64,000 nucleotides of DNA from an uncultured Methylophilaceae bacterium (lineage in GTDB: Bacteria > Pseudomonadota > Gammaproteobacteria > Burkholderiales > Methylophilaceae): assembly GCA_903834185.1 (NCBI GenBank), contig CAILHX010000006.1:54732-118731 (forward strand), read 5' to 3'. Below are positions 1 through 64,000 of this stretch, one piece after another. The translations under genes and the position numbers were made by a program. Numbering within the stretch: the first letter of the stretch is position 1; every line of letters begins with the position of its first letter. The notes below the pieces were generated by a model. That model saw nothing but the letters and a program-made list of their open reading frames with translations, was not told the DNA's origin and made no database searches.

Positions 1-895
1 CATAAGCAGGAGGCGCAAAATATTGACTGACGCGCTCAAACTCTTGAGGGGTGATGGTATTCGGGCCATCTTTGATCTGTGCCCATTCTTCTTCGACCTG
101 GCGCTTAAATTCGTCAACTCCCAAGGCCTTTACCAGAATCTTGATACGCGCTTTAAAGGAGTTATCGCGCCTGCCGTAACGATTGTAAACGCGAATAACC
201 GCTTCGCAGTAGGTTATTGCGTGTTGCCAAGGCAGGTCGTCACGTATTTTGCTACCGAGGATGGGTGTGCGGCCAAGGCCGCCACCAGCCCAAACTCTCA
301 GGGTAAGCTCACCTGCAGCATTGCGGTACAGGTCGAGCCCGATGTCATGCATTTGAATCACGGCACGATCTTCAGCTGCACCATTGACAGCGATCTTGAA
401 TTTACGTGGCAGGTAAGCGAACTCCGGGTGGAACGTACTCCACTGGCGCAAGATCTCCGCTAGCGGACGCGGGTCTACGATCTCATCCGGCGCTATGCCA
501 GCGAAATGGTCGGTAGTGATGTTGCGGATGCAATTGCCTGAGGTCTGGATGCCGTGCATCTGCACTGTGGCAAGTTCAGCCAGAATGTCCGGTACTCTTT
601 CCAGCGGCGGCCAGTTGTACTGTATATTCTGGCGTGTCGAAAAATGCGCGTATCCGCGGTCATATTCGCGCGCAATGTGCGCCAGCATGCGTAGTTTTTT
701 GGATGACAACAGGCCATAAGGAATGGCGATTCTGAGCATGGGCGCATAACGCTGTATATATAAACCGTTTTGCAGCCGTAGCGGGCGGAATTCATCTTCG
801 GTCAATTCACCTGCCAGAAAACGTCGTGTCTGGTCGCGGAACTGCGCCACTCTCTCGTCTACATTGCGTTGATCTATCTCGTCATATTGGTACAT
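1..895 (-). CDS. cysI: Sulfite reductase hemoprotein beta subunit (CysI), 3' end outside window
   Basis: The leftward frame starts at ATG 893-895 (MYQYDEIDQRNVDERVAQFR) and stays open to base 1, giving about 298 N-terminal residues. The stretch FSTRQNIQYNW and the run from HMHGIQTSGN-like residues to GLGRTPILGSKI match the ferredoxin-like first half of the sulfite/nitrite reductase family. The cysteines that bind the 4Fe-4S cluster and siroheme would lie in the C-terminal half, beyond the window. The family reduces sulfite to sulfide in the cytoplasm for cysteine synthesis. It lies 25 bp downstream of a TauE-type permease on the same strand, with a divergent CysB-family regulator beyond, which favours sulfite over nitrite as substrate. 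Confidence 0.9.
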   Translation of the reverse strand, partial: MYQYDEIDQRNVDERVAQFRDQTRRFLAGELTEDEFRPLRLQNGLYIQRYAPMLRIAIPYGLLSSKKLRMLAHIAREYDRGYAHFSTRQNIQYNWPPLERVPDILAELATVQMHGIQTSGNCIRNITTDHFAGIAPDEIVDPRPLAEILRQWSTFHPEFAYLPRKFKIAVNGAAEDRAVIQMHDIGLDLYRNAAGELTLRVWAGGGLGRTPILGSKIRDDLPWQHAITYCEAVIRVYNRYGRRDNSFKARIKILVKALGVDEFKRQVEEEWAQIKDGPNTITPQEFERVSQYFAPPAY

Positions 896-920
896 CTTTA
901 ATTTTCCTAAGCTTCAGTCT

Positions 921-1718
921 TTAAGCGAGCACGAATTTTAATCCAACCAGCAGTAATATGGAGGCCAATACCGGACGCAAAATCCTTTCCGGTATCTTTG
1001 CCCCCAACAGGCTGCCTAACCATATTCCTGGGAGCGAACCTACCAGCAAGCTGCCGAGCAAGGCAAAATTCACATGCCCCAATGTCCAGTGGCCGAATCC
1101 TGCAATTGCCGTGAGCGGGATGGCATGCGCCAGGTCAGTCCCTACCACTTTTAGCGTACTCATTTTTGGATACAGGAACAGGATGGCGATCGTGCCCAAT
1201 GCGCCGGCACCCACCGAAGACAGGGTGACCAATACCCCCAATACTGCCCCGGTAAAGATAGTGGCAGGGATTTGCATATTGTTAAAGCGCCCGCTACTGA
1301 TCTTGATATTTTCAATTTCACGTTCCACATCGTTGCGCGTCAAAACGCTACGAATGAGGATGGCACATGCGGTCAGTATCAGCGCGACACCCAGAGAATA
1401 GGTGACCAGAGTGCTTACTTCCTTGCCTACGGCTAACAGATGTTTGATGACAAAAATGGTCATGATGGAAAATGGCAGGCTACCTATGGACAGCGTTCTG
1501 ACCACACGCCAGTCTACCGATTGATGTTTGTCATGATGGACCCATACGCCACCGGTTTTGGTAATGGCGGCAAATAACAGGTCGGTTCCTACAGCCACTA
1601 ATGGTTTGAATCCGAACAGGAATACCAATAGCGGCGTCATCAGTGAACCACCGCCTACACCAGTTACTCCAACCAATACGCCGACCAGAAAGCCGGAAGC
1701 GATATAACCTATGCTCAT
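921..1718 (-). CDS. TSUP/TauE family membrane permease (sulfite/sulfonate exporter-like)
   Basis: This 265-residue protein is strongly hydrophobic, with about eight membrane segments. The N-terminal glycine-rich motif GFLVGVLVGVTGVGGGSLMT and a second copy of similar character (LGVLVTLSSVGAGALGT, residues about 160-176) are the internal duplication typical of the TSUP family. Members move sulfite, sulfoacetate or other small sulfur anions across the inner membrane. The gene is first in a leftward pair with cysI and is divergent from cysB, so a sulfur substrate is likely. Direction of transport cannot be told from sequence. Confidence 0.85.
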   Translation of the reverse strand: MSIGYIASGFLVGVLVGVTGVGGGSLMTPLLVFLFGFKPLVAVGTDLLFAAITKTGGVWVHHDKHQSVDWRVVRTLSIGSLPFSIMTIFVIKHLLAVGKEVSTLVTYSLGVALILTACAILIRSVLTRNDVEREIENIKISSGRFNNMQIPATIFTGAVLGVLVTLSSVGAGALGTIAILFLYPKMSTLKVVGTDLAHAIPLTAIAGFGHWTLGHVNFALLGSLLVGSLPGIWLGSLLGAKIPERILRPVLASILLLVGLKFVLA

Positions 1719-1763
1719 CAGAAACTCTAACCTTAGCGAAAGGCTGCCACTATAGCAGTGGCT

Positions 1764-1794
1764 TTATGCTAAACGAAATAATATGTTATGCTAA
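1764..1794. promoter_or_regulatory. Candidate CysB-type operator: two 9-bp direct repeats in the tauE/cysB intergenic region
   Basis: TTATGCTAA occurs at 1764-1772 and again at 1786-1794, 22 bp apart, which is about two helical turns, so both copies face the same side of DNA. A palindrome GCCACT-N5-AGTGGC lies beside it at 1746-1762. The repeats sit between the divergent tauE-cysI and cysB genes, where a LysR-type regulator would act on both. Assignment to CysB is inference from position and spacing. Confidence 0.4.
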
Positions 1795-1834
1795 TTCATG
1801 TGATTTTGTTATATAGACTTTATATAGGGAAGCG

Positions 1835-2755
1835 ATGAAACTCCATCAGATGCGTTATATACGTGAAGTGGCACGCCAGAATCTCAATGTTTCTACGGCG
1901 GCCGAGGCTCTGCATACCTCGCAACCCGGAGTGAGCAAGCAGATACAGCTATTGGAACAGGAACTCGGCATCCAGATATTCCAACGTAGTGGCAAGCGTT
2001 TGACCGGCATCACTGAACCCGGACAAATCGTGCTGGACATGGCCGAACAGATATTGCGTGAAGCAGAGAATATCAAACGTGTAGGCGAAGATTTCACCAA
2101 GGTCAATGAAGGCAGCCTATCCATTGCTACCACGCATACCCAGGCGCGTTATCGCCTACCTCCTGCCATCAAGGGTTTTGTAGAGCGCTATCCCAATATC
2201 CGCTTGCATATCCACCAGGGAAACCCGTCGCAAGTCACTGACATGGTGGTCAGCGGCGAGGCGGATATCGGTATCGCCACCGAAGCCATTGCCAACCATC
2301 CGGACCTGGTCGCCTTGCCTTGCTATATATGGAACCGTTGTATCGTGGCACCGCACAGTCATCCGATATTAAGCGATCGGCCACTGACACTAAAAAAACT
2401 GGCAACATATCCGATGGTGACTTACGACCTGGGATTTGCCGGTAGTAATACCGTCCGGATGGTATTCGAAAAGCAGGGCGTCACCCCTAACATCGTACTG
2501 ACAGCGATCGATTCCGACGTGATCAAGACCTATGTCGAAATGGGTCTGGGTGTCGGATTGCTGGCCAAGATGGCATTCGACACCGAGCGCGATAAAGGAT
2601 TGAGTATGCTGGATGCTTCCAATCTGTTTCCCGACAGTACCACTTATCTGGGTGTGCGCAAGGATGCCTATCTGCGCTCATATATGTATGACTTTATTGA
2701 ATTAATTGCGCCGCATCTGAATCGAAAAGCAGTCAATATCGCGTTACAGGCATAG
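1835..2755 (+). CDS. cysB: CysB-family LysR-type transcriptional regulator
   Basis: This 306-residue protein has an N-terminal winged helix-turn-helix (residues 1-60; MKLHQMRYIREVARQ, AAEALHTSQPGVSKQIQLLE) that matches CysB/Cbl rather than generic LysR proteins, which rarely carry TSQPGVSKQI. Residues about 90-300 form the periplasmic-binding-protein-like effector domain. CysB activates sulfate assimilation genes in response to acetylserine. The divergent permease-cysI pair is the obvious target. ATG 1835 follows GGGAAG at suitable distance. Length agrees with the family (about 310-325). Confidence 0.9.
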   Translation: MKLHQMRYIREVARQNLNVSTAAEALHTSQPGVSKQIQLLEQELGIQIFQRSGKRLTGITEPGQIVLDMAEQILREAENIKRVGEDFTKVNEGSLSIATTHTQARYRLPPAIKGFVERYPNIRLHIHQGNPSQVTDMVVSGEADIGIATEAIANHPDLVALPCYIWNRCIVAPHSHPILSDRPLTLKKLATYPMVTYDLGFAGSNTVRMVFEKQGVTPNIVLTAIDSDVIKTYVEMGLGVGLLAKMAFDTERDKGLSMLDASNLFPDSTTYLGVRKDAYLRSYMYDFIELIAPHLNRKAVNIALQA

Positions 2756-2757
2756 GG

Positions 2758-3255
2758 GTGTTGAGGGTGTTCAAGTTACTGCTGCTACTACTCAGTCTGT
2801 TCCCGGCCATGTTGCTGGCAGCGCCCATGCCGGAGATTGATGCTGATTCCCCTATTTATGAAGTTCCCGTTGCCGCTGGTGTGAGTTATGATGATGTTGT
2901 CACAAGTTTGAAGGTGGCTGCGGAAGGTGAGAATTTCGTCAGCCCTGCAACTTTTCCCATAGGCGAACATATGCGGCAACGTGGTTTGCCTGTAGATGGC
3001 GTGATGGAGGTCAGAACCTATTGTAATTTGGGTTTGGGTGCTGAAATATTTCTGGATCACCCCGAGTTTTTGGTATTTGCACCTTGTCGTATCGCCATCT
3101 ATGAGAAAAAAGGGCAGTTGTATCTGGCGATGGATAGACCCAGCTTTGATTTGAAGTATATTAAAAACCCAAGTGAGCGAGCCAAAAAAGCCGCACAACA
3201 ACTTGAAGATACGCTAATCTCGATTCTGGGAAAAGCGCGTAACGGTGAGCTATAA
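2758..3255 (+). CDS. DUF302 domain protein, exported
   Basis: About 165 residues with an N-terminal hydrophobic segment (FKLLLLLLSLFPAMLLAAP) that reads as a signal peptide with cleavage near LLA-AP. The rest fits DUF302: a V-xx-T-like opening, CNLGLGAEIFLDHPEFLVF, then APCRIAIYE, the cysteine-containing core of that family. The function of DUF302 proteins is unknown. The start is uncertain: GTG 2758, TTG 2761 and GTG 2767 are all in frame, and the gene begins 2 bp after the cysB stop, suggesting translational coupling or simply shared transcription. Confidence 0.7.
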   Translation: MLRVFKLLLLLLSLFPAMLLAAPMPEIDADSPIYEVPVAAGVSYDDVVTSLKVAAEGENFVSPATFPIGEHMRQRGLPVDGVMEVRTYCNLGLGAEIFLDHPEFLVFAPCRIAIYEKKGQLYLAMDRPSFDLKYIKNPSERAKKAAQQLEDTLISILGKARNGEL

Positions 3256-3279
3256 AACGGCATAAAAACAGGAGGCGGT

Positions 3280-3837
3280 ATGGAAAACTATCAGGTGTGG
3301 TTTTTACGGCGTAACGGCGAGTTGATAGGCTCCTTTCCCGATGCGCTATTGGCGCAACATATCGTACTTGGACGAGTGCATGATGGCGACGAAGTCAGCA
3401 TCGATGCCCACTACTGGGTCAAGCCTGAAGAGGTGGAGGCTTTACGACAAGTAGTCGATAATCTGATAGGCGTAGGCGGCGGCGAAGATTCTAGCAATCC
3501 GGAATGGCGCAACGACAGGCTAAAAGCTGCGATGCGCTGGTTGGATGAACGCAAGGCCCCGGATCGTCGTTCAGCCGAAGATGAAGCGGCCGCAGCCAAA
3601 TGGGCGGCCATGCGCGGCAATAATGAGCGCCGCGTGACACCGGAATCGCCGGAAATTCTTGAGTACCGCAAGAACCGTGCAGTGATCGAAGCTTCATTAC
3701 GCCGCCCTAGCCGCAACTATACGCCGGCCATTATTTTGCTGATCGTTATCCTGCTGGGTATTGTGGTTTATGCTGCGATGTCAGGCACGGTGATCAGTCC
3801 GTTCCACATTGATTGGGAATCACTGCGGCGTAAATAG
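3280..3837 (+). CDS. GYF_2-like domain protein with C-terminal membrane anchor
   Basis: This 185-residue protein starts at ATG 3280 behind a strong AGGAGG ribosome-binding site (3270-3275). Residues 1-50 (YQVWFLRRNGELIGSFPD, then YW) resemble the GYF_2/DUF4339 module that reads WY/F...G..GP-type segments. Residues about 75-145 are charged and probably helical. Residues about 147-168 (AIILLIVILLGIVVYAAM) form one transmembrane helix near the C terminus, so the bulk would be cytoplasmic. No enzymatic motif is seen and no function is assigned. Confidence 0.6.
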   Translation: MENYQVWFLRRNGELIGSFPDALLAQHIVLGRVHDGDEVSIDAHYWVKPEEVEALRQVVDNLIGVGGGEDSSNPEWRNDRLKAAMRWLDERKAPDRRSAEDEAAAAKWAAMRGNNERRVTPESPEILEYRKNRAVIEASLRRPSRNYTPAIILLIVILLGIVVYAAMSGTVISPFHIDWESLRRK

Positions 3838-3961
3838 TCTGGTGGTTTTGATGAGCCCGATAAGATAACCAGTACTTGTTCTTGCCGGGGGCAGAAGCCG
3901 CAATTCCTAAAAATCCATAATTACTGGCGGTCATCTCCAGTTGTCATGAACCCAAGTTGTC

Positions 3962-4702
3962 ATGAATGAACCTGAAAAAATACGTCTTTCCAAGCTGATG
4001 TCCGCACAAGGCCTTTGCTCGCGGCGCGAGGCAGATACCTACATTGAACGTGGCTGGGTGTTCGTGGATGGCGTGCAGGTCAGCGAGTTGGGCAGCAAGG
4101 CCTACCCCACGCAAAAGATCACTCTCAATAAAGCTGCCCAGGAAAGTCAGCAAGCAAGAGTGACCATCCTGCTGCACAAGCCCATGGGTTACGTTTCCGG
4201 TCAAGCGGAAGACGGGCATAAGCCAGCCGCGATGTTATTTACAGCCGATACACGTTATGCAGGCGATACCGTGCCTATGCAGTATCATCCGCTGCAAAGC
4301 AAAGGCATGGCTCCTGCCGGGCGTCTGGATATAGATTCCACAGGGTTGCTGGTGCTTACACAGGATGGTCGCATTGCCAAGCAACTCATCGGAGAGAATT
4401 CTCCCATAGATAAAGAGTATCTGGTGCGCGTGCAGGGTAGCCTGTCTGAAAAGAACCTTGCCCTGTTGAATCATGGCTTACCTCTTGACGGGGCGCCATT
4501 AAAACCTGCTCAAGTCTCGTGGCAAAATCAGGATCAGTTACGATTTGTGCTACAAGAGGGGAAAAAACGCCAGATTCGCCGCATGTGCGAGATGGTAGGT
4601 TTGAAAGTGGTCGGGCTGAAACGCGTACGTATCGGTAAAGTGATGTTGGGGGATTTGCCGCCTGGACAATGGCGATATTTAAGAGCAGGCGAACGGTTCT
4701 AA
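3962..4702 (+). CDS. RsuA/RluF-family pseudouridine synthase
   Basis: The 246-residue protein begins with an S4 RNA-binding domain (residues 8-60, IRLSKLMSAQGLCSRREADTY) followed by a pseudouridine synthase domain. The catalytic aspartate lies in GRLDIDSTGLL (about residue 121). The C-terminal EGKKRQIRRMCEMVGLKV motif is diagnostic of the RsuA/RluB/RluE/RluF branch. The HKPMGYVSG motif with an inserted segment before the catalytic loop resembles RluF, which modifies 23S rRNA around U2604, but the exact target cannot be fixed here. Confidence 0.85.
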   Translation: MNEPEKIRLSKLMSAQGLCSRREADTYIERGWVFVDGVQVSELGSKAYPTQKITLNKAAQESQQARVTILLHKPMGYVSGQAEDGHKPAAMLFTADTRYAGDTVPMQYHPLQSKGMAPAGRLDIDSTGLLVLTQDGRIAKQLIGENSPIDKEYLVRVQGSLSEKNLALLNHGLPLDGAPLKPAQVSWQNQDQLRFVLQEGKKRQIRRMCEMVGLKVVGLKRVRIGKVMLGDLPPGQWRYLRAGERF

Positions 4703-4859
4703 TAAACCGGGACTTTTAAAACAAACCCAGGCAGAGGAAACATAAAGAGGTCGTAGCAGGATTTTATGAAGTCTTTGCAACAAGGCAGATTAACCAGCCA
4801 TAAATAAAAAGGTGTGGCTCGGGTCAATGATGCGGGGGCGCTACGTGCTATGGGATGGA

Positions 4860-7010
4860 TTAGTGCGTTGCCTTCAGCACCAGATTCATGAAATCATTTA
4901 CCTCTATCGGCTTGCTGAACAGGTAACCTTGTAGCTCATCGCAGCCGATGTCACGCAAGAAGTCACGCTGAAACTCTGTTTCTACTCCTTCCGCAATCAC
5001 CTTTAACCCCAGATTATGCCCCAGCGTTACAATGGCTTTCAGAATTGCAGAATTAGCGGGCGTTTGTTCCAGATTGTAAACAAACCCCTGGTCTATCTTC
5101 AGTCTGTCTATCGGAAAGTCTTTCAGATAGGTCATGCTGGAGTACCCAGTACCAAAATCGTCTATCGCCAGCTTGACCCCGATGGCCTTAAGTTCATGCA
5201 AAGTGCTGATGAATGTACCGATGTCGTCAGCCAGGGTGCTTTCCGTGATCTCCAGCTCGATGTATTGAGGGTCAGCCCCGGTGCGCGTGATAATCTCCGC
5301 GATATGTTGTGCCAGCCCTTTGCGCTGGAACTGACGCGGCGATATGTTGATTGATACCAGGATAGGCCGGCCGAATTTTTTCAAAAACACATGCGATTGC
5401 AAACAGGCGGTATTCAAAACCCAATCACCGATCTCCTCTATCAACCCTGTTTCTTCGGCGATAGGAATAAAACGGGCAGGGGAGATCATGGTGCCGGCTT
5501 CCGGAACCCAGCGTATCAAAGCCTCGGCACCGTTGACCCGGTTATCTTCGATATCCACCTTGGGTTGATAATACAAAATTAGCTCTTCACGCTTGGTGGC
5601 ATTGCGCAACTTGCGTTCGATATCCATGCGTTCTTGCAGGATGGCATTTAGTTTGTGCGTGTAGTACTGGAAGTTATTCCTGCCGCTTTGCTTGGCCTTG
5701 TACATCGCGGTGTCTGCATTTTTCAGCAGCACGTTAGCCTGAGTAGCGTCTTCTGGATAGATGCTGATCCCGATGCTGCATGAAATCCTGAATTCCAGTC
5801 CATTCAGCATCACCGGTTGCGAAATTGCGTCCAGTACGCGCTTCATGGTATGCGTGACGTAATCGTTCTTTTGTATGCTTGTAAGCAGGATGACGAATTC
5901 GTCGCCACCCAGTCTGACGACGGTATCACTGTCACGAACCAACGCTGATAGGCGCTCGGATATGGTCAACAGCAGCGTGTCGCCAGCGTCATGTCCCAGG
6001 CTGTCATTAATGTGTTTGAACTGGTCAAGGTCAACGAACGCTACTGCCAATCTGGTGTGATAGCGTTCGGCAAAGTTAATGGATTGTTGCAGGCGGTCTT
6101 CAAGCAGGTAACGGTTAGGTAGCCCTGTCAGGCTGTCATGAGTGGCCTGATGCTGAATCTGCGCCTCGAAGGTACGGCGCTCGGTGATGTCCTCGACTGT
6201 ACCTTCGTAATAAAGTACTTCTCCTGCATCGTTCTTGACCGTGCGCGCATTTTCAGAGATCCAGATAATTTCACCATCCTTGCGATAGACTTGGGACTCG
6301 AAGTTTTGTACCTTGCCATGCAGGTCCATCAGCATCCTGAATTCATCGCGTCTGCCCGGATCGACATAGAGCTGAGTCTGGATGTTGACCAGATCGCTCA
6401 TCATGTCCTTCACCGATTCATGCCCATATATTCTGGCCAAAGCAGGATTTGCATCCAGATACTGACCGGATAGCGAGGTCTGGAATATCCCCTCGATCGC
6501 GTTTTCGAAAATGGAGCGATAGCGGATCTCGGCATCGCTTAATGCCTGCTCATGATCTTTCTTCTGACTGATATCCTGAATGAATCCTTCGATCGCGACC
6601 ACCACGTCCAGGTCATCATAGATCGCCACACCGCGTTCCCACACCCAGCATAAAGTGCCGTCAGCCTGAATAATTCGGTATTCGATATTGAACCGCTCAT
6701 GCTCTCTGATGGCATCGCTGATTTTGTTGCGAACAGATTCGCGATCATCCGGATGTGTGATGTTTTCGTATGATGTCACGCGATTGAATAACAGATCCTG
6801 CGGGGAGTAACCGGTCAGTTGCTTGCAGCCACTGCTGACGAATACCATGGTCCAATGCTCATCGGGCAGGCAGCAATATACCAAGCCATCCAGATTATCC
6901 ATGAGCGAATCCAGCATCAGGCCACGGTCTTGCAAGCGTAATCTCAGATGGTCGTTAATTTTTTGTGTGTCCGCTGGTCGGTTCATACAGGTATTTATGT
7001 AAGCAACCAC
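4860..7010 (-). CDS. PAS-PAS-GGDEF-EAL c-di-GMP signalling protein
   Basis: 716 residues with no clear membrane segment. Two PAS domains with PAC motifs lie at about residues 33-155 and 160-285, a diguanylate cyclase domain follows with intact RLGGDEFVILL, and then an EAL phosphodiesterase domain with intact AEALIRW and the DDFGTGYSS loop. Both catalytic signatures look complete, so the protein may make or degrade cyclic di-GMP depending on PAS input. The widest start is GTG 7010; ATG at 6984-6986 (MNRPADTQ) is an equally plausible start. The gene is convergent with the pseudouridine synthase gene. The 236-bp stretch upstream (7011-7246) holds no gene that I can support. Confidence 0.9.
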   Translation of the reverse strand: MVAYINTCMNRPADTQKINDHLRLRLQDRGLMLDSLMDNLDGLVYCCLPDEHWTMVFVSSGCKQLTGYSPQDLLFNRVTSYENITHPDDRESVRNKISDAIREHERFNIEYRIIQADGTLCWVWERGVAIYDDLDVVVAIEGFIQDISQKKDHEQALSDAEIRYRSIFENAIEGIFQTSLSGQYLDANPALARIYGHESVKDMMSDLVNIQTQLYVDPGRRDEFRMLMDLHGKVQNFESQVYRKDGEIIWISENARTVKNDAGEVLYYEGTVEDITERRTFEAQIQHQATHDSLTGLPNRYLLEDRLQQSINFAERYHTRLAVAFVDLDQFKHINDSLGHDAGDTLLLTISERLSALVRDSDTVVRLGGDEFVILLTSIQKNDYVTHTMKRVLDAISQPVMLNGLEFRISCSIGISIYPEDATQANVLLKNADTAMYKAKQSGRNNFQYYTHKLNAILQERMDIERKLRNATKREELILYYQPKVDIEDNRVNGAEALIRWVPEAGTMISPARFIPIAEETGLIEEIGDWVLNTACLQSHVFLKKFGRPILVSINISPRQFQRKGLAQHIAEIITRTGADPQYIELEITESTLADDIGTFISTLHELKAIGVKLAIDDFGTGYSSMTYLKDFPIDRLKIDQGFVYNLEQTPANSAILKAIVTLGHNLGLKVIAEGVETEFQRDFLRDIGCDELQGYLFSKPIEVNDFMNLVLKATH

Positions 7011-7246
7011 TCAAATGAATGCAAGCTTTGTGCCATTAATTTAAAGGTTGAATTTCAAGTAGATGGATAATTTCAGCAGTTAGTAATCAAAACGCCCGCA
7101 CCCGATAAATGCATTCATATGCATATTGCCCCATCTCAGTGCGAAACGGAAAAATAATTTCATTTTGAACGTAGCAGGAACGATTTTCTTTAACATTTGT
7201 AGTGTAGGAAATCGTACAGGGCAGCTAAAAAGCTGATTAGATTGAC

Positions 7247-9394
7247 CTAACTGCTGAAATGTCTGGGTGCGGGCTTTTTAAAGTTGCCGACTCTGCCTTT
7301 GACTTCAGTTGCTCGGCGTTTGACAGCGGCTTTAGCACTTCCCATAGGCTGATAGCTAGGCACCAAGTGTTGCTTGCCGTTACCGATCAGGTCCGCTCTT
7401 CCCATTTCCTTGAGTGCATCACGCAGAATAGGCCAGTTGTTGGGATCGTGGTAACGCAAAAATGCCTTATGCAGCTTGCGCTTGCCGCTGGCTCTGGGTA
7501 TCGCGACATCTTCACTGGATTTAGTGACCTTGCGTAACGGGTTTTTGCCACTATGGTACATGGCAGTTGCCATAGCCATGGGGGTAGGGGTGAAAGTCTG
7601 CACCTGATCCAAACGGAAGTTGTTTTGTTTGAGCCATAATGCCAGATTCAGCATATCTTCATCGGTGGTTCCCGGGTGTGCAGCGATGAAATAGGGGATG
7701 AGGTATTGTTCCTTGCCGGCTTCCTTGCTGAATTTCTCGAACATGGCTTTAAACTCGTTATAAGCCCCCATGCCCGGCTTCATCATTTTGGAAAGCACGT
7801 TTTCTTCGCTATGTTCCGGCGCGATCTTCAGATAGCCGCCTACATGGTGCTGCACGAGCTCCTTGACGTATTCCGGTGATTTGACGGCGAGATCGTAACG
7901 CAGTCCGGAACCTATCAGTACCTTTTTGATGCCTGGCAGCGCGCGCGTCTTGCGGTAGAGCTGGATCAGGGATGAATGGTCGGTATTCAGGTTTTCACAA
8001 ACACCGGGATAAACGCATGATAGTTTGCGACACGCGGATTCTATTTTCTCGCTTTTACAGGCGATACGATACATATTCGCGGTGGGGCCGCCGAGATCGG
8101 AGATCACGCCGGTAAAACCTTCCACCTTGTCGCGGATCTCTTCCACTTCTTTTAGTATGGATTCTTCAGAGCGGCTCTGGATGATACGACCTTCGTGTTC
8201 GGTGATACTGCAAAAAGTACAGCCGCCAAAGCAGCCGCGCATGATATTGACCGAGAAACGTATCATCTCCCATGCAGGTATTCTGGCTTTGCCGTAAGCG
8301 GGATGCGGCGCACGGGCATAGGCGAGATCGTAAACATAATCCATTTCCCTGGTGGAGAGCGGTATAGGTGGCGGATTCAGCCAGACTTCTCTATCTCCAT
8401 GGCGCTGTACCAGGGCACGCGCGTTACCGGGGTTGGCTTCCAGATGCAATACGCGTGATGCGTGGGCATACATTACCGAGTTCACTGCCACCAGTTCGTA
8501 ATCGGGCAAACGCACTACCTGGCGCTCACGCGGTACTTTTGCCGGGCGGTGGATGACGATGGGCTGTAATTCGCTGGTATTCGATGCTTCCGCTGCAGTG
8601 GTCGCAGCGGTACTGCATGATGATGCGGCTTCCATCGCATACGGGTCTGGGAGCGCATCCATGCGGCCGGGTTTATCCATTTGCGTGGAAGCTACTTCCA
8701 GCCATCCTTCCGGGATCTCTTTACGCAGTATGGCGCTACCGCGCAGATCGGTGATGTCTTGGATGAGTTCGCCTTTGGCAAGCCTGTGTGTCAGCTCCAC
8801 CAACGCACGTTCGGCATTGCCGTAGAGCAGGATGTCTGCCTTGCTGTCTACCAGAACCGAACGGCGTACTTTGTCTGACCAGTAATCGTAATGTGCGATC
8901 CTGCGCAAACTGGCTTCTATGCTACCGATGACTAAAGGCACATCTGCATAGGCCTCGCGGCAACGTTGTGAATACACCAGGATCGCTCTATCCGGACGTT
9001 TGCCGGCAACGCCTTCCGGCGTATAGGCATCATCAGAGCGTATCTTGCGCTCGGCAGTATAGCGGTTGACCATGCTATCCATGTTGCCCGCAGTGATCCC
9101 AAAGTACAGGTTAGGTTTGCCCAGCGTTTTGAATGCGTCTGCCGACTGCCAATCGGGCTGGGCGATGATGCCGACTCGAAAGCCCTGTGCTTCCAGTAGA
9201 CGCCCAATCAATGCCATGCCAAAACTGGGATGGTCGATATAAGCATCACCGGTGACCAGGATTACGTCACAGCTGTCCCAGCCGAGTTCATCCATTTCGG
9301 CGCGGCTCATGGGCAGGATGGGCGCGGTTCCGAAACGCTTGGCCCAATATGGGCGATATGAATGTAATGAAGTCACGGCTTGCATGGCGCGCAT
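7247..9394 (-). CDS. ygiQ: YgiQ-family radical SAM protein
   Basis: The protein has an N-terminal UPF0313 region ([20 protein letters not shown]), a radical SAM core with the cluster motif CFGGCTFC (CxxxCxxC) and a C-terminal DUF3362-like tail. The reaction of YgiQ proteins is unknown. An open frame continues upstream to 9484, but that start would leave only 19 bp to the divergent kinase gene. The internal ATG at 9394 ([20 protein letters not shown]) matches where family members begin and gives 715 residues, so it is preferred. Confidence 0.88.
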
Positions 9395-9503
9395 TTTACT
9401 CCTGCCCGCAATATCTGCTTGTTTTTCTTGCAATTGGCATGGGCTGCCATTACGCTTAGGGTTAGCCCGTTGTAGATGAGCCATTTACCAAAGCAGGTCA
9501 ATT

Positions 9504-11717
9504 TTGCCTTCAGATAATCTATTTGCCAAAGAAACCGAAACGACTCGTACTGAGTTGTTTGGACGACGTGTCGCTTTGTTATATCAGCAAGCGCCTTTTG
9601 CGATCATCAGCGCATTATGTATAGCAGCAATTTATGCTGTGATTATGTGGGGTCATGTCTCCTACACGTCACTGGCATGCTGGTCTGGTTTGCTGATTGC
9701 AGTGACTGCTGGTCGATATGTTCTATTGCTCAAATATAAGCGTGCTGCCCCCATCACTAATTTTGCAGAGAATAAGGGATGGCTGGACCGGTTTTGCATT
9801 GGCGCGGCTTTTGCAGGCGGCACTTGGGGAGTTGCCGGCATTGTGTTTATGCCTCCAGAGCAGGCGCTTTACCAAACTTTTACCATTGTCGTACTGACGG
9901 GGATTTCGGGTGGGGCCGGTGCCTCTTATTCAGGGGTTTTGTTGGCCTACCGGTGCTTTGCATTTCCCATGCTTGTGCCTTTGATTGTCAATTTGGCCTA
10001 TATGGGCGACAGAGTTCATATCGCGCTGGCGGTCTCAATAAGTCTGTATTTGTTGATGATGACTCATCGTGCAGGAAAACTGGTGGAAGATACCATCGTC
10101 TCATCTCTCTACAACAGTATCAAAAATACGATTTTGCTGACTGAAATGCGCATTGCCATTGAGCAGTCGGAAAAGATCCAGGCTGAGCTGGCAGAGCTCT
10201 CCCAACTTAACGAAACCATCATCCGCCACACTGATTCCGGCATTGTTGCCTATACCCTCGACGGCGAGTGCATTCTGATGAACTTCGCAGCCGCCAAGAT
10301 TATGGGCATCACTGTTGAAACAGGCATGAAGCGTAATTTCAGAACGAATAGTCTATGGAAAAAATACGGCTTGCTGGAATCGCTGGAGGCGGTCATGGTG
10401 ACCGGAGTACCTCAATTGTTCGAAGCCCCTATGCGTACTATCTATGGCAAAGAGATGTGGTTAGTCGCACATTTGTGGCGCGTTACCAAAGGTAACGAAC
10501 CAGTGCTGCTGATGGTATTCAGTGATATCGGAGTTTATAAAAGCGCCGAGAATGCATTGCGATTGGCAAAAGAAACTGCCGAGGAAACGGCGCGCATCAA
10601 GAGTGAGTTCCTGGCCAATATGTCGCACGAGATACGCACGCCGATGAATGCCATCATCGGCTTGAGCCATTTGGGTCTGGATGAGCCCTCTGCAAAAAAA
10701 ATCAAGGATTATCTCAGCAAGATCAACACTGCTGCCAATAATCTGTTGGGTATCATCAATAACGTCCTGGATTTTTCCAAGGCTGAAGCCGGCAAGCTGG
10801 ATATTGAGCGCACGCCGTTCCAACTGAGTCAGATATTGGATGATGTCTGGATCCCCGCCAGCATTTATGCCAAAGACAAGGCACTTGAGCTGGAGCGTAA
10901 AGTGAGTCCTGATGTTCCTGATAATTTGCTGGGAGATGGTATGCGCTTGCGTCAGGTTTTAACCAACCTGATCGGTAATGCCATTAAATTCACCGAGCAG
11001 GGCAAGGTGTCGCTGGAGTTAAGGCGTCTGACACGGAATAGTGGTCAGGCATGCGTGGAATGTCGTGTGATTGATACCGGCGTAGGCTTGACGCCCAAGC
11101 AGCAGGCCAAGCTCTTTCAGCCTTTCACGCAGGCGGATAGCTCGACTACGCGCAAATACGGCGGCACAGGTTTGGGTTTGTCAATTTGCAAGACTCTGGT
11201 AGAGCGTATGGGTGGTGAGATTTCGGTAGAAAGCGAAATCGGGCGCGGCAGCACATTTACTTTTACGTTTGCCCTGCAGGAAGCGTCGCCTACTGCTGCG
11301 CCAAAAACGGAAATGAATGCCAATTTGCCAGATATGCCTAATATAAGCGGGATGCGGATATTGCTGGTTGAAGATAATAAGGTGAATCAACTGGTTGCCG
11401 AGTCTTTCCTGGTAAAAGCCGGAGTCAAAGTAACCATTGCCAACGATGGGCAGGAGGCCGTGGATATGCTGGCGGCAAAAGGTAATTTCGATGTAGTGCT
11501 GATGGATATTCAGATGCCGGTGATGGGTGGTCATGAAGCCAGCATATTTATCCGGCAGCAGTTGCAGAATCAAAGCATTCCCATCATCGCGCTGACTGCG
11601 CATGTGACAGCTGAAGAAGTGCAGCGATGCCGTGAAAGCGGCATGAATGCACATCTGACCAAGCCTATCAATTCGCGTGAAATGATGACCATGCTGGCGA
11701 AGTTCCGTCTAGCCTAA
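9504..11717 (+). CDS. Membrane-bound hybrid sensor histidine kinase with receiver domain
   Basis: 737 residues. Residues about 30-200 contain five or six membrane segments forming an integral-membrane sensor. A PAS-like domain follows (about 240-345), then HisKA with [17 protein letters not shown] (phospho-acceptor His), an HATPase domain with the N box NAIKFT and G boxes ([15 protein letters not shown]), and a C-terminal receiver with acceptor Asp in [13 protein letters not shown]. The start is TTG 9504, preceded by AGCAGG. The next gene (aat) begins 5 bp downstream. Signal and downstream partner are unknown; the receiver suggests phosphorelay through a histidine phosphotransferase. Confidence 0.87.
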
Positions 11718-11722
11718 ACTGT

Positions 11723-12439
11723 GTGAGTCAGGCTTATTACAAGCTTCCGGGTGGCTTGGTGTCGGCGTTGCAAGACGATCAACCGTTTCCTCCTCTGGCT
11801 GATGCGCTACAGCAACCTAATGGCTTGCTGGCGATAGGCGGCGATTTAAGTGTGCAACGCCTGCTTGATGCCTACCGTCAGGGCATCTTTCCCTGGTTCA
11901 GTCCAGGCGATCCCATCCTGTGGTGGAGCCCGCATCCGCGTATGGTCATGTTTACTGACGAATTACATATTTCACGTTCGCTACACAAAAGCCTTGGAAG
12001 GCTGGATTACGAAGTCAGATTCAATACCGACTTTCGTCAGGTGATGCGCTCATGTGCTACCGTGCCCCGTGATGGTCAGTCAGGCACCTGGATAGTGCCG
12101 GAAATGATAGAGGCTTACTGTGAACTGCACCGACTGGGTTATGCGCATTCGGTGGAGGTATGGCAAGGCCAAGCCATGGTGGGTGGGCTTTACGGTGTTG
12201 CGCTGGGCAGCGCATTCTTCGCTGAATCCATGTTTCATCTGGTCACAGATGCTTCCAAGATCGCCTTGGTCTATCTGGTACGACAATTGCAAGTATCGGG
12301 GGTTAGCATGATGGATTGCCAGATGCATACGCCACATTTGGCTAGTCTGGGAGCTCGTGAAATTTCCAGGGAAGAATTTAGTTTAAAGTTAAGGCAACTG
12401 ATACAAACACCTATAACACTACTAGAACTAAGCCAGTAG
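11723..12439 (+). CDS. aat: Leucyl/phenylalanyl-tRNA--protein transferase
   Basis: 238 residues matching Aat: the N-terminal FPPLADALQQPNGLLAIGGD, the core YRQGIFPWF with WWSPHPR, and the C-terminal MMDCQMHTPHLASLGAREI. The enzyme attaches Leu or Phe from aminoacyl-tRNA to N-terminal Arg or Lys, marking proteins for ClpAP in the N-degron pathway. It starts at GTG 11723, five bases after the kinase stop, and is followed 9 bp later by bpt, which serves the same pathway. Confidence 0.95.
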   Translation: MSQAYYKLPGGLVSALQDDQPFPPLADALQQPNGLLAIGGDLSVQRLLDAYRQGIFPWFSPGDPILWWSPHPRMVMFTDELHISRSLHKSLGRLDYEVRFNTDFRQVMRSCATVPRDGQSGTWIVPEMIEAYCELHRLGYAHSVEVWQGQAMVGGLYGVALGSAFFAESMFHLVTDASKIALVYLVRQLQVSGVSMMDCQMHTPHLASLGAREISREEFSLKLRQLIQTPITLLELSQ

Positions 12440-12448
12440 AATAAAATC

Positions 12449-13177
12449 ATGACACGCTTGAATGATCTTCCGCTTCGGCGCTTGCAATTTTATGTCACAA
12501 CGCAGTATGCATGCGGTTATCTGCCTGAACAAAACGCACGCTCCCTCACCGCGATACCGGCTAATCTGATCGATACGCAGGCTTATAGTGAATTGGTGAA
12601 CATGGGTTTCCGGCGGAGTGGAAATTATACTTATCGGCCGCATTGCGATCATTGCCAGGCTTGTGTGCCCGTGCGCATCAAGGTGGATGACTTTGTGCCC
12701 AGCCGCAGTCAGCGACGGGCGCAAAAACATCATGGCAATCTTGAAGCTTTCATGCAGCCCCTGGTTTTTAATATGGAGCATTTCCAGCTATATGCGCAAT
12801 ACCAGAAATTACGTCATGCGGGCGGTGGTATGGATAATGATGATAGCGAGCAATATCGCAGCTTCCTGATGCAGAGCCAGATAGACACCGTGCTTATGGA
12901 GTTTCGTGAGAATGGTGTGCTGCGCATGGTGAGTGTGATGGATAAGCTAAGTGATGGTCTTTCTGCCGTTTATGCATTTTATGATGCCACAGTGATGGGT
13001 GCCAGTTATGGTACTTACAATGTGCTGTGGTTGATCAATTTCTGCCGTGAGTTGGGTTTGCCCTATCTGTATCTGGGATACTGGATAAAGGAGTCGCGCA
13101 AAATGGCCTATAAGACTGAGTTCAAGCCGATAGAGGGGCTGATAGGCGATGTCTGGCAACCACTTTTATTAGAATAG
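12449..13177 (+). CDS. bpt: Aspartate/glutamate leucyltransferase (bacterial protein transferase)
   Basis: 242 residues of the ATE/Bpt family. The N-terminal half has the cysteine-rich motif CDHCQACVPVRI and the SRSQRRAQK stretch; the C-terminal GNAT-like half has YWIKESRKMAYKTEFKPIE. Bpt transfers leucine to N-terminal Asp or Glu, feeding substrates to ClpS-ClpAP. The pairing with aat covers both classes of secondary destabilizing residue. ATG 12449 follows aat closely, so the two are probably co-transcribed. Confidence 0.95.
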   Translation: MTRLNDLPLRRLQFYVTTQYACGYLPEQNARSLTAIPANLIDTQAYSELVNMGFRRSGNYTYRPHCDHCQACVPVRIKVDDFVPSRSQRRAQKHHGNLEAFMQPLVFNMEHFQLYAQYQKLRHAGGGMDNDDSEQYRSFLMQSQIDTVLMEFRENGVLRMVSVMDKLSDGLSAVYAFYDATVMGASYGTYNVLWLINFCRELGLPYLYLGYWIKESRKMAYKTEFKPIEGLIGDVWQPLLLE

Positions 13178-13241
13178 ACCTGGATTTGTAGTGCATTAAT
13201 GATGCCCGGTTCTGATGATGAATCGGGGGCAAGCCGGCTGC

Positions 13242-13250
13242 TGTTATAAT
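13242..13250 (+). promoter_or_regulatory. Extended -10 promoter element for tyrA, possibly giving a leaderless transcript
   Basis: TGTTATAAT at 13242-13250 is a perfect TGn extended -10 element. No good -35 is seen, as is usual for extended -10 promoters. Transcription would begin near 13257, only about two bases before the GTG start of tyrA at 13259, and no Shine-Dalgarno sequence precedes that codon. Confidence 0.45.
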
Positions 13251-13258
13251 TCCTTCCT

Positions 13259-14137
13259 GTGAACACTCCATTTTTTAAACAGTTAACGATTCTGGGGGTC
13301 GGTCTGATCGGCGGATCGGTTGCGCTCGCATTGAAACAGGCCGGGCAAGTGAGCCAGGTGACGGGTGCCGGACGTAACCTGAATACGCTGGCTGAAGCGA
13401 TCAAGCTGGGAGCGATTGATCAGGCGACAACCATGGAAGAAGCAGTGAGTACTGCTGATGTCGTGGTATTGGCAACTCCTGTCGGCCAGTTCCCGCGCAT
13501 CATGCAAGCGATCGTCCCGCACCTCAAGCCTGATGCCGTCATCACTGACGTCGGTAGTACGAAAAGTGATGTGGCGGCGGCTGCACGTGAGCATATGGGC
13601 AAGCATTTACCACGCTTTGTACCGGCGCATCCTATCGCCGGTGCCGAGAAAAGTGGTGTGAGTGCCGCTCGGGCGGATCTGTTCTTGGGCAAGCATGTCG
13701 TGTTGACCCCGCTGCCGGAAACCAGTCCCGATGCCATCGATATTGTTGAGAGACTGTGGCAAACCTGTGGTGCCAAAGTCAGCCAGATGACGCCGCTGAT
13801 GCACGATCAGGTGTTTGCTGCAGTCAGCCATTTGCCGCATCTGCTGGCATTTGCGTTGGTGGCGGAGTTGGACAACCGTAGCAATGCGGAACAGTTGTTT
13901 GGCTACGCTGCAGGTGGATTTCGCGATTTCACCCGTATTGCCGCAAGCTCTCCCGAAATGTGGCGCGACATCAGTCTGGCAAACAAACAACCGTTATTGA
14001 AAGAACTCAAAGCCTATCAGGATCAGATCGCTTATCTTGCTGCGATACTGGAACAAGGCGATGGGGTGGCGCTGGAGATGCTATTTCAACGAGCGAGCAT
14101 TGCCAGAAACAACTGGAATAAAAGTTCCGGTAACTAA
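13259..14137 (+). CDS. tyrA: Prephenate dehydrogenase
   Basis: 292 residues. The N-terminal NAD(P)-binding motif [17 protein letters not shown] and the later [10 protein letters not shown] and [12 protein letters not shown] motifs are typical of TyrA. It oxidatively decarboxylates prephenate (or arogenate) on the way to tyrosine. It is monofunctional, without a chorismate mutase domain. The GTG 13259 start agrees with family N termini. The stop overlaps the aroA start by one base, so these two shikimate-pathway genes are translationally coupled. Confidence 0.93.
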
Positions 14138-15435
14138 TGGGCGCTCATGTGAACACGTTGCTACTATCTGCTGCACATCATGCTGGCGGCACGGTTAAAT
14201 TACCGGGCTCCAAAAGCATCTCCAACCGAACGCTACTGCTGGCTGCGCTGGCACAAGGTGATACTCAGGTAATTGATCTGCTACATTCGGATGATACCGA
14301 GCACATGCTGAAGGCGTTGCATACACTGGGGGTCACAGTACAAAACACAGGTGGGGACGATCGTCAGGTAAGCGGCGTGAATGGCAGATTCCCGATAGCG
14401 CAGGCGGATCTATTCCTGGGTAATGCAGGCACGGCTTTTCGTCCGTTGACGGCAGTGCTGGCATTATCGGGTGGGAGGTATCAGCTTTCCGGCGTGCCTC
14501 GTATGCACGAACGGCCCATAGGTGATCTGGTTGATGCATTACGTCAGGCGGGAGCGGATATCGAATATCTGGGTGCTCAGGGTTTTCCACCTTTGCAAAT
14601 CAAGCCGAACGCCGCACACTCGGCAAGTAAAATCAGCATTCGCGGCGATGTTTCCAGCCAGTTCCTTACCGCCTTGCTGATGGCGCTGCCTTTGACCGGA
14701 CAGTTAACCACTATAGAGGTTATAGGTGAGTTGACATCCAAACCCTATATCGAAATCACATTGAATCTGATGGCGCGTTTTGGCGTGAAGGTAGAGCGTG
14801 ATGGCTGGAAATCGTTCACTATCCCGGCAGATAGCCGTTATCTCAGCCCCGGAATCATCCATGTCGAAGGCGATGCCTCATCCGCCTCCTACTTTCTGGC
14901 AGCGGGTGCGATTGCCGGAATGGTCAAGGTGGAAGGCGTAGGAACGGACAGCATACAAGGGGATATTCGTTTTGCTGAAGCGCTGGAAAAAATGGGCGCA
15001 ACAATCAGCAGCGGTGCAAACTGGATATCAGCCAGCAGCCCTGCAAATGGCAAATTGCGTGCGCTGGACATGGATTGCAATCACATTCCGGATGCGGCAA
15101 TGACATTAGCCGTCGCCGCGTTGTTTGCGGACGGTACGACCACATTGCGTAATATCGCCAGTTGGCGAGTCAAGGAAACTGACAGAATCAGTGCAATGGC
15201 AACTGAGTTGCGTAAAGTGGGCGCTACGGCAGAAGAGGGTGCGGATTACCTGCGCATTACGCCGCCTGCAAAACTAATTGCCAATGCGCAGATTGATACT
15301 TATGACGACCACCGTATGGCGATGTGTTTTTCATTGGTAAATTTGGGGGGTGTTTCTGTCACGATCAACGACCCTGGTTGCGTCGCCAAAACCTTTCCCG
15401 ACTATTTCGAACGCTACGCTTCCATTGTCACATGA
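14137..15435 (+). CDS. aroA: 3-phosphoshikimate 1-carboxyvinyltransferase (EPSP synthase)
   Basis: 432 residues with the EPSP synthase signatures: [17 protein letters not shown] near the N terminus, [13 protein letters not shown], the [14 protein letters not shown] segment and [17 protein letters not shown] near the C terminus. It joins shikimate-3-phosphate and phosphoenolpyruvate in the sixth step of the shikimate pathway. The start overlaps the tyrA stop (TAATG) and the stop overlaps the probable start of cmk, forming a tight operon. Confidence 0.96.
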
Positions 15436-16166
15436 GTCCAATCCCCGTTATTGGTAGTGTCGCCGGTACGGCTGCTGCCATGAGCAGAAAGGCGGTACAG
15501 GTTCCGGTCATCGCGATAGATGGCCCCTCTGCCTCGGGCAAGGGGACCGTTGCGCAATTGGTAGCCAAGGCCCTGAAATTTAATTATCTTGATTCTGGTG
15601 CTTTGTACCGTATCGTGGCATTCGCTGCGCAAAAAGCCGGTATCTCCTGGCAGGATGAAGCGGCTCTGGCGAGCTTGGCCAGCGCGCTGGAAATCAGCTT
15701 TGATGATGGCGAGATTTATCTGCACAATAACAAAGGTGGTGACGATAACGTCAGTGAGGAAGTCCGTTCGGAAGCATTGGGCAAAGGCGCTTCCGAGGTG
15801 GCTGTGCACCAGGACGTAAGACGTGCTCTGCTTGATATGCAACTCAAGTTCCGCCGTGAGCCGGGTCTAGTTGCTGATGGCCGCGACATGGGATCCGTAG
15901 TATTTCCTGATGCGCAGACCAAGATTTTTTTAACTGCCAGCAGTGACGTACGCGCGGAGCGTCGGTATAAGCAGTTGATAAACAAAGGAAACAATGTTAA
16001 TCTACGCGCCGTTTTAGCTGATATAGAGGCGCGCGATGCACGCGACATGCAGCGAACATCGGCACCGTTAGTACAAGTCCCCGATGCCAAGTTGCTGGAT
16101 ACCAGTGGCATGAGTATTGATGAAGCGGTTGCGCAGGTATTGCAATGGTTTCATCAAAATAAATAA
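15432..16166 (+). CDS. cmk: Cytidylate kinase
   Basis: The P-loop [26 protein letters not shown], and [12 protein letters not shown] identify CMP/dCMP kinase. Two starts are plausible. ATG 15432 overlaps the aroA stop as ATGA and gives 244 residues; ATG 15480 ([15 protein letters not shown]) gives 228 residues, closer to the usual length of about 225-230. An open frame further upstream inside aroA is not credible. The aroA-cmk-rpsA order is common in proteobacteria. Confidence 0.93.
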
Positions 16167-16187
16167 ACGGAAGCGTTGTAATTGATT

Positions 16188-16193
16188 TATAAT
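16188..16193 (+). promoter_or_regulatory. Candidate -10 element upstream of rpsA
   Basis: A perfect TATAAT lies at 16188-16193, 22 bp after the cmk stop. No recognisable -35 box is at the right distance, so confidence is low. If used, rpsA would have a leader of about 128 nt that contains the intrinsic terminator at 16257-16286. Confidence 0.35.
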
Positions 16194-16256
16194 AAGCTGT
16201 TTCGTAACAAGTTTTACTGGCGGGTTGTTTTGGCTCGCTAATAGTTTTGATAGGTT

Positions 16257-16286
16257 CCGCAACCAACATTTTGTTTGCGGTTTTTT
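16257..16286 (+). terminator. Intrinsic terminator between cmk and rpsA
   Basis: CCGCAA (16257-16262) pairs with TTGCGG (16275-16280) and is followed directly by six T residues. It ends the tyrA-aroA-cmk transcript or acts as an attenuator in the rpsA leader. Confidence 0.65.
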
Positions 16287-16327
16287 AATTCTCCCCGTCG
16301 CCAGGCGGGCTTACAAGGTAATTTTTA

Positions 16328-18025
16328 ATGTCTAAAGTCGCTCCAATGGAAAGTTTTGCTGATTTATTTGAAGAAAGTCTAACCCGCCAGGAAATGCGTT
16401 CCGGCGAAGTGATTACTGCTGAAGTGATCTCTGTGGATGACGATTTTGTGGTGGTGAATGCCGGACTGAAGTCCGAGAGCGTGATCCCTGCTGAAGAATT
16501 CCGTAATGACTCCGGTGAAATGGAAGTCAGTGTCGGCGACTTTGTGAAAGTCGCGATCGAATCGCTGGAAGATGGCTATGGAGCCACCAAGCTTTCGCGC
16601 GAAAAGGCCAAGCGCCTCGCAGCGTGGCTTGATCTGGAAGAGGCCATGGAAGAAGGCCGTATCGTCAAGGGTTTCATCAATGGTCGCGTCAAGGGTGGCT
16701 TGACCGTGATGATCAACGGTATCCGTGCTTTCTTGCCAGGCTCGCTGGTTGATCTGCGTCCGGTCAAGGACACCACCCCGTTCGAGAACAAGGAATGGGA
16801 TTTCAAAGTCATCAAGCTCGACCGCAAGCGTAATAATGTGGTGATGTCGCGTCGTGCGGTGCTGGAATCCAGCGCAGGTACTGACCGTGAAGCGCTGATA
16901 GGCTCGCTGACCGAAGGCTCTGTAGTAAAAGGTATCGTCAAGAACATCACTGACTATGGTGCGTTCGTGGACCTGGGCGGTATTGATGGTCTGCTGCACA
17001 TTACCGATCTGGCCTGGCGTCGCGTCAAGCACCCTTCCGAAGTACTGACGGTGGGCGATGAGATCGAAGCCAAGATTCTGAAATATGATGCCGAGAAGAA
17101 CCGTGTTTCACTGGGTATCAAGCAAATGGGTGATGACCCATGGGTCGCATTGGCACGTCGTTATCCAGCAAGCACACGCTTGTTCGGCAAGGTGACCAAC
17201 CTCACCGACTACGGTGCTTTCGTAGAAATTGAGCCTGGCATTGAAGGTTTGGTGCACGTATCGGAAATGGATTGGACCAACAAGAATGTTCATCCGGCCA
17301 AGGTCGTACAACTGGGTGATGAAGTTGAAGTGATGATACTGGAGATAGATGAAGAGCGTCGCCGTCTGTCGCTGGGTATGAAACAGTGCCAATCCAATCC
17401 TTGGGATGATTTTGCTGCCACCATGAAGAAGGGTGACAAGGTAAGAGGCCAGATTAAATCCATTACCGACTTCGGCATCTTTATCGGTTTGCCAGGCGGT
17501 ATCGATGGACTGGTGCATTTGTCCGATCTGTCATGGACTCTGAGCGGAGAAGAAGCGATTCGCAACTTCAAGAAGGGTGACGAAGTTGAGGCCGCTGTGC
17601 TTTCCATTGATGTGGAAAAAGAACGCATCTCCCTCGGCGTTAAGCAACTTGAGGCTGCACCTGCTTCTGCCACCACGGCCAGTTATGACAAGGGTGCTCT
17701 GGTGAAGGGTATCGTGAAGAGTCTGGATGCCAAAGGTGCCACCATTGATCTGGGCAATGAAGTCGAAGGGTATGTCCGCGCTTCAGAAGCCTCTGTAGAG
17801 AAAGTGGAAGACATACGCACCGTATTGAAAGAAGGTGACGAAATCGAAGCCAAGGTGGTGAGCGTTGATCGCAAAACCAATAAGGTCAATCTGTCTATCA
17901 AGGCCAAGGATGCCGCAGACGAAGTGGAAGCTGTACAAAAGTACAGCAATGACAGCGCGAATGCTGGCACCACCAATCTGGGTGCATTGCTCAAGGCCAA
18001 GATGGATAGCAAATCCGAACAATAA
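16328..18025 (+). CDS. rpsA: 30S ribosomal protein S1
   Basis: 565 residues built of six S1 RNA-binding repeats, visible as recurring motifs such as [35 protein letters not shown] and [15 protein letters not shown], each followed by GLLH or GLVH and, some 30 residues on, an RISLG-like strand. S1 helps mRNA bind the 30S subunit. ATG 16328 is preceded by AAGG. The gene sits between cmk and ihfB as in many proteobacteria. S1 is known to regulate its own synthesis at the mRNA leader. Confidence 0.97.
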
Positions 18026-18051
18026 CCTTATTCAATTAAATTGGTGCAGCT

Positions 18052-18339
18052 ATGAAATCAATGACAAAATCGGAACTGATTGCCAAGCTTGCGGCACGTT
18101 TTCCGCAGTTGGTGATGAAAGATGCTGAACTTTCAGTAAAGGCTATCCTTGATGCCATGACGGAAAAGTTGGCCGGAGGTAAGCGTATCGAGATCAGAGG
18201 GTTCGGCAGCTTTAGCTTGAATTACAGGCCGCCCCGTCTGGGACGTAACCCGAAAACCGGCGAGAAAGTGCAAGTGCCGGAAAAATATGTACCCCATTTC
18301 AAAGCAGGTAAAGAACTGCGCGAACGGGTGGATATTTAA
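18052..18339 (+). CDS. ihfB: Integration host factor subunit beta
   Basis: 95 residues (or 92 from ATG 18061, MTKSELI) of the HU/IHF family. [21 protein letters not shown] contains the beta-arm proline (RNPKTG) that intercalates in bent DNA. Position directly after rpsA is the classical site of ihfB (himD). IHF bends DNA and commonly assists sigma-54 promoters, two of which are predicted in this window. Confidence 0.95.
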
Positions 18340-18363
18340 ACGGCTACCGATGCAGTTTTGATA

Positions 18364-18397
18364 AAGCGGCGTAATCACAAGATTGCGCCGCTTTTTT
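18364..18397 (+). terminator. Intrinsic terminator after ihfB
   Basis: AGCGGCGTAATC pairs with GATTGCGCCGCT (one G-U pair) around a CACAA-like loop, followed by T6. Confidence 0.85.
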
Positions 18398-18424
18398 GTG
18401 CAGGAAATTCGGTAAAATAGAAGC

Positions 18425-18688
18425 ATGCGATATCTTTATACTAGCCTTACGCTGATACTGTTTTTTGCAGCCCTCGGATTCGCAGTGAAGAACTCCGAAA
18501 GCGTTACCCTGCATTACTATTTGGGCATGCAATGGACAGCGCCGCTGGTCATCATGCTATTAGTCACGTTGGGTGTTGGCATTACACTGGGGCTGCTGGC
18601 TTGTCTGGGGTTGATCGTCAGGCAGCGACGCCAGGTTAATGCCTTGAAGCGTGAATTGCACCAATTGAATGTAGACACTACAACTTAA
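18425..18688 (+). CDS. lapA: LapA-family lipopolysaccharide assembly protein
   Basis: 87 residues with two transmembrane helices (about 3-20 and 41-66) flanking NSESVTLHYYLGMQWTAPL, then a basic cytoplasmic helix RQRRQVNALKRELHQL. This is the LapA (DUF1049) pattern. LapA works with LapB to control lipopolysaccharide synthesis through LpxC turnover. LapB follows 2 bp downstream. Confidence 0.88.
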   Translation: MRYLYTSLTLILFFAALGFAVKNSESVTLHYYLGMQWTAPLVIMLLVTLGVGITLGLLACLGLIVRQRRQVNALKRELHQLNVDTTT

Positions 18689-18690
18689 GC

Positions 18691-19854
18691 ATGGATTTTG
18701 ATTACACCTGGTTGCTGGCGCTGCCCCTGTTTTTTATTCTGGGCTGGGTCGCTGCACGTGTGGATGTCAGCAGACTACTGAATGAAACCAGTACGCTTCC
18801 CGCTTCATATTTCCGCGGCTTGAATTTCCTTATCAGTGAACAACCGGACAAGGCGATAGAGGCCTTTACCGAAGCGCTAAAAGTCGATTCCGATACCCTT
18901 GAATTGCACTTTGCACTTGGCAGCCTGTTTCGTCGTACCGGTGAGATGGATAGGGCGATACGCCTGCATCAGGGTCTGCTGGATCGCGAGACGCTGGATG
19001 AAACTACGCGGCTGATGGCATTGGCTGAATTGTCTCAGGACTTTCTCAAAGCGGGTCTGCTTGACCGTGCCGAGGAGTTATTCGCCAAACTCACGGAAAC
19101 ACGCTATGCGCAGACCGCATTGCGCGCCCTGCTGGAAATCTATGTGCATGAAAAAGAATGGTTACAGGCGATCGGCATTGCACATAAACTGGAGGCATTA
19201 TCCGGTAATCCGCTGGGTCTCGAGATTGCCCAGTTTCACTGCGAACTGGCTCACCAGCAGATTCTGCTGGGCGACCCGGAGCAAGCAAGCAAGAACCTGC
19301 ATGCAGCATTAGAGGCTAACCGTAATTGTGTACGAGCCAATATGATGCTGGGAGATATTGCGGCCAATCATCAGCAGCATCAGCAAGCGCTGATGTTTTG
19401 GCGTGCTGTCGAATTGCAACTGCCTGAGTATATCGAGTTGATCTCAGCACGCATGATGGTGAGCTGGCGTGCTTTGGGCAAGGCGAACGAAGGACTGGAA
19501 TGGTTGCAGAACGCGGTACATAAATACGTACTTGAAGAAACAGCGCAGGTATTGTTTGAAGCGACCCTGGACTTGCGTGGCCCGGAAGCTGCTTATCGCA
19601 TGGCACACGATGAAGCGGATATATCACCTACGCTTGCATCACTGGACCGCTTGTTACAGGCTAAAGTGAGTGGTATGCCCGATGGCGACCTACGGCTGGT
19701 GATTGATGCCATCAAGCAGCACCTGGAACGCACTGCCTACCACCGCTGTACGACATGCGGCTTCACTGCGCGCCTATTTCACTGGCATTGCCCAAGCTGC
19801 GCTGAATGGGAGACATTTCCACCCAGCAAGTATGAGAAAGTCGCAATGGCTTGA
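18691..19854 (+). CDS. lapB: Lipopolysaccharide assembly protein LapB (TPR, rubredoxin-like)
   Basis: 387 residues: an N-terminal membrane anchor ([19 protein letters not shown]), a series of tetratricopeptide repeats from about residue 35 to 330, and a C-terminal rubredoxin-like zinc module [18 protein letters not shown] (CxxC...CxxC). In E. coli LapB (YciM) directs LpxC to FtsH. The order lapA-lapB-pyrF matches enterobacteria. Confidence 0.95.
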
Positions 19855-19874
19855 AGATGAGAAGCCAATCAAAA

Positions 19875-20588
19875 ATGAATGATTCAAAAATTATAGTCGC
19901 ACTGGATTATGCCGAGGCAAATGCCGCATTACAGCTGGTCAAACAGCTTGACCCTGCGTTATGCAGACTCAAGATAGGCAAGGAGTTGTTCACTGCGGCC
20001 GGACCGGAACTAGTGATTCGTTTAGTCCATGAGGGATACAGTGTATTCCTTGATCTGAAATTCCATGACATTCCCAATACCGTAGCAAAGGCCTGCGAAG
20101 CGGCAAGCAGGCTAGGCGTGTGGATGCTGAACGTACATGCAGCCGGAGGAAGTGCCATGATGCGTGCTGCGCGTGCTGCGGTAGATCAGGCACCAGTGCC
20201 GCCTTTGCTGGTCGCAGTGACGGTACTTACCAGCCTTGACCAGACGGCGCTGGATGAGATCGGCTTTGCTGGCGATTTATCATCCACCGTGCTACGCCTG
20301 GCAAAACTGGCAAAAACCTGTGGTCTGGACGGCGTGGTTTGTTCTGCGCAGGAAGCACCGATGTTACGTCATGAATTGGGCGCTGAGTTTAATTTGGTCA
20401 CGCCAGGTATACGCCCGGCGGATGCGGGCATGGATGATCAGTCTCGCGTTGTTACACCGGCTATGGCGATCAGTAATGGTTCCAGCTATCTGGTGGTTGG
20501 CCGTCCCATTACCCAGGCTGCGGATCCGCTCGCGGTCCTGCAGCGCATCAATAGAGAGATAGCGGCGTTGCCGCAAATTACCGCGTAG
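19875..20588 (+). CDS. pyrF: Orotidine 5'-phosphate decarboxylase
   Basis: PyrF signature residues are present: [13 protein letters not shown] at the N terminus and [13 protein letters not shown] with the catalytic Lys-Asp residues, plus [10 protein letters not shown]. The enzyme makes UMP. The start is ambiguous: TTG 19851 overlaps the lapB stop, ATG 19857 and ATG 19875 follow in frame. ATG 19875 ([12 protein letters not shown]) is chosen because it best fits family N termini. Confidence 0.94.
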
Positions 20589-20613
20589 TTACTATGAGAT
20601 ATCAGGAGTCTTT

Positions 20614-21936
20614 ATGAAAATAAGTGTCGTCGGCACGGGTTATGTGGGTTTGGTGACTGGTGCCTGTTTGGCGGAAGTGGGTAATGATGTGCTCTGCATG
20701 GATCTGGATGAGAGCAAGATCAAAATGTTGAAGGAGGGTGGCATCCCGATACATGAGCCAGGGTTGCTGGAAATGGTGCAGCGTAACGTAGCAGCTGGGC
20801 GTTTGCATTTTACGACCAGCATAGAAGAAAGCGTGGCATTCGGCACCATTCAATTCATTGCGGTGGGCACCCCGCCCGACGAGGATGGATCGGCTGACCT
20901 GCAATATGTAACTGCTGCAGCGCGCAATATTGGTCAATACATGACCGAATTCAAAGTGGTGGTAGACAAGTCCACCGTTCCTGTCGGCACTGCTGATAAG
21001 GTGAAAGCAGCATTGCAAGAAGAATTGAAAAAACGTGGTGTAGATCTGCCATTTGCTGTTGCCTCCAACCCTGAGTTTCTGAAAGAAGGCGCAGCGGTGG
21101 AAGATTTCATGCGTCCGGACCGCGTGGTTGTTGGGGCGGATGATGAGCGTGTCATCCCCTTGATGCGTGAGCTTTATGCGCCGTTCAACCGTAACCATGA
21201 CCGTCTGATCGTCATGGATATCCGCTCTGCCGAGCTGACCAAATATGCGGCCAATTGTATGTTGGCAACGCGCATCTCATTCATGAATGAATTAGCGAAT
21301 CTGGCTGATAAACTGGGTGCGGATATTGAACAGGTCCGCCTGGGTATAGGTTCCGACCCCCGTATCGGCTATCACTTCCTGTATCCGGGTTGCGGCTACG
21401 GCGGTTCATGCTTTCCCAAGGATGTGCAAGCATTGATTCGTACCGCGGAAAGCATAGATCAGCCGATGAAAGTGTTAAATGCGGTGGAAGAGGCGAATAA
21501 CGAACAAAAACGTATATTGCTGCAAAAGATAGAATCCAGATTCGGCAAAAATCTAACCGGCAAAAATTTCGCATTATGGGGTTTGGCGTTCAAGCCAAAC
21601 ACTGACGACATGCGCGAAGCTTCCAGCCGTGTGCTTATTCAGGGGCTGTGGGATATGGGGGCAACGGTGACCGCATACGACCCGGTAGCAATGCAGGAAT
21701 CAAAACGTATCTTCGGGAGCGATGCGCGCTTGAAATATGCCGAGACGCCGATGGATGCACTGGAGGGTGCGGATGCGCTGGTGATCGTCACCGAATGGAA
21801 AGAATTCCGCGCACCTGACTTTGACCAGATCAAGGCTGTATTGAAGACGCCAGCCATTTTTGATGGTCGCAATATGTATGTGCCATCTCAGGTAAAGGCG
21901 CATGGTTTGGAGTACTACGCCATAGGACGCAGATAA
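20614..21936 (+). CDS. ugd: UDP-glucose 6-dehydrogenase
   Basis: 440 residues. NAD-binding motif [17 protein letters not shown] at the N terminus, [12 protein letters not shown], and the catalytic cysteine in [13 protein letters not shown]. The enzyme oxidizes UDP-glucose to UDP-glucuronate for polysaccharide or lipopolysaccharide modification. It starts 25 bp after pyrF behind AGGAG, so it may share that transcript. Confidence 0.96.
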
Positions 21937-22076
21937 TTTAGAGCTTAGAAGGTCGCCGTCATGCGTAATTTTCGCGGGTAAGATTGGCGTAAGCAAAGCA
22001 GCGCACTATTTGTTTCACTGAAGGGGATATCCGGTAATTCCGTAATGTAAAAAAGCTAATTATCCAGGAGAGAGAA

Positions 22077-22461
22077 ATGAAAAAACTGTTATTGGTGATT
22101 TTGAGTGTGCTTTGCTTTTGCTATTCCTGCATGGGCTAGTGTCGATCTTAATACGGCAAACATGACGCAACTGGAAAGTGTAAAAGGCATAGGCCCGAAG
22201 AAGGCGCAGAATATTATTGATTACCGTAAGAAGACGCCTTTCACTTCTGTAGATGACCTGACCAAGGTCAAAGGGTTCGGCAAGAAGACCGTCGATAAGA
22301 TGCGCAAGGAACTCAGAGTCGGGCCTGCTCCTAAAGCAGTACCGGTAAAAACTGCTCCTGCAAAAAAGGTACCGGTAAAGCCAGCCACTACAAAACCAGC
22401 GGTAAAGCCCAAGCCTGCATCATCAGCTGCCAAACCTGCCGACAGCACGACGGCAAAGTAG
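22077..22461 (+). CDS. ComEA-like helix-hairpin-helix protein with a frameshift in the signal peptide
   Basis: ATG 22077 follows a good AGGAG site (22066-22070) and opens a signal peptide (MKKLLLVILSVLCF), but that frame stops at 22137. One extra T in the TTTT run at 22116-22119 explains this: without it the reading is MKKLLLVILSVLCFAIPAWA then SVDLNTANMTQ. The mature part, in the second frame, has tandem HhH motifs (VKGIGPKKAQNIIDYRK, VKGFGKKTVDKM) and a Lys/Pro/Ala-rich tail. ComEA-type proteins bind DNA in the periplasm during uptake. The indel may be a real mutation or a homopolymer sequencing error; a short product from GTG 22105 would lack the basic n-region. Confidence 0.75.
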
Positions 22462-22478
22462 TCACGCGATTTACGTAC

Positions 22479-22510
22479 AATAAAAAAGGCTCGCAAGAGC
22501 CTTTTTTATT
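22479..22510. terminator. Bidirectional terminator between comEA-like gene and metG
   Basis: AATAAAAAAGGCTC and GAGCCTTTTTTATT pair around a GCAA tetraloop, with A and T tracts on either side, serving both convergent genes. Confidence 0.9.
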
Positions 22511-22512
22511 GT

Positions 22513-24546
22513 CTATTTTACTTTCATACCCGGTTCGGCACCGCTGTCCGGCGATAGGATGAACGGCCCGCCGCGCTCGTCGGATGCCGCCAGCACCATG
22601 CCTTCACTTAAGCCGAATTTCATTTTGCGTGGAGCCAGATTCGCCACCATCACGGTCAAGCGGCCTTTCAGCGATGCAGGGTCATAGGCGGATTTGATGC
22701 CGGCGAACACGTTGCGTGGTTTTTCCTCGCCGATATCCAGAGTGAGTTGCAGCAGCTTTTCTGCACCTTCCACATGCGCTGCATCAACGATGCGCGCGAT
22801 GCGCAGATCGACTTTGGCAAAGTCCTCGATACCGATGTAGTTGGTTTGTGCTGCGGCGACGGGTGCCGCAGCAGTTGGGACAGTGGCTTGCATGGTTTCT
22901 TTGTTGGCTTCAGTCATGGCTTCGATTTGTTTAAGGTCTATACGTGTGATTAAATGCTGATAGGTCAGGATGGTATGGTCATTTGCCAGACCTTGCCCCA
23001 CATCAGCCCATTTGAGTGGTGCTATATTCAGAAAGCGTTCAATGGAGTCGGCAAGTTTCGGCAGGACCGGTTTCAGATAAAGCGTCAGCAAGCGGAACAT
23101 TTCGAGTGCTTCAGAGCATACGATGTACAAGTGATCACTTTTAGTCGGATCTTTGGCCATTTCCCAAGGGGCTGCGCTAGCCACAAAACCGTTTGCCTGG
23201 TCTGCCAGTGACATGATCTCTCTAAGCGCACGCCCAAAGTCACGATTTTCGTATGCATCAGCAACGACCTTGGCGCCATTTCTCATCGCGTCGATCACAG
23301 AATTACTGCCAGCAGCGCGAACCTTCCCATCAAATAGCTTGGTAATGAACCCGGCGGTTCGGCTGGCGATGTTGATGTATTTCCCGACCAGATCGCTATT
23401 CACCCGCGCCACGAAATCTTCGAGATTGAGGTCTATGTCCTCCATCGTACCGTTAAGTTTTGCAGCATAGTAATAACGCAGATATTCCGGGTTCTTCACA
23501 TGTTCCAGATAGCTACGTGCGGTAATGAAAGTGCCGCGCGATTTGGACATTTTCTCGCCATTCACCGTCAGAAAGCCGTGGGCGAAAACCTGCGTCGGGG
23601 TACGGTAGCCGGAATACTCCAGCGTGGCAGGCCAGAACAGGGCGTGGAAATACAGAATGTCTTTGCCGATGAAATGATACAGCTCAGTCTTGCTGCCTTT
23701 GTTCCAGTATTCATCGAAATCCAGTCCGGTACGGGCACACAGATTCTTGAAGCTGGCCATGTACCCTATAGGGGCATCCAGCCAGACGTAGAAGTATTTG
23801 CCCGGCGCATCAGGGATCTCGAAACCAAAATAGGGCGCGTCTCGCGAGATATCCCAATCGGAAAGCTTGTTGTCGCTGGCTTCTCCCAGCCATTCATTCA
23901 TCTTGTTGGCGGCTTCCGTTTGCAGCGAACCGGAACGCGTCCACTGCTTGAGGAAATCCGCACATTCAGAGAGCTTGAAAAAGTAATGCTCGGTTTCCTT
24001 GCGAACCGGCGTCGCGCCGGAAACAGCGGAATACGGGTTGATGAGTTCGGTTGGGCTGTATGTCGAACCGCATACCTCACAGGAATCGCCGTATTGATCC
24101 TTGGCGTGGCATTTGGGGCATTCGCCCTTGATGAAGCGATCCGGCAGGAACATATTCTTGACCGGGTCGTAGTACTGTTCTATGGTGCGTACCGCGATCT
24201 TGCCATCAGCCTTGAGCGCCTTGTAAATCTTGCTTGATAGCTCGCGGTTCTCTTCCGAGTTGGTTGAGTAATAATTATCGAACTCCACCAGGAACTCACG
24301 AAAATCATCTGTATGTTCTTTGTGCACGCGCGCGATCAATTGCTCGGGCGTGATGCCGTCCTTTTCCGCTTTCAGCATGATAGGCGTGCCGTGGGTATCA
24401 TCCGCGCAGACGTAATGGCAGGTGTGGCCTTGCATTTTGTGGTAGCGCACCCAGATATCGGTCTGGATATATTCCACCAGGTGACCAAGGTGGATGCTGC
24501 CATTGGCATAGGGTAATGCCGAGGTGACGAGAATTTTGCGTGACAT
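22513..24546 (-). CDS. metG: Methionyl-tRNA synthetase
   Basis: 677 residues. The HIGH-like motif [12 protein letters not shown], a zinc-binding knuckle region ([17 protein letters not shown]), the KMSKS motif [11 protein letters not shown], an anticodon-binding helical domain, and a C-terminal tRNA-binding OB-fold domain (about residues 575-677) preceded by an Ala-rich linker. This matches the long dimeric form found in E. coli. It is divergent from mrp. Confidence 0.97.
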
Positions 24547-24671
24547 GTTCAGGCTGATTCAATAACTAAGATTCAATAATGCAACATTTTAACAGGCTGC
24601 GGGCAAATGACGCAGCTTGTCATCTGGGTTAAAATATATACTTGATTTAATTAGTCAGGAATTATCAGTTC

Positions 24672-25763
24672 ATGTCGCTCTCAGAACCACAAATCCAAGC
24701 TGCATTAAAGCAAGTCATCGACCCCAACACCGACAAAGATCTCGTGTCCGGAAAATCGGTAAAAGAGATACAGATCGACGGCAACAATGTGGCACTGGAA
24801 ATCGTATTGGCTTATCCGTCATCAGGAGTGGCAGAAGGTATCAAGAGGCTGGTCACAGATAAATTGAAGACGCTGGAAGGCATAGGCAGGATATTTGTTG
24901 CAGTCAGCCACAAAGTCGCCGCACATACAGTTCAGCGCGGCGTACAGATGATCCCCAATGTCAGAAATATCATCGCGGTTGCATCCGGCAAGGGTGGAGT
25001 GGGTAAATCCACCACTGCAGTCAATCTGGCGCTGGCATTGGCGGCGGAGGGGGCATCAGTGGGTATGCTGGATGCCGATATTTACGGCCCGTCTCAACCA
25101 ACCATGCTGGGTATTGCCGCCGGACGCCCTGAAACCAGCGACGGCAAAACCATGGAGCCGATGCAGGCATATGGCTTACAAGCCATGTCTATCGGCTTTT
25201 TGATCGATCAGGATACGCCCATGGTATGGCGTGGCCCCATGGTGACGGGTGCGCTGGAACAATTGCTGAGAGACACGAAGTGGCGCGATCTGGATTATCT
25301 GGTGGTCGATCTGCCGCCGGGCACCGGTGATATTCAACTGACCCTGGCCCAAAAAGTCCCCGTAACCGGCGCGGTGATCGTCACCACCCCACAGGATATC
25401 GCCTTGCTGGATGCGCGTAAGGGATTGAAAATGTTTGAGAAGGTCGGCGTGTCCATACTCGGTGTGGTTGAAAACATGAGTACCCACATTTGTTCCAATT
25501 GCGGTCATGAAGAGCATATTTTTGGAGCAGGCGGCGGTGCCAGGATGTGCAAGGATTTCGATGTGGAATTATTGGGTAGCTTGCCTCTGGATATTCAGAT
25601 CCGTGAGCAGGCGGATGGTGGAAAGCCCAGCGTGGTTGCGGATCCTGATGGCAAGATCACCGCCAGTTATCGTCAGATCGCGCGGCGTATTGCGGTCAAG
25701 CTATCAGAACAAACTGTGGATCACAGCAGCAAGTTCCCGAACATCGTGATTCAGAATACCTGA
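24672..25763 (+). CDS. mrp: Mrp/ApbC iron-sulfur cluster carrier ATPase
   Basis: 363 residues: an N-terminal MIP18/DUF59 domain (about 1-90), the deviant Walker A SGKGGVGKSTTAVNLA, DADIYGPSQPTMLG, and the CxxC pair CSNCGHEEHIF that bridges a cluster between two subunits. It transfers Fe-S clusters to apoproteins. The metG/mrp divergent arrangement is widespread in proteobacteria. Confidence 0.95.
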   Translation: MSLSEPQIQAALKQVIDPNTDKDLVSGKSVKEIQIDGNNVALEIVLAYPSSGVAEGIKRLVTDKLKTLEGIGRIFVAVSHKVAAHTVQRGVQMIPNVRNIIAVASGKGGVGKSTTAVNLALALAAEGASVGMLDADIYGPSQPTMLGIAAGRPETSDGKTMEPMQAYGLQAMSIGFLIDQDTPMVWRGPMVTGALEQLLRDTKWRDLDYLVVDLPPGTGDIQLTLAQKVPVTGAVIVTTPQDIALLDARKGLKMFEKVGVSILGVVENMSTHICSNCGHEEHIFGAGGGARMCKDFDVELLGSLPLDIQIREQADGGKPSVVADPDGKITASYRQIARRIAVKLSEQTVDHSSKFPNIVIQNT

Positions 25764-25786
25764 TGCAGTTGAGTCCGATGGTGTTG

Positions 25787-25814
25787 AAAAAAAGCCGGAA
25801 ATTCCGGCTTTTTT
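25787..25814. terminator. Bidirectional terminator after mrp
   Basis: AAAAAAGCCGGA and TCCGGCTTTTTT pair around AAT, between the convergent mrp and pagL-like genes. Confidence 0.9.
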
Positions 25815-25831
25815 ATTGGGTACCTGAACGT

Positions 25832-26377
25832 TTAGAAGTGATAGGTAAAGCGCAGTTCATGGAAGTTGATACCAGGGTTAGGGGTATCTATGCTGGCATT
25901 GGACAAATGCTGATAGCGGTAACCGAGGTCGTATTCAGCCTTGTCGCCGAAACGGAAGCCTGCACCCACATGGTCTCCGAACTGGAAATTGGTGCTGAAG
26001 ACACGATGTTTGGTGATATTTTTCTCCGTCAGCATATGCGCACCAACAGCAAATTCAGCATAAGGCACGAAGCCGGAGGACGCGTTAGCCTGTAAACGGA
26101 AAACCGGGGTAATACTGAAATCGCCGATGTCGTCGTCACCGGAATGCCACCAGCCAGCCTGAGCATCCCAATAACCGCCAAGGTACAATGAACTGGTCTC
26201 GAACCACTTGACGCCCCAGTCCCACTGCACACCGACGCGAGTCATTCCTACATCACCATCATCATTTGGAGAATAACCACCTTCGATCGAGGCGCTATCA
26301 ATGCCCAGATCCAGTGCCATAGCGGGTAGGTTGTAGAATGCAAGCAGCGCAGCAACTAGCAGTGTGTATCTTTTCAT
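25832..26377 (-). CDS. pagL: PagL-like lipid A 3-O-deacylase (acyloxyacyl hydrolase family)
   Basis: 181 residues with a signal peptide (cleavage near AMA-LDL), alternating beta-barrel strands and a C-terminal aromatic residue (FTYHF), as expected for an outer-membrane barrel. The catalytic region reads YQHLSNASI, with His157 and Ser159 in the expected H-x-S arrangement. The third catalytic position, Glu in Pseudomonas PagL twelve residues after the Ser, is Asn171 here (NPGIN). PagL removes an acyl chain from lipid A; activity with Asn is uncertain. Confidence 0.8.
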   Translation of the reverse strand: MKRYTLLVAALLAFYNLPAMALDLGIDSASIEGGYSPNDDGDVGMTRVGVQWDWGVKWFETSSLYLGGYWDAQAGWWHSGDDDIGDFSITPVFRLQANASSGFVPYAEFAVGAHMLTEKNITKHRVFSTNFQFGDHVGAGFRFGDKAEYDLGYRYQHLSNASIDTPNPGINFHELRFTYHF

Positions 26378-26462
26378 TATTATTAATCCCTAAATTGCGT
26401 AAAAGTAGGCAAAATTTAGCTTATTTCCAATAAGATAGCAACTGCATTTTAGCCAAAAAACC

Positions 26463-27239
26463 ATGAAATCAATTTCCTCGCGTGACAATGTCTTATTTAA
26501 GCAACTAAAAAAGTTGACGAACTCTGCACGTGAAAGGCGTGACTGCGGAAAGACCCTGCTGGATGGTATGCATCTGTTAGAAGCCTACCGTGCTTCTGGA
26601 GCGGTGGCAGAGTGGGTCGTGATCGCTGACAGCGCGTTGCAGCAGACTGAAATACAGGTGTTTTTGCAGCAGATTGGTTCATGGCCTGTGCTCACCATTG
26701 CGGATAGTCTGTTTGCCGAGATATCCCCGGTGGATACCCCTACCGGAATTCTTGCGATGATCGCCATCGCGCCCGTTGCCGTCCCGCAGAATAACGATTT
26801 TGTGCTGTTGCTGGAGGATATCCAGGATCCTGGCAATGTTGGTGCCATCCTGCGCTCGGCAGCAGCAGCAGGGGTAAGCACGGCGTACTTATCTACAGCC
26901 TGTGCCGATGTCTGGTCGCCCAAGGTATTACGCAGTGCCATGGGCGCGCATTTTTCTTTGGCGATGGTTGAGCGCGCGGATCTGGCGCAAGTGGCGGAAC
27001 AGTTCTCGGGCAAAGTGCTGGCAACTGTTCCGGATGCGGAACAGTCTATCTATGCGCTTGACCTGACCGGGAGTGTGGCTTTGCTGGTGGGGAACGAAGG
27101 AGCGGGTCTTTCAGCAGAGTTGCAAGCTTACGCCAATGCATGTGTGCATATTCCCATGCAGCCGGCAATGGAATCACTCAATGTGGCGGCTGCGACTTCG
27201 GTTTGTCTGTTTGAGCGTGTGCGTCAGTGTCTGGCGTGA
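26463..27239 (+). CDS. TrmH/SpoU-family RNA 2'-O-methyltransferase
   Basis: 258 residues: an N-terminal substrate-binding domain (residues 1-95) and a SPOUT methyltransferase domain with the three family motifs: EDIQDPGNVGAILRSAAAAG, VALLVGNEGAGLS and IPMQPAMESLNVAAATSVCLFE. The two-domain form resembles rRNA methyltransferases such as RlmB/TsnR-like proteins; the target nucleotide cannot be told. Its last 62 bases overlap the 3' end of convergent gluQ. Confidence 0.9.
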   Translation: MKSISSRDNVLFKQLKKLTNSARERRDCGKTLLDGMHLLEAYRASGAVAEWVVIADSALQQTEIQVFLQQIGSWPVLTIADSLFAEISPVDTPTGILAMIAIAPVAVPQNNDFVLLLEDIQDPGNVGAILRSAAAAGVSTAYLSTACADVWSPKVLRSAMGAHFSLAMVERADLAQVAEQFSGKVLATVPDAEQSIYALDLTGSVALLVGNEGAGLSAELQAYANACVHIPMQPAMESLNVAAATSVCLFERVRQCLA

Positions 27240-28128
27240 TTGAGCTAGCTGGTTGGAGTTGATGGCTGAATCGCGGCACGGCATCCAGTTGCCAGTGCGA
27301 TATTGCCCACGACCATACTTCCTTGATAGACCCATTCAGTAGGGCGCTTGGCAGCTGCTGACCAAGAAATTGGAGCGCCTGGCATAACAGAGGCACGGCT
27401 TTGGAACTCTCCAGCGGCGTTGCCAGCGTTTGTTTACTTAACTTTTCTCCTTGCGAATTAATTACCACCGGCAAATGCGCGTAGCGCGGTATGGGTAAGC
27501 TGAGCAATCGTTGCAGATATATCTGGCGTGGTGTCGAAGCCAGCAGGTCAGCGCCGCGAATGATGTGTGTGATGTTTTGAAATGCGTCGTCCACCACCAC
27601 TGCAAGCTGGTAAGAATAGAACTGATCTGCGCGTTTAAGCACAAAATCGCCGATGTCACGTTGTAGTACCTGCGATTGCCTGCCTTGTATCAGGTCTTCG
27701 AAAGCGATCTGCTGCAGGTCAGTGCGTATTCTCCATGCACTGGATAGCTGAGGGTCATGTTTTACTTCGCGGCAGGTTCCAGGGTAGATCGCTCCCTCTA
27801 TCCCTTGCAGTGCAGAGTCTGTGATCTCCTTGCGCGAACAGGTACAGCGATAGGTGTAGTCACTGAGCTTCTGCAACGCTTGTTCATAAGCTTGTGTGCG
27901 CTGACTTTGATAGATGACCGGCTCATCCCACTCCAGACCAAATGCTTCCAGTGTCGCCAGAATATGGTCGGCTGTGCCGGGTGGCTCACGGGGCGGGTCC
28001 AGATCTTCCATGCGTACCAGCCATTTGCCTTGATGAGCCTTGGCATCGAGATAGCTGGCGGTTGCGGCAACGAGTGAGCCGAAATGCAGGGGGCCGGTGG
28101 GTGAGGGGGCGAATCTGCCGCGATACAT
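27178..28128 (-). CDS. gluQ: Glutamyl-Q tRNA(Asp) synthetase
   Basis: The start is ATG 28128 (MYRGRFAPSPTGPLHFGSLV), where the HIGH-like signature of glutamyl-tRNA synthetase paralogs begins; a longer frame to 28239 adds a non-homologous extension. The zinc site YRCTCSRKEI...YPGTCR is present, and KLSKQTLA is the KMSKS equivalent. At 316 residues it lacks the anticodon-binding domain. It glutamylates queuosine in tRNA-Asp. The C-terminal tail (after about residue 295) is polar and overlaps the methyltransferase gene on the other strand. Confidence 0.92.
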   Translation of the reverse strand: MYRGRFAPSPTGPLHFGSLVAATASYLDAKAHQGKWLVRMEDLDPPREPPGTADHILATLEAFGLEWDEPVIYQSQRTQAYEQALQKLSDYTYRCTCSRKEITDSALQGIEGAIYPGTCREVKHDPQLSSAWRIRTDLQQIAFEDLIQGRQSQVLQRDIGDFVLKRADQFYSYQLAVVVDDAFQNITHIIRGADLLASTPRQIYLQRLLSLPIPRYAHLPVVINSQGEKLSKQTLATPLESSKAVPLLCQALQFLGQQLPSALLNGSIKEVWSWAISHWQLDAVPRFSHQLQPASSITPDTDAHAQTDKPKSQPPH

Positions 28129-28154
28129 CGGATGATCGATTCTAGTGGGTGGTT

Positions 28155-28490
28155 CTAATGAATCGTATGCAGAGTAAAGTCGCGATGCGGGGGTATATTC
28201 AGATATTCGACATTGTCGCCAAGCAAGGTCAGGCTGCATTGCAAGCGGTCGCTACCGGTGTCGCTCACTTCAAAAGCATAGCTGCGTTGCAAGCGCATTC
28301 TGCCTCTGGCATCGCGTGCAGCCCATAAATGCGTAATGGCGACTGTATCATCCAGCAGTTGCAGGTTATCCTGTTCTGCAGCCTGGCGGCCGGCATTGAT
28401 GGCCAGTTCCCGCACGCGCAAGCTATCCAGCCAGAACCAGCCGCCGACGATAGTCAGCAGCAATAACACGGTTTCCAGGGAAAAATCCAT
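28155..28490 (-). CDS. DUF3301 membrane-anchored protein
   Basis: 111 residues with one N-terminal transmembrane helix (LETVLLLLTIVGGWFWLDSL) followed by RELAINAGRQAAEQDNLQLLDDTVA, the conserved block of DUF3301. The remainder is a small beta-rich domain ending HRDFTLH. Function unknown. It lies between cheA and gluQ on the same strand, 26 bp from each, and may simply share their transcript. Confidence 0.8.
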   Translation of the reverse strand: MDFSLETVLLLLTIVGGWFWLDSLRVRELAINAGRQAAEQDNLQLLDDTVAITHLWAARDARGRMRLQRSYAFEVSDTGSDRLQCSLTLLGDNVEYLNIPPHRDFTLHTIH

Positions 28491-28516
28491 ACCAGTAGCA
28501 GTGCTTGAACAGCCGC

Positions 28517-30406
28517 TTATGCGAACAGGGTGGCGCGCGTTTCCTGAGTCGGCATGGTGAGCAATACTTCCATATCCAGTACCAGAACAATGGAGCCATC
28601 GCCAGTGAGCGTAGCCCCGGCAATACCCTTCGGTTTGATGTCTTGCAAGGATTTGATCACCACGTCGGATTGGCCGATGAAGCTATCCACCGCCATGATA
28701 AAGGTAGTTTCACCTGAAGTGATCAGGATGCCGAACGAAGGCACCGACATTTCCTGCCAGCCTATCAAGCTGGCAAGTGTGCGGATGGGGAGTACTTCCT
28801 CGCGTACTACCATGGTCGCTTTCCCGGAAACTTGCTGAACGTCTCCTGCGCGAATAGGAATGATCTCGCGAACCATGGAAAGCGGAACGGCAAACGGCTG
28901 TTCGCCGAGGCGTACCATCAGGACAGGCAGAATGGCCAGTGTGAGAGGCAGCGTGATACGGAATACTGAGCCTTTTCCAACCACCGAAGAGATATCGATG
29001 CGGCCGTTCAGCTTCATGATGTTGGTTTTCACCACGTCCATGCCTACGCCGCGACCTGAGACGTCGGAAATTTGTTCCTTGGTGGAAAACCCGGGCAGGA
29101 AGATGAGCTGCCAGCTTTGGCGGTCATCCAGCGTATTTGCCGTTTCTGCGTCTATCAGCCCTTTTTCAACCGACTTCTGGCGAATGACATCGGCACGTAT
29201 ACCACGGCCATCATCCACGATCTCGATCACGATACTGTCGCCGATCTGCTCTGCTGACAGATTGATCAGGCTCTTCAGTGGTTTGCCTGCCGCTTTGCGT
29301 TCTTCCGGGCTATCCACACCGTGGTCAACCGCGTTACGTATCAAGTGCACCAGCGGGTCATTCAGGTCCTCGATCATGGTTTTGTCAATTTCGGTTTCTT
29401 CACCGATCAACACCAGCTCCACGTCTTTACCCAGTTGGCGTGCCAAATCGCGTGCCAGACGTGGGTATTTCTGGAACAGTCGGCCAATAGGCTGCATCCG
29501 CGTTTTCATTGCAGCACTTTGCAAGTCGCCTACCAGCAAGTCAAGCTGGCTTACCGTTTCATCCAGTTGCTTGATGGTGTCACTGTCCAGCTTACCTTGC
29601 ATCATTGAGGTACGAATCGACGTCAGCCGGTTCTTGACCAGGCCGATTTCGCCGGACAGGTTCAATACCTGATCAAGGCGCGCAGTGTCTACGCGTATGG
29701 TCGTGTCTTTTGCAGCGGCAGCAGGAGCAGCAGCGGTTTTTGTTGCGGGTCGAGCCGCAGGTGCAGGAGCTAACGCGGCAGCTGCAGGTGAGGTGATGGC
29801 TGGCGGAGCACTGGATGCCGCCGCTGGCGCTGCGATGGCTGCAGAAGCAACAAGTCCGGCAGCCACACTTTGTGCTGCATTTTCTCCCAGTAGCCCTTTG
29901 TATAAGGCGTTCCAATCAGGTTCTCCGCTGACCCCGGCCGCAGTCAGCACGGCGGCAGCTGGTGAAGTGGGTGGCATCACTTGCGCAGATGCCGCGGCAG
30001 GGGCAGGGGCCGCCTGGCCGGAAAGCAGACCTTCGATTGCTGACAGAACAGCAGGATCAGCTGGAGAGGGCTGGCGTGCTTGCGATAACTCAGCAAACAT
30101 TTCGCGCACGATCCCTGTTGCGGCCATGATGACATCCATGATGGAGGCATCCAGCTCCATTTGACCGTTACGTAATTTATCGAATAGATTTTCCGTGCGA
30201 TGGCATATCTTTACCATTTCAGTCGCATTCAGGAAACCGGCGCCACCTTTGATCGTATGAAAACCACGGAAAATCTCATTGAGCAGATTTTTATCGTCGG
30301 GGGTTTTTTCCAGATCCACCAGTTTGTTATCTACATTAGATAACAAATCAGAAGCTTCCGTCAGGAAGTCCTGAAGCATGTCCTCCATGCCGGCAAAATC
30401 ACTCAT
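28517..30406 (-). CDS. cheA: Chemotaxis histidine kinase CheA
   Basis: 629 residues. P1 phosphotransfer domain with acceptor His50 in FHTIKGGAGF, then a long Ala/Pro-rich linker (about 130-235) in place of a recognisable P2 CheY-docking domain, P3 dimerization (DTARLDQVLNLSGEIGLVKN), P4 kinase with N box HLIRNAVDHGVD and G boxes (DDGRGI, GRGVGMDVV), and a C-terminal CheW-like P5 regulatory domain. It passes phosphate to CheY in response to receptors. It is the last chemotaxis gene of the leftward operon. Confidence 0.95.
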   Translation of the reverse strand: MSDFAGMEDMLQDFLTEASDLLSNVDNKLVDLEKTPDDKNLLNEIFRGFHTIKGGAGFLNATEMVKICHRTENLFDKLRNGQMELDASIMDVIMAATGIVREMFAELSQARQPSPADPAVLSAIEGLLSGQAAPAPAAASAQVMPPTSPAAAVLTAAGVSGEPDWNALYKGLLGENAAQSVAAGLVASAAIAAPAAASSAPPAITSPAAAALAPAPAARPATKTAAAPAAAAKDTTIRVDTARLDQVLNLSGEIGLVKNRLTSIRTSMMQGKLDSDTIKQLDETVSQLDLLVGDLQSAAMKTRMQPIGRLFQKYPRLARDLARQLGKDVELVLIGEETEIDKTMIEDLNDPLVHLIRNAVDHGVDSPEERKAAGKPLKSLINLSAEQIGDSIVIEIVDDGRGIRADVIRQKSVEKGLIDAETANTLDDRQSWQLIFLPGFSTKEQISDVSGRGVGMDVVKTNIMKLNGRIDISSVVGKGSVFRITLPLTLAILPVLMVRLGEQPFAVPLSMVREIIPIRAGDVQQVSGKATMVVREEVLPIRTLASLIGWQEMSVPSFGILITSGETTFIMAVDSFIGQSDVVIKSLQDIKPKGIAGATLTGDGSIVLVLDMEVLLTMPTQETRATLFA

Positions 30407-30430
30407 ATGCTTTCCTTCAGTGACTAGTGG

Positions 30431-31042
30431 TTAGAAGCCCAAACTACTCAAGGCGGTTTTAATCTGATCCGGATTCGCATTGCTTGACACGTCACCAGCT
30501 GCTTTTTTAGCTGCTTCCGGTGCATTTGCAGCCAATGCTTGTACCAGTTTGACTTCTATCTGCAGTATGGAGTCGGCCAGTTTCTTTAATAAGGCTGAAT
30601 CTAATGCACTGGCTTCTGCCAGTTGCGAATTGGCCGATTTGGTCTTGAGCGGGACGTCTTGCAGATAGGCACGCGTCTCGCCAACGAGACCTTTGAATTC
30701 TTCAACGCTGAGTTTGCCATCCATGAGTTGCTGCCATTTACCGGAGAGCTTGCCGGAGCCGCTATCCAGCGCATCCTGTAGCTGCTTCACCTCGCTGATT
30801 GCGTTACGCGCTTTGTCCGCTTGCGCTTGCAATTGACCAATTTTATCGTGCCCGATATCCCGCAGTGCATCGTGCAGCTGTCGGGTCACCTGGCCGAGTT
30901 GTGAGAACAGGTCGCCACTGGCGGTTACTGCCGCTGGCACGGACACCGGAGCCGGTTCCGGTGCTGGTGGAGTAAAGTTGGTACCGGCGATACTGTCGAA
31001 TAGCGCTTCTAGGTCGTCTGCATTTGCGTCATCGGTGCTCAC
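30431..31042 (-). CDS. cheZ: CheZ-family protein lacking the phosphatase active-site segment
   Basis: 203 residues. Homology to E. coli CheZ shows in LGQVTRQLHDALRDIGHDK (N-terminal helix), LVGETRAYLQDVPLKT, the helix ending ILQIEVKL...NAPE, and the C-terminal CheY-binding tail DQIKTALSSLGF. The segment that holds the catalytic Asp143 and Gln147 in E. coli (QDFQDLTGQ) is missing: about six residues are deleted and the rest reads ASALDSA (residues 144-150). The helical hairpin is also shorter on the partner helix by about 18 residues. It likely still binds CheY but should not dephosphorylate it by the known mechanism. Confidence 0.8.
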   Translation of the reverse strand: MSTDDANADDLEALFDSIAGTNFTPPAPEPAPVSVPAAVTASGDLFSQLGQVTRQLHDALRDIGHDKIGQLQAQADKARNAISEVKQLQDALDSGSGKLSGKWQQLMDGKLSVEEFKGLVGETRAYLQDVPLKTKSANSQLAEASALDSALLKKLADSILQIEVKLVQALAANAPEAAKKAAGDVSSNANPDQIKTALSSLGF

Positions 31043-31052
31043 GTCGTGCTCC

Positions 31053-31442
31053 TTAAAGGCCTAGTTTTTCAAAAATCCGATTGAGCTTTTCTTCAAGGGT
31101 CGTGGCAGTGAATGGTTTCACTATATAGCCATTGGCGCCGGATTGAGCGGCTGCCACAATATTCTCTCTTTTGGCTTCGGCGGTCACCAGCAGTACCGGC
31201 AGATCTTTGATCATGGGATCCTGACGTATGTTCTTTAGTAGTTCCAGTCCCGTCATGTTCGGCATATTCCAATCGGTGACCACAAATTCAAAGCGACCAC
31301 TTTGCAATTTATTCAGTGCTGCCACACCGTCTTCGGCTTCTTCCACATTGGTGAAGCCCAGTTCCTTGAGTAGGTTACGTATGATTCTACGCATGGTCGA
31401 GAAGTCGTCCACTACCAGGAATTTCATATTTTTATCAGGCAT
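31053..31442 (-). CDS. cheY: Chemotaxis response regulator CheY
   Basis: 129 residues, a single receiver domain. Acidic pair in [14 protein letters not shown], phospho-acceptor Asp in [16 protein letters not shown], switch Thr in [12 protein letters not shown], and conserved Lys in YIVKPFTA. The sequence is close to classical flagellar-motor CheY. It sits 10 bp upstream of the CheZ-like gene. Confidence 0.96.
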
Positions 31443-31495
31443 TTAAAAGCTCCATTTGATTCTTTAATCCTTTAATATAGACCGCATTTGTTTAA

Positions 31496-32431
31496 TTATG
31501 CCAGAAGCGGCCGTAAAGTTTCCGCTAATGCAGTGGGGTCAAATTTAGGTACATAAGTGTCTACGCCTGATTGTAATCCCATATTGCGATTGGCTTGTGA
31601 AGATAATGAAGAGTGCATCACTACCGGAATTCCATCAAAGCGGCGATCAGACTTAATGTTTTTGGCCAGTACATAACCATCCATTTCGGGCATTTCCGCA
31701 TCGGTCAGTATCAGACGCAGTGCCTGATGCAGCGGGCGGTTTTCCTGTTGCGCACGCGCAGCCATGGCTTTGAGTTTTTCCCATGCTTCCGCACCGTTGC
31801 TGGCCTGCTGATGTTTGACGGCCATTTTGTCCAGCACGGTGATAATGGATTTACGTGCGACTGAGGAATCATCCACAAAGAACACATAGCGATCATCATT
31901 TGATTCGATCGCAGCGATTTCAGGAATGGTTTCCTCGCCTATGGTCAATGCCAGCAGTTGTTCCACATCCAGTATGGAAACCAGGCGACCATCGGGTAAT
32001 TCAGTAATTGCCGTCACCATGCCTTCATTTCCGCCCAGCATGTTTTGCGGGGGCTTGATCTTGTCCCAATCAACACGGATGATGCGATCTACATTGTGTA
32101 CCAGGAAACCTTGCGTATGCTTGCTGAATTCGGTGACGATGAGCGTCTCGTTACTGCAAATGGAGTTACTGTTCAGGCCGATAAAGCTGGAGAGCGCGAT
32201 GACAGGGATAATATTGCCGCGTAACGAAATAAAACCTTTTACGCCATTGGGCACATTCGGAGTCTGGGTGATGACTGGTGTTTGTGTCACTTCACGTACT
32301 TTAAATACATTGATACCAAAAATCTCATGACCACCCAACGAAAACAGCAAAACCTCCATTTTATTGGAGCCTGCCAATTTGGTGTGGCCTTCAATAGTCT
32401 CCATCAGGCTGCTGTCTTCTAGGTCGGACAT
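31496..32431 (-). CDS. cheV: CheV-type coupling protein (CheW domain plus receiver), copy 2
   Basis: 311 residues: CheW-like domain (about 20-165; FGINVFKVREVTQTPVITQTP) and a receiver domain (about 185-311) with acceptor Asp in LILTDAEMPEMDGYVL and Lys in YVPKFDPT. CheV couples receptors to CheA, with phosphorylation thought to tune adaptation. It is followed by cheY and preceded by a second cheV 23 bp upstream; the two are clearly paralogous. Confidence 0.92.
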   Translation of the reverse strand: MSDLEDSSLMETIEGHTKLAGSNKMEVLLFSLGGHEIFGINVFKVREVTQTPVITQTPNVPNGVKGFISLRGNIIPVIALSSFIGLNSNSICSNETLIVTEFSKHTQGFLVHNVDRIIRVDWDKIKPPQNMLGGNEGMVTAITELPDGRLVSILDVEQLLALTIGEETIPEIAAIESNDDRYVFFVDDSSVARKSIITVLDKMAVKHQQASNGAEAWEKLKAMAARAQQENRPLHQALRLILTDAEMPEMDGYVLAKNIKSDRRFDGIPVVMHSSLSSQANRNMGLQSGVDTYVPKFDPTALAETLRPLLA

Positions 32432-32454
32432 ACTTGGACTCCGTTGCTCTATGG

Positions 32455-33405
32455 CTACTGCGCTGGAACTAATAAGCGCGTGAGCACTTCTGCTAGTTTG
32501 TGTGGTTCGAATTTAGGTACATATTCGTCCACACCTACCGATTTACCCAACTGCTGGTTGGCATCGCTGGACAAGGATGAATGCATCAGCACCGGAATAC
32601 CGGCAAATCTTGGATCGCCCTTGATATTGCGGGTGAGGACATAGCCATCCATTTCAGGCATTTCCACGTCGGTCAGCACCAGTTGGATGTAGTCGGTCAC
32701 TTTCTGATCCAGAACTTCGGCGCGACTGGCTATTTTGCCCAGTTCCTGCCATGCCTCCTTGCCATTGGTGGAGTAAACGAATTTAACTCCCAAAGCATTC
32801 AATGTTCTTTCGATTTGTTTGCGCGCCACCATGGAGTCGTCGGCAAAAAATATAGTACGGTTCTCTGCGGTAATCGGCTTGATCGAGGCCAGGGCTGCGT
32901 CATCCGCATAGCTGGACGTTTCAGCAAGAATCTTTTCCACATCCATCATCATTACGATGCGACCATCTTTTAACTCGGTCACAGCAGTAATCAAACCGCC
33001 CATCTGAGCGGTCAGCATATCCGGCGGCACTTTCATGGCTGACCAGTCTATGCGTAATATGGTGTCCACACTTTCTACCAGAAAGCCTTGCGTATGGCCA
33101 TTGTATTCAGTGACCACCATAATCTCGGGGGCTTTGCTATTCTGGATGCCCACATAACGCAGTAAATCGACAACAGGCACTAGAGCGCCACGCAGGCTGA
33201 CCATACCTTCAACCGAGGGAGGCATGTCAGGGGCGTGTGTGATCTCGGGAACACGCATGACTTCACGCACTTTGAACACATTGATGCCGAATGTTTCCTC
33301 ACGACCGGTGCGCTCATCCTTGCCCAGCGAAAATAGCAGCATTTCCAGCTTGTTAGAGCCGGCCAGCTTGGTACGAGCGTCAATACGTTTTAATAATTCG
33401 GACAT
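32455..33405 (-). CDS. cheV: CheV-type coupling protein (CheW domain plus receiver), copy 1
   Basis: 316 residues with the same order as its neighbour: CheW-like domain (FGINVFKVREVMRVPEITHAP, about 35-170) and receiver (about 190-316) with acceptor Asp in LVLTDVEMPEMDGYVL and Lys in YVPKFEPHK. The paralogs share TKLAGSNKxExLLFSLG at the N terminus. No separate cheW, cheR or cheB occurs in this cluster, so the CheV pair may supply both coupling and adaptation to the upstream receptor. Confidence 0.92.
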   Translation of the reverse strand: MSELLKRIDARTKLAGSNKLEMLLFSLGKDERTGREETFGINVFKVREVMRVPEITHAPDMPPSVEGMVSLRGALVPVVDLLRYVGIQNSKAPEIMVVTEYNGHTQGFLVESVDTILRIDWSAMKVPPDMLTAQMGGLITAVTELKDGRIVMMMDVEKILAETSSYADDAALASIKPITAENRTIFFADDSMVARKQIERTLNALGVKFVYSTNGKEAWQELGKIASRAEVLDQKVTDYIQLVLTDVEMPEMDGYVLTRNIKGDPRFAGIPVLMHSSLSSDANQQLGKSVGVDEYVPKFEPHKLAEVLTRLLVPAQ

Positions 33406-33488
33406 CTATATTTGACCCCATATACAGATTTTGTTGACCTTAGATTTCACATCCGGCAAAGCATCTAAGCCACATTGATGCATTCTAA

Positions 33489-34619
33489 TTATGCACCGGA
33501 ATGTGTCAACTGTGAATTTTCCTTTTCCCCACTGTCGGCAATCCGGTCTAACCCTTGCAATACTAGCATACTCGCCGCTTCCATTTGTTCAAGTGCAGCG
33601 ATAGCCTGATCGATCTTGTTTTCGTAATAAAAACTTAATGCAGCCAGAGCTTGCGTATAAACCTTGATGTGAGGCTGGTCCACGTCCCTATATCCTGCAA
33701 GATGCGAAAAATCCTCTTTGCCTCTACCCTGGTAATACCATTTACCAAAGCGGCTGGTGAGATGTGTGGGCAGGTCTTCTACCTTTTTATCGGAGATTCC
33801 CAGCAATACTTTGTAGATATCGAATTTCAGAACCAGATAATCGACTTTGATTACTTCCAAAAAGCTGCGCAAGGAGTTTGATGCGATGGCGCATTCTAGC
33901 GAATGAGCCAGCCCGCGCAGGGTTTGCATATCGCCGGTCGCAGAGATGCCGTCCTGACTGAATTTTTCAGCATCAGCGGAGCTTTCCAGCATTTGCGTTT
34001 TGGCTTGCAGGGTTTCTTGCTGAATGCTGGTCACCAGTTCGGAGATATCGCTGGTGGCCTGCGTGGTGCGAGCGGCCAGATTGCGGACCTCGTCGGCTAC
34101 GACAGCAAAGCCTCGTCCTTGCTCTCCGGCTCGAGCAGCCTCGATCGAAGCGTTAAGCGCCAATAGATTTGTCTGGTCTGCGATATCCTTGATCATGCCG
34201 ATGATGCCGCTGATCTGCATCGCGCGTTGACTCAGACTTTCCGCACAAGCCACGGTCACTTGTGTATGCTCGGACATCTCGTGCAGGTTCTGTGCGATTT
34301 TTTCCATCGACTTGCGGCTGGTATCAGAAGTTTCAGCCGCCTGAGCAGCCTCTTTCTCGCCGCTTTTCATCTTCACCACCAAACCGAACAGTGATTTCTG
34401 AAAATCGGTGAAAGAAGTACTGAATGAAGACATGTTGGCAAACAGGCCTTGATACATGGTGAGCAGTTTTTTCTGCCGCGTAGCTTCGGTATTCAGCCCG
34501 TCCTTCTCTGCGCGCAAAGTTTTGTTTTCACTTTGCAGGCGTGAGTTCTCTGCCGTGAGTTCTTCGAGTTGCAAACGCACTCTCTCGAGTTCTTTCTTTG
34601 CCCGCCCGATCCCCAGCAT
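33489..34619 (-). CDS. Soluble chemoreceptor with degenerate CZB domain
   Basis: 376 residues without a membrane segment. Coiled coil at 5-50, a short signalling hairpin with the highly conserved tip ([21 protein letters not shown], about 146-166), then a C-terminal CZB-like domain (about 245-345) recognised by [11 protein letters not shown] and QPHIKVY. Of the four usual zinc ligands (His, Cys, His, His), only His317 remains; the others are Tyr261, Ser289 and Tyr321. It is first in the chemotaxis operon and divergent from flrB. A cytoplasmic signal is likely, but probably not zinc-linked. Confidence 0.85.
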
Positions 34620-34703
34620 ATATTGAAAGTCCTCGAAAAATGAATGGATACAATTGAACGACTGCTACTATACTTGAGACTTAAAATTATTTATAGACTT
34701 GAA

Positions 34704-35870
34704 ATGCCGAATACTCCTCAATTGCCGTCATCTCCGCAGGAATTACAGCAAGCATTCGCGTTATTTAATGAGGTTTCCGAGCAACTTACTAGCGCTTATG
34801 CCGAATTGCAAAGTAAAGCGGAGAGTTTGACCAAGGAACTGGCAGAGGCAAACGGCGAGTTACGACGTCAGGTGCAAGAAAAAGAGGTGTTGCTGTTACG
34901 TCTTGCGCAATTGTTGGATGCTCTGCCGGGCGGTGTGGTGGTGCTGGATGCGCAGGGTCGAGTGGAAGAGACCAATCCCGTTGCGGAACGATTGCTTGGA
35001 GAGCCTCTGGCAAGGGAGTACTGGTCTGATGTGCAGACGCGAGCCCTCGAGGCAACAACCACACATGGCGAGTGGACCCTCAATCACGGTGAACAGCGAG
35101 TGAGCATGTCCAGCAGCGTGAGAGAAGGATCTGGTGGCGCTATTTTACTGCTGCAGGATATTACCGAGTCGCATAATATGGAAGCTCAATTGCAACGGCA
35201 CAAACGGCTGTCGGCAATGGGCGAGATGGCTGCCGCGTTGGCGCATCAATTACGTACGCCGCTGGCCACAGCCTTGCTTTACACTTCAAATTTACTTGCT
35301 CCCGGCTTGAATGATGAGGATCGTACGCGCTTTGCGGATAAGGCGTTGGGGCGATTACGGCATCTGGAAGCACTGATCAAGGATATGCTGGTATTCGTAC
35401 GTGGCGGTAAAAGTGCACAGGATGATATTCTGATTTCAGGTTTGATCGCTGATGTTCAGCAGGTGATGGAACCACAGATGGCGCAATACCAAGTTGCGTT
35501 CGAGGTTCAGGTCAAATGTGCAGAACTTACAATTCTCGGAAGCAGGGAAGCACTTACCGGTGCTTTGACCAATCTGCTGGCAAATGCGATGCAGGCATGT
35601 GGCGACAAAGGCAAAGTGATACTGGAAGCTGTTCAGGAAAAAGGCCGGCATATTCTGTTGCGCGTCACGGATAATGGCCGGGGAATCGCTCCGGACATAC
35701 TGGATCGGCTGTTCGAACCTTTCTTTACCACACGCACTGAAGGTACCGGCCTGGGGCTGGCCATTGTGCGTGAAGTGGCACAGATTCACGGCGGTGATGT
35801 TACGGTAAAATCCAAGTTGGGCAAGGGCAGCGAATTCTGCTTACGTTTACCTATCAATAATCCCTTATGA
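34704..35870 (+). CDS. flrB: FlrB/FleS-type flagellar sensor histidine kinase
   Basis: No membrane segment. N-terminal helical region (LQQAFALFNEVSEQLTSAYAEL), a PAS domain (about residues 65-160), HisKA with MAAALAHQLRTPLATAL, and HATPase with NLLANAMQA, DNGRGI and GTGLGLAI. Flagellar class II kinases of this type phosphorylate FlrC/FleR. ATG 34704 (MPNTPQLPSSPQEL) is preferred to ATG 34644, whose extra 20 residues are unlike the family. The stop overlaps the flrC start as ATGA. Confidence 0.88.
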   Translation: MPNTPQLPSSPQELQQAFALFNEVSEQLTSAYAELQSKAESLTKELAEANGELRRQVQEKEVLLLRLAQLLDALPGGVVVLDAQGRVEETNPVAERLLGEPLAREYWSDVQTRALEATTTHGEWTLNHGEQRVSMSSSVREGSGGAILLLQDITESHNMEAQLQRHKRLSAMGEMAAALAHQLRTPLATALLYTSNLLAPGLNDEDRTRFADKALGRLRHLEALIKDMLVFVRGGKSAQDDILISGLIADVQQVMEPQMAQYQVAFEVQVKCAELTILGSREALTGALTNLLANAMQACGDKGKVILEAVQEKGRHILLRVTDNGRGIAPDILDRLFEPFFTTRTEGTGLGLAIVREVAQIHGGDVTVKSKLGKGSEFCLRLPINNPL

Positions 35871-37198
35871 AAACACTACCTATACTCATTGTTGAAGACG
35901 ACGAAGCGCTAAGAGAGGCGCTTACTGATACGTTGAAACTTTCTCGTTACGACGTGCTGAACGCCAATGACGGCAAGCATGCCCTGGAAGTGCTCAGGGC
36001 GCAGCCCGTAGGGTTGGTGATTACTGACGTACAGATGCCGAATATGACAGGCCTGGTTTTATTGCATGAGATCAAATCACGCTGGCCGCATGTGCCGGTG
36101 CTGTTGATGACCGCATACGGCGTGATCTCGCAAGCGGTAGAAGCCATGCGCGAAGGCGCTTGCGACTATCTGGCAAAGCCATTTGAGGTGAGCGAATTGC
36201 TGGCGCGTGTGGCGCAATGGATGTTGCCGGCAACAGTTGGGAATGAGCATGTCATGGCCGTTACCGATGATCCGGCAACCAATGCATTGTATGCGATGGC
36301 GTTAAAAGTTGCGGTAACGCCGGCAACGGTGATGATTACCGGAGAGTCCGGTACCGGCAAGGAGGTACTGGCAAAATTCATCCATCAGCAATCTTCGCGT
36401 AGCGAGAAGCCTTTTGTTGCGGTGAATTGTGCGGCCATACCCGATAATTTGTTAGAAGCCACCATGTTCGGCTATGAAAAGGGTGCGTTTACCGGCGCGG
36501 TGCAGGCACAGGCTGGAAAATTCGAGCAGGCGCAAGGAGGTACATTGCTGCTGGATGAAATTTCCGAGATGCCGTTGGCGCTACAAGCCAAATTATTACG
36601 CGTGCTGCAGGAACGCGAAGTGGAAAGAGTAGGGGGTAGCAAGGCAATCGCTCTGGATGTGCGAATACTTGCCACCTCGAATCGCGACATGAAAGACGAG
36701 GTCGCAAAAAACCATTTCCGTGAAGATCTGTATTACCGGCTCAATGTGTTTCCATTACACATTGCGCCGTTGCGCGAGCGTTTGCAGGATATCGTGCCGC
36801 TTGCCAATCATTTCCTCAAAGCAATGGCAATCAGCATGGATAGAAACGGCATGCAATTTTCCCCTGGCGCAGAACAGGCATTGTTACAGTACGCATGGCC
36901 CGGAAACGCCAGAGAAATGGAGAATGTCGTGCAGCGTGCGGTGATTCTGGCTACCGGCGACACCATCGCGGTTGAACATTTGCATCTGCCCTCTGCGATG
37001 GGAATGTCCGCTCCTTTGATAGAGACCGCGGTAGAAACAGAACAAAATGCCGGCAACGGCTTGAAGTCATTGGAAAAAGCGCATATCATGAATACATTGG
37101 CATCCGTTCACGGTTCACGTAAGCTCGCGGCACAGAAGTTAGGCATGAGCGAACGCACTTTGCGGCATAAATTGCAGCAATACCGCGAAGGTAAGTAA
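35867..37198 (+). CDS. flrC: FlrC/FleR-type sigma-54-dependent response regulator
   Basis: 443 residues: receiver domain with acceptor Asp in LVITDVQMPNMTGLVLL (1-120), AAA+ domain with Walker A GESGTGKEV, the sigma-54 contact loop GAFTGA, and Walker B GGTLLLDEISEMP, and a C-terminal Fis-type helix-turn-helix (GSRKLAAQKLGMSERTLRHKLQQY). It activates middle flagellar genes; a matching sigma-54 promoter lies directly downstream before fliE. Confidence 0.93.
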   Translation: MKTLPILIVEDDEALREALTDTLKLSRYDVLNANDGKHALEVLRAQPVGLVITDVQMPNMTGLVLLHEIKSRWPHVPVLLMTAYGVISQAVEAMREGACDYLAKPFEVSELLARVAQWMLPATVGNEHVMAVTDDPATNALYAMALKVAVTPATVMITGESGTGKEVLAKFIHQQSSRSEKPFVAVNCAAIPDNLLEATMFGYEKGAFTGAVQAQAGKFEQAQGGTLLLDEISEMPLALQAKLLRVLQEREVERVGGSKAIALDVRILATSNRDMKDEVAKNHFREDLYYRLNVFPLHIAPLRERLQDIVPLANHFLKAMAISMDRNGMQFSPGAEQALLQYAWPGNAREMENVVQRAVILATGDTIAVEHLHLPSAMGMSAPLIETAVETEQNAGNGLKSLEKAHIMNTLASVHGSRKLAAQKLGMSERTLRHKLQQYREGK

Positions 37199-37234
37199 GC
37201 GCGATATGTAGAAAATAACAAGAAATTTAAAAGT

Positions 37235-37250
37235 TGGAACGCTATTTGCT
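37235..37250 (+). promoter_or_regulatory. Sigma-54 promoter upstream of fliE
   Basis: TTGGAACGCTATTTGCT fits the -24/-12 consensus TGGCACG-N4-TTGCW with one mismatch. GG at 37236-37237 and GC at 37248-37249 are exactly 12 bp apart. Expected start near 37261. FlrC, encoded just upstream, is the likely activator. Confidence 0.75.
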
Positions 37251-37336
37251 TATTATCAACCAGTGGTACAGTATTCATGTACTGAAGTGCCGTGAAAGAT
37301 ACGGTTTATAAATTAGAAACTAGCTTGAGACGCAAT

Positions 37337-37654
37337 ATGGACACCAGTGGCATCGATGCATTAGTAAGTCAGCTTAACTCTGCCGCGGCAATTGCCGCTG
37401 GCAAAACGCCGCCGCAACCTAGCAGCAGCACGGCAGATTTTGCCGTTGCGCTAAAAGGTGCCATTGAGCAGGTTCGCACGGTGCAGGAACACGCTAAAAC
37501 GCAAACTGAAGATTTTCAGCTGGGTAAACCAGGCACCAACGTTCAAGAAGTCATGATCTCCTTGCAGAAGGCAAGTTTGTCCTTCCAGACCATGGTTCAA
37601 GTGCGTAACAAGCTCACAGCAGCTTACCAAGACGTAATGAACATGCAGGTATAG
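37337..37654 (+). CDS. fliE: Flagellar hook-basal body complex protein FliE
   Basis: 105 residues from ATG 37337 (MDTSGIDALVSQL), the usual FliE length; an upstream GTG 37292 adds 15 unlikely residues. The C-terminal half (TNVQEVMISLQKASLSFQTMVQVRNKLTAAYQDVMNM; shown in parts as VQEVMISLQKASLSFQTM and VRNKLTAAYQDVM) is the conserved FliE core. FliE joins the MS ring to the rod. It is followed at once by a terminator, so it is monocistronic here rather than heading fliEFGHIJ. Confidence 0.9.
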   Translation: MDTSGIDALVSQLNSAAAIAAGKTPPQPSSSTADFAVALKGAIEQVRTVQEHAKTQTEDFQLGKPGTNVQEVMISLQKASLSFQTMVQVRNKLTAAYQDVMNMQV

Positions 37655-37692
37655 AATTTAAGGTATAAGTTTGGTCTTTGACCAAGTTAAGT

Positions 37693-37719
37693 ACGACCGA
37701 CTTGTCGGTCGTTTTTTTT
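37693..37719 (+). terminator. Intrinsic terminator after fliE
   Basis: ACGACCGA pairs with TCGGTCGT around CTTG and is followed by eight T residues. Confidence 0.9.
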
Positions 37720-37751
37720 GTTTAATGAACGGCTGTACCCTTTATCAGAAT

Positions 37752-38675
37752 CTACTTCTGGGCGGAAAGGTAAGCCACCCGATAGTTGGAGGTCGAGCTA
37801 TCGGACTCGATGATGGGTTTCATCACTTGCTCGAAAAGCAGGCGTTCTTCAGCAGTGAATTTTTCGTTCATGATGGCTTGCAGGCTTTGCGCATATGGGT
37901 GCGGTGATATTTCCAGAAATGTATCCCAATCGATGAAGGAAGGTTTGATATCGATATGCAGTTCCATGTGTATGTCTTTAAACCCGCACGCCATCGCCCA
38001 TTGAACGAAGTCCCGTTCGGTATAGTTGGTCAACGCATTTTCAGCGATTTTTTGCTGGGTATCCGGAAATTGAGAAGATCTCCATATATGCGTTAATCTG
38101 GTAAACGGGTCAGGGCTGCCTGCGGCTGCGACTTGAGACTCCATTAACGTGCGCATCACGGAAGCCATGATCGCATCATCCCGGAAAACAGGTTCGCCCA
38201 AGGAGATGCGTCCACCTGGTTTCAAGATGCGGAAAAATTCCTGAAACGATGTTTGTTTGTCCTCGACATAAGCGAGTGCTGCCCTCGTAATCACCACATC
38301 CACAGATTCACTGGCAATGGCTTGCAACTGATGTGCAGAGCATTGCAGGAAAGTACATTGACTGGCAATGCCTCGCTCATTTGCGAGTTTTTCAGCATGC
38401 CTTAGTAGAGGTTGGGAGATATCCGTCAATATCACGCGCAGCGTAGGCCCTATCTGATCAATCGCCTTAAAAGAAACCAGGCCCTCACCGGCGCCGACAT
38501 CAACCATGGTGTAGTTCTGTTGCAGTTTTGCCTGCTGCAAGACACGGTCTGCATAAGATTCCACCTGCGCCTGACTATGGCGCATATAGCGCATGTTTTT
38601 TTCTGAATGGCGGCCTTTAAGCAACCAGTCTATCCATAAGTCGCCGCTGTCCTGACTTTCTGCGTTATTGAGCAT
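37752..38675 (-). CDS. Class I SAM-dependent methyltransferase
   Basis: 307 residues with a Rossmann-type SAM-binding core: motif I VDVGAGEGLVSF (about 58-69), ILTDIS, and RILKPGGRISLGEPVF. The N-terminal part (WIDWLLKGRHSEKNMRYM) and the C-terminal half are helical and give no clear substrate clue. It resembles ubiquinone/arsenite-type methyltransferases only in the general core. It lies downstream of nadB on the same strand, 68 bp away. Confidence 0.75.
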   Translation of the reverse strand: MLNNAESQDSGDLWIDWLLKGRHSEKNMRYMRHSQAQVESYADRVLQQAKLQQNYTMVDVGAGEGLVSFKAIDQIGPTLRVILTDISQPLLRHAEKLANERGIASQCTFLQCSAHQLQAIASESVDVVITRAALAYVEDKQTSFQEFFRILKPGGRISLGEPVFRDDAIMASVMRTLMESQVAAAGSPDPFTRLTHIWRSSQFPDTQQKIAENALTNYTERDFVQWAMACGFKDIHMELHIDIKPSFIDWDTFLEISPHPYAQSLQAIMNEKFTAEERLLFEQVMKPIIESDSSTSNYRVAYLSAQK

Positions 38676-38743
38676 ATTTAATTAAGTTTAATCAAGAATG
38701 GTAAGTTGAGGAGGCACAATATAAACCAAAGCGCTCCACGCAC

Positions 38744-40453
38744 TCAGTTTTTCTTCCAGGCTTTTGGACGCGTGCCTATGCCGTGCGATTCATCCAGCAG
38801 GCTATAGTAATTAAAAGGCTCCAATACTGTGGGAACTGCCTCAGGCAGCATGTTGGGATAGTCCTTGGAGTAATGCAGGCCACGGCTTTCGTGTCGTTCC
38901 ATTGCGCTTCTGACGATCAATTCCGCTACTTGCAGCAGATTACGCAGTTCGATCAGATCTGAATTGATGCGGAAATTGCGATAGAACTCATGTACTTCGT
39001 CGTAGAGCAGGTTGATGCGATGCAGTGCCCGCGCCAGCCGCTTGTCGGTGCGTACGATGCCTACATAGTTCCACATGAAGCGGCGCAGTTCCATCCAGTT
39101 ATGGGTGATGACGATCTCTTCATCAGCATCAGTGACGCGACTCTCATCCCAGTCCGGGAGTTTAGGCACTTCAAATTTGGTATCGGCAAGAATATGAGCC
39201 GCCGCTGCCTTGGCGAACACCATGCACTCCAGCAGCGAGTTCGAGGCCAAACGGTTGGCGCCATGAAGGCCGGTACAGGCAGTTTCGCCTATGGCATAAA
39301 GGTGGGGGATATCGGTTTGACCATGCTGATCCACCAGCAAGCCGCCGCAACTGTAGTGAGCAGCTGGAACCACCGGAATCGGCTGCTTGGTAATGTCTAT
39401 TCCGAGCTCAAAACAACGTCTGTAGATATTGGGGAAGTGCGACACCACGAAGTCGGCTGGTTTATGCGAGATATCCAGATAAACGCAGTCGATACCACGT
39501 TTTTTCATTTCATAATCTATCGCGCGCGCAACCACATCGCGTGGCGCGAGGTCTCCCCTGGTATCATGGTTAGGCATCAGGCGGCTGCCATCAGGTAGTT
39601 TGAGGATGCCGCCTTCGCCTCGTACCGCTTCGGTGATAAGAAATGAGCCGGCCTTGGGATGATACAAACAGGTTGGATGAAACTGCACGAACTCCATATT
39701 GGCAACCCTGCACCCTGCACGCCATCCCATCGCCACGCCATCGCCGGTGGCAACATCGGGATTGGTGGTGTAAAGATAGACTTTGCCTGCGCCACCATTG
39801 GCGAGTACCGTGTTCTGAGCACCGATGGTGATGACTTTGCCGCTTTGTCGGTTGAGCACATATGCACCAAGGCAGCGATTACTGCGGTGGTGCAGTTTTC
39901 TGGCGTTGATCAGGTCAACTGCGATGTGTTGTTCCAGCACCGTGATGTTGGGATGTTGTCGCACTTTTTGAGCCAACACGTCTTGCACGGCATGACCGGT
40001 AGCATCATCGGCGTGGATCACCCGTCTGTGGCTGTGACCACCCTCGCGCGTCAAGTGATAATCGCTATTGTCTGCTTCCTTGGTGAAGGGGACGCCCTGG
40101 TGGATCAGCCATTCCACCATCTCCCGGCTATGCTCCACCACATAGCGCGTCACTTCCGGGTCGCACAGGCCGGCACCAGCGATAAGCGTATCCTGGATAT
40201 GCGCTTCAATGGAATCGCCATCGGCCAGAACTGCAGCGATGCCGCCTTGCGCCCAACTGCTGGCGCTGTTATTGAGTTCACGCTTGGTCACCAGGCATAC
40301 TTTTTGCTGTGACGCTAGGTGCAGAGCGGTTGTCAGACCAGCTAGCCCGCTGCCGACGATGAGGGTGTCGTAATTATGCAAAGTGTGTTTAAGAAAGGTA
40401 ATGAACCATGTCAGTTTAGCGCTGTCAGTTTGCTGCGTACAGAGCTTTGACAT
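38744..40453 (-). CDS. nadB: L-aspartate oxidase
   Basis: The FAD-binding motif YDTLIVGSGLAGLTTALHLA, the NSASSWAQGGIAAV loop, HSHRRVIHADDATG and the catalytic-region HPTCLYHPKA identify NadB. It oxidizes aspartate to iminoaspartate in NAD synthesis. ATG 40453 (MSKLCTQQTDSAKL) gives 569 residues and about 25 residues before the FAD motif; the open frame to 40591 runs into the divergent rpoE gene and is rejected. The 65-bp space to rpoE must hold both promoters. Confidence 0.94.
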   Translation of the reverse strand: MSKLCTQQTDSAKLTWFITFLKHTLHNYDTLIVGSGLAGLTTALHLASQQKVCLVTKRELNNSASSWAQGGIAAVLADGDSIEAHIQDTLIAGAGLCDPEVTRYVVEHSREMVEWLIHQGVPFTKEADNSDYHLTREGGHSHRRVIHADDATGHAVQDVLAQKVRQHPNITVLEQHIAVDLINARKLHHRSNRCLGAYVLNRQSGKVITIGAQNTVLANGGAGKVYLYTTNPDVATGDGVAMGWRAGCRVANMEFVQFHPTCLYHPKAGSFLITEAVRGEGGILKLPDGSRLMPNHDTRGDLAPRDVVARAIDYEMKKRGIDCVYLDISHKPADFVVSHFPNIYRRCFELGIDITKQPIPVVPAAHYSCGGLLVDQHGQTDIPHLYAIGETACTGLHGANRLASNSLLECMVFAKAAAAHILADTKFEVPKLPDWDESRVTDADEEIVITHNWMELRRFMWNYVGIVRTDKRLARALHRINLLYDEVHEFYRNFRINSDLIELRNLLQVAELIVRSAMERHESRGLHYSKDYPNMLPEAVPTVLEPFNYYSLLDESHGIGTRPKAWKKN

Positions 40454-40518
40454 TGTATACTCCAGCGCTGATATCAATGTGTCTGTAGGCCGAAGCAAAT
40501 AATAAGGGGAGAGCGCTG

Positions 40519-41121
40519 TTGACGGGTGACCGTGAGATAGACCAGCAACTGGTCGAGCGTGTACAACGCGGCGATCAAAAAGCATTTGCATTGCTGGTAG
40601 AAAAGTACCAGCGCAAGCTTGGGCGTTTGTTGGCGCGAATGATACGCGACCAGGCAGAGGTGGAGGACGTGGTTCAGGAGTCCTTTATCAAAGCCTATCG
40701 TGCGCTGCCTAATTTTCGTGGCGATAGCGCCTTTTATACCTGGCTTTATCGCATAGGCATCAATACCGCCAAGAATCATCTGGTGGCGATGGGGCGGCGG
40801 CCTAGTCTTTCCACCGATATCGAGGTGGAAGACGCCGAAAATTTCGAAGATGGTGATGAATTGCGCACCACGGATACACCTGAAACTGAACTCATGACCA
40901 AGGAATTGGCTCAAACGGTGAAACAGGCGATCGAAGCGTTACCACAAGAATTAAAAACCGCCATTTCGTTAAGGGAGTTAGACGGTTTGAGTTATGAAGA
41001 AATAGCAGAATTGATGCAATGCCCCATCGGAACGGTACGTTCCAGGATTTTCAGAGCACGTGAATCAGTTGCAGAAAAATTGCGACCATTACTGGATACG
41101 CCAGACAACAAGAGATGGTAG
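40519..41121 (+). CDS. rpoE: RNA polymerase sigma-E factor (RpoE/AlgU)
   Basis: 200 residues of the ECF sigma family. Region 2 (DVVQESFIKAYRALPNFRGDSAFYTWLYRI; key parts VVQESFIKAYRAL and FYTWLYRIGINTAKN) and region 4 (GLSYEEIAELMQCPIGTVRSRIFRAR) are complete and match RpoE closely. The start is TTG 40519 behind AAGGGGAGAG. It directs transcription of envelope-stress genes and is held by the anti-sigma factor encoded next. Confidence 0.95.
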   Translation: MTGDREIDQQLVERVQRGDQKAFALLVEKYQRKLGRLLARMIRDQAEVEDVVQESFIKAYRALPNFRGDSAFYTWLYRIGINTAKNHLVAMGRRPSLSTDIEVEDAENFEDGDELRTTDTPETELMTKELAQTVKQAIEALPQELKTAISLRELDGLSYEEIAELMQCPIGTVRSRIFRARESVAEKLRPLLDTPDNKRW

Positions 41122-41135
41122 ACAGGAGAAATTAA

Positions 41136-41690
41136 ATGAGCGAAATGAAACAACAGCTTTCGGTACTCATGGATAGTGAGATAGATATAGATGCCCATCA
41201 GCATCTTTTGTCTGCCGCATCCAATACGCAGGAATTAAAACAATGCTGGCGCGAATATCATTTGATCGGCGATGTATTGCGAGGCGATGCGGATATACAT
41301 ATCGACATCAATCAGAAAGTCATGGAACGGCTTGCAAATGAACCCGTTTCCTTTGCGCCGCCAACAAAGCCCAAACAGCTATTTGCAAACCGCAGCATAC
41401 CATCGCTGGCGTTTGCAATGGCCAATCGCCATATGACTTCCATGGCTGCTTCAGTGATCGCTGTGAGTTTTGTGGCGTGGATGGTATGGCAATCTCAAGC
41501 AGTGCCCAATCAAATCAATCCAGCTCAAAACAGCATTGCACAGAATTCCGCACCGCAGAATGTGATGACGGCGGAAAATTTCGATCACTACCTGCTGGCA
41601 CATCATGAATATGCTAGCGGCAATAATCTGCAACATGACGTGCAACTTACTTCATACCCAGAACCAACGCACACGGAACCAGCACATTGA
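41136..41690 (+). CDS. rseA: Anti-sigma-E factor RseA (MucA)
   Basis: 184 residues. N-terminal cytoplasmic sigma-binding domain (MKQQLSVLMDSEIDID, CWREYHLIGDVLRGD), one transmembrane helix at about 106-122 (SMAASVIAVSFVAWMVW), and a periplasmic tail. Regulated proteolysis by DegS and RseP would free RpoE. It starts 14 bp after rpoE and overlaps rseB by 4 bp. Confidence 0.92.
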   Translation: MSEMKQQLSVLMDSEIDIDAHQHLLSAASNTQELKQCWREYHLIGDVLRGDADIHIDINQKVMERLANEPVSFAPPTKPKQLFANRSIPSLAFAMANRHMTSMAASVIAVSFVAWMVWQSQAVPNQINPAQNSIAQNSAPQNVMTAENFDHYLLAHHEYASGNNLQHDVQLTSYPEPTHTEPAH

Positions 41691-42670
41691 TTTTGAACAC
41701 GATTAAACAGTCTGTGCTTTTTATTGCAGCATTATTGCTGCTGTCTTTATCTCCAGCCCATGCCGCAACGCCGCAAGATCCCTGGGAGATACTGGAAAAA
41801 GCGGGGCTGGCCGCGCATCAGTTAAGTTACCGGGGGGTGTTTGTTTACCAGTCCGGGAACCAGATGAGTTCCATGAATATCACCCATATCAACCATGGCT
41901 CACAAGGTGAGTTTGCCCGTGTGATCGTGTTGGATGGCGCTCCGAGAGAGCTGTTCCAGCAAGGCAATGAAACCGTCATCTATCAGCCCAAGAGCGAAAA
42001 GGTGATGATAGAAAAACGCCACATCCAAAGCGGCTTTCCTGCACTGCTGCCAAAAATGACTGCGGACATCAAGGCCAACTATCAGGTACAGCTGGGGGGC
42101 GTGGAACGTGTAGGCGGACGCGAAGCCAATTTGCTCATCCTGACTCCCCGTGATACTTATCGCTATGCCAATAAATTATGGATAGACCGTGATTCCGGCC
42201 TGCTGTTGAAGCTGGCTGTGTTCAATGAAAAGAATGAATTGATAGAACAGGTCGGGTTCAATCAGCTATTGCTGATCGATACCGGTGATATGCAATGGTT
42301 CCGCCCAAGCGTGGACAGCACCAAGACCTATGAGATGCAGCCTGAAGAAACAGTGACTCCGGTGGTGGAGGCGGGTGGTTGGGTAATAGGTCAATTACCT
42401 GCAGGGTTTCGTAAAACCGAGCAGGTGCTGCGCCAGATACCTGGCAACACATCTTCCATGATACAGCTGGTGTTTTTTGACGGCATGGCCTCAGTATCAT
42501 TATTCATAGAGGCACTGGATAAGAAAACTCCACCCAAACAGTGTGTCATGAGTCAAGGTTCCACCAATCTTTATGCGACCGTGGTCGCCGATCACCAGAT
42601 CGTGGTGATGGGTGAAGTTCCTGCCACGACTGTGATGCAGATCGCACGTTCAGTGAGTAAAAAACCATGA
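41687..42670 (+). CDS. rseB: Sigma-E regulatory protein RseB (MucB)
   Basis: 327 residues with a signal peptide (LFIAALLLLSLSPAHA) and the MucB/RseB fold: an N-terminal LolA-like domain with YRGVFVYQSGNQMSSM and INHGSQGEFARVIVLDG, and a C-terminal domain from about residue 215. It binds RseA in the periplasm and senses mislocalized lipopolysaccharide. The start codon is TTG 41687 and overlaps the rseA stop. Confidence 0.92.
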   Translation: MILNTIKQSVLFIAALLLLSLSPAHAATPQDPWEILEKAGLAAHQLSYRGVFVYQSGNQMSSMNITHINHGSQGEFARVIVLDGAPRELFQQGNETVIYQPKSEKVMIEKRHIQSGFPALLPKMTADIKANYQVQLGGVERVGGREANLLILTPRDTYRYANKLWIDRDSGLLLKLAVFNEKNELIEQVGFNQLLLIDTGDMQWFRPSVDSTKTYEMQPEETVTPVVEAGGWVIGQLPAGFRKTEQVLRQIPGNTSSMIQLVFFDGMASVSLFIEALDKKTPPKQCVMSQGSTNLYATVVADHQIVVMGEVPATTVMQIARSVSKKP

Positions 42671-43128
42671 TAGAAGAACAGGCCGTGATTGTTGAAATAA
42701 AAGGTGAGCGTGCCTTGCTCGAAATAGAGCGCAGCCAGCCATGCGGCATATGCGGTGCCACCCGAGGTTGCGGTATCTCGATTTGGGGACGGTTCTTCAG
42801 TCAGCGCAGCAATAAATTTCTGGCAGCCAACCAACTCAATGCCAAAGTTGGCGACAGAGTCATCGTAGGCGTGGAAGAAGGTGCCTTATTCTCCAGCGCC
42901 GTGATCAGTTATGTCGCGCCTTTGTTGCTGTTAATGGCAGGAGCTTCAGTCGGCTCGTCATTTGCAGCGACGACATCTGCCAGCGATCTGTACGCAGCAC
43001 TAGGTGGTGTTGCAGGGCTGTTTTCAGGATTACTTCTGGTGAAGTTGTATAGCGCTGGCAAGCAGCTATCCGGGCGTTATGCTCCCGTGATGCTGAGGCG
43101 AGCCACAGCAGAACCAATACCAATTTAG
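42667..43128 (+). CDS. rseC: RseC/MucC-family membrane protein
   Basis: 153 residues. The N-terminal domain carries the four-cysteine pattern CGICGATRGCG (C-x2-C-x5-C) typical of RseC, followed by two transmembrane helices at about 78-98 and 108-130. RseC modulates the sigma-E pathway and, in some bacteria, SoxR reduction. It overlaps rseB by 4 bp. Confidence 0.88.
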   Translation: MIEEQAVIVEIKGERALLEIERSQPCGICGATRGCGISIWGRFFSQRSNKFLAANQLNAKVGDRVIVGVEEGALFSSAVISYVAPLLLLMAGASVGSSFAATTSASDLYAALGGVAGLFSGLLLVKLYSAGKQLSGRYAPVMLRRATAEPIPI

Positions 43129-43153
43129 TTATCGTATATTAAGGGTCTTCACG

Positions 43154-44563
43154 ATGAAAAAAATACTCCTTCTTAGTTCATTTTTAATTACGTTTGCTTT
43201 GCCGGTGATGGCAAAGGACCTTCCGGATTTCACCGACATTGTTGAAAAACAGGGTGCTTCGGTGGTCAATATCAGTACCACGCAAACCGTACACACTGCA
43301 GGCATTGGCGGGAACGGCGCATTGCCGTTCCCGCAACTACCTGAAGATAGTCCTTTCAATCAGTTGTTCCGTAATATGCCTGGGCAAGAGGGAGGTCAAC
43401 AGGATTATCAGACGCAATCTTTGGGTTCCGGCTTTATCATTAGTGCGGATGGTTACATCCTGACCAACGCCCATGTGGTGAATGATGCAGACGAAGTCAT
43501 CGTCAAGCTCACGGATAAGCGCGAGTTCAAAGCCAAGATCATCGGTATAGACCGCAGAAGCGATGTGGCTCTGGTCAAGATCGAGGCGAGTAATTTGCCC
43601 AAAGTGACATTCGGTGACGTCAACGCTCTGAAAGTGGGTGAATGGGTGCTGGCGATCGGATCTCCATTCGGACTGGAAAACACCGTGACGGCAGGTATCG
43701 TCAGCGCCAAGGGTCGCGCCTTGCCGCAGGAAAACTATGTGCCCTTCATTCAAACCGATGTGCCTATAAATCCGGGGAATTCGGGTGGTCCCTTGTTCAA
43801 CATGAAGGGCGAAGTGGTGGGGATCAATTCGCAGATATTCAGCCGCTCAGGTGGCTATATGGGCTTGTCCTTCGCTATTCCTATTGATGTGGCCATGGAC
43901 GTGCAGGCCCAGCTCCGGGCAGGTGGTAAGGTCTCACGCGGTTGGCTGGGCGTTCAGATTCAGGAAGTCACCAAGGAATTGGCAGAATCTTTCGGCATGA
44001 AGAGCGCTAATGGCGCATTGATCGCCGGTGTAGAAAAAGGTGGACCTGCAGAGAAAGGCGGATTGGAAGCTGGGGACGTGATCACCAGGTTTGATGGTAA
44101 ATCCATCAATACTTCAGCCGACTTGCCGCGTGCGGTGGGTGCTACCAAGCCTGGCAAGGATGTCGTGGTAGAGGTATTTCATAAAGGTGCGACCAAAAGT
44201 ATGACCTTGAAAGTAGGCAAGATACCTGAAGATGGCGATGACGCATCAGCCAAGCCTGCACATGGTGGTCTTGCCAAGCAAGAACCGAACAAGTTCGGGC
44301 TCATGTTGCGCGACCTGACCCCGCAGGAACATAAAAAGATCAACAGCAGGAGTGGCGTATTGATCCTCAATGTGCAAGGTTCTGCGGTTCAGGCAGGCAT
44401 ACGCCGTGGCGATGTATTAATGGCGGTGGGTGACAGCGATGTGCAGTCAACAGATCAGGTGAACAAGGCGCTGGAGGGAATCGCTCCAGGCAAGCTGGTG
44501 GCGTTACGGCTGATGCGTGAGGACAATCTGTTCTATGTCACGTTAAAAGCACCGGCTAAGTAA
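43154..44563 (+). CDS. mucD: DegP/MucD-family periplasmic serine protease
   Basis: 469 residues with a signal peptide (LLLSSFLITFALPVMA). Trypsin-like domain with catalytic His in ILTNAHVV, Asp in RRSDVALVKI and Ser in PGNSGGPLF, then two PDZ domains (about 258-345 and 370-465). It degrades misfolded envelope proteins. Location at the end of the rpoE operon matches the mucD position in Pseudomonas, so it is likely both a member of and a product of the sigma-E response. Confidence 0.95.
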   Translation: MKKILLLSSFLITFALPVMAKDLPDFTDIVEKQGASVVNISTTQTVHTAGIGGNGALPFPQLPEDSPFNQLFRNMPGQEGGQQDYQTQSLGSGFIISADGYILTNAHVVNDADEVIVKLTDKREFKAKIIGIDRRSDVALVKIEASNLPKVTFGDVNALKVGEWVLAIGSPFGLENTVTAGIVSAKGRALPQENYVPFIQTDVPINPGNSGGPLFNMKGEVVGINSQIFSRSGGYMGLSFAIPIDVAMDVQAQLRAGGKVSRGWLGVQIQEVTKELAESFGMKSANGALIAGVEKGGPAEKGGLEAGDVITRFDGKSINTSADLPRAVGATKPGKDVVVEVFHKGATKSMTLKVGKIPEDGDDASAKPAHGGLAKQEPNKFGLMLRDLTPQEHKKINSRSGVLILNVQGSAVQAGIRRGDVLMAVGDSDVQSTDQVNKALEGIAPGKLVALRLMREDNLFYVTLKAPAK

Positions 44564-44594
44564 AACAAACGGCATGAAACAAGTCGGACGGATA

Positions 44595-45434
44595 TCAGCC
44601 TAGCAGACCGATCAAGCCATCAAGCCCGACATGATTGAGGGCAAAGGTGGCTTGAGCGCGCACTACGGGTTTGGCGTGATACGCCACGCTATAACCCGCC
44701 TCTGCCATCATTTTCAAGTCGTTGGAACCGTCGCCGATGGCGATCACCTGATTTTTTTCCAGACCAAGTTGTGTGCGAATCCTGCTTAGCCAGCTAGCCT
44801 TTCCTTGCGCATCGAGAATCGTTCCCACAACTTTTCCGGTGAGTTTTCCATCCACGATTTCCAGGGTGTTGGATGCTGCAAAATCCAGGCCCAGTCTGGT
44901 TTTCAGCCTGTCGGTAAAAAAGTCGAATCCGCCGGAAACCAGCATAGTCTTCACGGCATGCTGCTTTAGCGTAGCCAGCATGATTTCTGCACCCGGACTC
45001 AGCTTGAGACGTTCGTCGTGCACGCGCTGTAATGCCGACTGATCCAGTCCTTGTAACAGCGCTACGCGGCGGCGCAGGCTTTCGGCAAATTCAATTTCAC
45101 CACGCATGGCGCTTTCAGTGATGGCGGCCACTTGTGGTTTGATGTTTTGCATGTCGGCGATTTCATCGATGCATTCGATGCTGATCAGCGTGGAATCCAT
45201 GTCCATCACAACCAAACCCAACGTATCCAGCGTAAGTTGGTCGGGCACAAACGCAAAATCCAGCTGTTGTTCAGTGCAATATTCAGCGCAACTATTATTG
45301 ATGCTGTCGGTGATCTCAACATCGTGAAAACTAAAAGCATGATCGCTGGTCTGATGAAACTCGCCACCGACCAAAGTTGAGATATGGGTAAGCTGTGCGG
45401 GCGCGATATGCGGCCCTTGGATGACTAAGCGCAT
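44595..45434 (-). CDS. serB: Phosphoserine phosphatase
   Basis: 279 residues: an N-terminal ACT-like region (1-70) and a HAD phosphatase domain with the DxDST motif VVMDMDSTLIS, MLVSGGFDFFTDRL (motif II) and AIGDGSNDLKMM (motif III). It makes serine from phosphoserine. Convergent with mucD and divergent from msrA. Confidence 0.95.
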   Translation of the reverse strand: MRLVIQGPHIAPAQLTHISTLVGGEFHQTSDHAFSFHDVEITDSINNSCAEYCTEQQLDFAFVPDQLTLDTLGLVVMDMDSTLISIECIDEIADMQNIKPQVAAITESAMRGEIEFAESLRRRVALLQGLDQSALQRVHDERLKLSPGAEIMLATLKQHAVKTMLVSGGFDFFTDRLKTRLGLDFAASNTLEIVDGKLTGKVVGTILDAQGKASWLSRIRTQLGLEKNQVIAIGDGSNDLKMMAEAGYSVAYHAKPVVRAQATFALNHVGLDGLIGLLG

Positions 45435-45517
45435 TATTGTAAGGAGTGGGTGTAAAGTCGGACTAATTATAGCATCGGCACTTTTATACAGAATGGATTG
45501 ATAAGGGAGAAAAGATT

Positions 45518-46060
45518 TTGGATTCTATAATTTTGGCTGGGGGTTGTTTTTGGTGCCTGGAAGCGGTTTACCGCGAACTTAGGGGCGTCGAGTCGGCGGT
45601 ATCCGGCTACATTGCCGGAAAAGTCATCAATCCTACCTATAAGCAGGTCTGCACCGGCACGACCGGTCACGCGGAGGCGATCAAAGTCACCTTTGATCCT
45701 GAGCAGATATCGCTACGTGACCTGCTGGCAGTATTTTTTGCCAGTCACGACCCTACCACCATGAACAGGCAGGGGAACGACATAGGCACGCAATACCGTT
45801 CCGGTGTTTTCTATACACGGGCAGACCAGCGCGAAATCGTAAAAGAAGTGATAGCAGATTTGAACGCCAGTGCTTATTGGCCACAGCCTATCGTCACCGA
45901 AGTGACGGCGGCAAGCACTTTCTACCCGGCCGAAGATTATCATCAGGATTATTTTGCCAATAACCCTAACCAGCCATATTGCATGGTGGTCGTGGCAGGG
46001 AAGGTGAACAAGGTGCGTCAGTTATTTGCCGACAGGGTCAGACTTAATGTTAACGCTTAA
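45518..46060 (+). CDS. msrA: Peptide methionine sulfoxide reductase A
   Basis: 180 residues with the active-site motif GGCFWCLEAVYRELRGV, GTTGHAEAIKVTFDP and YHQDYFANNPNQPYC, whose last cysteine is a resolving candidate. It reduces methionine-S-sulfoxide in proteins. The start is TTG 45518 behind AAGGGAGA. The stop overlaps the convergent helicase gene by 11 bp. Confidence 0.94.
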   Translation: MDSIILAGGCFWCLEAVYRELRGVESAVSGYIAGKVINPTYKQVCTGTTGHAEAIKVTFDPEQISLRDLLAVFFASHDPTTMNRQGNDIGTQYRSGVFYTRADQREIVKEVIADLNASAYWPQPIVTEVTAASTFYPAEDYHQDYFANNPNQPYCMVVVAGKVNKVRQLFADRVRLNVNA

Positions 46061-47528
46061 GCAAGCTCTGACCGAGCCCGCCCAGTAGTGCGGGAACTTC
46101 CTTTTGCGATTTTTTATTGCGCACCAGGCCGCAACTCCCCTCGGTGGCATTGATGGCAGCATCTGCACGAATAGCGTTGGGCGTTGGTTCATAGGGTTTG
46201 TCGAACCAATCGTCTATGGCTTTTGATTTTCTCGGTGCTGGTTTATGCGATTCTGATTTATAAGACTCGGATTTAGCCGATGCGGATCTATCTGAGCTAG
46301 CATGTTTAGGTGCAGAGCCGGGTCTGGAATCTGCAGCAGCGTGAGAGGATTTGTGCTGCGGCGCATCTATTTTTTCCCTGACGAATTGGCGCTTCACCAG
46401 TTTTTCGATGTCCAGCAACAGCCGTTCTTCTTCAGCATCTACCAGTGAAATCGCTTCTCCACTTGCTCCGGCACGCCCGGTACGGCCTATGCGGTGGACA
46501 TAGTCTTCGGCATTGGGTGGCAGTTCGTAATTCACAACCAGCGGTAGATCGTCTATGTCCAGCCCTCGTGCCGCGACATCCGTTGCCACCAGCGCAGTGA
46601 TCCTGCCTTCCTTGAAGGCATCCAGCGCTTTTATCCGCTCCTGCTGACTCTTGTCGCCATGTATCGACTCTGCGGTGATGCCGTCGCGTTCCAGCAATCT
46701 TGAGAGTCGTGCCGCCATCAGTTTCGTGCGTGTGAATACCAGTACCTGGCTTGCACCACGCGAACGTATCAATTCGGCAAGAACATCTTTTTTACTATTG
46801 CTGTCCACCATATAGACGGATTGTTTGACCAAATCGGCAGTCGCATTGCGCCGCGCTATTTCGACCGTCACCGGATCTACCAGGAAATCCTGTGCCAGTT
46901 TTTTAATATCGTTGGAGAAAGTGGCAGAAAACAGCAGGGTCTGACGTTTCTTGGGTAACAGCGCAAGTATGCGTTTCAGGTCGGGCATGAAGCCCATATC
47001 CAGCATCCGGTCAGCCTCGTCCAGAATCAATACCTGTACCTGATTCAGTTGCAGATTGCGGCTTTCCACATGATCCAGCAAACGTCCAGGGGTTGCCACC
47101 AGGATCTCTATGCCTTTCATCAATGCGGGTTTTTGCGTTTTTATGTCTATGCCGCCGAACACCACTGTGGAACGAAGCGGCAGATGCTTGCTATAGGTCT
47201 CTACACTTTCTTGCACCTGTATCGCCAGTTCACGCGTCGGTGCCAGTATCAGCCCGCGGATCGGGTGACGGGCAGGGGAAGCGCTGGTGCTGGCATAAGG
47301 CAGCAATCCTTGCAGCAGGGGCAAAGTGAACGCGGCCGTTTTTCCGGTACCGGTTTGCGCCATTGCCATCAGGTCGTGCCCCGCCAATACATGGGGGATG
47401 GCTTCTTTTTGGATCGGAGTCGGTTCAGTGTAACCCTCTTCCTCGACCGCTTTTACTATGAGCGGGTCGAGGTTGAGTGTTGCGAAGGTCACGGTGGTAG
47501 CTGTATCTTCTATCAATGCGTTTTCCAA
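46050..47528 (-). CDS. RhlE-type DEAD-box RNA helicase (distal of two)
   Basis: Up to 492 residues. Q motif (GYTEPTPIQ), AQTGTGKTAAF, VLDEADRMLDMGF, SATFS, and HRIGRTGRAG are all intact. The C-terminal tail is rich in Ser, Lys and repeated KSES/ESHK-type residues (about 390-440), typical of flexible RNA-binding tails. The first codon is TTG 47528, 3 bp after the upstream helicase; GTG 47492 (MTFATLNLDPLIV) fits family N termini as well. Confidence 0.9.
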   Translation of the reverse strand: MENALIEDTATTVTFATLNLDPLIVKAVEEEGYTEPTPIQKEAIPHVLAGHDLMAMAQTGTGKTAAFTLPLLQGLLPYASTSASPARHPIRGLILAPTRELAIQVQESVETYSKHLPLRSTVVFGGIDIKTQKPALMKGIEILVATPGRLLDHVESRNLQLNQVQVLILDEADRMLDMGFMPDLKRILALLPKKRQTLLFSATFSNDIKKLAQDFLVDPVTVEIARRNATADLVKQSVYMVDSNSKKDVLAELIRSRGASQVLVFTRTKLMAARLSRLLERDGITAESIHGDKSQQERIKALDAFKEGRITALVATDVAARGLDIDDLPLVVNYELPPNAEDYVHRIGRTGRAGASGEAISLVDAEEERLLLDIEKLVKRQFVREKIDAPQHKSSHAAADSRPGSAPKHASSDRSASAKSESYKSESHKPAPRKSKAIDDWFDKPYEPTPNAIRADAAINATEGSCGLVRNKKSQKEVPALLGGLGQSLLKR

Positions 47529-47531
47529 ATT

Positions 47532-48893
47532 CTATACCGGGCGACGGGCACGCTGTGGACGATTACCTGCACCAGCACCGGCTGGTTTGGCGTCATGCCA
47601 GAACTTCTTTTTGCCATCAGCAGCTGCGCCATTACCCGTGCTATTTCCATTACGGTTACCGGCACCCTGATACGACGAATTGCCACTGCCGTTTCGTGAT
47701 TTTCCGGCATAAGGCTTCTTGCCGCCGCTACCGGCAGGCTTGCTGCTAGGCGCGCGTTGTTGCGGTTCCAGGCCGGGGATAATCTCCGCAGTCAGGCGTT
47801 GTCCGGTCAGACGCTCGATACCGTAAAGGTGGCGGCGATCCGAATGCGATGCGAACGATACTGCAATCCCTGTTTTGCCGGCACGGCCGGTACGGCCGAT
47901 ACGGTGTACATAATCTTCTGCGATCTTGGGCAAGTCGAAATTGATCACATGGGTGATGCCGTTGACATCAATCCCGCGTGCCGCCACATCCGTTGCCACC
48001 AGCACACGCAGGTCGCCATGACGCAGTTTGGTGATGGTACGGTTACGCGCACTCTGGTTCATATCGCCGTGCAATGCAGCTGCCTTGTGACCGGCAGCGA
48101 AAAGATCGCCTGCCAGTGAGTCGGCTTCGCGCTTGGTTGCGGTGAATACAATGGCTTGGCCCAATTCAACATCAGCCAGTATATGGTTCAATATTTTATG
48201 TTTGTGTGACAGATTGTCGACAAAATGCAGTTTTTGTTCGATCTGTTCATGGCGCGCTTGCGCAGTCGAGATCTCGATACGCATAGGATCCTTCAGCAAA
48301 CGTCCCGCCAGCTTGCCCACATTGCCGTCCAGCGTGGCAGAGAACAACAGCGTCTGGCGTGTGCCTGGGGTTGCAGCGGCGATGCGTTCTACATCGTCGA
48401 TGAAGCCCATGTCCAGCATGCGGTCAGCTTCATCCAGCACCAGAACTTCCAGACGCGAGAAATCAATACGTCCGCGTTCCATGTGGTCGATCAGGCGGCC
48501 AGGAGTGGCCACCAGAATGTCTACAGGTTGCGATAGCAGTTTGTTTTGCACCGGGTACGGCATACCGCCTACCACGCTCACAGTGCGGGCACGCATGTAC
48601 TGTCCGTACTTGCGGGCAGCTTCGTTCACCTGTGCCGCCAGTTCGCGGGTCGGGGTCAGTACCAGCACACGCGGGCCACGGCTGCGGCTTGCAGAAGGCG
48701 TGGCGATGCGATTGAGTGAAGGCAGGATAAAGGCTGCGGTCTTGCCGGTGCCGGTCTGGGCAGAGGCAAGCAGGTCGCGGCCTGATATGGCAGCAGGTAT
48801 TGCTGCCAGTTGAATAGGGGTAGGTTCAGTATAGCCAGCCTCGGCGATTGCTTTGAGGATGGACGGATTTAGAGCGAGTTCTTGAAAAGACAC
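47532..48893 (-). CDS. DEAD-box RNA helicase (proximal of two)
   Basis: 453 residues with a full set of DEAD-box motifs: GYTEPTPIQ, AQTGTGKTAAF, PTRELAAQ, VLDEADRMLDMGF, SATLD, TDVAARGIDV and HRIGRTGRAGKTG. The tail (from about 365) is rich in Gly, Asn, Ser and Lys with a GNRNGNSTGNG stretch. GTG 48893 follows AAGGAAG at 5 bp. A leader of about 190 nt is predicted from the promoter at 49091-49118. The two helicases are paralogs and probably co-transcribed. Confidence 0.92.
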   Translation of the reverse strand: MSFQELALNPSILKAIAEAGYTEPTPIQLAAIPAAISGRDLLASAQTGTGKTAAFILPSLNRIATPSASRSRGPRVLVLTPTRELAAQVNEAARKYGQYMRARTVSVVGGMPYPVQNKLLSQPVDILVATPGRLIDHMERGRIDFSRLEVLVLDEADRMLDMGFIDDVERIAAATPGTRQTLLFSATLDGNVGKLAGRLLKDPMRIEISTAQARHEQIEQKLHFVDNLSHKHKILNHILADVELGQAIVFTATKREADSLAGDLFAAGHKAAALHGDMNQSARNRTITKLRHGDLRVLVATDVAARGIDVNGITHVINFDLPKIAEDYVHRIGRTGRAGKTGIAVSFASHSDRRHLYGIERLTGQRLTAEIIPGLEPQQRAPSSKPAGSGGKKPYAGKSRNGSGNSSYQGAGNRNGNSTGNGAAADGKKKFWHDAKPAGAGAGNRPQRARRPV

Positions 48894-49090
48894 AAAGGCT
48901 TCCTTGTAAAAAATAAGGCAAAAAAGCGCAAGCGAGCATCTTCTGAGACGAGTCAGAGAAAGGCGGTAGTGGCCAGCGCACGGGCATCGTCACTAACCGA
49001 AAATAAAGAACCAGGAATTTACTGGAAAAAAGAGAGGTCAGAGCGATGAATCGTCGGTAATCAATACAATCTACCGAATCGAAGTCGCGC

Positions 49091-49118
49091 ATTGTACGGA
49101 GTTAAATCTTTCTGTCAA
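49091..49118 (-). promoter_or_regulatory. Sigma-70 promoter for the DEAD-box helicase pair
   Basis: On the reverse strand TTGACA (49113-49118) is followed after 16 bp by TACAAT (49091-49096), a near-consensus promoter. Transcription would start near 49085, about 190 nt before the GTG start at 48893. Confidence 0.7.
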
Positions 49119-49169
49119 CACTTATGTGGTAATATGCGCGCCTTTTGCAAAATAGAGTATCTACAGTCC

Positions 49170-50987
49170 ATGTCACGCGCCTTAAGAAATATTGCCATCA
49201 TCGCCCACGTTGACCACGGTAAGACCACCATGGTGGACAAGCTTTTACAACAATCCGGTACTTTTGCCGCCCACCAACAAGTGCAAGAACGGGTGATGGA
49301 TTCCAACGATCTGGAAAAAGAACGTGGCATCACCATCCTCGCCAAGAATACGGCGGTGGATTACAAAGGCACACATATCAACATCGTGGATACACCAGGA
49401 CACGCCGACTTCGGCGGCGAAGTGGAGCGCGTGCTGGGTATGGTGGACGGCGTGTTGTTGCTGGTCGATGCGGTGGAAGGCCCGATGCCGCAAACCCGCT
49501 TCGTTACCAAGAAAGCACTGGCGCTGGGTCTGAAGCCTATCGTCGTGATCAACAAGGTTGACAGGCCTGGCGCCCGTTGCAGCTGGGTCATCAACCAGAC
49601 TTTTGATCTGTTTGCCAACCTTGGTGCGACCGACGAGCAACTGGATTTTCCTGTCGTATATGCATCAGCCATTAACGGCTACGCCATGCTAGATATGGAA
49701 AAGCCGTCAGACAACATGAGCGCGCTGTTCGATACCGTGCTCAGCCACGTGTCACCGCCAGTGGGTGACCCGGAAGCGCCTTTACAGTTACAGCTTGCTG
49801 CACTCGACTATTCCAGTTATACGGGGAGATTGGGGGTAGGCCGCATACGTAATGGTCGCATCAAGCCGGGCCAGATGGTCACCGTCATGAATGGCGACGT
49901 ACAGATGGCACAAGGCAAGATCAACCAGGTGCTCGGTTTCCAGGGTCTGGAACGCGTGCCGGTAGAACAGGCCGAAGCTGGCGATATCGTGATTATCTCC
50001 GGTTTGGACGAGATCGGCATAGGCGTCACCATCGCCGACAGGGAAAACCCGGTCGGCTTGCATGTGATGCAGGTGGACGAGCCGACCCTGACCATGGACT
50101 TCATGGTTAATTCCAGCCCGCTGGCAGGCACCGAAGGCAAGTTCGTCACCACCCGCCAGATACGCGATCGTCTGGCGAAGGAGTTACTGGTAAACGTGGC
50201 ACTGCGTGTGGATGAGACCGGTGATGCCGACGTGTTCCGCGTTTCCGGCCGTGGCGAGTTGCACCTGACTATTTTATTAGAGAATATGCGCCGCGAAGGC
50301 TTCGAGATCGCCGTGGGCAAACCGCGCGTGGTAATCAAGGAAGTCGATGGTGAAAAATGCGAGCCTTATGAGATTCTGACGGTGGATCTGGAAGATGAGA
50401 ACCAGGGTGTCGTGATGGAAGAGCTTGGGCGTCGTCGTGGCGAGTTACAGAACATGGCCTCAGACGGCAATGGCCGTACCCGCCTGGAATACCGCATCCC
50501 CGCACGCGGACTGATCGGTTTCCAGAGTGAATTCCTCACCATGACCCGCGGTACCGGCCTGATGGCGCACATATTCGATGAGTATGCGCCGCTCAAGGCA
50601 GACATGCCGGGTCGTCGCAATGGCGTGCTGATCTCGCAGGATCATGGCGAAGCTGTGGCGTATGCGCTGTGGAAACTGCAAGATCGTGGCCGCATGTTCG
50701 TCAGTCCCGGTGACAAGCTATACGAAGGTATGGTGATCGGTATCCACAGTCGTGATAACGATTTGATCGTGAACCCCATCAAGGGCAAGCAACTCACCAA
50801 CGTGCGTTCATCCGGCACCGATGAAGCCGTGCGTCTGGTTCCCCCTATCCTGATGTCGCTGGAATATGCGGTGGAATTTATTGATGACGATGAGCTGGTG
50901 GAGATTACCCCCAAGTCATTGCGAATCCGTAAACGCTTCTTGCTTGAACATGAACGCAAGAAGGCTGCTAACGCGAAGTTGACCTAA
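49170..50987 (+). CDS. typA: Translational GTPase TypA/BipA
   Basis: 605 residues from ATG 49170 ([20 protein letters not shown]), the standard family start; an open frame reaching 49092 is rejected. G1 AHVDHGKTT, switch [12 protein letters not shown]3 [12 protein letters not shown] and G4 NKVDRPGAR are intact, followed by EF-G-like domains and the TypA-specific C-terminal domain ([15 protein letters not shown]). It assists ribosome assembly and stress or cold adaptation. Confidence 0.96.
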
Positions 50988-50994
50988 TAAGGCA

Positions 50995-51027
50995 AATAAA
51001 AAGCCCGGCAATGCCGGGCTTTTTATT
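50995..51027. terminator. Intrinsic terminator after typA
   Basis: AATAAAAAGCCCGGCA and TGCCGGGCTTTTTATT form a perfect 16-bp inverted repeat, A-rich on one side and T-rich on the other. Confidence 0.92.
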
Positions 51028-51429
51028 GGGTGTAATTATTTGAACAGCTTGGCCATGCGAGTAAGCAGTTTAGTGACGGCCATCCCGGAAGGTATTGATT
51101 CTTTCCTCTGCAAGCAGTCGTTCAGTGATCATCATGCCACAGGTCGGTTTCGACTCTTTGGAGACATTGAGGAGGGCACTGCATTCTGTGCCGCCTATTG
51201 TTGATGGTCAATTTCACCCCAGCAGACGCAGCGGGCATCGGAAATGTTTGAGCCAACAGTTATTTCAGTGAGCGTGCCTGAGTAGGCTCTAATGCCTTGG
51301 TCACTGGTTCTGCAAGATGTGCGGAATCGATTCGGAATCGGTGCATAAGGCACCAGAACGGCGCGCTTTCATCCCTTAAAGATCAGCAATTATTTTTACT
51401 TTTTATAAATTAATCATAATGTTAAATAT
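51028..51429. other. Long intergenic region before the guanidine operon
   Basis: About 400 bp without a gene I can support. It holds an unexplained 46-codon reverse-strand frame (51070-51207), nested inverted repeats between GTTCTG (51307-51312) and CAGAAC (51354-51359), an NtrC-like site GCACC-N5-GGCGC (51350-51364), and an AT-rich stretch (51385-51430) with an IHF-like sequence AATCAT-N4-TTA at 51412-51424. No guanidine-I riboswitch signature was seen here. Confidence 0.5.
51350..51364. promoter_or_regulatory. Candidate NtrC-type enhancer site
   Basis: GCACC-AGAAC-GGCGC matches the NtrC dyad GCACC-N5-GGTGC at nine of ten defined bases. It is centred about 100 bp upstream of the predicted sigma-54 start, a usual enhancer distance. 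Single site only; inference. Confidence 0.4.
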
Positions 51430-51431
51430 TT

Positions 51432-51447
51432 TGGCATGACTAATGCT
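51432..51447 (+). promoter_or_regulatory. Sigma-54 promoter of the guanidine operon
   Basis: TTGGCATGACTAATGCTT carries GG at 51433-51434 and GC at 51445-51446, exactly 12 bp apart, matching TGGCAYG-N4-NTGCT. Expected start near 51458, leaving a 53-nt leader before the binding-protein gene. Two short palindromes of the form GTA-A-TAC lie just after it (51460-51466 and 51481-51487). Confidence 0.65.
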
Positions 51448-51510
51448 TATTTTAGCTCAGTAATACTATTATTTAAATTCGTAATACTAATACCGAGAAA
51501 GGGCATGTTC

Positions 51511-52512
51511 ATGGAATCCAGAAAATTAAAGTTGAATGTTCATCGAATATTCTACAAAGCTGCGCTACCAATATTAGCACTTAGTTTCTCAATGACAGCG
51601 CACGCTGCGGAGCCTCTTAAGATTGGTTATAGCGATTGGCCAGGTTGGGTTGCTTGGCAAGTGGCAATTGATAAGGGCTGGTTTAAGGATGCGGGTGTTG
51701 ATGTCAAATTTGAATGGTTTGATTACTCAGCCTCCATGGATGCATTTACTGCTGGCAAGCTAGATGCTGTATTCATGGCTAACTGTGACGCCTTAGTCAC
51801 TGGTGCTGGTGGTGGCAGAAACAAGATGATTCTTATTACTGACTACTCTAACGGCAATGACATGATCATCGCCAAGCCAGGCATCAAGACGCTTACCGAT
51901 TTAAAAGGTAAAAAAGTGGCTGTCGAAAGTGGGTTGGTTGAGCATCTTTTATTACGTAACGGGATGAAAAAAGCAGGCATGAAAGCAGGGGACATTGAAA
52001 TTGTGAATGCAAAAACCAATGAAATGCCTCAAGTGCTGCCTTCTAATGACATTTCAGCAGTAGGAGCATGGGAGCCGATTGCGGGGCAAGCTCGAAAAGC
52101 AGTGCCTGGCGCCAAAGCCATTTATACCTCTGCGGATGAACCAGGGTTAATTTACGACGCTTTATCAGTGAATCCTTCGAGTGTAAAAGAGCGTCGTGCT
52201 GACTGGCAAAAAGTCGTCGGCGTTTGGGGGAAAGTGGTGAGCTATATTGAGGATCCTGCTACGCAAGCAGATGCAGTCAAAATTATGGCAGCCCGTTCAG
52301 GGAGCACTCCTGCAGAATATTTACCTTTGTTAAAAGGCACCAAATTACTCACGCTTGAGGATAACAAAAAGGTTTATGTGAAAGCGGCAGGTTACCAATC
52401 CATTTATGGTTCCACTGAAACGGCCAATAATTTCAATTGGTACAACAAAGCTTATGGCCTCAGCCAAAACGTCAACAGCTATATTGACTCATCATTCATC
52501 AGCGGAAACTAG
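51511..52512 (+). CDS. ABC transporter substrate-binding protein, probably for guanidine
   Basis: 333 residues from ATG 51511, placed 7 bp after GAGAAAGGG; longer frames to 51436 would run through the sigma-54 promoter. Signal peptide with cleavage at THA-AEP. The mature protein (PLKIGYSDWPGWVAWQVAID, ADPGLIYD-like segment, TANNFNWYNKAYG) belongs to the NitT/TauT-like binding proteins found beside urea-carboxylase-type genes. In light of the downstream riboswitch the ligand is inferred to be guanidine. First gene of the operon. Confidence 0.85.
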   Translation: MESRKLKLNVHRIFYKAALPILALSFSMTAHAAEPLKIGYSDWPGWVAWQVAIDKGWFKDAGVDVKFEWFDYSASMDAFTAGKLDAVFMANCDALVTGAGGGRNKMILITDYSNGNDMIIAKPGIKTLTDLKGKKVAVESGLVEHLLLRNGMKKAGMKAGDIEIVNAKTNEMPQVLPSNDISAVGAWEPIAGQARKAVPGAKAIYTSADEPGLIYDALSVNPSSVKERRADWQKVVGVWGKVVSYIEDPATQADAVKIMAARSGSTPAEYLPLLKGTKLLTLEDNKKVYVKAAGYQSIYGSTETANNFNWYNKAYGLSQNVNSYIDSSFISGN

Positions 52513-52541
52513 TTAAAAATACTTAAAGAAAGGTATCTATC

Positions 52542-53399
52542 ATGAAACTCAATATGTTGAGTAAAACGTTCAAACACACGATGTCCTGTGTGGTAGCACC
52601 TTCGCTAGCTTTAGGCATTTCGTTTGCAGCATACGCGGATGCTGATTCGGATTTGGAGCCAAACATCAGTATTGGTTACCACGTAGGCGTCATTTCTGAT
52701 TATCGCGTACGCGGTATTGCGCAAACCTCCGGCGATCCAGCGCTTCAAGGCGGGATTGATTTGACAACAAAACCCGGTTTTTATGTAGGCACTGCGTTTT
52801 CTAATCAAACCTGGGTCAAGGAGCTCAATGGCTCAACCAAAGGCAGCATAGAATGGGACGTTTACGGTGGATTCAGAGCGCAAGTGGCTGACACTGGTTT
52901 TTCTTATGACGTTGGTGTCATCACTTATCAGTACCCGGGTAACAATTCTGGTAAGAATGCTTTCGCCAGTCCTTCTGGTACGTCTAATGGCGCAAGTGGA
53001 CCTTTTTTCCCTGCTGGATCCTATAGCAATGCCAGTACCGTCGAAGCCTACGGTGATTTGACCTACGGAATCTACACTTTTAAATACAACCGAAGTCTAG
53101 GCAGTTTTCTAGGCAATTTGAACAGTTCGGGTAGCCAATACTTTGACTTAAGTGCAGCGGTTGCCATCCCTTATGGTTTAACACTTACGCCACATATCGG
53201 ACGTCAACTGATCCCTGGTCAAGGCGGAGTAGGCGACTATACCGACTTGGCATTAACCTTAAGCAAGGATTTTGGCAATGGGTTCAGCGCAACGCTCGCT
53301 GGATTAAGCACGAACGCCAACAGACCTTTCTACAGTGACAAATCGGGAAAATACCTGGGCAACAGAAAAATAACCGCTGGTGTGGTCTATAGCTTCTAA
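52542..53399 (+). CDS. TIGR02001-family outer-membrane protein
   Basis: 285 residues with a signal peptide (cleavage near YAD-ADS) and amphipathic beta strands ending in the classical C-terminal aromatic GVVYSF. The opening (ISIGYHVGVISDYRVRGIAQTSGDPALQGGID; in short SDYRVRGIAQTSGDPALQGG) is the hallmark of the TIGR02001/Gcw_chp family. The family function is unknown. Its place between the binding protein and the permease suggests it lets the substrate cross the outer membrane. Confidence 0.8.
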   Translation: MKLNMLSKTFKHTMSCVVAPSLALGISFAAYADADSDLEPNISIGYHVGVISDYRVRGIAQTSGDPALQGGIDLTTKPGFYVGTAFSNQTWVKELNGSTKGSIEWDVYGGFRAQVADTGFSYDVGVITYQYPGNNSGKNAFASPSGTSNGASGPFFPAGSYSNASTVEAYGDLTYGIYTFKYNRSLGSFLGNLNSSGSQYFDLSAAVAIPYGLTLTPHIGRQLIPGQGGVGDYTDLALTLSKDFGNGFSATLAGLSTNANRPFYSDKSGKYLGNRKITAGVVYSF

Positions 53400-53413
53400 A
53401 AATTGCAATGACT

Positions 53414-53454
53414 GGAAAGCGGCCTGAAATATGCACTGTTTTCAGGCCGCTTCC
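53414..53454 (+). other. Strong intercistronic hairpin without U tract
   Basis: GGAAAGCGGCCTGAAA pairs with TTTCAGGCCGCTTCC (15 bp, one bulged A) around a 9-10 nt loop. No T run follows, so it is not a standard terminator; it may protect the upstream binding-protein/outer-membrane mRNA from decay. Confidence 0.6.
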
Positions 53455-53502
53455 AAGTAAACATTATTGCTTGGCGTTCAATATTAGTTAAAGGGAATAA
53501 GA

Positions 53503-54468
53503 ATGAATATATCTTCATGGTTTGTGGTGCGGAGAGAACTCTCGCAAAACAAGAGGACCATATTGGGGATTTGCTCCTTCTTACTCCCATTATTAATATG
53601 GTTTATGGTGAGTTACGTGCCATTTGTTTGGCACCCAATGATGCGTATCAACAAACCTGGTGGGGTGGACTATTTTCAAATAGGCATGCTCGTTGATAAA
53701 GAGGTCTTTGCTGAAGAGATGGACAATATGAAATCAGCAAAGCAGGCGCTTCCGGAAGGAGCGCCTGCTAATCCCATCTATTTGCCTGCGCCGGTTGATG
53801 TTGCCAAGGCACTTTATACGGGTTTCACGACGCCCCCTGAACAAAAAGATGGTCAGTGGCTTCATCAAAGCCTTTGGCATAGTATAAAAATTATTTTTTC
53901 CGGGTTCTTTTTATCCTCAATCATAGGTGTGCCTTTGGGCATCCTGTGCGGAACCTACAGCGCAATATCAAGACTCAACGAACCTTTTGTAGAGTTTTTC
54001 CGGTACCTGCCTGCTCCAGCATTCGGTGCATTAGCCGTCGCAATTCTTGGGATCTACGATGGCCCTAAGATTGCCATCATTGTGATTGGGACCCTATTCC
54101 AACAAATTCTCATCATTGCAAATACCACCCGTAAACTAGATTACGCGCTTATTGAGGCTGCGATGACCTTAGGGGCAAATCGATTCAAACTGCTATTCCA
54201 CGTAATCTTGCCCGGTATCTTGCCGGACTTGTACAGGGATCAGCGCATCTTGCTCGGATGGGCCTGGACATACTTGATCATCGCCGAACTCATCGGCACC
54301 ACTTCCGGCATTACTTGGTTTATTACGCAGCAAGCGCGTTACCAGCATTTCGATCGCGTCTACGCAGCCATCATTATTATTGGTCTGCTTGGTCTGGGGG
54401 GTGACTTGATTCTAGCGCTATTAGGTAAAAAAATATTTCGCTGGGACCGCCCTGCTAACAAGGAATAG
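53503..54468 (+). CDS. ABC transporter permease, probably for guanidine
   Basis: 321 residues. An N-terminal membrane helix (about 20-42) is followed by a periplasmic segment of some 85 residues and then a BPD_transp_1 core with about five helices. The EAA-like coupling loop reads [20 protein letters not shown]. Sequence type matches SsuC/TauC-like permeases. ATG 53503 is preceded by AAAGGG. The ATPase gene follows 11 bp later. Confidence 0.85.
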
Positions 54469-54479
54469 GAATCAAAAAA

Positions 54480-55394
54480 ATGACGAACAACTCTTTGCCA
54501 AGCTATCTATCCCAGTCTGAGGCGGTTAAGAATCGATTCACGAAAATAAAATCGCGCGAAGTCATTCTCGAAGCGAAGAACTTATGCAAGAACTACAAGA
54601 CCGAAAAAGGCGATGTCGTTGCCCTCAAAAATGTTAATTTTAAAACCCACAAACGTGAGCTTGTGTGTGTCATTGGTCCTTCAGGCTGCGGTAAATCGAC
54701 CCTCATTCGAATACTGGCAGGCTTGGAGGAACACACCTCAGGTGATGTGCTATTAGAAGGCAAACCTGTGAATGGCCCTGGTCGAGATCGCGGCATGGTG
54801 TTCCAGGGGTATACGCTGTTTCCGTGGTTAACGGTCAAGAAAAACATTATGTTCGGCCTGGAAATGAACAATATCGGTGCCAACGAGGCGGAGAAAGAAG
54901 CAAGTCTATGGCTGGAACTCATAGGCTTGGCAAAATTCGCCAATGCCTATCCACATGAACTTTCTGGCGGCATGAAACAACGCGTCGCCATTGCCCGCGC
55001 TTTAGTCGTTCAACCCAGAATTTTGCTCATGGATGAGCCATTCGGTGCGCTTGATGCGCAGTCGCGTGCCAAGATGCAGGTACATTTGCTTGAAATTTGG
55101 CGAAATATCGACATCACTATTATCTTTATTACACATGATCTGGATGAAGCAATTTTTTTGGCGGATCGTATTTTGGTATTAAAAGCGCATCCCGGGGAAG
55201 TGCAAGAGCTCATCGAAGTGCCGGTTCCTCGCCCCCGCAGCACTACTCAATTCAACTCCCCGGAGTTTCTCGCCACTAAAGCACGGTTGGAAGAATTAAT
55301 CCATCCAGCGGAGCCTGAAACAGAGCCTGAACAAGATAAAAATATCGAACAGCACATGATCCGCTTCGTCAATGTGAATGACAACGTCGAGTAA
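54480..55394 (+). CDS. ABC transporter ATP-binding protein, probably for guanidine
   Basis: 304 residues. Walker [13 protein letters not shown], signature [15 protein letters not shown], Walker [17 protein letters not shown] and switch His in [10 protein letters not shown] are all present. It belongs to the nitrate/sulfonate/taurine group of importers. Residues 1-35 and about 270-304 are extra charged extensions compared with SsuB/TauB. It powers the permease just upstream. Confidence 0.9.
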
Positions 55395-55445
55395 TACTGC
55401 TTTTATGACTAAAAATAATCAGACACGCTAAGATTAACCACGATT

Positions 55446-55904
55446 ATGAACCTGAAAACCAAGACAAAACCAGTCAGTCGCATCAGCATTTCTTTGCCTG
55501 ATGATTTGCAATCAAGTGTGGATGCAATGGTCGTGCAAAGAGGATTTAACAGTCGTTCACAAGCGATTAATGACATGTTGCGTCAACATGTTGCTGATCA
55601 CCAAAGCATAAACGGTAACGAAGTGATGGCTGGCACAATCACCATTCTTTATGACAACTCGAGAAGAGGGCTGCAAAAAAAGTTATCCGATCTGCAATAC
55701 AAACATTTGGATGAAGTGATTAGTTCATTGCATGTACATTTAATGAATAACCAAACGATGGAGGTGATACTCGTGCAAGGACCGGCACAAAAAGTGCAAA
55801 TCATTGCAGATCAAATTATCACCCTCCCCGGAGTCGTTACTGGTCGACTACAACTCATGGCTGCTCTCTTGCCGCCGGTGTATTCGATCACTGGAGAAAT
55901 TTAA
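55446..55904 (+). CDS. NikR-like ribbon-helix-helix regulator lacking two nickel ligands
   Basis: 152 residues. N-terminal ribbon-helix-helix DNA-binding domain (RISISLPDDLQSSVDAMVV, RSQAINDMLRQ) and a C-terminal ACT-like domain, as in NikR. An ungapped alignment with E. coli NikR at an offset of nine keeps Gln84, His96 and His98 (Q75, H87, H89) but replaces ligands H76 and C95 by Tyr85 and Thr104. High-affinity square-planar nickel binding is therefore unlikely. Placed between transporter and enzyme genes, it may regulate the operon in response to another ligand. Confidence 0.8.
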   Translation: MNLKTKTKPVSRISISLPDDLQSSVDAMVVQRGFNSRSQAINDMLRQHVADHQSINGNEVMAGTITILYDNSRRGLQKKLSDLQYKHLDEVISSLHVHLMNNQTMEVILVQGPAQKVQIIADQIITLPGVVTGRLQLMAALLPPVYSITGEI

Positions 55905-55913
55905 GAAGGACGG

Positions 55914-56630
55914 ATGATGCAAGATATTTTATGGGAAGAAATCATACCGGGCGGTCATCATTGGTCGGGTATCGTCAGGCGTGGCAACACCTTGACGCTC
56001 ACTGATCTTGAAGGAGACGCCAATGTCTCAGCTCTGTTTTATAACATAGAGGAGAAACTCGAACGTTACAACATGCCCGACACTTTGAAAGCGCAACATA
56101 CTGCATTTCTGACCAAGGGTAATGTTTGCTATTCCGATATGGGACGTATTTTTTGTTCCATTACAGCGGATACCGTTGGTTGGCATGACACAATCTGCGG
56201 TGTATCAGACGCAGCTCTGATTGAACAAAAGTATGGTAAAGCCGACTTCCAAAGCCATCGAAATGACATGTATCGCAGTGGAAAGGACGGACTTTTAATT
56301 GAGCTGGGCAAATGGGGGTTGGGCAAAAGGGACTTGGCGCCTACGGTGAACTTTTTTAGTAAGATCGTTGCGGGTGAAGATGGTGTACTCAGCTACCAGC
56401 CAGGCAACAGCCAAGTCGGTGATACGGTTGATCTGCGCTTTGAAATGAACACACTGGTCGTCCTTTCAACCTCGCCACACCCACTCGATCCGAAAAGAGA
56501 GTATCAACCAGCCAAGATCAAGATCACAGCGAGCAGATCAGGCAACGTCCCCGCAGATGATGTTTGTCGTAACCACTGTCCACAAAACCAGCGTGGCTTT
56601 ATTAATACTGAACGTTACTACGCGAGCTAA
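55914..56630 (+). CDS. DUF1989 protein UAAP1, carboxyguanidine deiminase subunit
   Basis: 238 residues of the urea-amidolyase-associated protein 1 family (HHWSGIVRRGNTLTLTDLEG, ALFYNIEEKLERYNMPDTLK in parts). The motif ADTVGWHDTICG matches [12 protein letters not shown] in the next protein, so the two are paralogs. Such pairs, long annotated with urea carboxylase, have been shown to act together as carboxyguanidine deiminase (CgdAB), releasing ammonium to give allophanate. ATG 55914 and 55917 are both possible; AAGGA spacing favours 55917 slightly. Confidence 0.88.
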   Translation: MMQDILWEEIIPGGHHWSGIVRRGNTLTLTDLEGDANVSALFYNIEEKLERYNMPDTLKAQHTAFLTKGNVCYSDMGRIFCSITADTVGWHDTICGVSDAALIEQKYGKADFQSHRNDMYRSGKDGLLIELGKWGLGKRDLAPTVNFFSKIVAGEDGVLSYQPGNSQVGDTVDLRFEMNTLVVLSTSPHPLDPKREYQPAKIKITASRSGNVPADDVCRNHCPQNQRGFINTERYYAS

Positions 56631-56633
56631 ATT

Positions 56634-57281
56634 ATGTTGACTAGCAGTCATTTCATTCCAGAGAACGCAGTTATTGATGAAGTGTGTCGGGCGGGTGAGC
56701 CATGGATGGGACTTGTTAAAAAAGGCCAAACCCTTCGCATCCTCGATCTTGAAGGCAATCAAGCCGTGGATACTTTGTTTTACAATGCCGACAATCCAGA
56801 GGAGCGTTACAGTGCGGTTGATACGATTCAACGACAAAGCAGGCTATATCTCACCACTGGGTCCGTCCTCTTTAGTAGCGAAGGTAACCCGATGGCCACG
56901 ATTGTGGCTGACACCTGTGGTCGTCATGATACTTTAGGCGGTGCCTGTGCAGCTGAAAGCAACACCGTACGTTATGCGCTGGATAAAAAATCCATGCATA
57001 GTTGCCGTGATAATTTCATGCATGCGATTGCACATTGTGACTGTGCACATCACCTTCATTTGACCAAGCGGGATATCACAGCAAATATCAATTTTTTCAT
57101 GAACGTGCCCGTTACTGCCGAAGGGGGACTGAGTTTTGAAGATGGTATTTCTGCGCCGGGGAAGTATGTTGAAATTCGCGCCGAAATGAATTTGGCGGTG
57201 TTAATCTCCAATTGTCCGCAACTTAACAACCCTTGCAATGCCTACAATCCAACACCTGTTCGAATGCTAGTGTGGGATTAA
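56634..57281 (+). CDS. DUF1989 protein UAAP2, carboxyguanidine deiminase subunit
   Basis: 215 residues of urea-amidolyase-associated protein 2. It shares the opening ([34 protein letters not shown]) and the [14 protein letters not shown] motif with UAAP1, plus Cys/His-rich [19 protein letters not shown] that may bind metal. It begins 3 bp after UAAP1, consistent with a heteromeric enzyme made in equal amounts. Its stop lies 2 bp before the leader hairpin of the riboswitch region. Confidence 0.88.
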
Positions 57282-57297
57282 TCAGGGTTTCGTGAAC

Positions 57298-57357
57298 CCT
57301 CGGGACGACCCGATTATAAATACAATAAGGCGGGACGACCCAGCCCAAAAGCAGGAG
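57298..57357 (+). promoter_or_regulatory. Guanidine-II (mini-ykkC) riboswitch before the carboxylase gene
   Basis: Two hairpins with ACGA tetraloops: TCGGG/CCCGA with loop 57305-57308, and GGCGGG/CCC-A-GCC (one bulged A) with loop 57335-57338. Both contain the identical core CGGGACGACCC, separated by 20 nt, and the Shine-Dalgarno AGGAG (57353-57357) follows. Tandem stem-loops with ACGR loops upstream of a ribosome-binding site define the guanidine-II class, in which loop-loop kissing with guanidine bound frees the Shine-Dalgarno. Here it is internal to an operon. Confidence 0.9.
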
Positions 57358-57363
57358 AAACAA

Positions 57364-60300
57364 ATGTTTAATAAGGTCCTGATTGCCAATAGAGGCGAAA
57401 TAGCTTGCCGTATCTTGCGCACCCTCAAACGCATGAATATCGCTTCAGTGGCGGTTTATTCCGAGGCAGATGCGAATGCAAAGCATGTGCTGGAGGCCGA
57501 TGAATCCATTTGTGTGGGGCCGGCACCGGCGTCCGATAGCTATCTCAATGTTGAAAATATCCTGGCCGCGGCGAAGTCCACTGGGGCACAAGCCATACAT
57601 CCCGGGTATGGATTTCTCTCTGAAAATCCCGCTTTTGCTGAAGCCTGTGAAGCTGCAGGAATCGCTTTTATCGGGCCTACTCCCCAGCAAATGCGTGAGT
57701 TCGGACTTAAGCATACGGCGCGGGAGCTTGCCCGTCAAAATGCGGTGTCTCTGTTGCCAGGCACAGGCTTGCTCTCTGATGTAAATCATGCACAAACTGA
57801 AGCAGAGCGGATTGGCTATCCGGTCATGCTAAAAAGTACCGCCGGAGGGGGTGGTATCGGGATGCAACTTATCTGGAGCGCTGATCAATTAAATCCTGCG
57901 TTTGAATCTGTCCAACGCCTATCCCGTGCCAACTTCAAGGATAGCGGCATTTATCTTGAGAAATACGTGCAGTCTGCGCGCCATATCGAAGTGCAAATTT
58001 TTGGTGATGGTCAAGGCAATGTCATTGCTTTAGGAGAACGTGATTGTTCCGTTCAGCGTAGAAATCAGAAGGTCATTGAGGAAACGCCTGCTCCAAACAT
58101 CTCGGAATCAGTCCGTGCCAAGTTATGGGAAACAGCTGAAAGTCTTGGTCGCGCTGTGGCTTATCGATCTGCCGGAACGGTCGAGTTTGTGTATGACAAT
58201 GACAGTGGCGAGTTTTATTTCCTGGAGGTCAATACCCGGCTGCAAGTGGAGCATGGCGTGACAGAACTGGTCAGCGGATTGGACTTGGTCGAATGGATGA
58301 TCAGGATTGCGTCTGAAGAAACGTCTCCGTTCGAAGATTACGTTTACAAGCCACAGGGACACGCCATCCAGGTACGGGTGTATGCTGAGGATCCGAATAA
58401 AAATTTCCAGCCATGTAGCGGCGTACTTACCCAGGTCGAATTTCCTCATCAAGCGCGAGTTGATACCTGGGTTGAAACCGGAACTGAAGTCTCACCTTTC
58501 TATGACCCACTAATTGCCAAGGTGTTGGTCCATGCCAATACCCGTGAACAAGCTATCTCAAAACTCAATACCGTTCTACATCAGACCAAACTAAGTGGCA
58601 TTGAAACCAACTTGAACTATCTCCGTCAGGTGCTGGCAGATAGTGTCTTTCCTGCAGGCAAGCAAATTACCCGGTATCTTAATCATTTTGTCTATCAGCC
58701 AACCACGATCGACGTGATTGAGGCCGGGGTACAAAGCACGATTCAGGACTATCCCGGACGTTTGGGCCACTGGGCGGTCGGGGTGCCGCCTTCGGGGCCT
58801 ATGGACCATCTGGCATTTCGTTTTGCTAACCGTTTGGTTGGCAATGATGACGGCACTGCTGCAATAGAGTTAACTCTGATTGGTCCAACCTTGAAGTTCA
58901 ACCATGATGCCGTGATTTCCATCGCTGGCGCGCCTATGAAGGTGGAGTTGAATGACCAGCCTTTATCGCTTTGGGCACCCCATTTTATTCAAGCCGGCAG
59001 TACCCTTAAATTAGGCAGTATTAAAGGGGCAGGCTGCCGTACCTATTTGTCAGTGCAAGGCGGCTTTGATGTACCCGATTATTTGGGAAGCAAGTCCACC
59101 TTCACGCTGGGTCAATTTGGGGGGCATGGCGGACGAATTTTACGGGCGGGTGACGTGATTCACCTTGTATGTAAAAAACCAGTCGTCCCCAAATCATCGC
59201 GCCTCCCTCCAGCTTTGATTCCTGAATACAGGAGTGCTTGGGAAATCGGTGTGTTATATGGCCCGCATGGAGCACCAGACTTTTTCACAGAGTCTGATAT
59301 CACGATGTTTTTCGATACTGACTGGGAAGTGCATTACAACTCCAACAGAACAGGAGTGCGGTTAATCGGGCCCAAGCCGGAATGGGCCCGTAAAGATGGC
59401 GGCGAGGCAGGATTACATCCTTCTAACATTCACGATAATGCCTACGCGATTGGCACAGTAGACTTTACTGGCGATATGCCTGTGATTCTTGGTCCGGATG
59501 GTCCCAGTCTAGGGGGCTTTGTCTGCCCGGCGACGATAGTGCAAGCAGAACTCTGGAAAATGGGGCAGCTCAAGCCAGGTGATACAGTTCGATTTAAACG
59601 CTTAACCCAGGAAGAGGCTTACCAACAAGAACAGGTGCAAGATCAGCAGATCAAAACCCTTCAGGAAGTTAAGCTTCCTCAAGTATCATTATCCGGGATA
59701 TTGAGTACCCCTTTGCTGAAAAGCGTTCCAGCCACGCAATCACAAATCGCGGTGGCTTACAGACAGGCAGGTGATAAAAATCTGCTTGTTGAGTACGGGC
59801 CTTTGATGCTGGATCTCAATTTACGCTTCCGCGTCCATGCGCTGATGCAGTGGCTGGAGAAGCAGTGCATCCCTGGTGTGATTGATCTGACCCCCGGCAT
59901 TCGATCTCTACAGGTGCATTATGATAGTAGATGCCTGCCCGTCGATCAGTTAATGACCATTCTCGCAAGAGCTGAAAATGAATTGCCAGCGATTGAAGAC
60001 ATGGAAGTACCAACACGCATCGTTTATTTGCCCTTGTCATGGGACGACAAGGCCACCCAGTTAGCTATCGAGAAGTACATGCAATCCGTGCGCAAAGACG
60101 CGCCATGGTGCCCGAATAATATCGAGTTTATTAGACGGATCAATGGATTAAGTGATATTGAGCAGGTCAAGGATATTCTATTTAATGCGAGTTACCTCAC
60201 GATGGGCCTGGGGGACGTTTACCTCGGTGCGCCGGTTGCCACCCCTGTCGACCCTCGTCATCGTTTAGTGACGACCAAATATAATCCGGCAAGAACCTGG

Positions 60301-60972
60301 ACACCAGAGAATGCCGTCGGCATTGGCGGCGCCTACATGTGTGTATATGGCATGGAAGGCCCTGGCGGTTACCAGTTTGTGGGGCGCACCATCCAAATGT
60401 GGAATCGCTGGCGTCAGACCAAAGACTTCACACAAGGAAAGCCATGGTTATTGCGATTCTTTGATCAAATTCGGTTTTACCCGGTCTCTGCTGAAGAACT
60501 ACTCAAGATGCGAGAGGATTTTCTGCACGGGAAATTCGAGCTCAGAATTGAAGAGCAAACCTTTAGCCTCAAAAAATATATCGATTTTCTGCAAGAAAAT
60601 GCTGCCTCAATTGCAGAGTTTAAAGATACGCAACAAGCTGCATTTGAAGCAGAGCGCGAACGTTGGATCGCTAGCGGACAAGCCCATTATTCCTATGATC
60701 AGGATGTCGCCTCTGCAGGACCGGATAGTGAACTTGACTTGCCCCCGAATAGCCGTGCAGTCGCTTCACACGTGGCTGGCAATCTGTGGCAAGTCAAAGT
60801 CAAAGTAGGCGATACCGTCAAGCAAGGCGACACTGTCGTGATTGTGGAGTCCATGAAAATGGAAATTAATATTTCAGCGACCGCCAATGGAAAAGTCACC
60901 CATGTCTTTTGCCAGGATGGCACACAAGTGGCCGCGGGTCAGGACTTGTTTATTATTCAGATTGAAGATTAA
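57364..60972 (+). CDS. Guanidine carboxylase (urea carboxylase family, biotin-dependent)
   Basis: 1202 residues from ATG 57364 (MFNKVLIANRGEIACRIL); an upstream GTG frame merely translates the riboswitch. Biotin carboxylase domain (1-450) with GGGGIGMQ and EVNTRLQVEHGVTE, a KipI/KipA-like carboxyltransferase domain (about 470-1100), and a biotin carrier domain with Lys1165 in VESMKMEI. At the position where urea carboxylases have Asn (NFTGD/NWTGD), this protein has Asp700 in GTVDFTGDMP, which I recall as the guanidine-specific residue. It makes carboxyguanidine from guanidine, bicarbonate and ATP. Confidence 0.92.
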   Translation: MFNKVLIANRGEIACRILRTLKRMNIASVAVYSEADANAKHVLEADESICVGPAPASDSYLNVENILAAAKSTGAQAIHPGYGFLSENPAFAEACEAAGIAFIGPTPQQMREFGLKHTARELARQNAVSLLPGTGLLSDVNHAQTEAERIGYPVMLKSTAGGGGIGMQLIWSADQLNPAFESVQRLSRANFKDSGIYLEKYVQSARHIEVQIFGDGQGNVIALGERDCSVQRRNQKVIEETPAPNISESVRAKLWETAESLGRAVAYRSAGTVEFVYDNDSGEFYFLEVNTRLQVEHGVTELVSGLDLVEWMIRIASEETSPFEDYVYKPQGHAIQVRVYAEDPNKNFQPCSGVLTQVEFPHQARVDTWVETGTEVSPFYDPLIAKVLVHANTREQAISKLNTVLHQTKLSGIETNLNYLRQVLADSVFPAGKQITRYLNHFVYQPTTIDVIEAGVQSTIQDYPGRLGHWAVGVPPSGPMDHLAFRFANRLVGNDDGTAAIELTLIGPTLKFNHDAVISIAGAPMKVELNDQPLSLWAPHFIQAGSTLKLGSIKGAGCRTYLSVQGGFDVPDYLGSKSTFTLGQFGGHGGRILRAGDVIHLVCKKPVVPKSSRLPPALIPEYRSAWEIGVLYGPHGAPDFFTESDITMFFDTDWEVHYNSNRTGVRLIGPKPEWARKDGGEAGLHPSNIHDNAYAIGTVDFTGDMPVILGPDGPSLGGFVCPATIVQAELWKMGQLKPGDTVRFKRLTQEEAYQQEQVQDQQIKTLQEVKLPQVSLSGILSTPLLKSVPATQSQIAVAYRQAGDKNLLVEYGPLMLDLNLRFRVHALMQWLEKQCIPGVIDLTPGIRSLQVHYDSRCLPVDQLMTILARAENELPAIEDMEVPTRIVYLPLSWDDKATQLAIEKYMQSVRKDAPWCPNNIEFIRRINGLSDIEQVKDILFNASYLTMGLGDVYLGAPVATPVDPRHRLVTTKYNPARTWTPENAVGIGGAYMCVYGMEGPGGYQFVGRTIQMWNRWRQTKDFTQGKPWLLRFFDQIRFYPVSAEELLKMREDFLHGKFELRIEEQTFSLKKYIDFLQENAASIAEFKDTQQAAFEAERERWIASGQAHYSYDQDVASAGPDSELDLPPNSRAVASHVAGNLWQVKVKVGDTVKQGDTVVIVESMKMEINISATANGKVTHVFCQDGTQVAAGQDLFIIQIED

Positions 60973-60974
60973 GG

Positions 60975-62321
60975 ATGGGCAAGACCTTGAACCTCAATAT
61001 CAAAAGATTACGCACCCAATATCTTTCCGGTGAAATGACGCCTTCGAAGCTGGTAGAAACATTAAACGTTTTAATTAAACAACAGGATGACCATCACATA
61101 TGGATTCGAAGGCTAAGCTTGGAAGAGATGCTGGTCTTCGCGAATAATCTAGAAGATATTGATCCTGCATCATTACCATTGTATGGCATCCCATTTGCCA
61201 TAAAGGATAATATTGACTTGGCTGGCATTCCGACAACAGCAGGCTGCCCTGATTACGCCTACGTCCCCGAAAAAAGTGCCACGGTCGTTCAAAAGCTGAT
61301 TGATGCAGGGGCCATCCCCGTTGGAAAAACGAATCTGGATCAATTTGCCACAGGTTTGGTGGGCACTAGATCACCCTACGGTGCTTGCAAAAATAGCATT
61401 AATCCTGAATTTATCTCTGGTGGGTCGAGTTCTGGATCCGCTGTGGCTGTTGCCCTGGGCATGGCCAGTTTTAGTTTAGGCACCGATACTGCGGGCTCAG
61501 GAAGAGTACCTGCAGCTTTCAATAACCTGGTCGGCCATAAACCAACGTGCGGGCTGGTAAGCACCTCCGGCGTGGTGCCAGCCTGCCGCACTTTGGATTG
61601 TGTGTCTATTTTTGCCAATGACGCAGCAGATGCAGCCACGGTGCTTGATGTCGCGCAAGGATACGACATAGAAGATTCTTACTCACGAAAAGCGCTTCCC
61701 GCTAAAACAATTCCAAAAGATTTTAAATTTGGGGTTCCCCAGGCAAGCCAACTTGAGTTTTTCGGGAACGAGGAAACACGACAACTTTTTGATGATGCAG
61801 TCAGAAGGATAGAATCCATAGGCGGACAAAAAGTGATAATCGATTTCGCACCGTTCAGAGAGGTCGCCAGGCTGCTGTATGAAGGCCCTTGGGTGGCAGA
61901 GCGATATGCATCCATTCAATCGTTTATTGAAACAAAAGCAGAGAGTCTGTTGCCCGTTACCAAACAAATCATTTCTGGGGCATCACGATTTAATGCCGCT
62001 GATACCTTTAAGGCGCTCTATCGTCTTAATGAGCTCCGACGACTGAATGAACATGTCTGGGACGATATTGATGTGCTAGTGACCCCGACAGCGGGCACTA
62101 TATACAGCGTCATGGAGGTTGAATCGGACCCTGTGAAAACCAACAGCAATCTTGGCTATTACACCAACTTCATGAACTTGCTTGATCTTTCTGCCGTCGC
62201 CATTCCGGCGGGTTTTCAATCCAATCAATTACCATTCGGTGTAACGATCGCGGCTCCCGCGTTTAGCGATCAAGCCTTGCTAGACTTGGGTGGCCGTCTG
62301 CACGCGTCACTGAATCCATAA
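60975..62321 (+). CDS. atzF: Allophanate hydrolase, amidase domain only
   Basis: 448 residues of the amidase-signature family. The Ser-cisSer-Lys triad is visible: Lys in PFAIKDNIDLAG, cis-Ser in GGSSSGSAVAV and Ser in GTDTAGSGRVPAAF. The closest family is AtzF/DUR1 allophanate hydrolase, normally about 600 residues, but this protein ends after the amidase domain; the C-terminal domain is the next gene. It starts 2 bp after the carboxylase stop. It turns allophanate into N-carboxycarbamate and ammonium. Confidence 0.9.
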   Translation: MGKTLNLNIKRLRTQYLSGEMTPSKLVETLNVLIKQQDDHHIWIRRLSLEEMLVFANNLEDIDPASLPLYGIPFAIKDNIDLAGIPTTAGCPDYAYVPEKSATVVQKLIDAGAIPVGKTNLDQFATGLVGTRSPYGACKNSINPEFISGGSSSGSAVAVALGMASFSLGTDTAGSGRVPAAFNNLVGHKPTCGLVSTSGVVPACRTLDCVSIFANDAADAATVLDVAQGYDIEDSYSRKALPAKTIPKDFKFGVPQASQLEFFGNEETRQLFDDAVRRIESIGGQKVIIDFAPFREVARLLYEGPWVAERYASIQSFIETKAESLLPVTKQIISGASRFNAADTFKALYRLNELRRLNEHVWDDIDVLVTPTAGTIYSVMEVESDPVKTNSNLGYYTNFMNLLDLSAVAIPAGFQSNQLPFGVTIAAPAFSDQALLDLGGRLHASLNP

Positions 62322-62349
62322 AAATTAGCGAATACAAATGGAGAAAATA

Positions 62350-62751
62350 ATGGATGCAACAGTCAAAGTAGCGGTATGCGGGGCTCACATGAGCGGATTA
62401 CCTCTAAATGGTCAGCTCACTAATTTAGGAGCCAGCTTGGTCAGTAAAACCACAACCTCTGCAAACTACCGTCTTTATTATTTGGCTGGTTTTACGCCAA
62501 CTCGTCCAGGCATGATCCGGGTTAAAAAAGAAGGTGCCAGGATTGAGCTAGAGGTTTGGGAGATTGCCGTATCCAATTATGGATCATTCGTCACGCTCAT
62601 TCCTGCCCCCCTGGGAATTGGCAGAGTGGAGTTGGCGGATGGTACTTGGGTGCAAGGATTTGTTTGCGAAGCCTACGCAACCGAGGATGCAGAAGATATC
62701 AGTGATCACGGTGGGTGGAGAAATTTTTTAGCACATCAGGCAGCTTCATAA
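62350..62751 (+). CDS. Allophanate hydrolase C-terminal domain as a separate protein
   Basis: 133 residues from ATG 62350, 6 bp after GGAG (62340-62343); the upstream ATG 62338 lacks such a site. The sequence (VAVCGAHMSGLPLNGQL, YRLYYLAGFTPTRPGMIRV, WEIAVSNYGSFVTLIPAPLG) is the gamma-glutamylcyclotransferase-like C-terminal domain of AtzF, with VCGAHMSGLPLN its typical opening. In full-length enzymes this domain decarboxylates N-carboxycarbamate. Here it lies 28 bp after the amidase gene, so the enzyme is split. Confidence 0.88.
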   Translation: MDATVKVAVCGAHMSGLPLNGQLTNLGASLVSKTTTSANYRLYYLAGFTPTRPGMIRVKKEGARIELEVWEIAVSNYGSFVTLIPAPLGIGRVELADGTWVQGFVCEAYATEDAEDISDHGGWRNFLAHQAAS

Positions 62752-62791
62752 AGACAAACTCTGCAACTCATCACGAATGAGCACGCAGACT

Positions 62792-64000
62792 CTAGCTTAC
62801 AGCTTCGGCCCATAAGCTATTCAAGTTGGAGAATTTCCATGACGCCGGGTCTTCGCGCGCCACAATCGTGTCATTACTTGATGCATTGGACAAATCCAGC
62901 ACTTCCTGAGTGACGTGAGTCATGGTTATGGTGGAAAAGAAGATTTTGACAATGGGGGTGGTAAGCGAGATTTTGCTCTGATCAATCACTACTGCTATGC
63001 GGCCTGATTCCAGCCGGACCAATGAACCGACCGGATAGATGCCGATGCTTTTTACGAAATGATGGAAGATTTTCTCATCGAAATGACCTTTCCACGAAGC
63101 CATCTTTTTCAGTGACTCCGATGGATCCCAGCCGTCTTTGTAGGGGCGGTTGGAGGTGATCGCATCGTAGACGTCGCAAACGGCCCCCATTCTTGCAAAC
63201 AGGCTTATTTTCTGATCCGGAAGCTTATCCGGGTAGCCGCTACCATCAATTTTTTCATGATGGTGCCGGGCTACGTCTAGGGCGGCTTCAACAGCGTTTT
63301 TTGCTTCCAGCAGCATGTTGTAGCCCGCCATGGGGTGGCCTTGAATAATGCGGAACTCTTCGTCGGTCAGGTTTCCTGGCTTGTCCAGAATTTCGGAAGG
63401 AATGGCCATTTTTCCGACATCGTGCAATAACCCGGCAACACCCGATTGACGAGAGGCTTCAGCATCCAGGCCAAGTTCGTTGGCTAGCGATACCATCATG
63501 GCGCAAACCGCAACAGAGTGCATGTAGGTATAGTCGTCCTTGGTTTTGAGCCGGGCAAGGCTGATGATTGCACTGGGATTGCGCATGATGGAAGAAGAGA
63601 TTTCTTCCACCATGGCGACCGCCTCCTTGGTATCGAGTGCCTTGCCCATGCGTACTTCGTTGAACATTGAAGATACGGCGTCCTTGGCGGTGGAAATGAT
63701 TTTCTTGGCCTGTACCATTTCCTGCTCAATACCGACTTCGGATGATGTGTGTATTGTCACTGCTTGAGGCGCTGGAACTTCTACAGGGGCAGTGATTTCC
63801 ACATGTGCAGGAGTGCTGGCTTTTTGTTTTTTAACATCTGCACCCTTGGCGGTATCGATGACCACTTCTTCGATCTTGCTATCCAGAATCTTCTGGATGG
63901 TTTCTTCATCTTCGATCTTGAATTTCAACTTCCAGAAAGGGTGCTGCATCCATGAGCCGCAAAGCTCATGGATATACATGCCTACAGACAACTCTTTCGA
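62792..64000 (-). CDS. HD-GYP domain protein with DUF3391 N terminus, 5' end outside window
   Basis: The leftward frame is open to the window end (SKELSVGMYIHELCGSWMQHPF), so the true start lies beyond 64000. Residues up to about 120 form DUF3391, followed by an HD-GYP domain with GLLHDVGKMAIP and HHHEKIDGSGYPDKLP, the residues that bind the metal centre and c-di-GMP. Such proteins hydrolyse cyclic di-GMP. It is convergent with the guanidine operon, 40 bp from its last gene. Confidence 0.92.
   Translation of the reverse strand, partial: SKELSVGMYIHELCGSWMQHPFWKLKFKIEDEETIQKILDSKIEEVVIDTAKGADVKKQKASTPAHVEITAPVEVPAPQAVTIHTSSEVGIEQEMVQAKKIISTAKDAVSSMFNEVRMGKALDTKEAVAMVEEISSSIMRNPSAIISLARLKTKDDYTYMHSVAVCAMMVSLANELGLDAEASRQSGVAGLLHDVGKMAIPSEILDKPGNLTDEEFRIIQGHPMAGYNMLLEAKNAVEAALDVARHHHEKIDGSGYPDKLPDQKISLFARMGAVCDVYDAITSNRPYKDGWDPSESLKKMASWKGHFDEKIFHHFVKSIGIYPVGSLVRLESGRIAVVIDQSKISLTTPIVKIFFSTITMTHVTQEVLDLSNASSNDTIVAREDPASWKFSNLNSLWAEAVS

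Follow-up and report, generated by a model that had tools for sequence, protein, structure and literature searches.

Guanidine assimilation operons built around a guanidine carboxylase have been described in Vreelandella boliviensis. There (PMC12508155), an ABC importer, cgdA, cgdB, gca, and atzF follow a Guanidine-I riboswitch at the operon head, a Guanidine-II riboswitch is placed between cgdB and gca, and mgdH and mgdL lie between gca and atzF. Both riboswitches were probed with guanidine, and the inner one was found by in-line probing to bind methylguanidine as well. A 2025 review (PMC12186494) gives the same two-riboswitch split for Raoultella, Erwinia, and Klebsiella, with the importer and deiminase genes first and associated with Guanidine-I, and the carboxylase and hydrolase genes under an internal Guanidine-II. 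The consensus of Guanidine-II, as set out in PMC5486947, consists of two GC-rich hairpins with ACGR loops, with a loop-loop pocket known from crystal work.

The window analyzed here is a 64-kb stretch of contig CAILHX010000006.1 from an uncultured Methylophilaceae bacterium. It contains a guanidine assimilation operon of ten ORFs, whose profile matches correspond to guanidine import and the carboxylase pathway (Table 1). The layout resembles those of V. boliviensis and of Raoultella, Erwinia, and Klebsiella: importer and deiminase genes come first, and the carboxylase and hydrolase genes follow an internal Guanidine-II element between cgdB and gca. Since an internal Guanidine-II has been published at this place, the inner riboswitch is of a known kind. 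The operon head differs from those described, in that a palindrome and an NikR-like regulator gene are present and Guanidine-I (RF00442) is not, none having been found in the window at curated thresholds or in its genome. Furthermore, neither mgdH nor mgdL lies between gca and atzF, which are 2 bp apart. The new feature is the head with palindrome and NikR-like regulator in place of Guanidine-I, of which no description was found in the open-access literature searched.

Seven ORFs lie 5' of the Guanidine-II element rather than the six counted in the original prediction, and they encode the substrate-binding protein, a TorF-type porin, the permease, the ATPase, the NikR-like regulator, CgdA, and CgdB. 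The start of the substrate-binding protein gene was placed after a Shine-Dalgarno-like AGAAAGGG at 51496 to 51503, the ORF list giving 51436.

Table 1. Features of the guanidine assimilation operon, in positions of the 64-kb window
Feature	Position	Strand	Remarks
Sigma54-type -24/-12 motif TGGCATGACTAATGCT (GG-N10-GC)	51432..51447	+	10/12 consensus positions; predicted operon promoter
Palindrome GTAATAC-N14-GTAATAC	51460..51487	.	predicted NikR-like operator over predicted transcription start
ABC transporter substrate-binding protein (NMT1 type)	51505..52512	+	
TorF-family putative porin (Gcw_chp)	52542..53399	+	
ABC transporter permease	53503..54468	+	
ABC transporter ATPase	54480..55394	+	
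NikR-like ribbon-helix-helix regulator, NikR_C domain	55446..55904	+	H76, C95 equivalents = Y, T
CgdA-like carboxyguanidine deiminase subunit	55914..56630	+	TIGR03425, UAAP1
CgdB-like carboxyguanidine deiminase subunit	56634..57281	+	TIGR03424, UAAP2
Guanidine-II hairpin P1	57300..57313	+	ACGA loop 57305-57308
Guanidine-II hairpin P2	57329..57345	+	ACGA loop 57335-57338, bulged A 57342
Shine-Dalgarno-like AGGAG of carboxylase gene	57353..57357	+	
Guanidine carboxylase	57364..60972	+	TIGR02712, 1947 bits; ATG at 57364; Asp700
Allophanate hydrolase, amidase part	60975..62321	+	
Allophanate hydrolase C-terminal domain, separate ORF	62338..62751	+	

The carboxylase was assigned from two marker residues. 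Asp at positions 1330 and 1584 of the Kluyveromyces lactis urea amidolyase numbering is given in PMC11410670 as the mark of a guanidine rather than a urea carboxylase. Asp700 of the window protein aligns to K. lactis Asn1330, and D951, counted by hand along the same alignment, falls at position 1584; both markers are thus Asp. The same pair was found in 73 of 81 loci (the window and L001 to L080), the residue at position 700 being otherwise Cys in five and Asn in three. The five with Cys at this substrate-specificity position are Verrucomicrobial carboxylases (L051, L054, L055, L058, and L059), which possibly act on another substrate.

Several other features of the gene order were recorded. 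The allophanate hydrolase is divided into two ORFs in the window (62304 to 62340), and among loci with both parts readable it was split in 22 and fused in 39. The gap between porin and permease genes holds a strong hairpin at 53412 to 53455 (AAGCGGCCTGAAA / TTTTCAGGCCGCTT), perhaps an mRNA stabilizer or processing site. Genes for a creatininase-family protein and a type III glutamine synthetase stand between the ATPase gene and nikR or cgdA in L001, L002, L005, L012, L013, and others, and are absent from that place in the window, L003, L008, L016, and L017. Of the seven Rfam matches at E ≤ 2 in positions 46000 to 64000, six (50934 to 51062) were set aside as apparently a single terminator hairpin that follows the preceding gene. 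Guanidine-I and Guanidine-III were likewise rejected as candidates, with none in the window at curated thresholds and none at E ≤ 2 in the same 18 kb.

The inner Guanidine-II element

The two ACGA-loop hairpins that had been predicted before the Shine-Dalgarno sequence of the carboxylase gene were both present. Exact CGGGACGACCC blocks occur at 57301 to 57311 and 57331 to 57341, and GGGACGACCC is found exactly at only two sites in the 64-kb window, these being the two hairpins, 20 nt apart. P1 (UCGGG-ACGA-CCCGA) has a perfect stem, while P2 (GGC GGG-ACGA-CCC A GCC) has one bulged A. With a linker of 15 nt, the pair conforms to the two-hairpin ACGR arrangement, in which the linker is mostly at least 13 nt.

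A covariance-model scan had been proposed as a check, and its result was divided. The default Rfam scan of the window gave no match at curated thresholds, and RF01068 was not found in the window's own genome at E ≤ 0.001. In a permissive scan the full 48-position Guanidine-II model aligned to 57297 to 57343, scoring 21.9 bits where the gathering score is 32 (E = 0.014 for 221 bases and 4227 families; 1.1 in 18 kb). At that gathering score the window copy falls outside the family, and the first half of the outcome named beforehand as refuting the prediction, the lack of a covariance-model hit, is thus what the curated threshold gives. The homologous site nevertheless passed the threshold in five of seven relatives (L001, 44.7 bits; L065, 42.5; L003, 38.5; L028, 37.9; L019, 35.6), those in L005 and L013 (Methylovorus sp. 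MM2, which shares the layout) remaining below it. The low score in the window fits the one-base bulge at A57342, and C.A at this P2 pair occurred in just one of 38 distinct hairpin pairs, that of the window. Both observations would also be expected if the window copy were decaying, the bulged A spoiling the aptamer and leaving the carboxylase constitutively translated. That outcome is improbable, however, because P1 is perfect, neither hairpin is disturbed in its loop or in the three pairs that close it, and the P2 stem resumes past the bulge; a base-calling error in the draft assembly is also possible. Folding shows both P1 and the bulged P2.

Conservation was assessed in 80 carboxylase loci and further loci, some genomes being reached twice, and cgdB stood directly 5' of the carboxylase gene in 75. 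Two GACGRC hairpins were detected in the gap between these genes in 46 of the 75 loci, and this placement of Guanidine-II is therefore ordinary for guanidine operons. Across the 38 distinct pairs, the third P1 pair from the loop was paired in every case, with four Watson-Crick types (one G-U), compared with 42% after shuffling. The outer P1 pairs were paired in 79 to 95%, and P2 pairs 1 to 4 in 92 to 100%, with P2 ending beyond that. The 29 loci that failed the strict two-hairpin test included Methylotenera loci with one good and one shorter hairpin, loci with a gap of ≤16 nt, and four loci where a loop reads ACGC or ACGT. Such a loop, in place of ACGR in one hairpin of the gap before the carboxylase gene, was seen in L029, L032, L033, and L035. 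Guanidine-II-like hairpin pairs were also noticed away from carboxylase genes (L083, L088 to L093, and L097).

Taken together, the sequence, the conserved position, and the covariation support the identification of the window element as Guanidine-II, although this particular copy scores below the Rfam cut-off. It precedes the carboxylase and allophanate hydrolase genes only, and the genes upstream would escape it, both as originally proposed. Translational control of the carboxylase by this copy is, like all regulation proposed here, predicted from sequence; no clear anti-Shine-Dalgarno partner for AGGAG was found in the folded region. Between cgdB and the carboxylase gene, an internal sigma70 promoter or terminator was considered and rejected, as counts were not above those in shuffles and none lay in the gap. 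An extra hairpin, GGGTTTCGTGAACCC, occupies 57285 to 57300 directly 3' of the cgdB stop and abuts P1.

The operon head and the NikR-like regulator

Sigma54 promoters follow the pattern GG-N10-GC with TGGCAC and TTGC elements. The motif at the head of the window operon agrees with this consensus at 10 of 12 positions, a score reached by none of 300 shuffles, and is accordingly classed as a sigma54-type promoter motif. The consensus of the NtrC box is TGCAC-N7-GTGCA. Boxes of this type (at least 9/10) were found in 21 of 50 heads, against 0.7 expected in shuffles, this enrichment being the best of 63 combinations of half-site and spacing, and in heads with Guanidine-I they often stood some 100 nt 5' of the sigma54 motif. 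The best match in the window was weak (7/10), short of an NtrC-type promoter. A GGTGC-N5-GCACC repeat at the window head was rejected as a canonical NtrC box, the reversed arrangements being far less enriched, with no more than 5 of the 50 heads where 0.5 were expected. Nitrogen control is thus likely for the operon family, and for the window's copy its basis would be the sigma54 motif. No paper linking a guanidine riboswitch with sigma54, or with NtrC and nitrogen limitation, was found in the open-access literature.

The palindrome begins 12 nt past the sigma54 motif and has one mismatch to GTATTAC-N14-GTAATAC. When L001 to L080 and the window were scanned at spacings of 4 to 30 with up to two mismatches over both half-sites, the N14 spacing gave 17 matches and every other spacing 0 to 4. 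Fifteen of the 17 precede a substrate-binding protein gene, the exceptions being L003 443 and L044 5983. The latter (Opitutaceae, 5983 to 6010) is a second N14 palindrome with two mismatches in that locus, just 5' of the NikR-like gene, and possibly serves autoregulation. The pattern was not enriched genome-wide, its strict form occurring in 24 of 399 genomes compared with about 28 for the reversed control, and the evidence therefore lies in its place and not in its number. In the window's own genome, 51460 to 51487 was the only site with at most one mismatch, and the reversed control pattern also matched once.

The regulator encoded in the operon matched Pfam RHH_1 and NikR_C over the cut-off and passed the curated cut-off of two NikR models. 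It shares the ribbon-helix-helix and NikR_C architecture of NikR from Escherichia coli (1q5v) and Pyrococcus horikoshii (2bj1) and is, by domains, a NikR-family protein. The high-affinity nickel ligands of NikR are H76, H87, H89, and C95, and the E. coli NikR operator is GTATGA-N16-TCATAC, the geometry of which we take to be equal to that of the window palindrome. The differences lie in the half-site, GTATTA, in the setting, since the window palindrome stands by a sigma54-type motif and precedes genes for guanidine use and transport, and in the ligands. The window residues equivalent to the four ligands are Y, H, H, and T, so that the set of nickel ligands is incomplete. Among 28 NikR-like members the C95 equivalent was lost in all and that of H76 in 26, while H87 was kept in 27 and H89 in 23; by the same search, 17 of 17 canonical NikRs of the same order keep all four.

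These counts bear on whether the protein is a sensor of nickel or another metal, which would repress the carboxylase route, itself free of nickel, whenever there is nickel enough for urease or guanidinase. Such a role is suggested by the domain assignment, by the two NikR models passed, and by the H87 and H89 equivalents that remain. The loss of C95 throughout, of H76 in nearly all members, and of H89 in 5 of 28, set against the intact canonical proteins, argues against nickel sensing, and we regard a metal-sensing role as very improbable. Guanidine-I is an RNA sensor, whereas the NikR-like protein is predicted to bind DNA, at the palindrome.

Co-occurrence of palindrome and gene was evaluated in two sets, which overlap in that G007, G006, G017, G466, G095, G177, and G381 are the genomes of L001, L003, L013, L002, L039, L023, and L019, respectively. 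In the first, 49 genomes were searched for both an NikR-like protein (E below 1e-30) and Guanidine-I. The protein was found in 17, of which 16 had a readable head, and the palindrome (at most two mismatches) was present in 15 of these 16. One locus, L079, has the gene without the palindrome. In three loci the gene was apparently missing because the locus ended: it was found downstream by genome search in L022 and L026, and L039 has the palindrome but no NikR-like gene, its contig ending there. To test the association anew, 399 genomes of the order were searched, yielding 13 NikR-like members, 11 of them new once the window's own genome and G466 were excluded. The palindrome stood at the operon head in 10 of the 11, the exception being G486. 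Conversely, in 13 loci with the same transporter genes but no NikR-like gene, the best palindrome match had 3 to 6 mismatches.

The same set allowed the signal to be considered. A carboxylase gene was present in 12 of 13 NikR-like genomes compared with 44 of 386 others (Fisher, 2e-10). In G269 some 55 nt separate the palindrome, which lacks a sigma54 motif, from the matched part of nikR; cgdA, cgdB, and the carboxylase gene come next, and the 15.5 kb examined hold no transporter of this kind. This layout, together with the interchange with Guanidine-I described below, points to guanidine or a product of it as the ligand. G011 points the other way, since there the palindrome, transporter, and NikR-like gene form an operon in a genome that has neither Guanidine-I nor a carboxylase scoring over the cut-off; the signal of the regulator therefore need not be guanidine itself.

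The regulator might instead sense nitrogen status, or another nitrogen compound handled by the products of its neighbors, which are the transporter, a creatininase-family protein, and a type III glutamine synthetase, leaving guanidine to be sensed by the riboswitch alone. G011 fits this, as do six genomes (G413, G263, G327, G298, G153, and G486) in which the module of transporter, glutamine synthetase, and NikR-like genes, mostly with the creatininase-family gene, stands apart from the carboxylase. Yet it appears rather unlikely in view of the frequent presence of a carboxylase in NikR-like genomes and of the transporter-free arrangement of G269. Moreover, the same creatininase-family (PF02633) and glutamine synthetase (TIGR03105) genes also follow the transporter in 10 of the 13 loci without NikR, and 12 of those 13 have Guanidine-I upstream on the same strand. 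Nitrogen status would, in addition, already be served by the sigma54 motif common to both types of head.

Interchange with Guanidine-I

In related operons Guanidine-I follows the sigma54 motif and precedes the first gene, which is the place of the palindrome in the window. The 49 genomes gave 38 Guanidine-I matches, of which 33 could be placed in loci, and one from the order set brought the number placed to 34; the remaining matches of the order set entered by coordinate only. A sigma54 motif (9 to 11 of 12 positions) starts 49 to 73 nt 5' of 32 of these 34 copies, the two without it both belonging to the cyanobacterial locus L041. A motif of at least 9/12 likewise stands just 5' of 25 of 26 palindromes scored, with L200 as the exception.

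Guanidine-I and the NikR-like protein were seldom found together. Guanidine-I occurred in 4 of 17 genomes with the NikR-like protein and in 29 of 32 others (Fisher, 3.6e-6), and in those four it never headed the NikR-like operon but stood at the head of a separate carboxylase operon (L022, L026, and L034) or lay 3' of the carboxylase gene (L037). The copy in L037 (11821 to 11945) has its own sigma54 motif and would start a different transcript. Six genomes of the order set have the NikR-like operon at a distance from the carboxylase gene, and there the carboxylase gene has its own Guanidine-I 1.7 to 3.6 kb upstream.

A quick carboxylase tree of 61 rows was used to follow the type of head, with 49 rows labeled (18 palindrome or NikR-like, 31 Guanidine-I) and 12 left out. 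The head classes were selected, and L046 and L079 were labeled by gene and not by palindrome. On this tree the head type changed 8 times, at least 7 of them forced by starred branches; the number became 9 with L041, L050, and L053 labeled as Guanidine-I and 7 without L046, L079, and L200. A head contrast of 0/16 versus 31 was built from the selected tree labels and was set aside as evidence. In G486 an intact operon from transporter to NikR-like gene is headed by a sigma54 motif and then Guanidine-I. Five kilobases upstream (L220 5380 to 5700), a sigma54 motif and palindrome are stranded with only a short fragment of the substrate-binding protein gene. From its sequence, G486 looks like a head swap caught midway.

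These observations qualify the claim that the uptake and deiminase genes are induced by nitrogen limitation. The sigma54-type motif fits nitrogen induction, but nitrogen as the only signal is not supported by a head in which palindrome and NikR-like gene take the place of Guanidine-I. That the upstream genes respond to nitrogen limitation alone, with any guanidine response limited to the carboxylase part, would be in keeping with the sigma54 motif and with the lack of Guanidine-I in the genome. An operon of this kind with neither head gate does exist: in L035 the sigma54 motif is present, while palindrome, NikR-like gene, and Guanidine-I are all missing. Neither the NikR-like gene nor Guanidine-I was found in L077 or in 6 of 56 carboxylase genomes of the order set (G201, G204, G237, G242, G338, and G385). 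We nevertheless give nitrogen limitation alone little probability, because a conserved palindrome over the predicted start and a regulator gene within the operon take the place of the relatives' Guanidine-I. It is likely that the upstream genes have a nitrogen and signal gate of their own.

Proposed working of the operon

The reading that we favor, with moderate confidence, is that the hairpins at 57300 to 57345 are a Guanidine-II inner gate, and that the sigma54 motif and the palindrome, bound by the operon's own NikR-like regulator, constitute an outer gate. What was seen directly are the motifs and the conservation of their positions, the regulator gene that occurs along with them, the repeated exchange of this head for Guanidine-I, and the missing nickel ligands; that the protein binds DNA, in which direction it controls transcription, what its ligand is, and that the carboxylase is gated at translation are what we infer. 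Under nitrogen limitation, sigma54 polymerase would be activated at the promoter motif. The NikR-like protein, sitting on the palindrome that covers the start site (predicted near 51458), would keep transcription off as long as it senses neither guanidine nor a signal derived from it and would thus do the job performed by Guanidine-I at the same place in relatives. The resulting transcript would carry the transporter, porin, regulator, and deiminase genes outside the control of Guanidine-II. Guanidine bound to the kissing P1 and P2 loops would then free the carboxylase gene's ribosome site and, through coupling, those of the hydrolase genes. Hence, two gates would act one after the other: DNA and protein would register nitrogen and signal at the head, and RNA would then register guanidine at the carboxylase gene, the inner gate sparing ATP and biotin until guanidine is inside the cell.

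A further proposal is more tentative and could well prove wrong: that in the NikR-like protein we have the first transcription factor to respond to guanidine, its nickel site dismantled and reused, and that it is functionally interchangeable with Guanidine-I at sigma54 promoters, so that a protein and an RNA sensor of one ligand have repeatedly replaced each other there. The locus names a candidate protein sensor, for guanidine or a related signal, together with its predicted binding site. It also offers a clean comparison, in which the genes and the sigma54-type motif before them are alike and the gate is RNA in one case and predicted to be protein in the other. Guanidine assimilation in these bacteria is also placed under likely nitrogen control. 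If the proposal is true, this would be a natural case of a riboswitch and a repressor swapping for one function.
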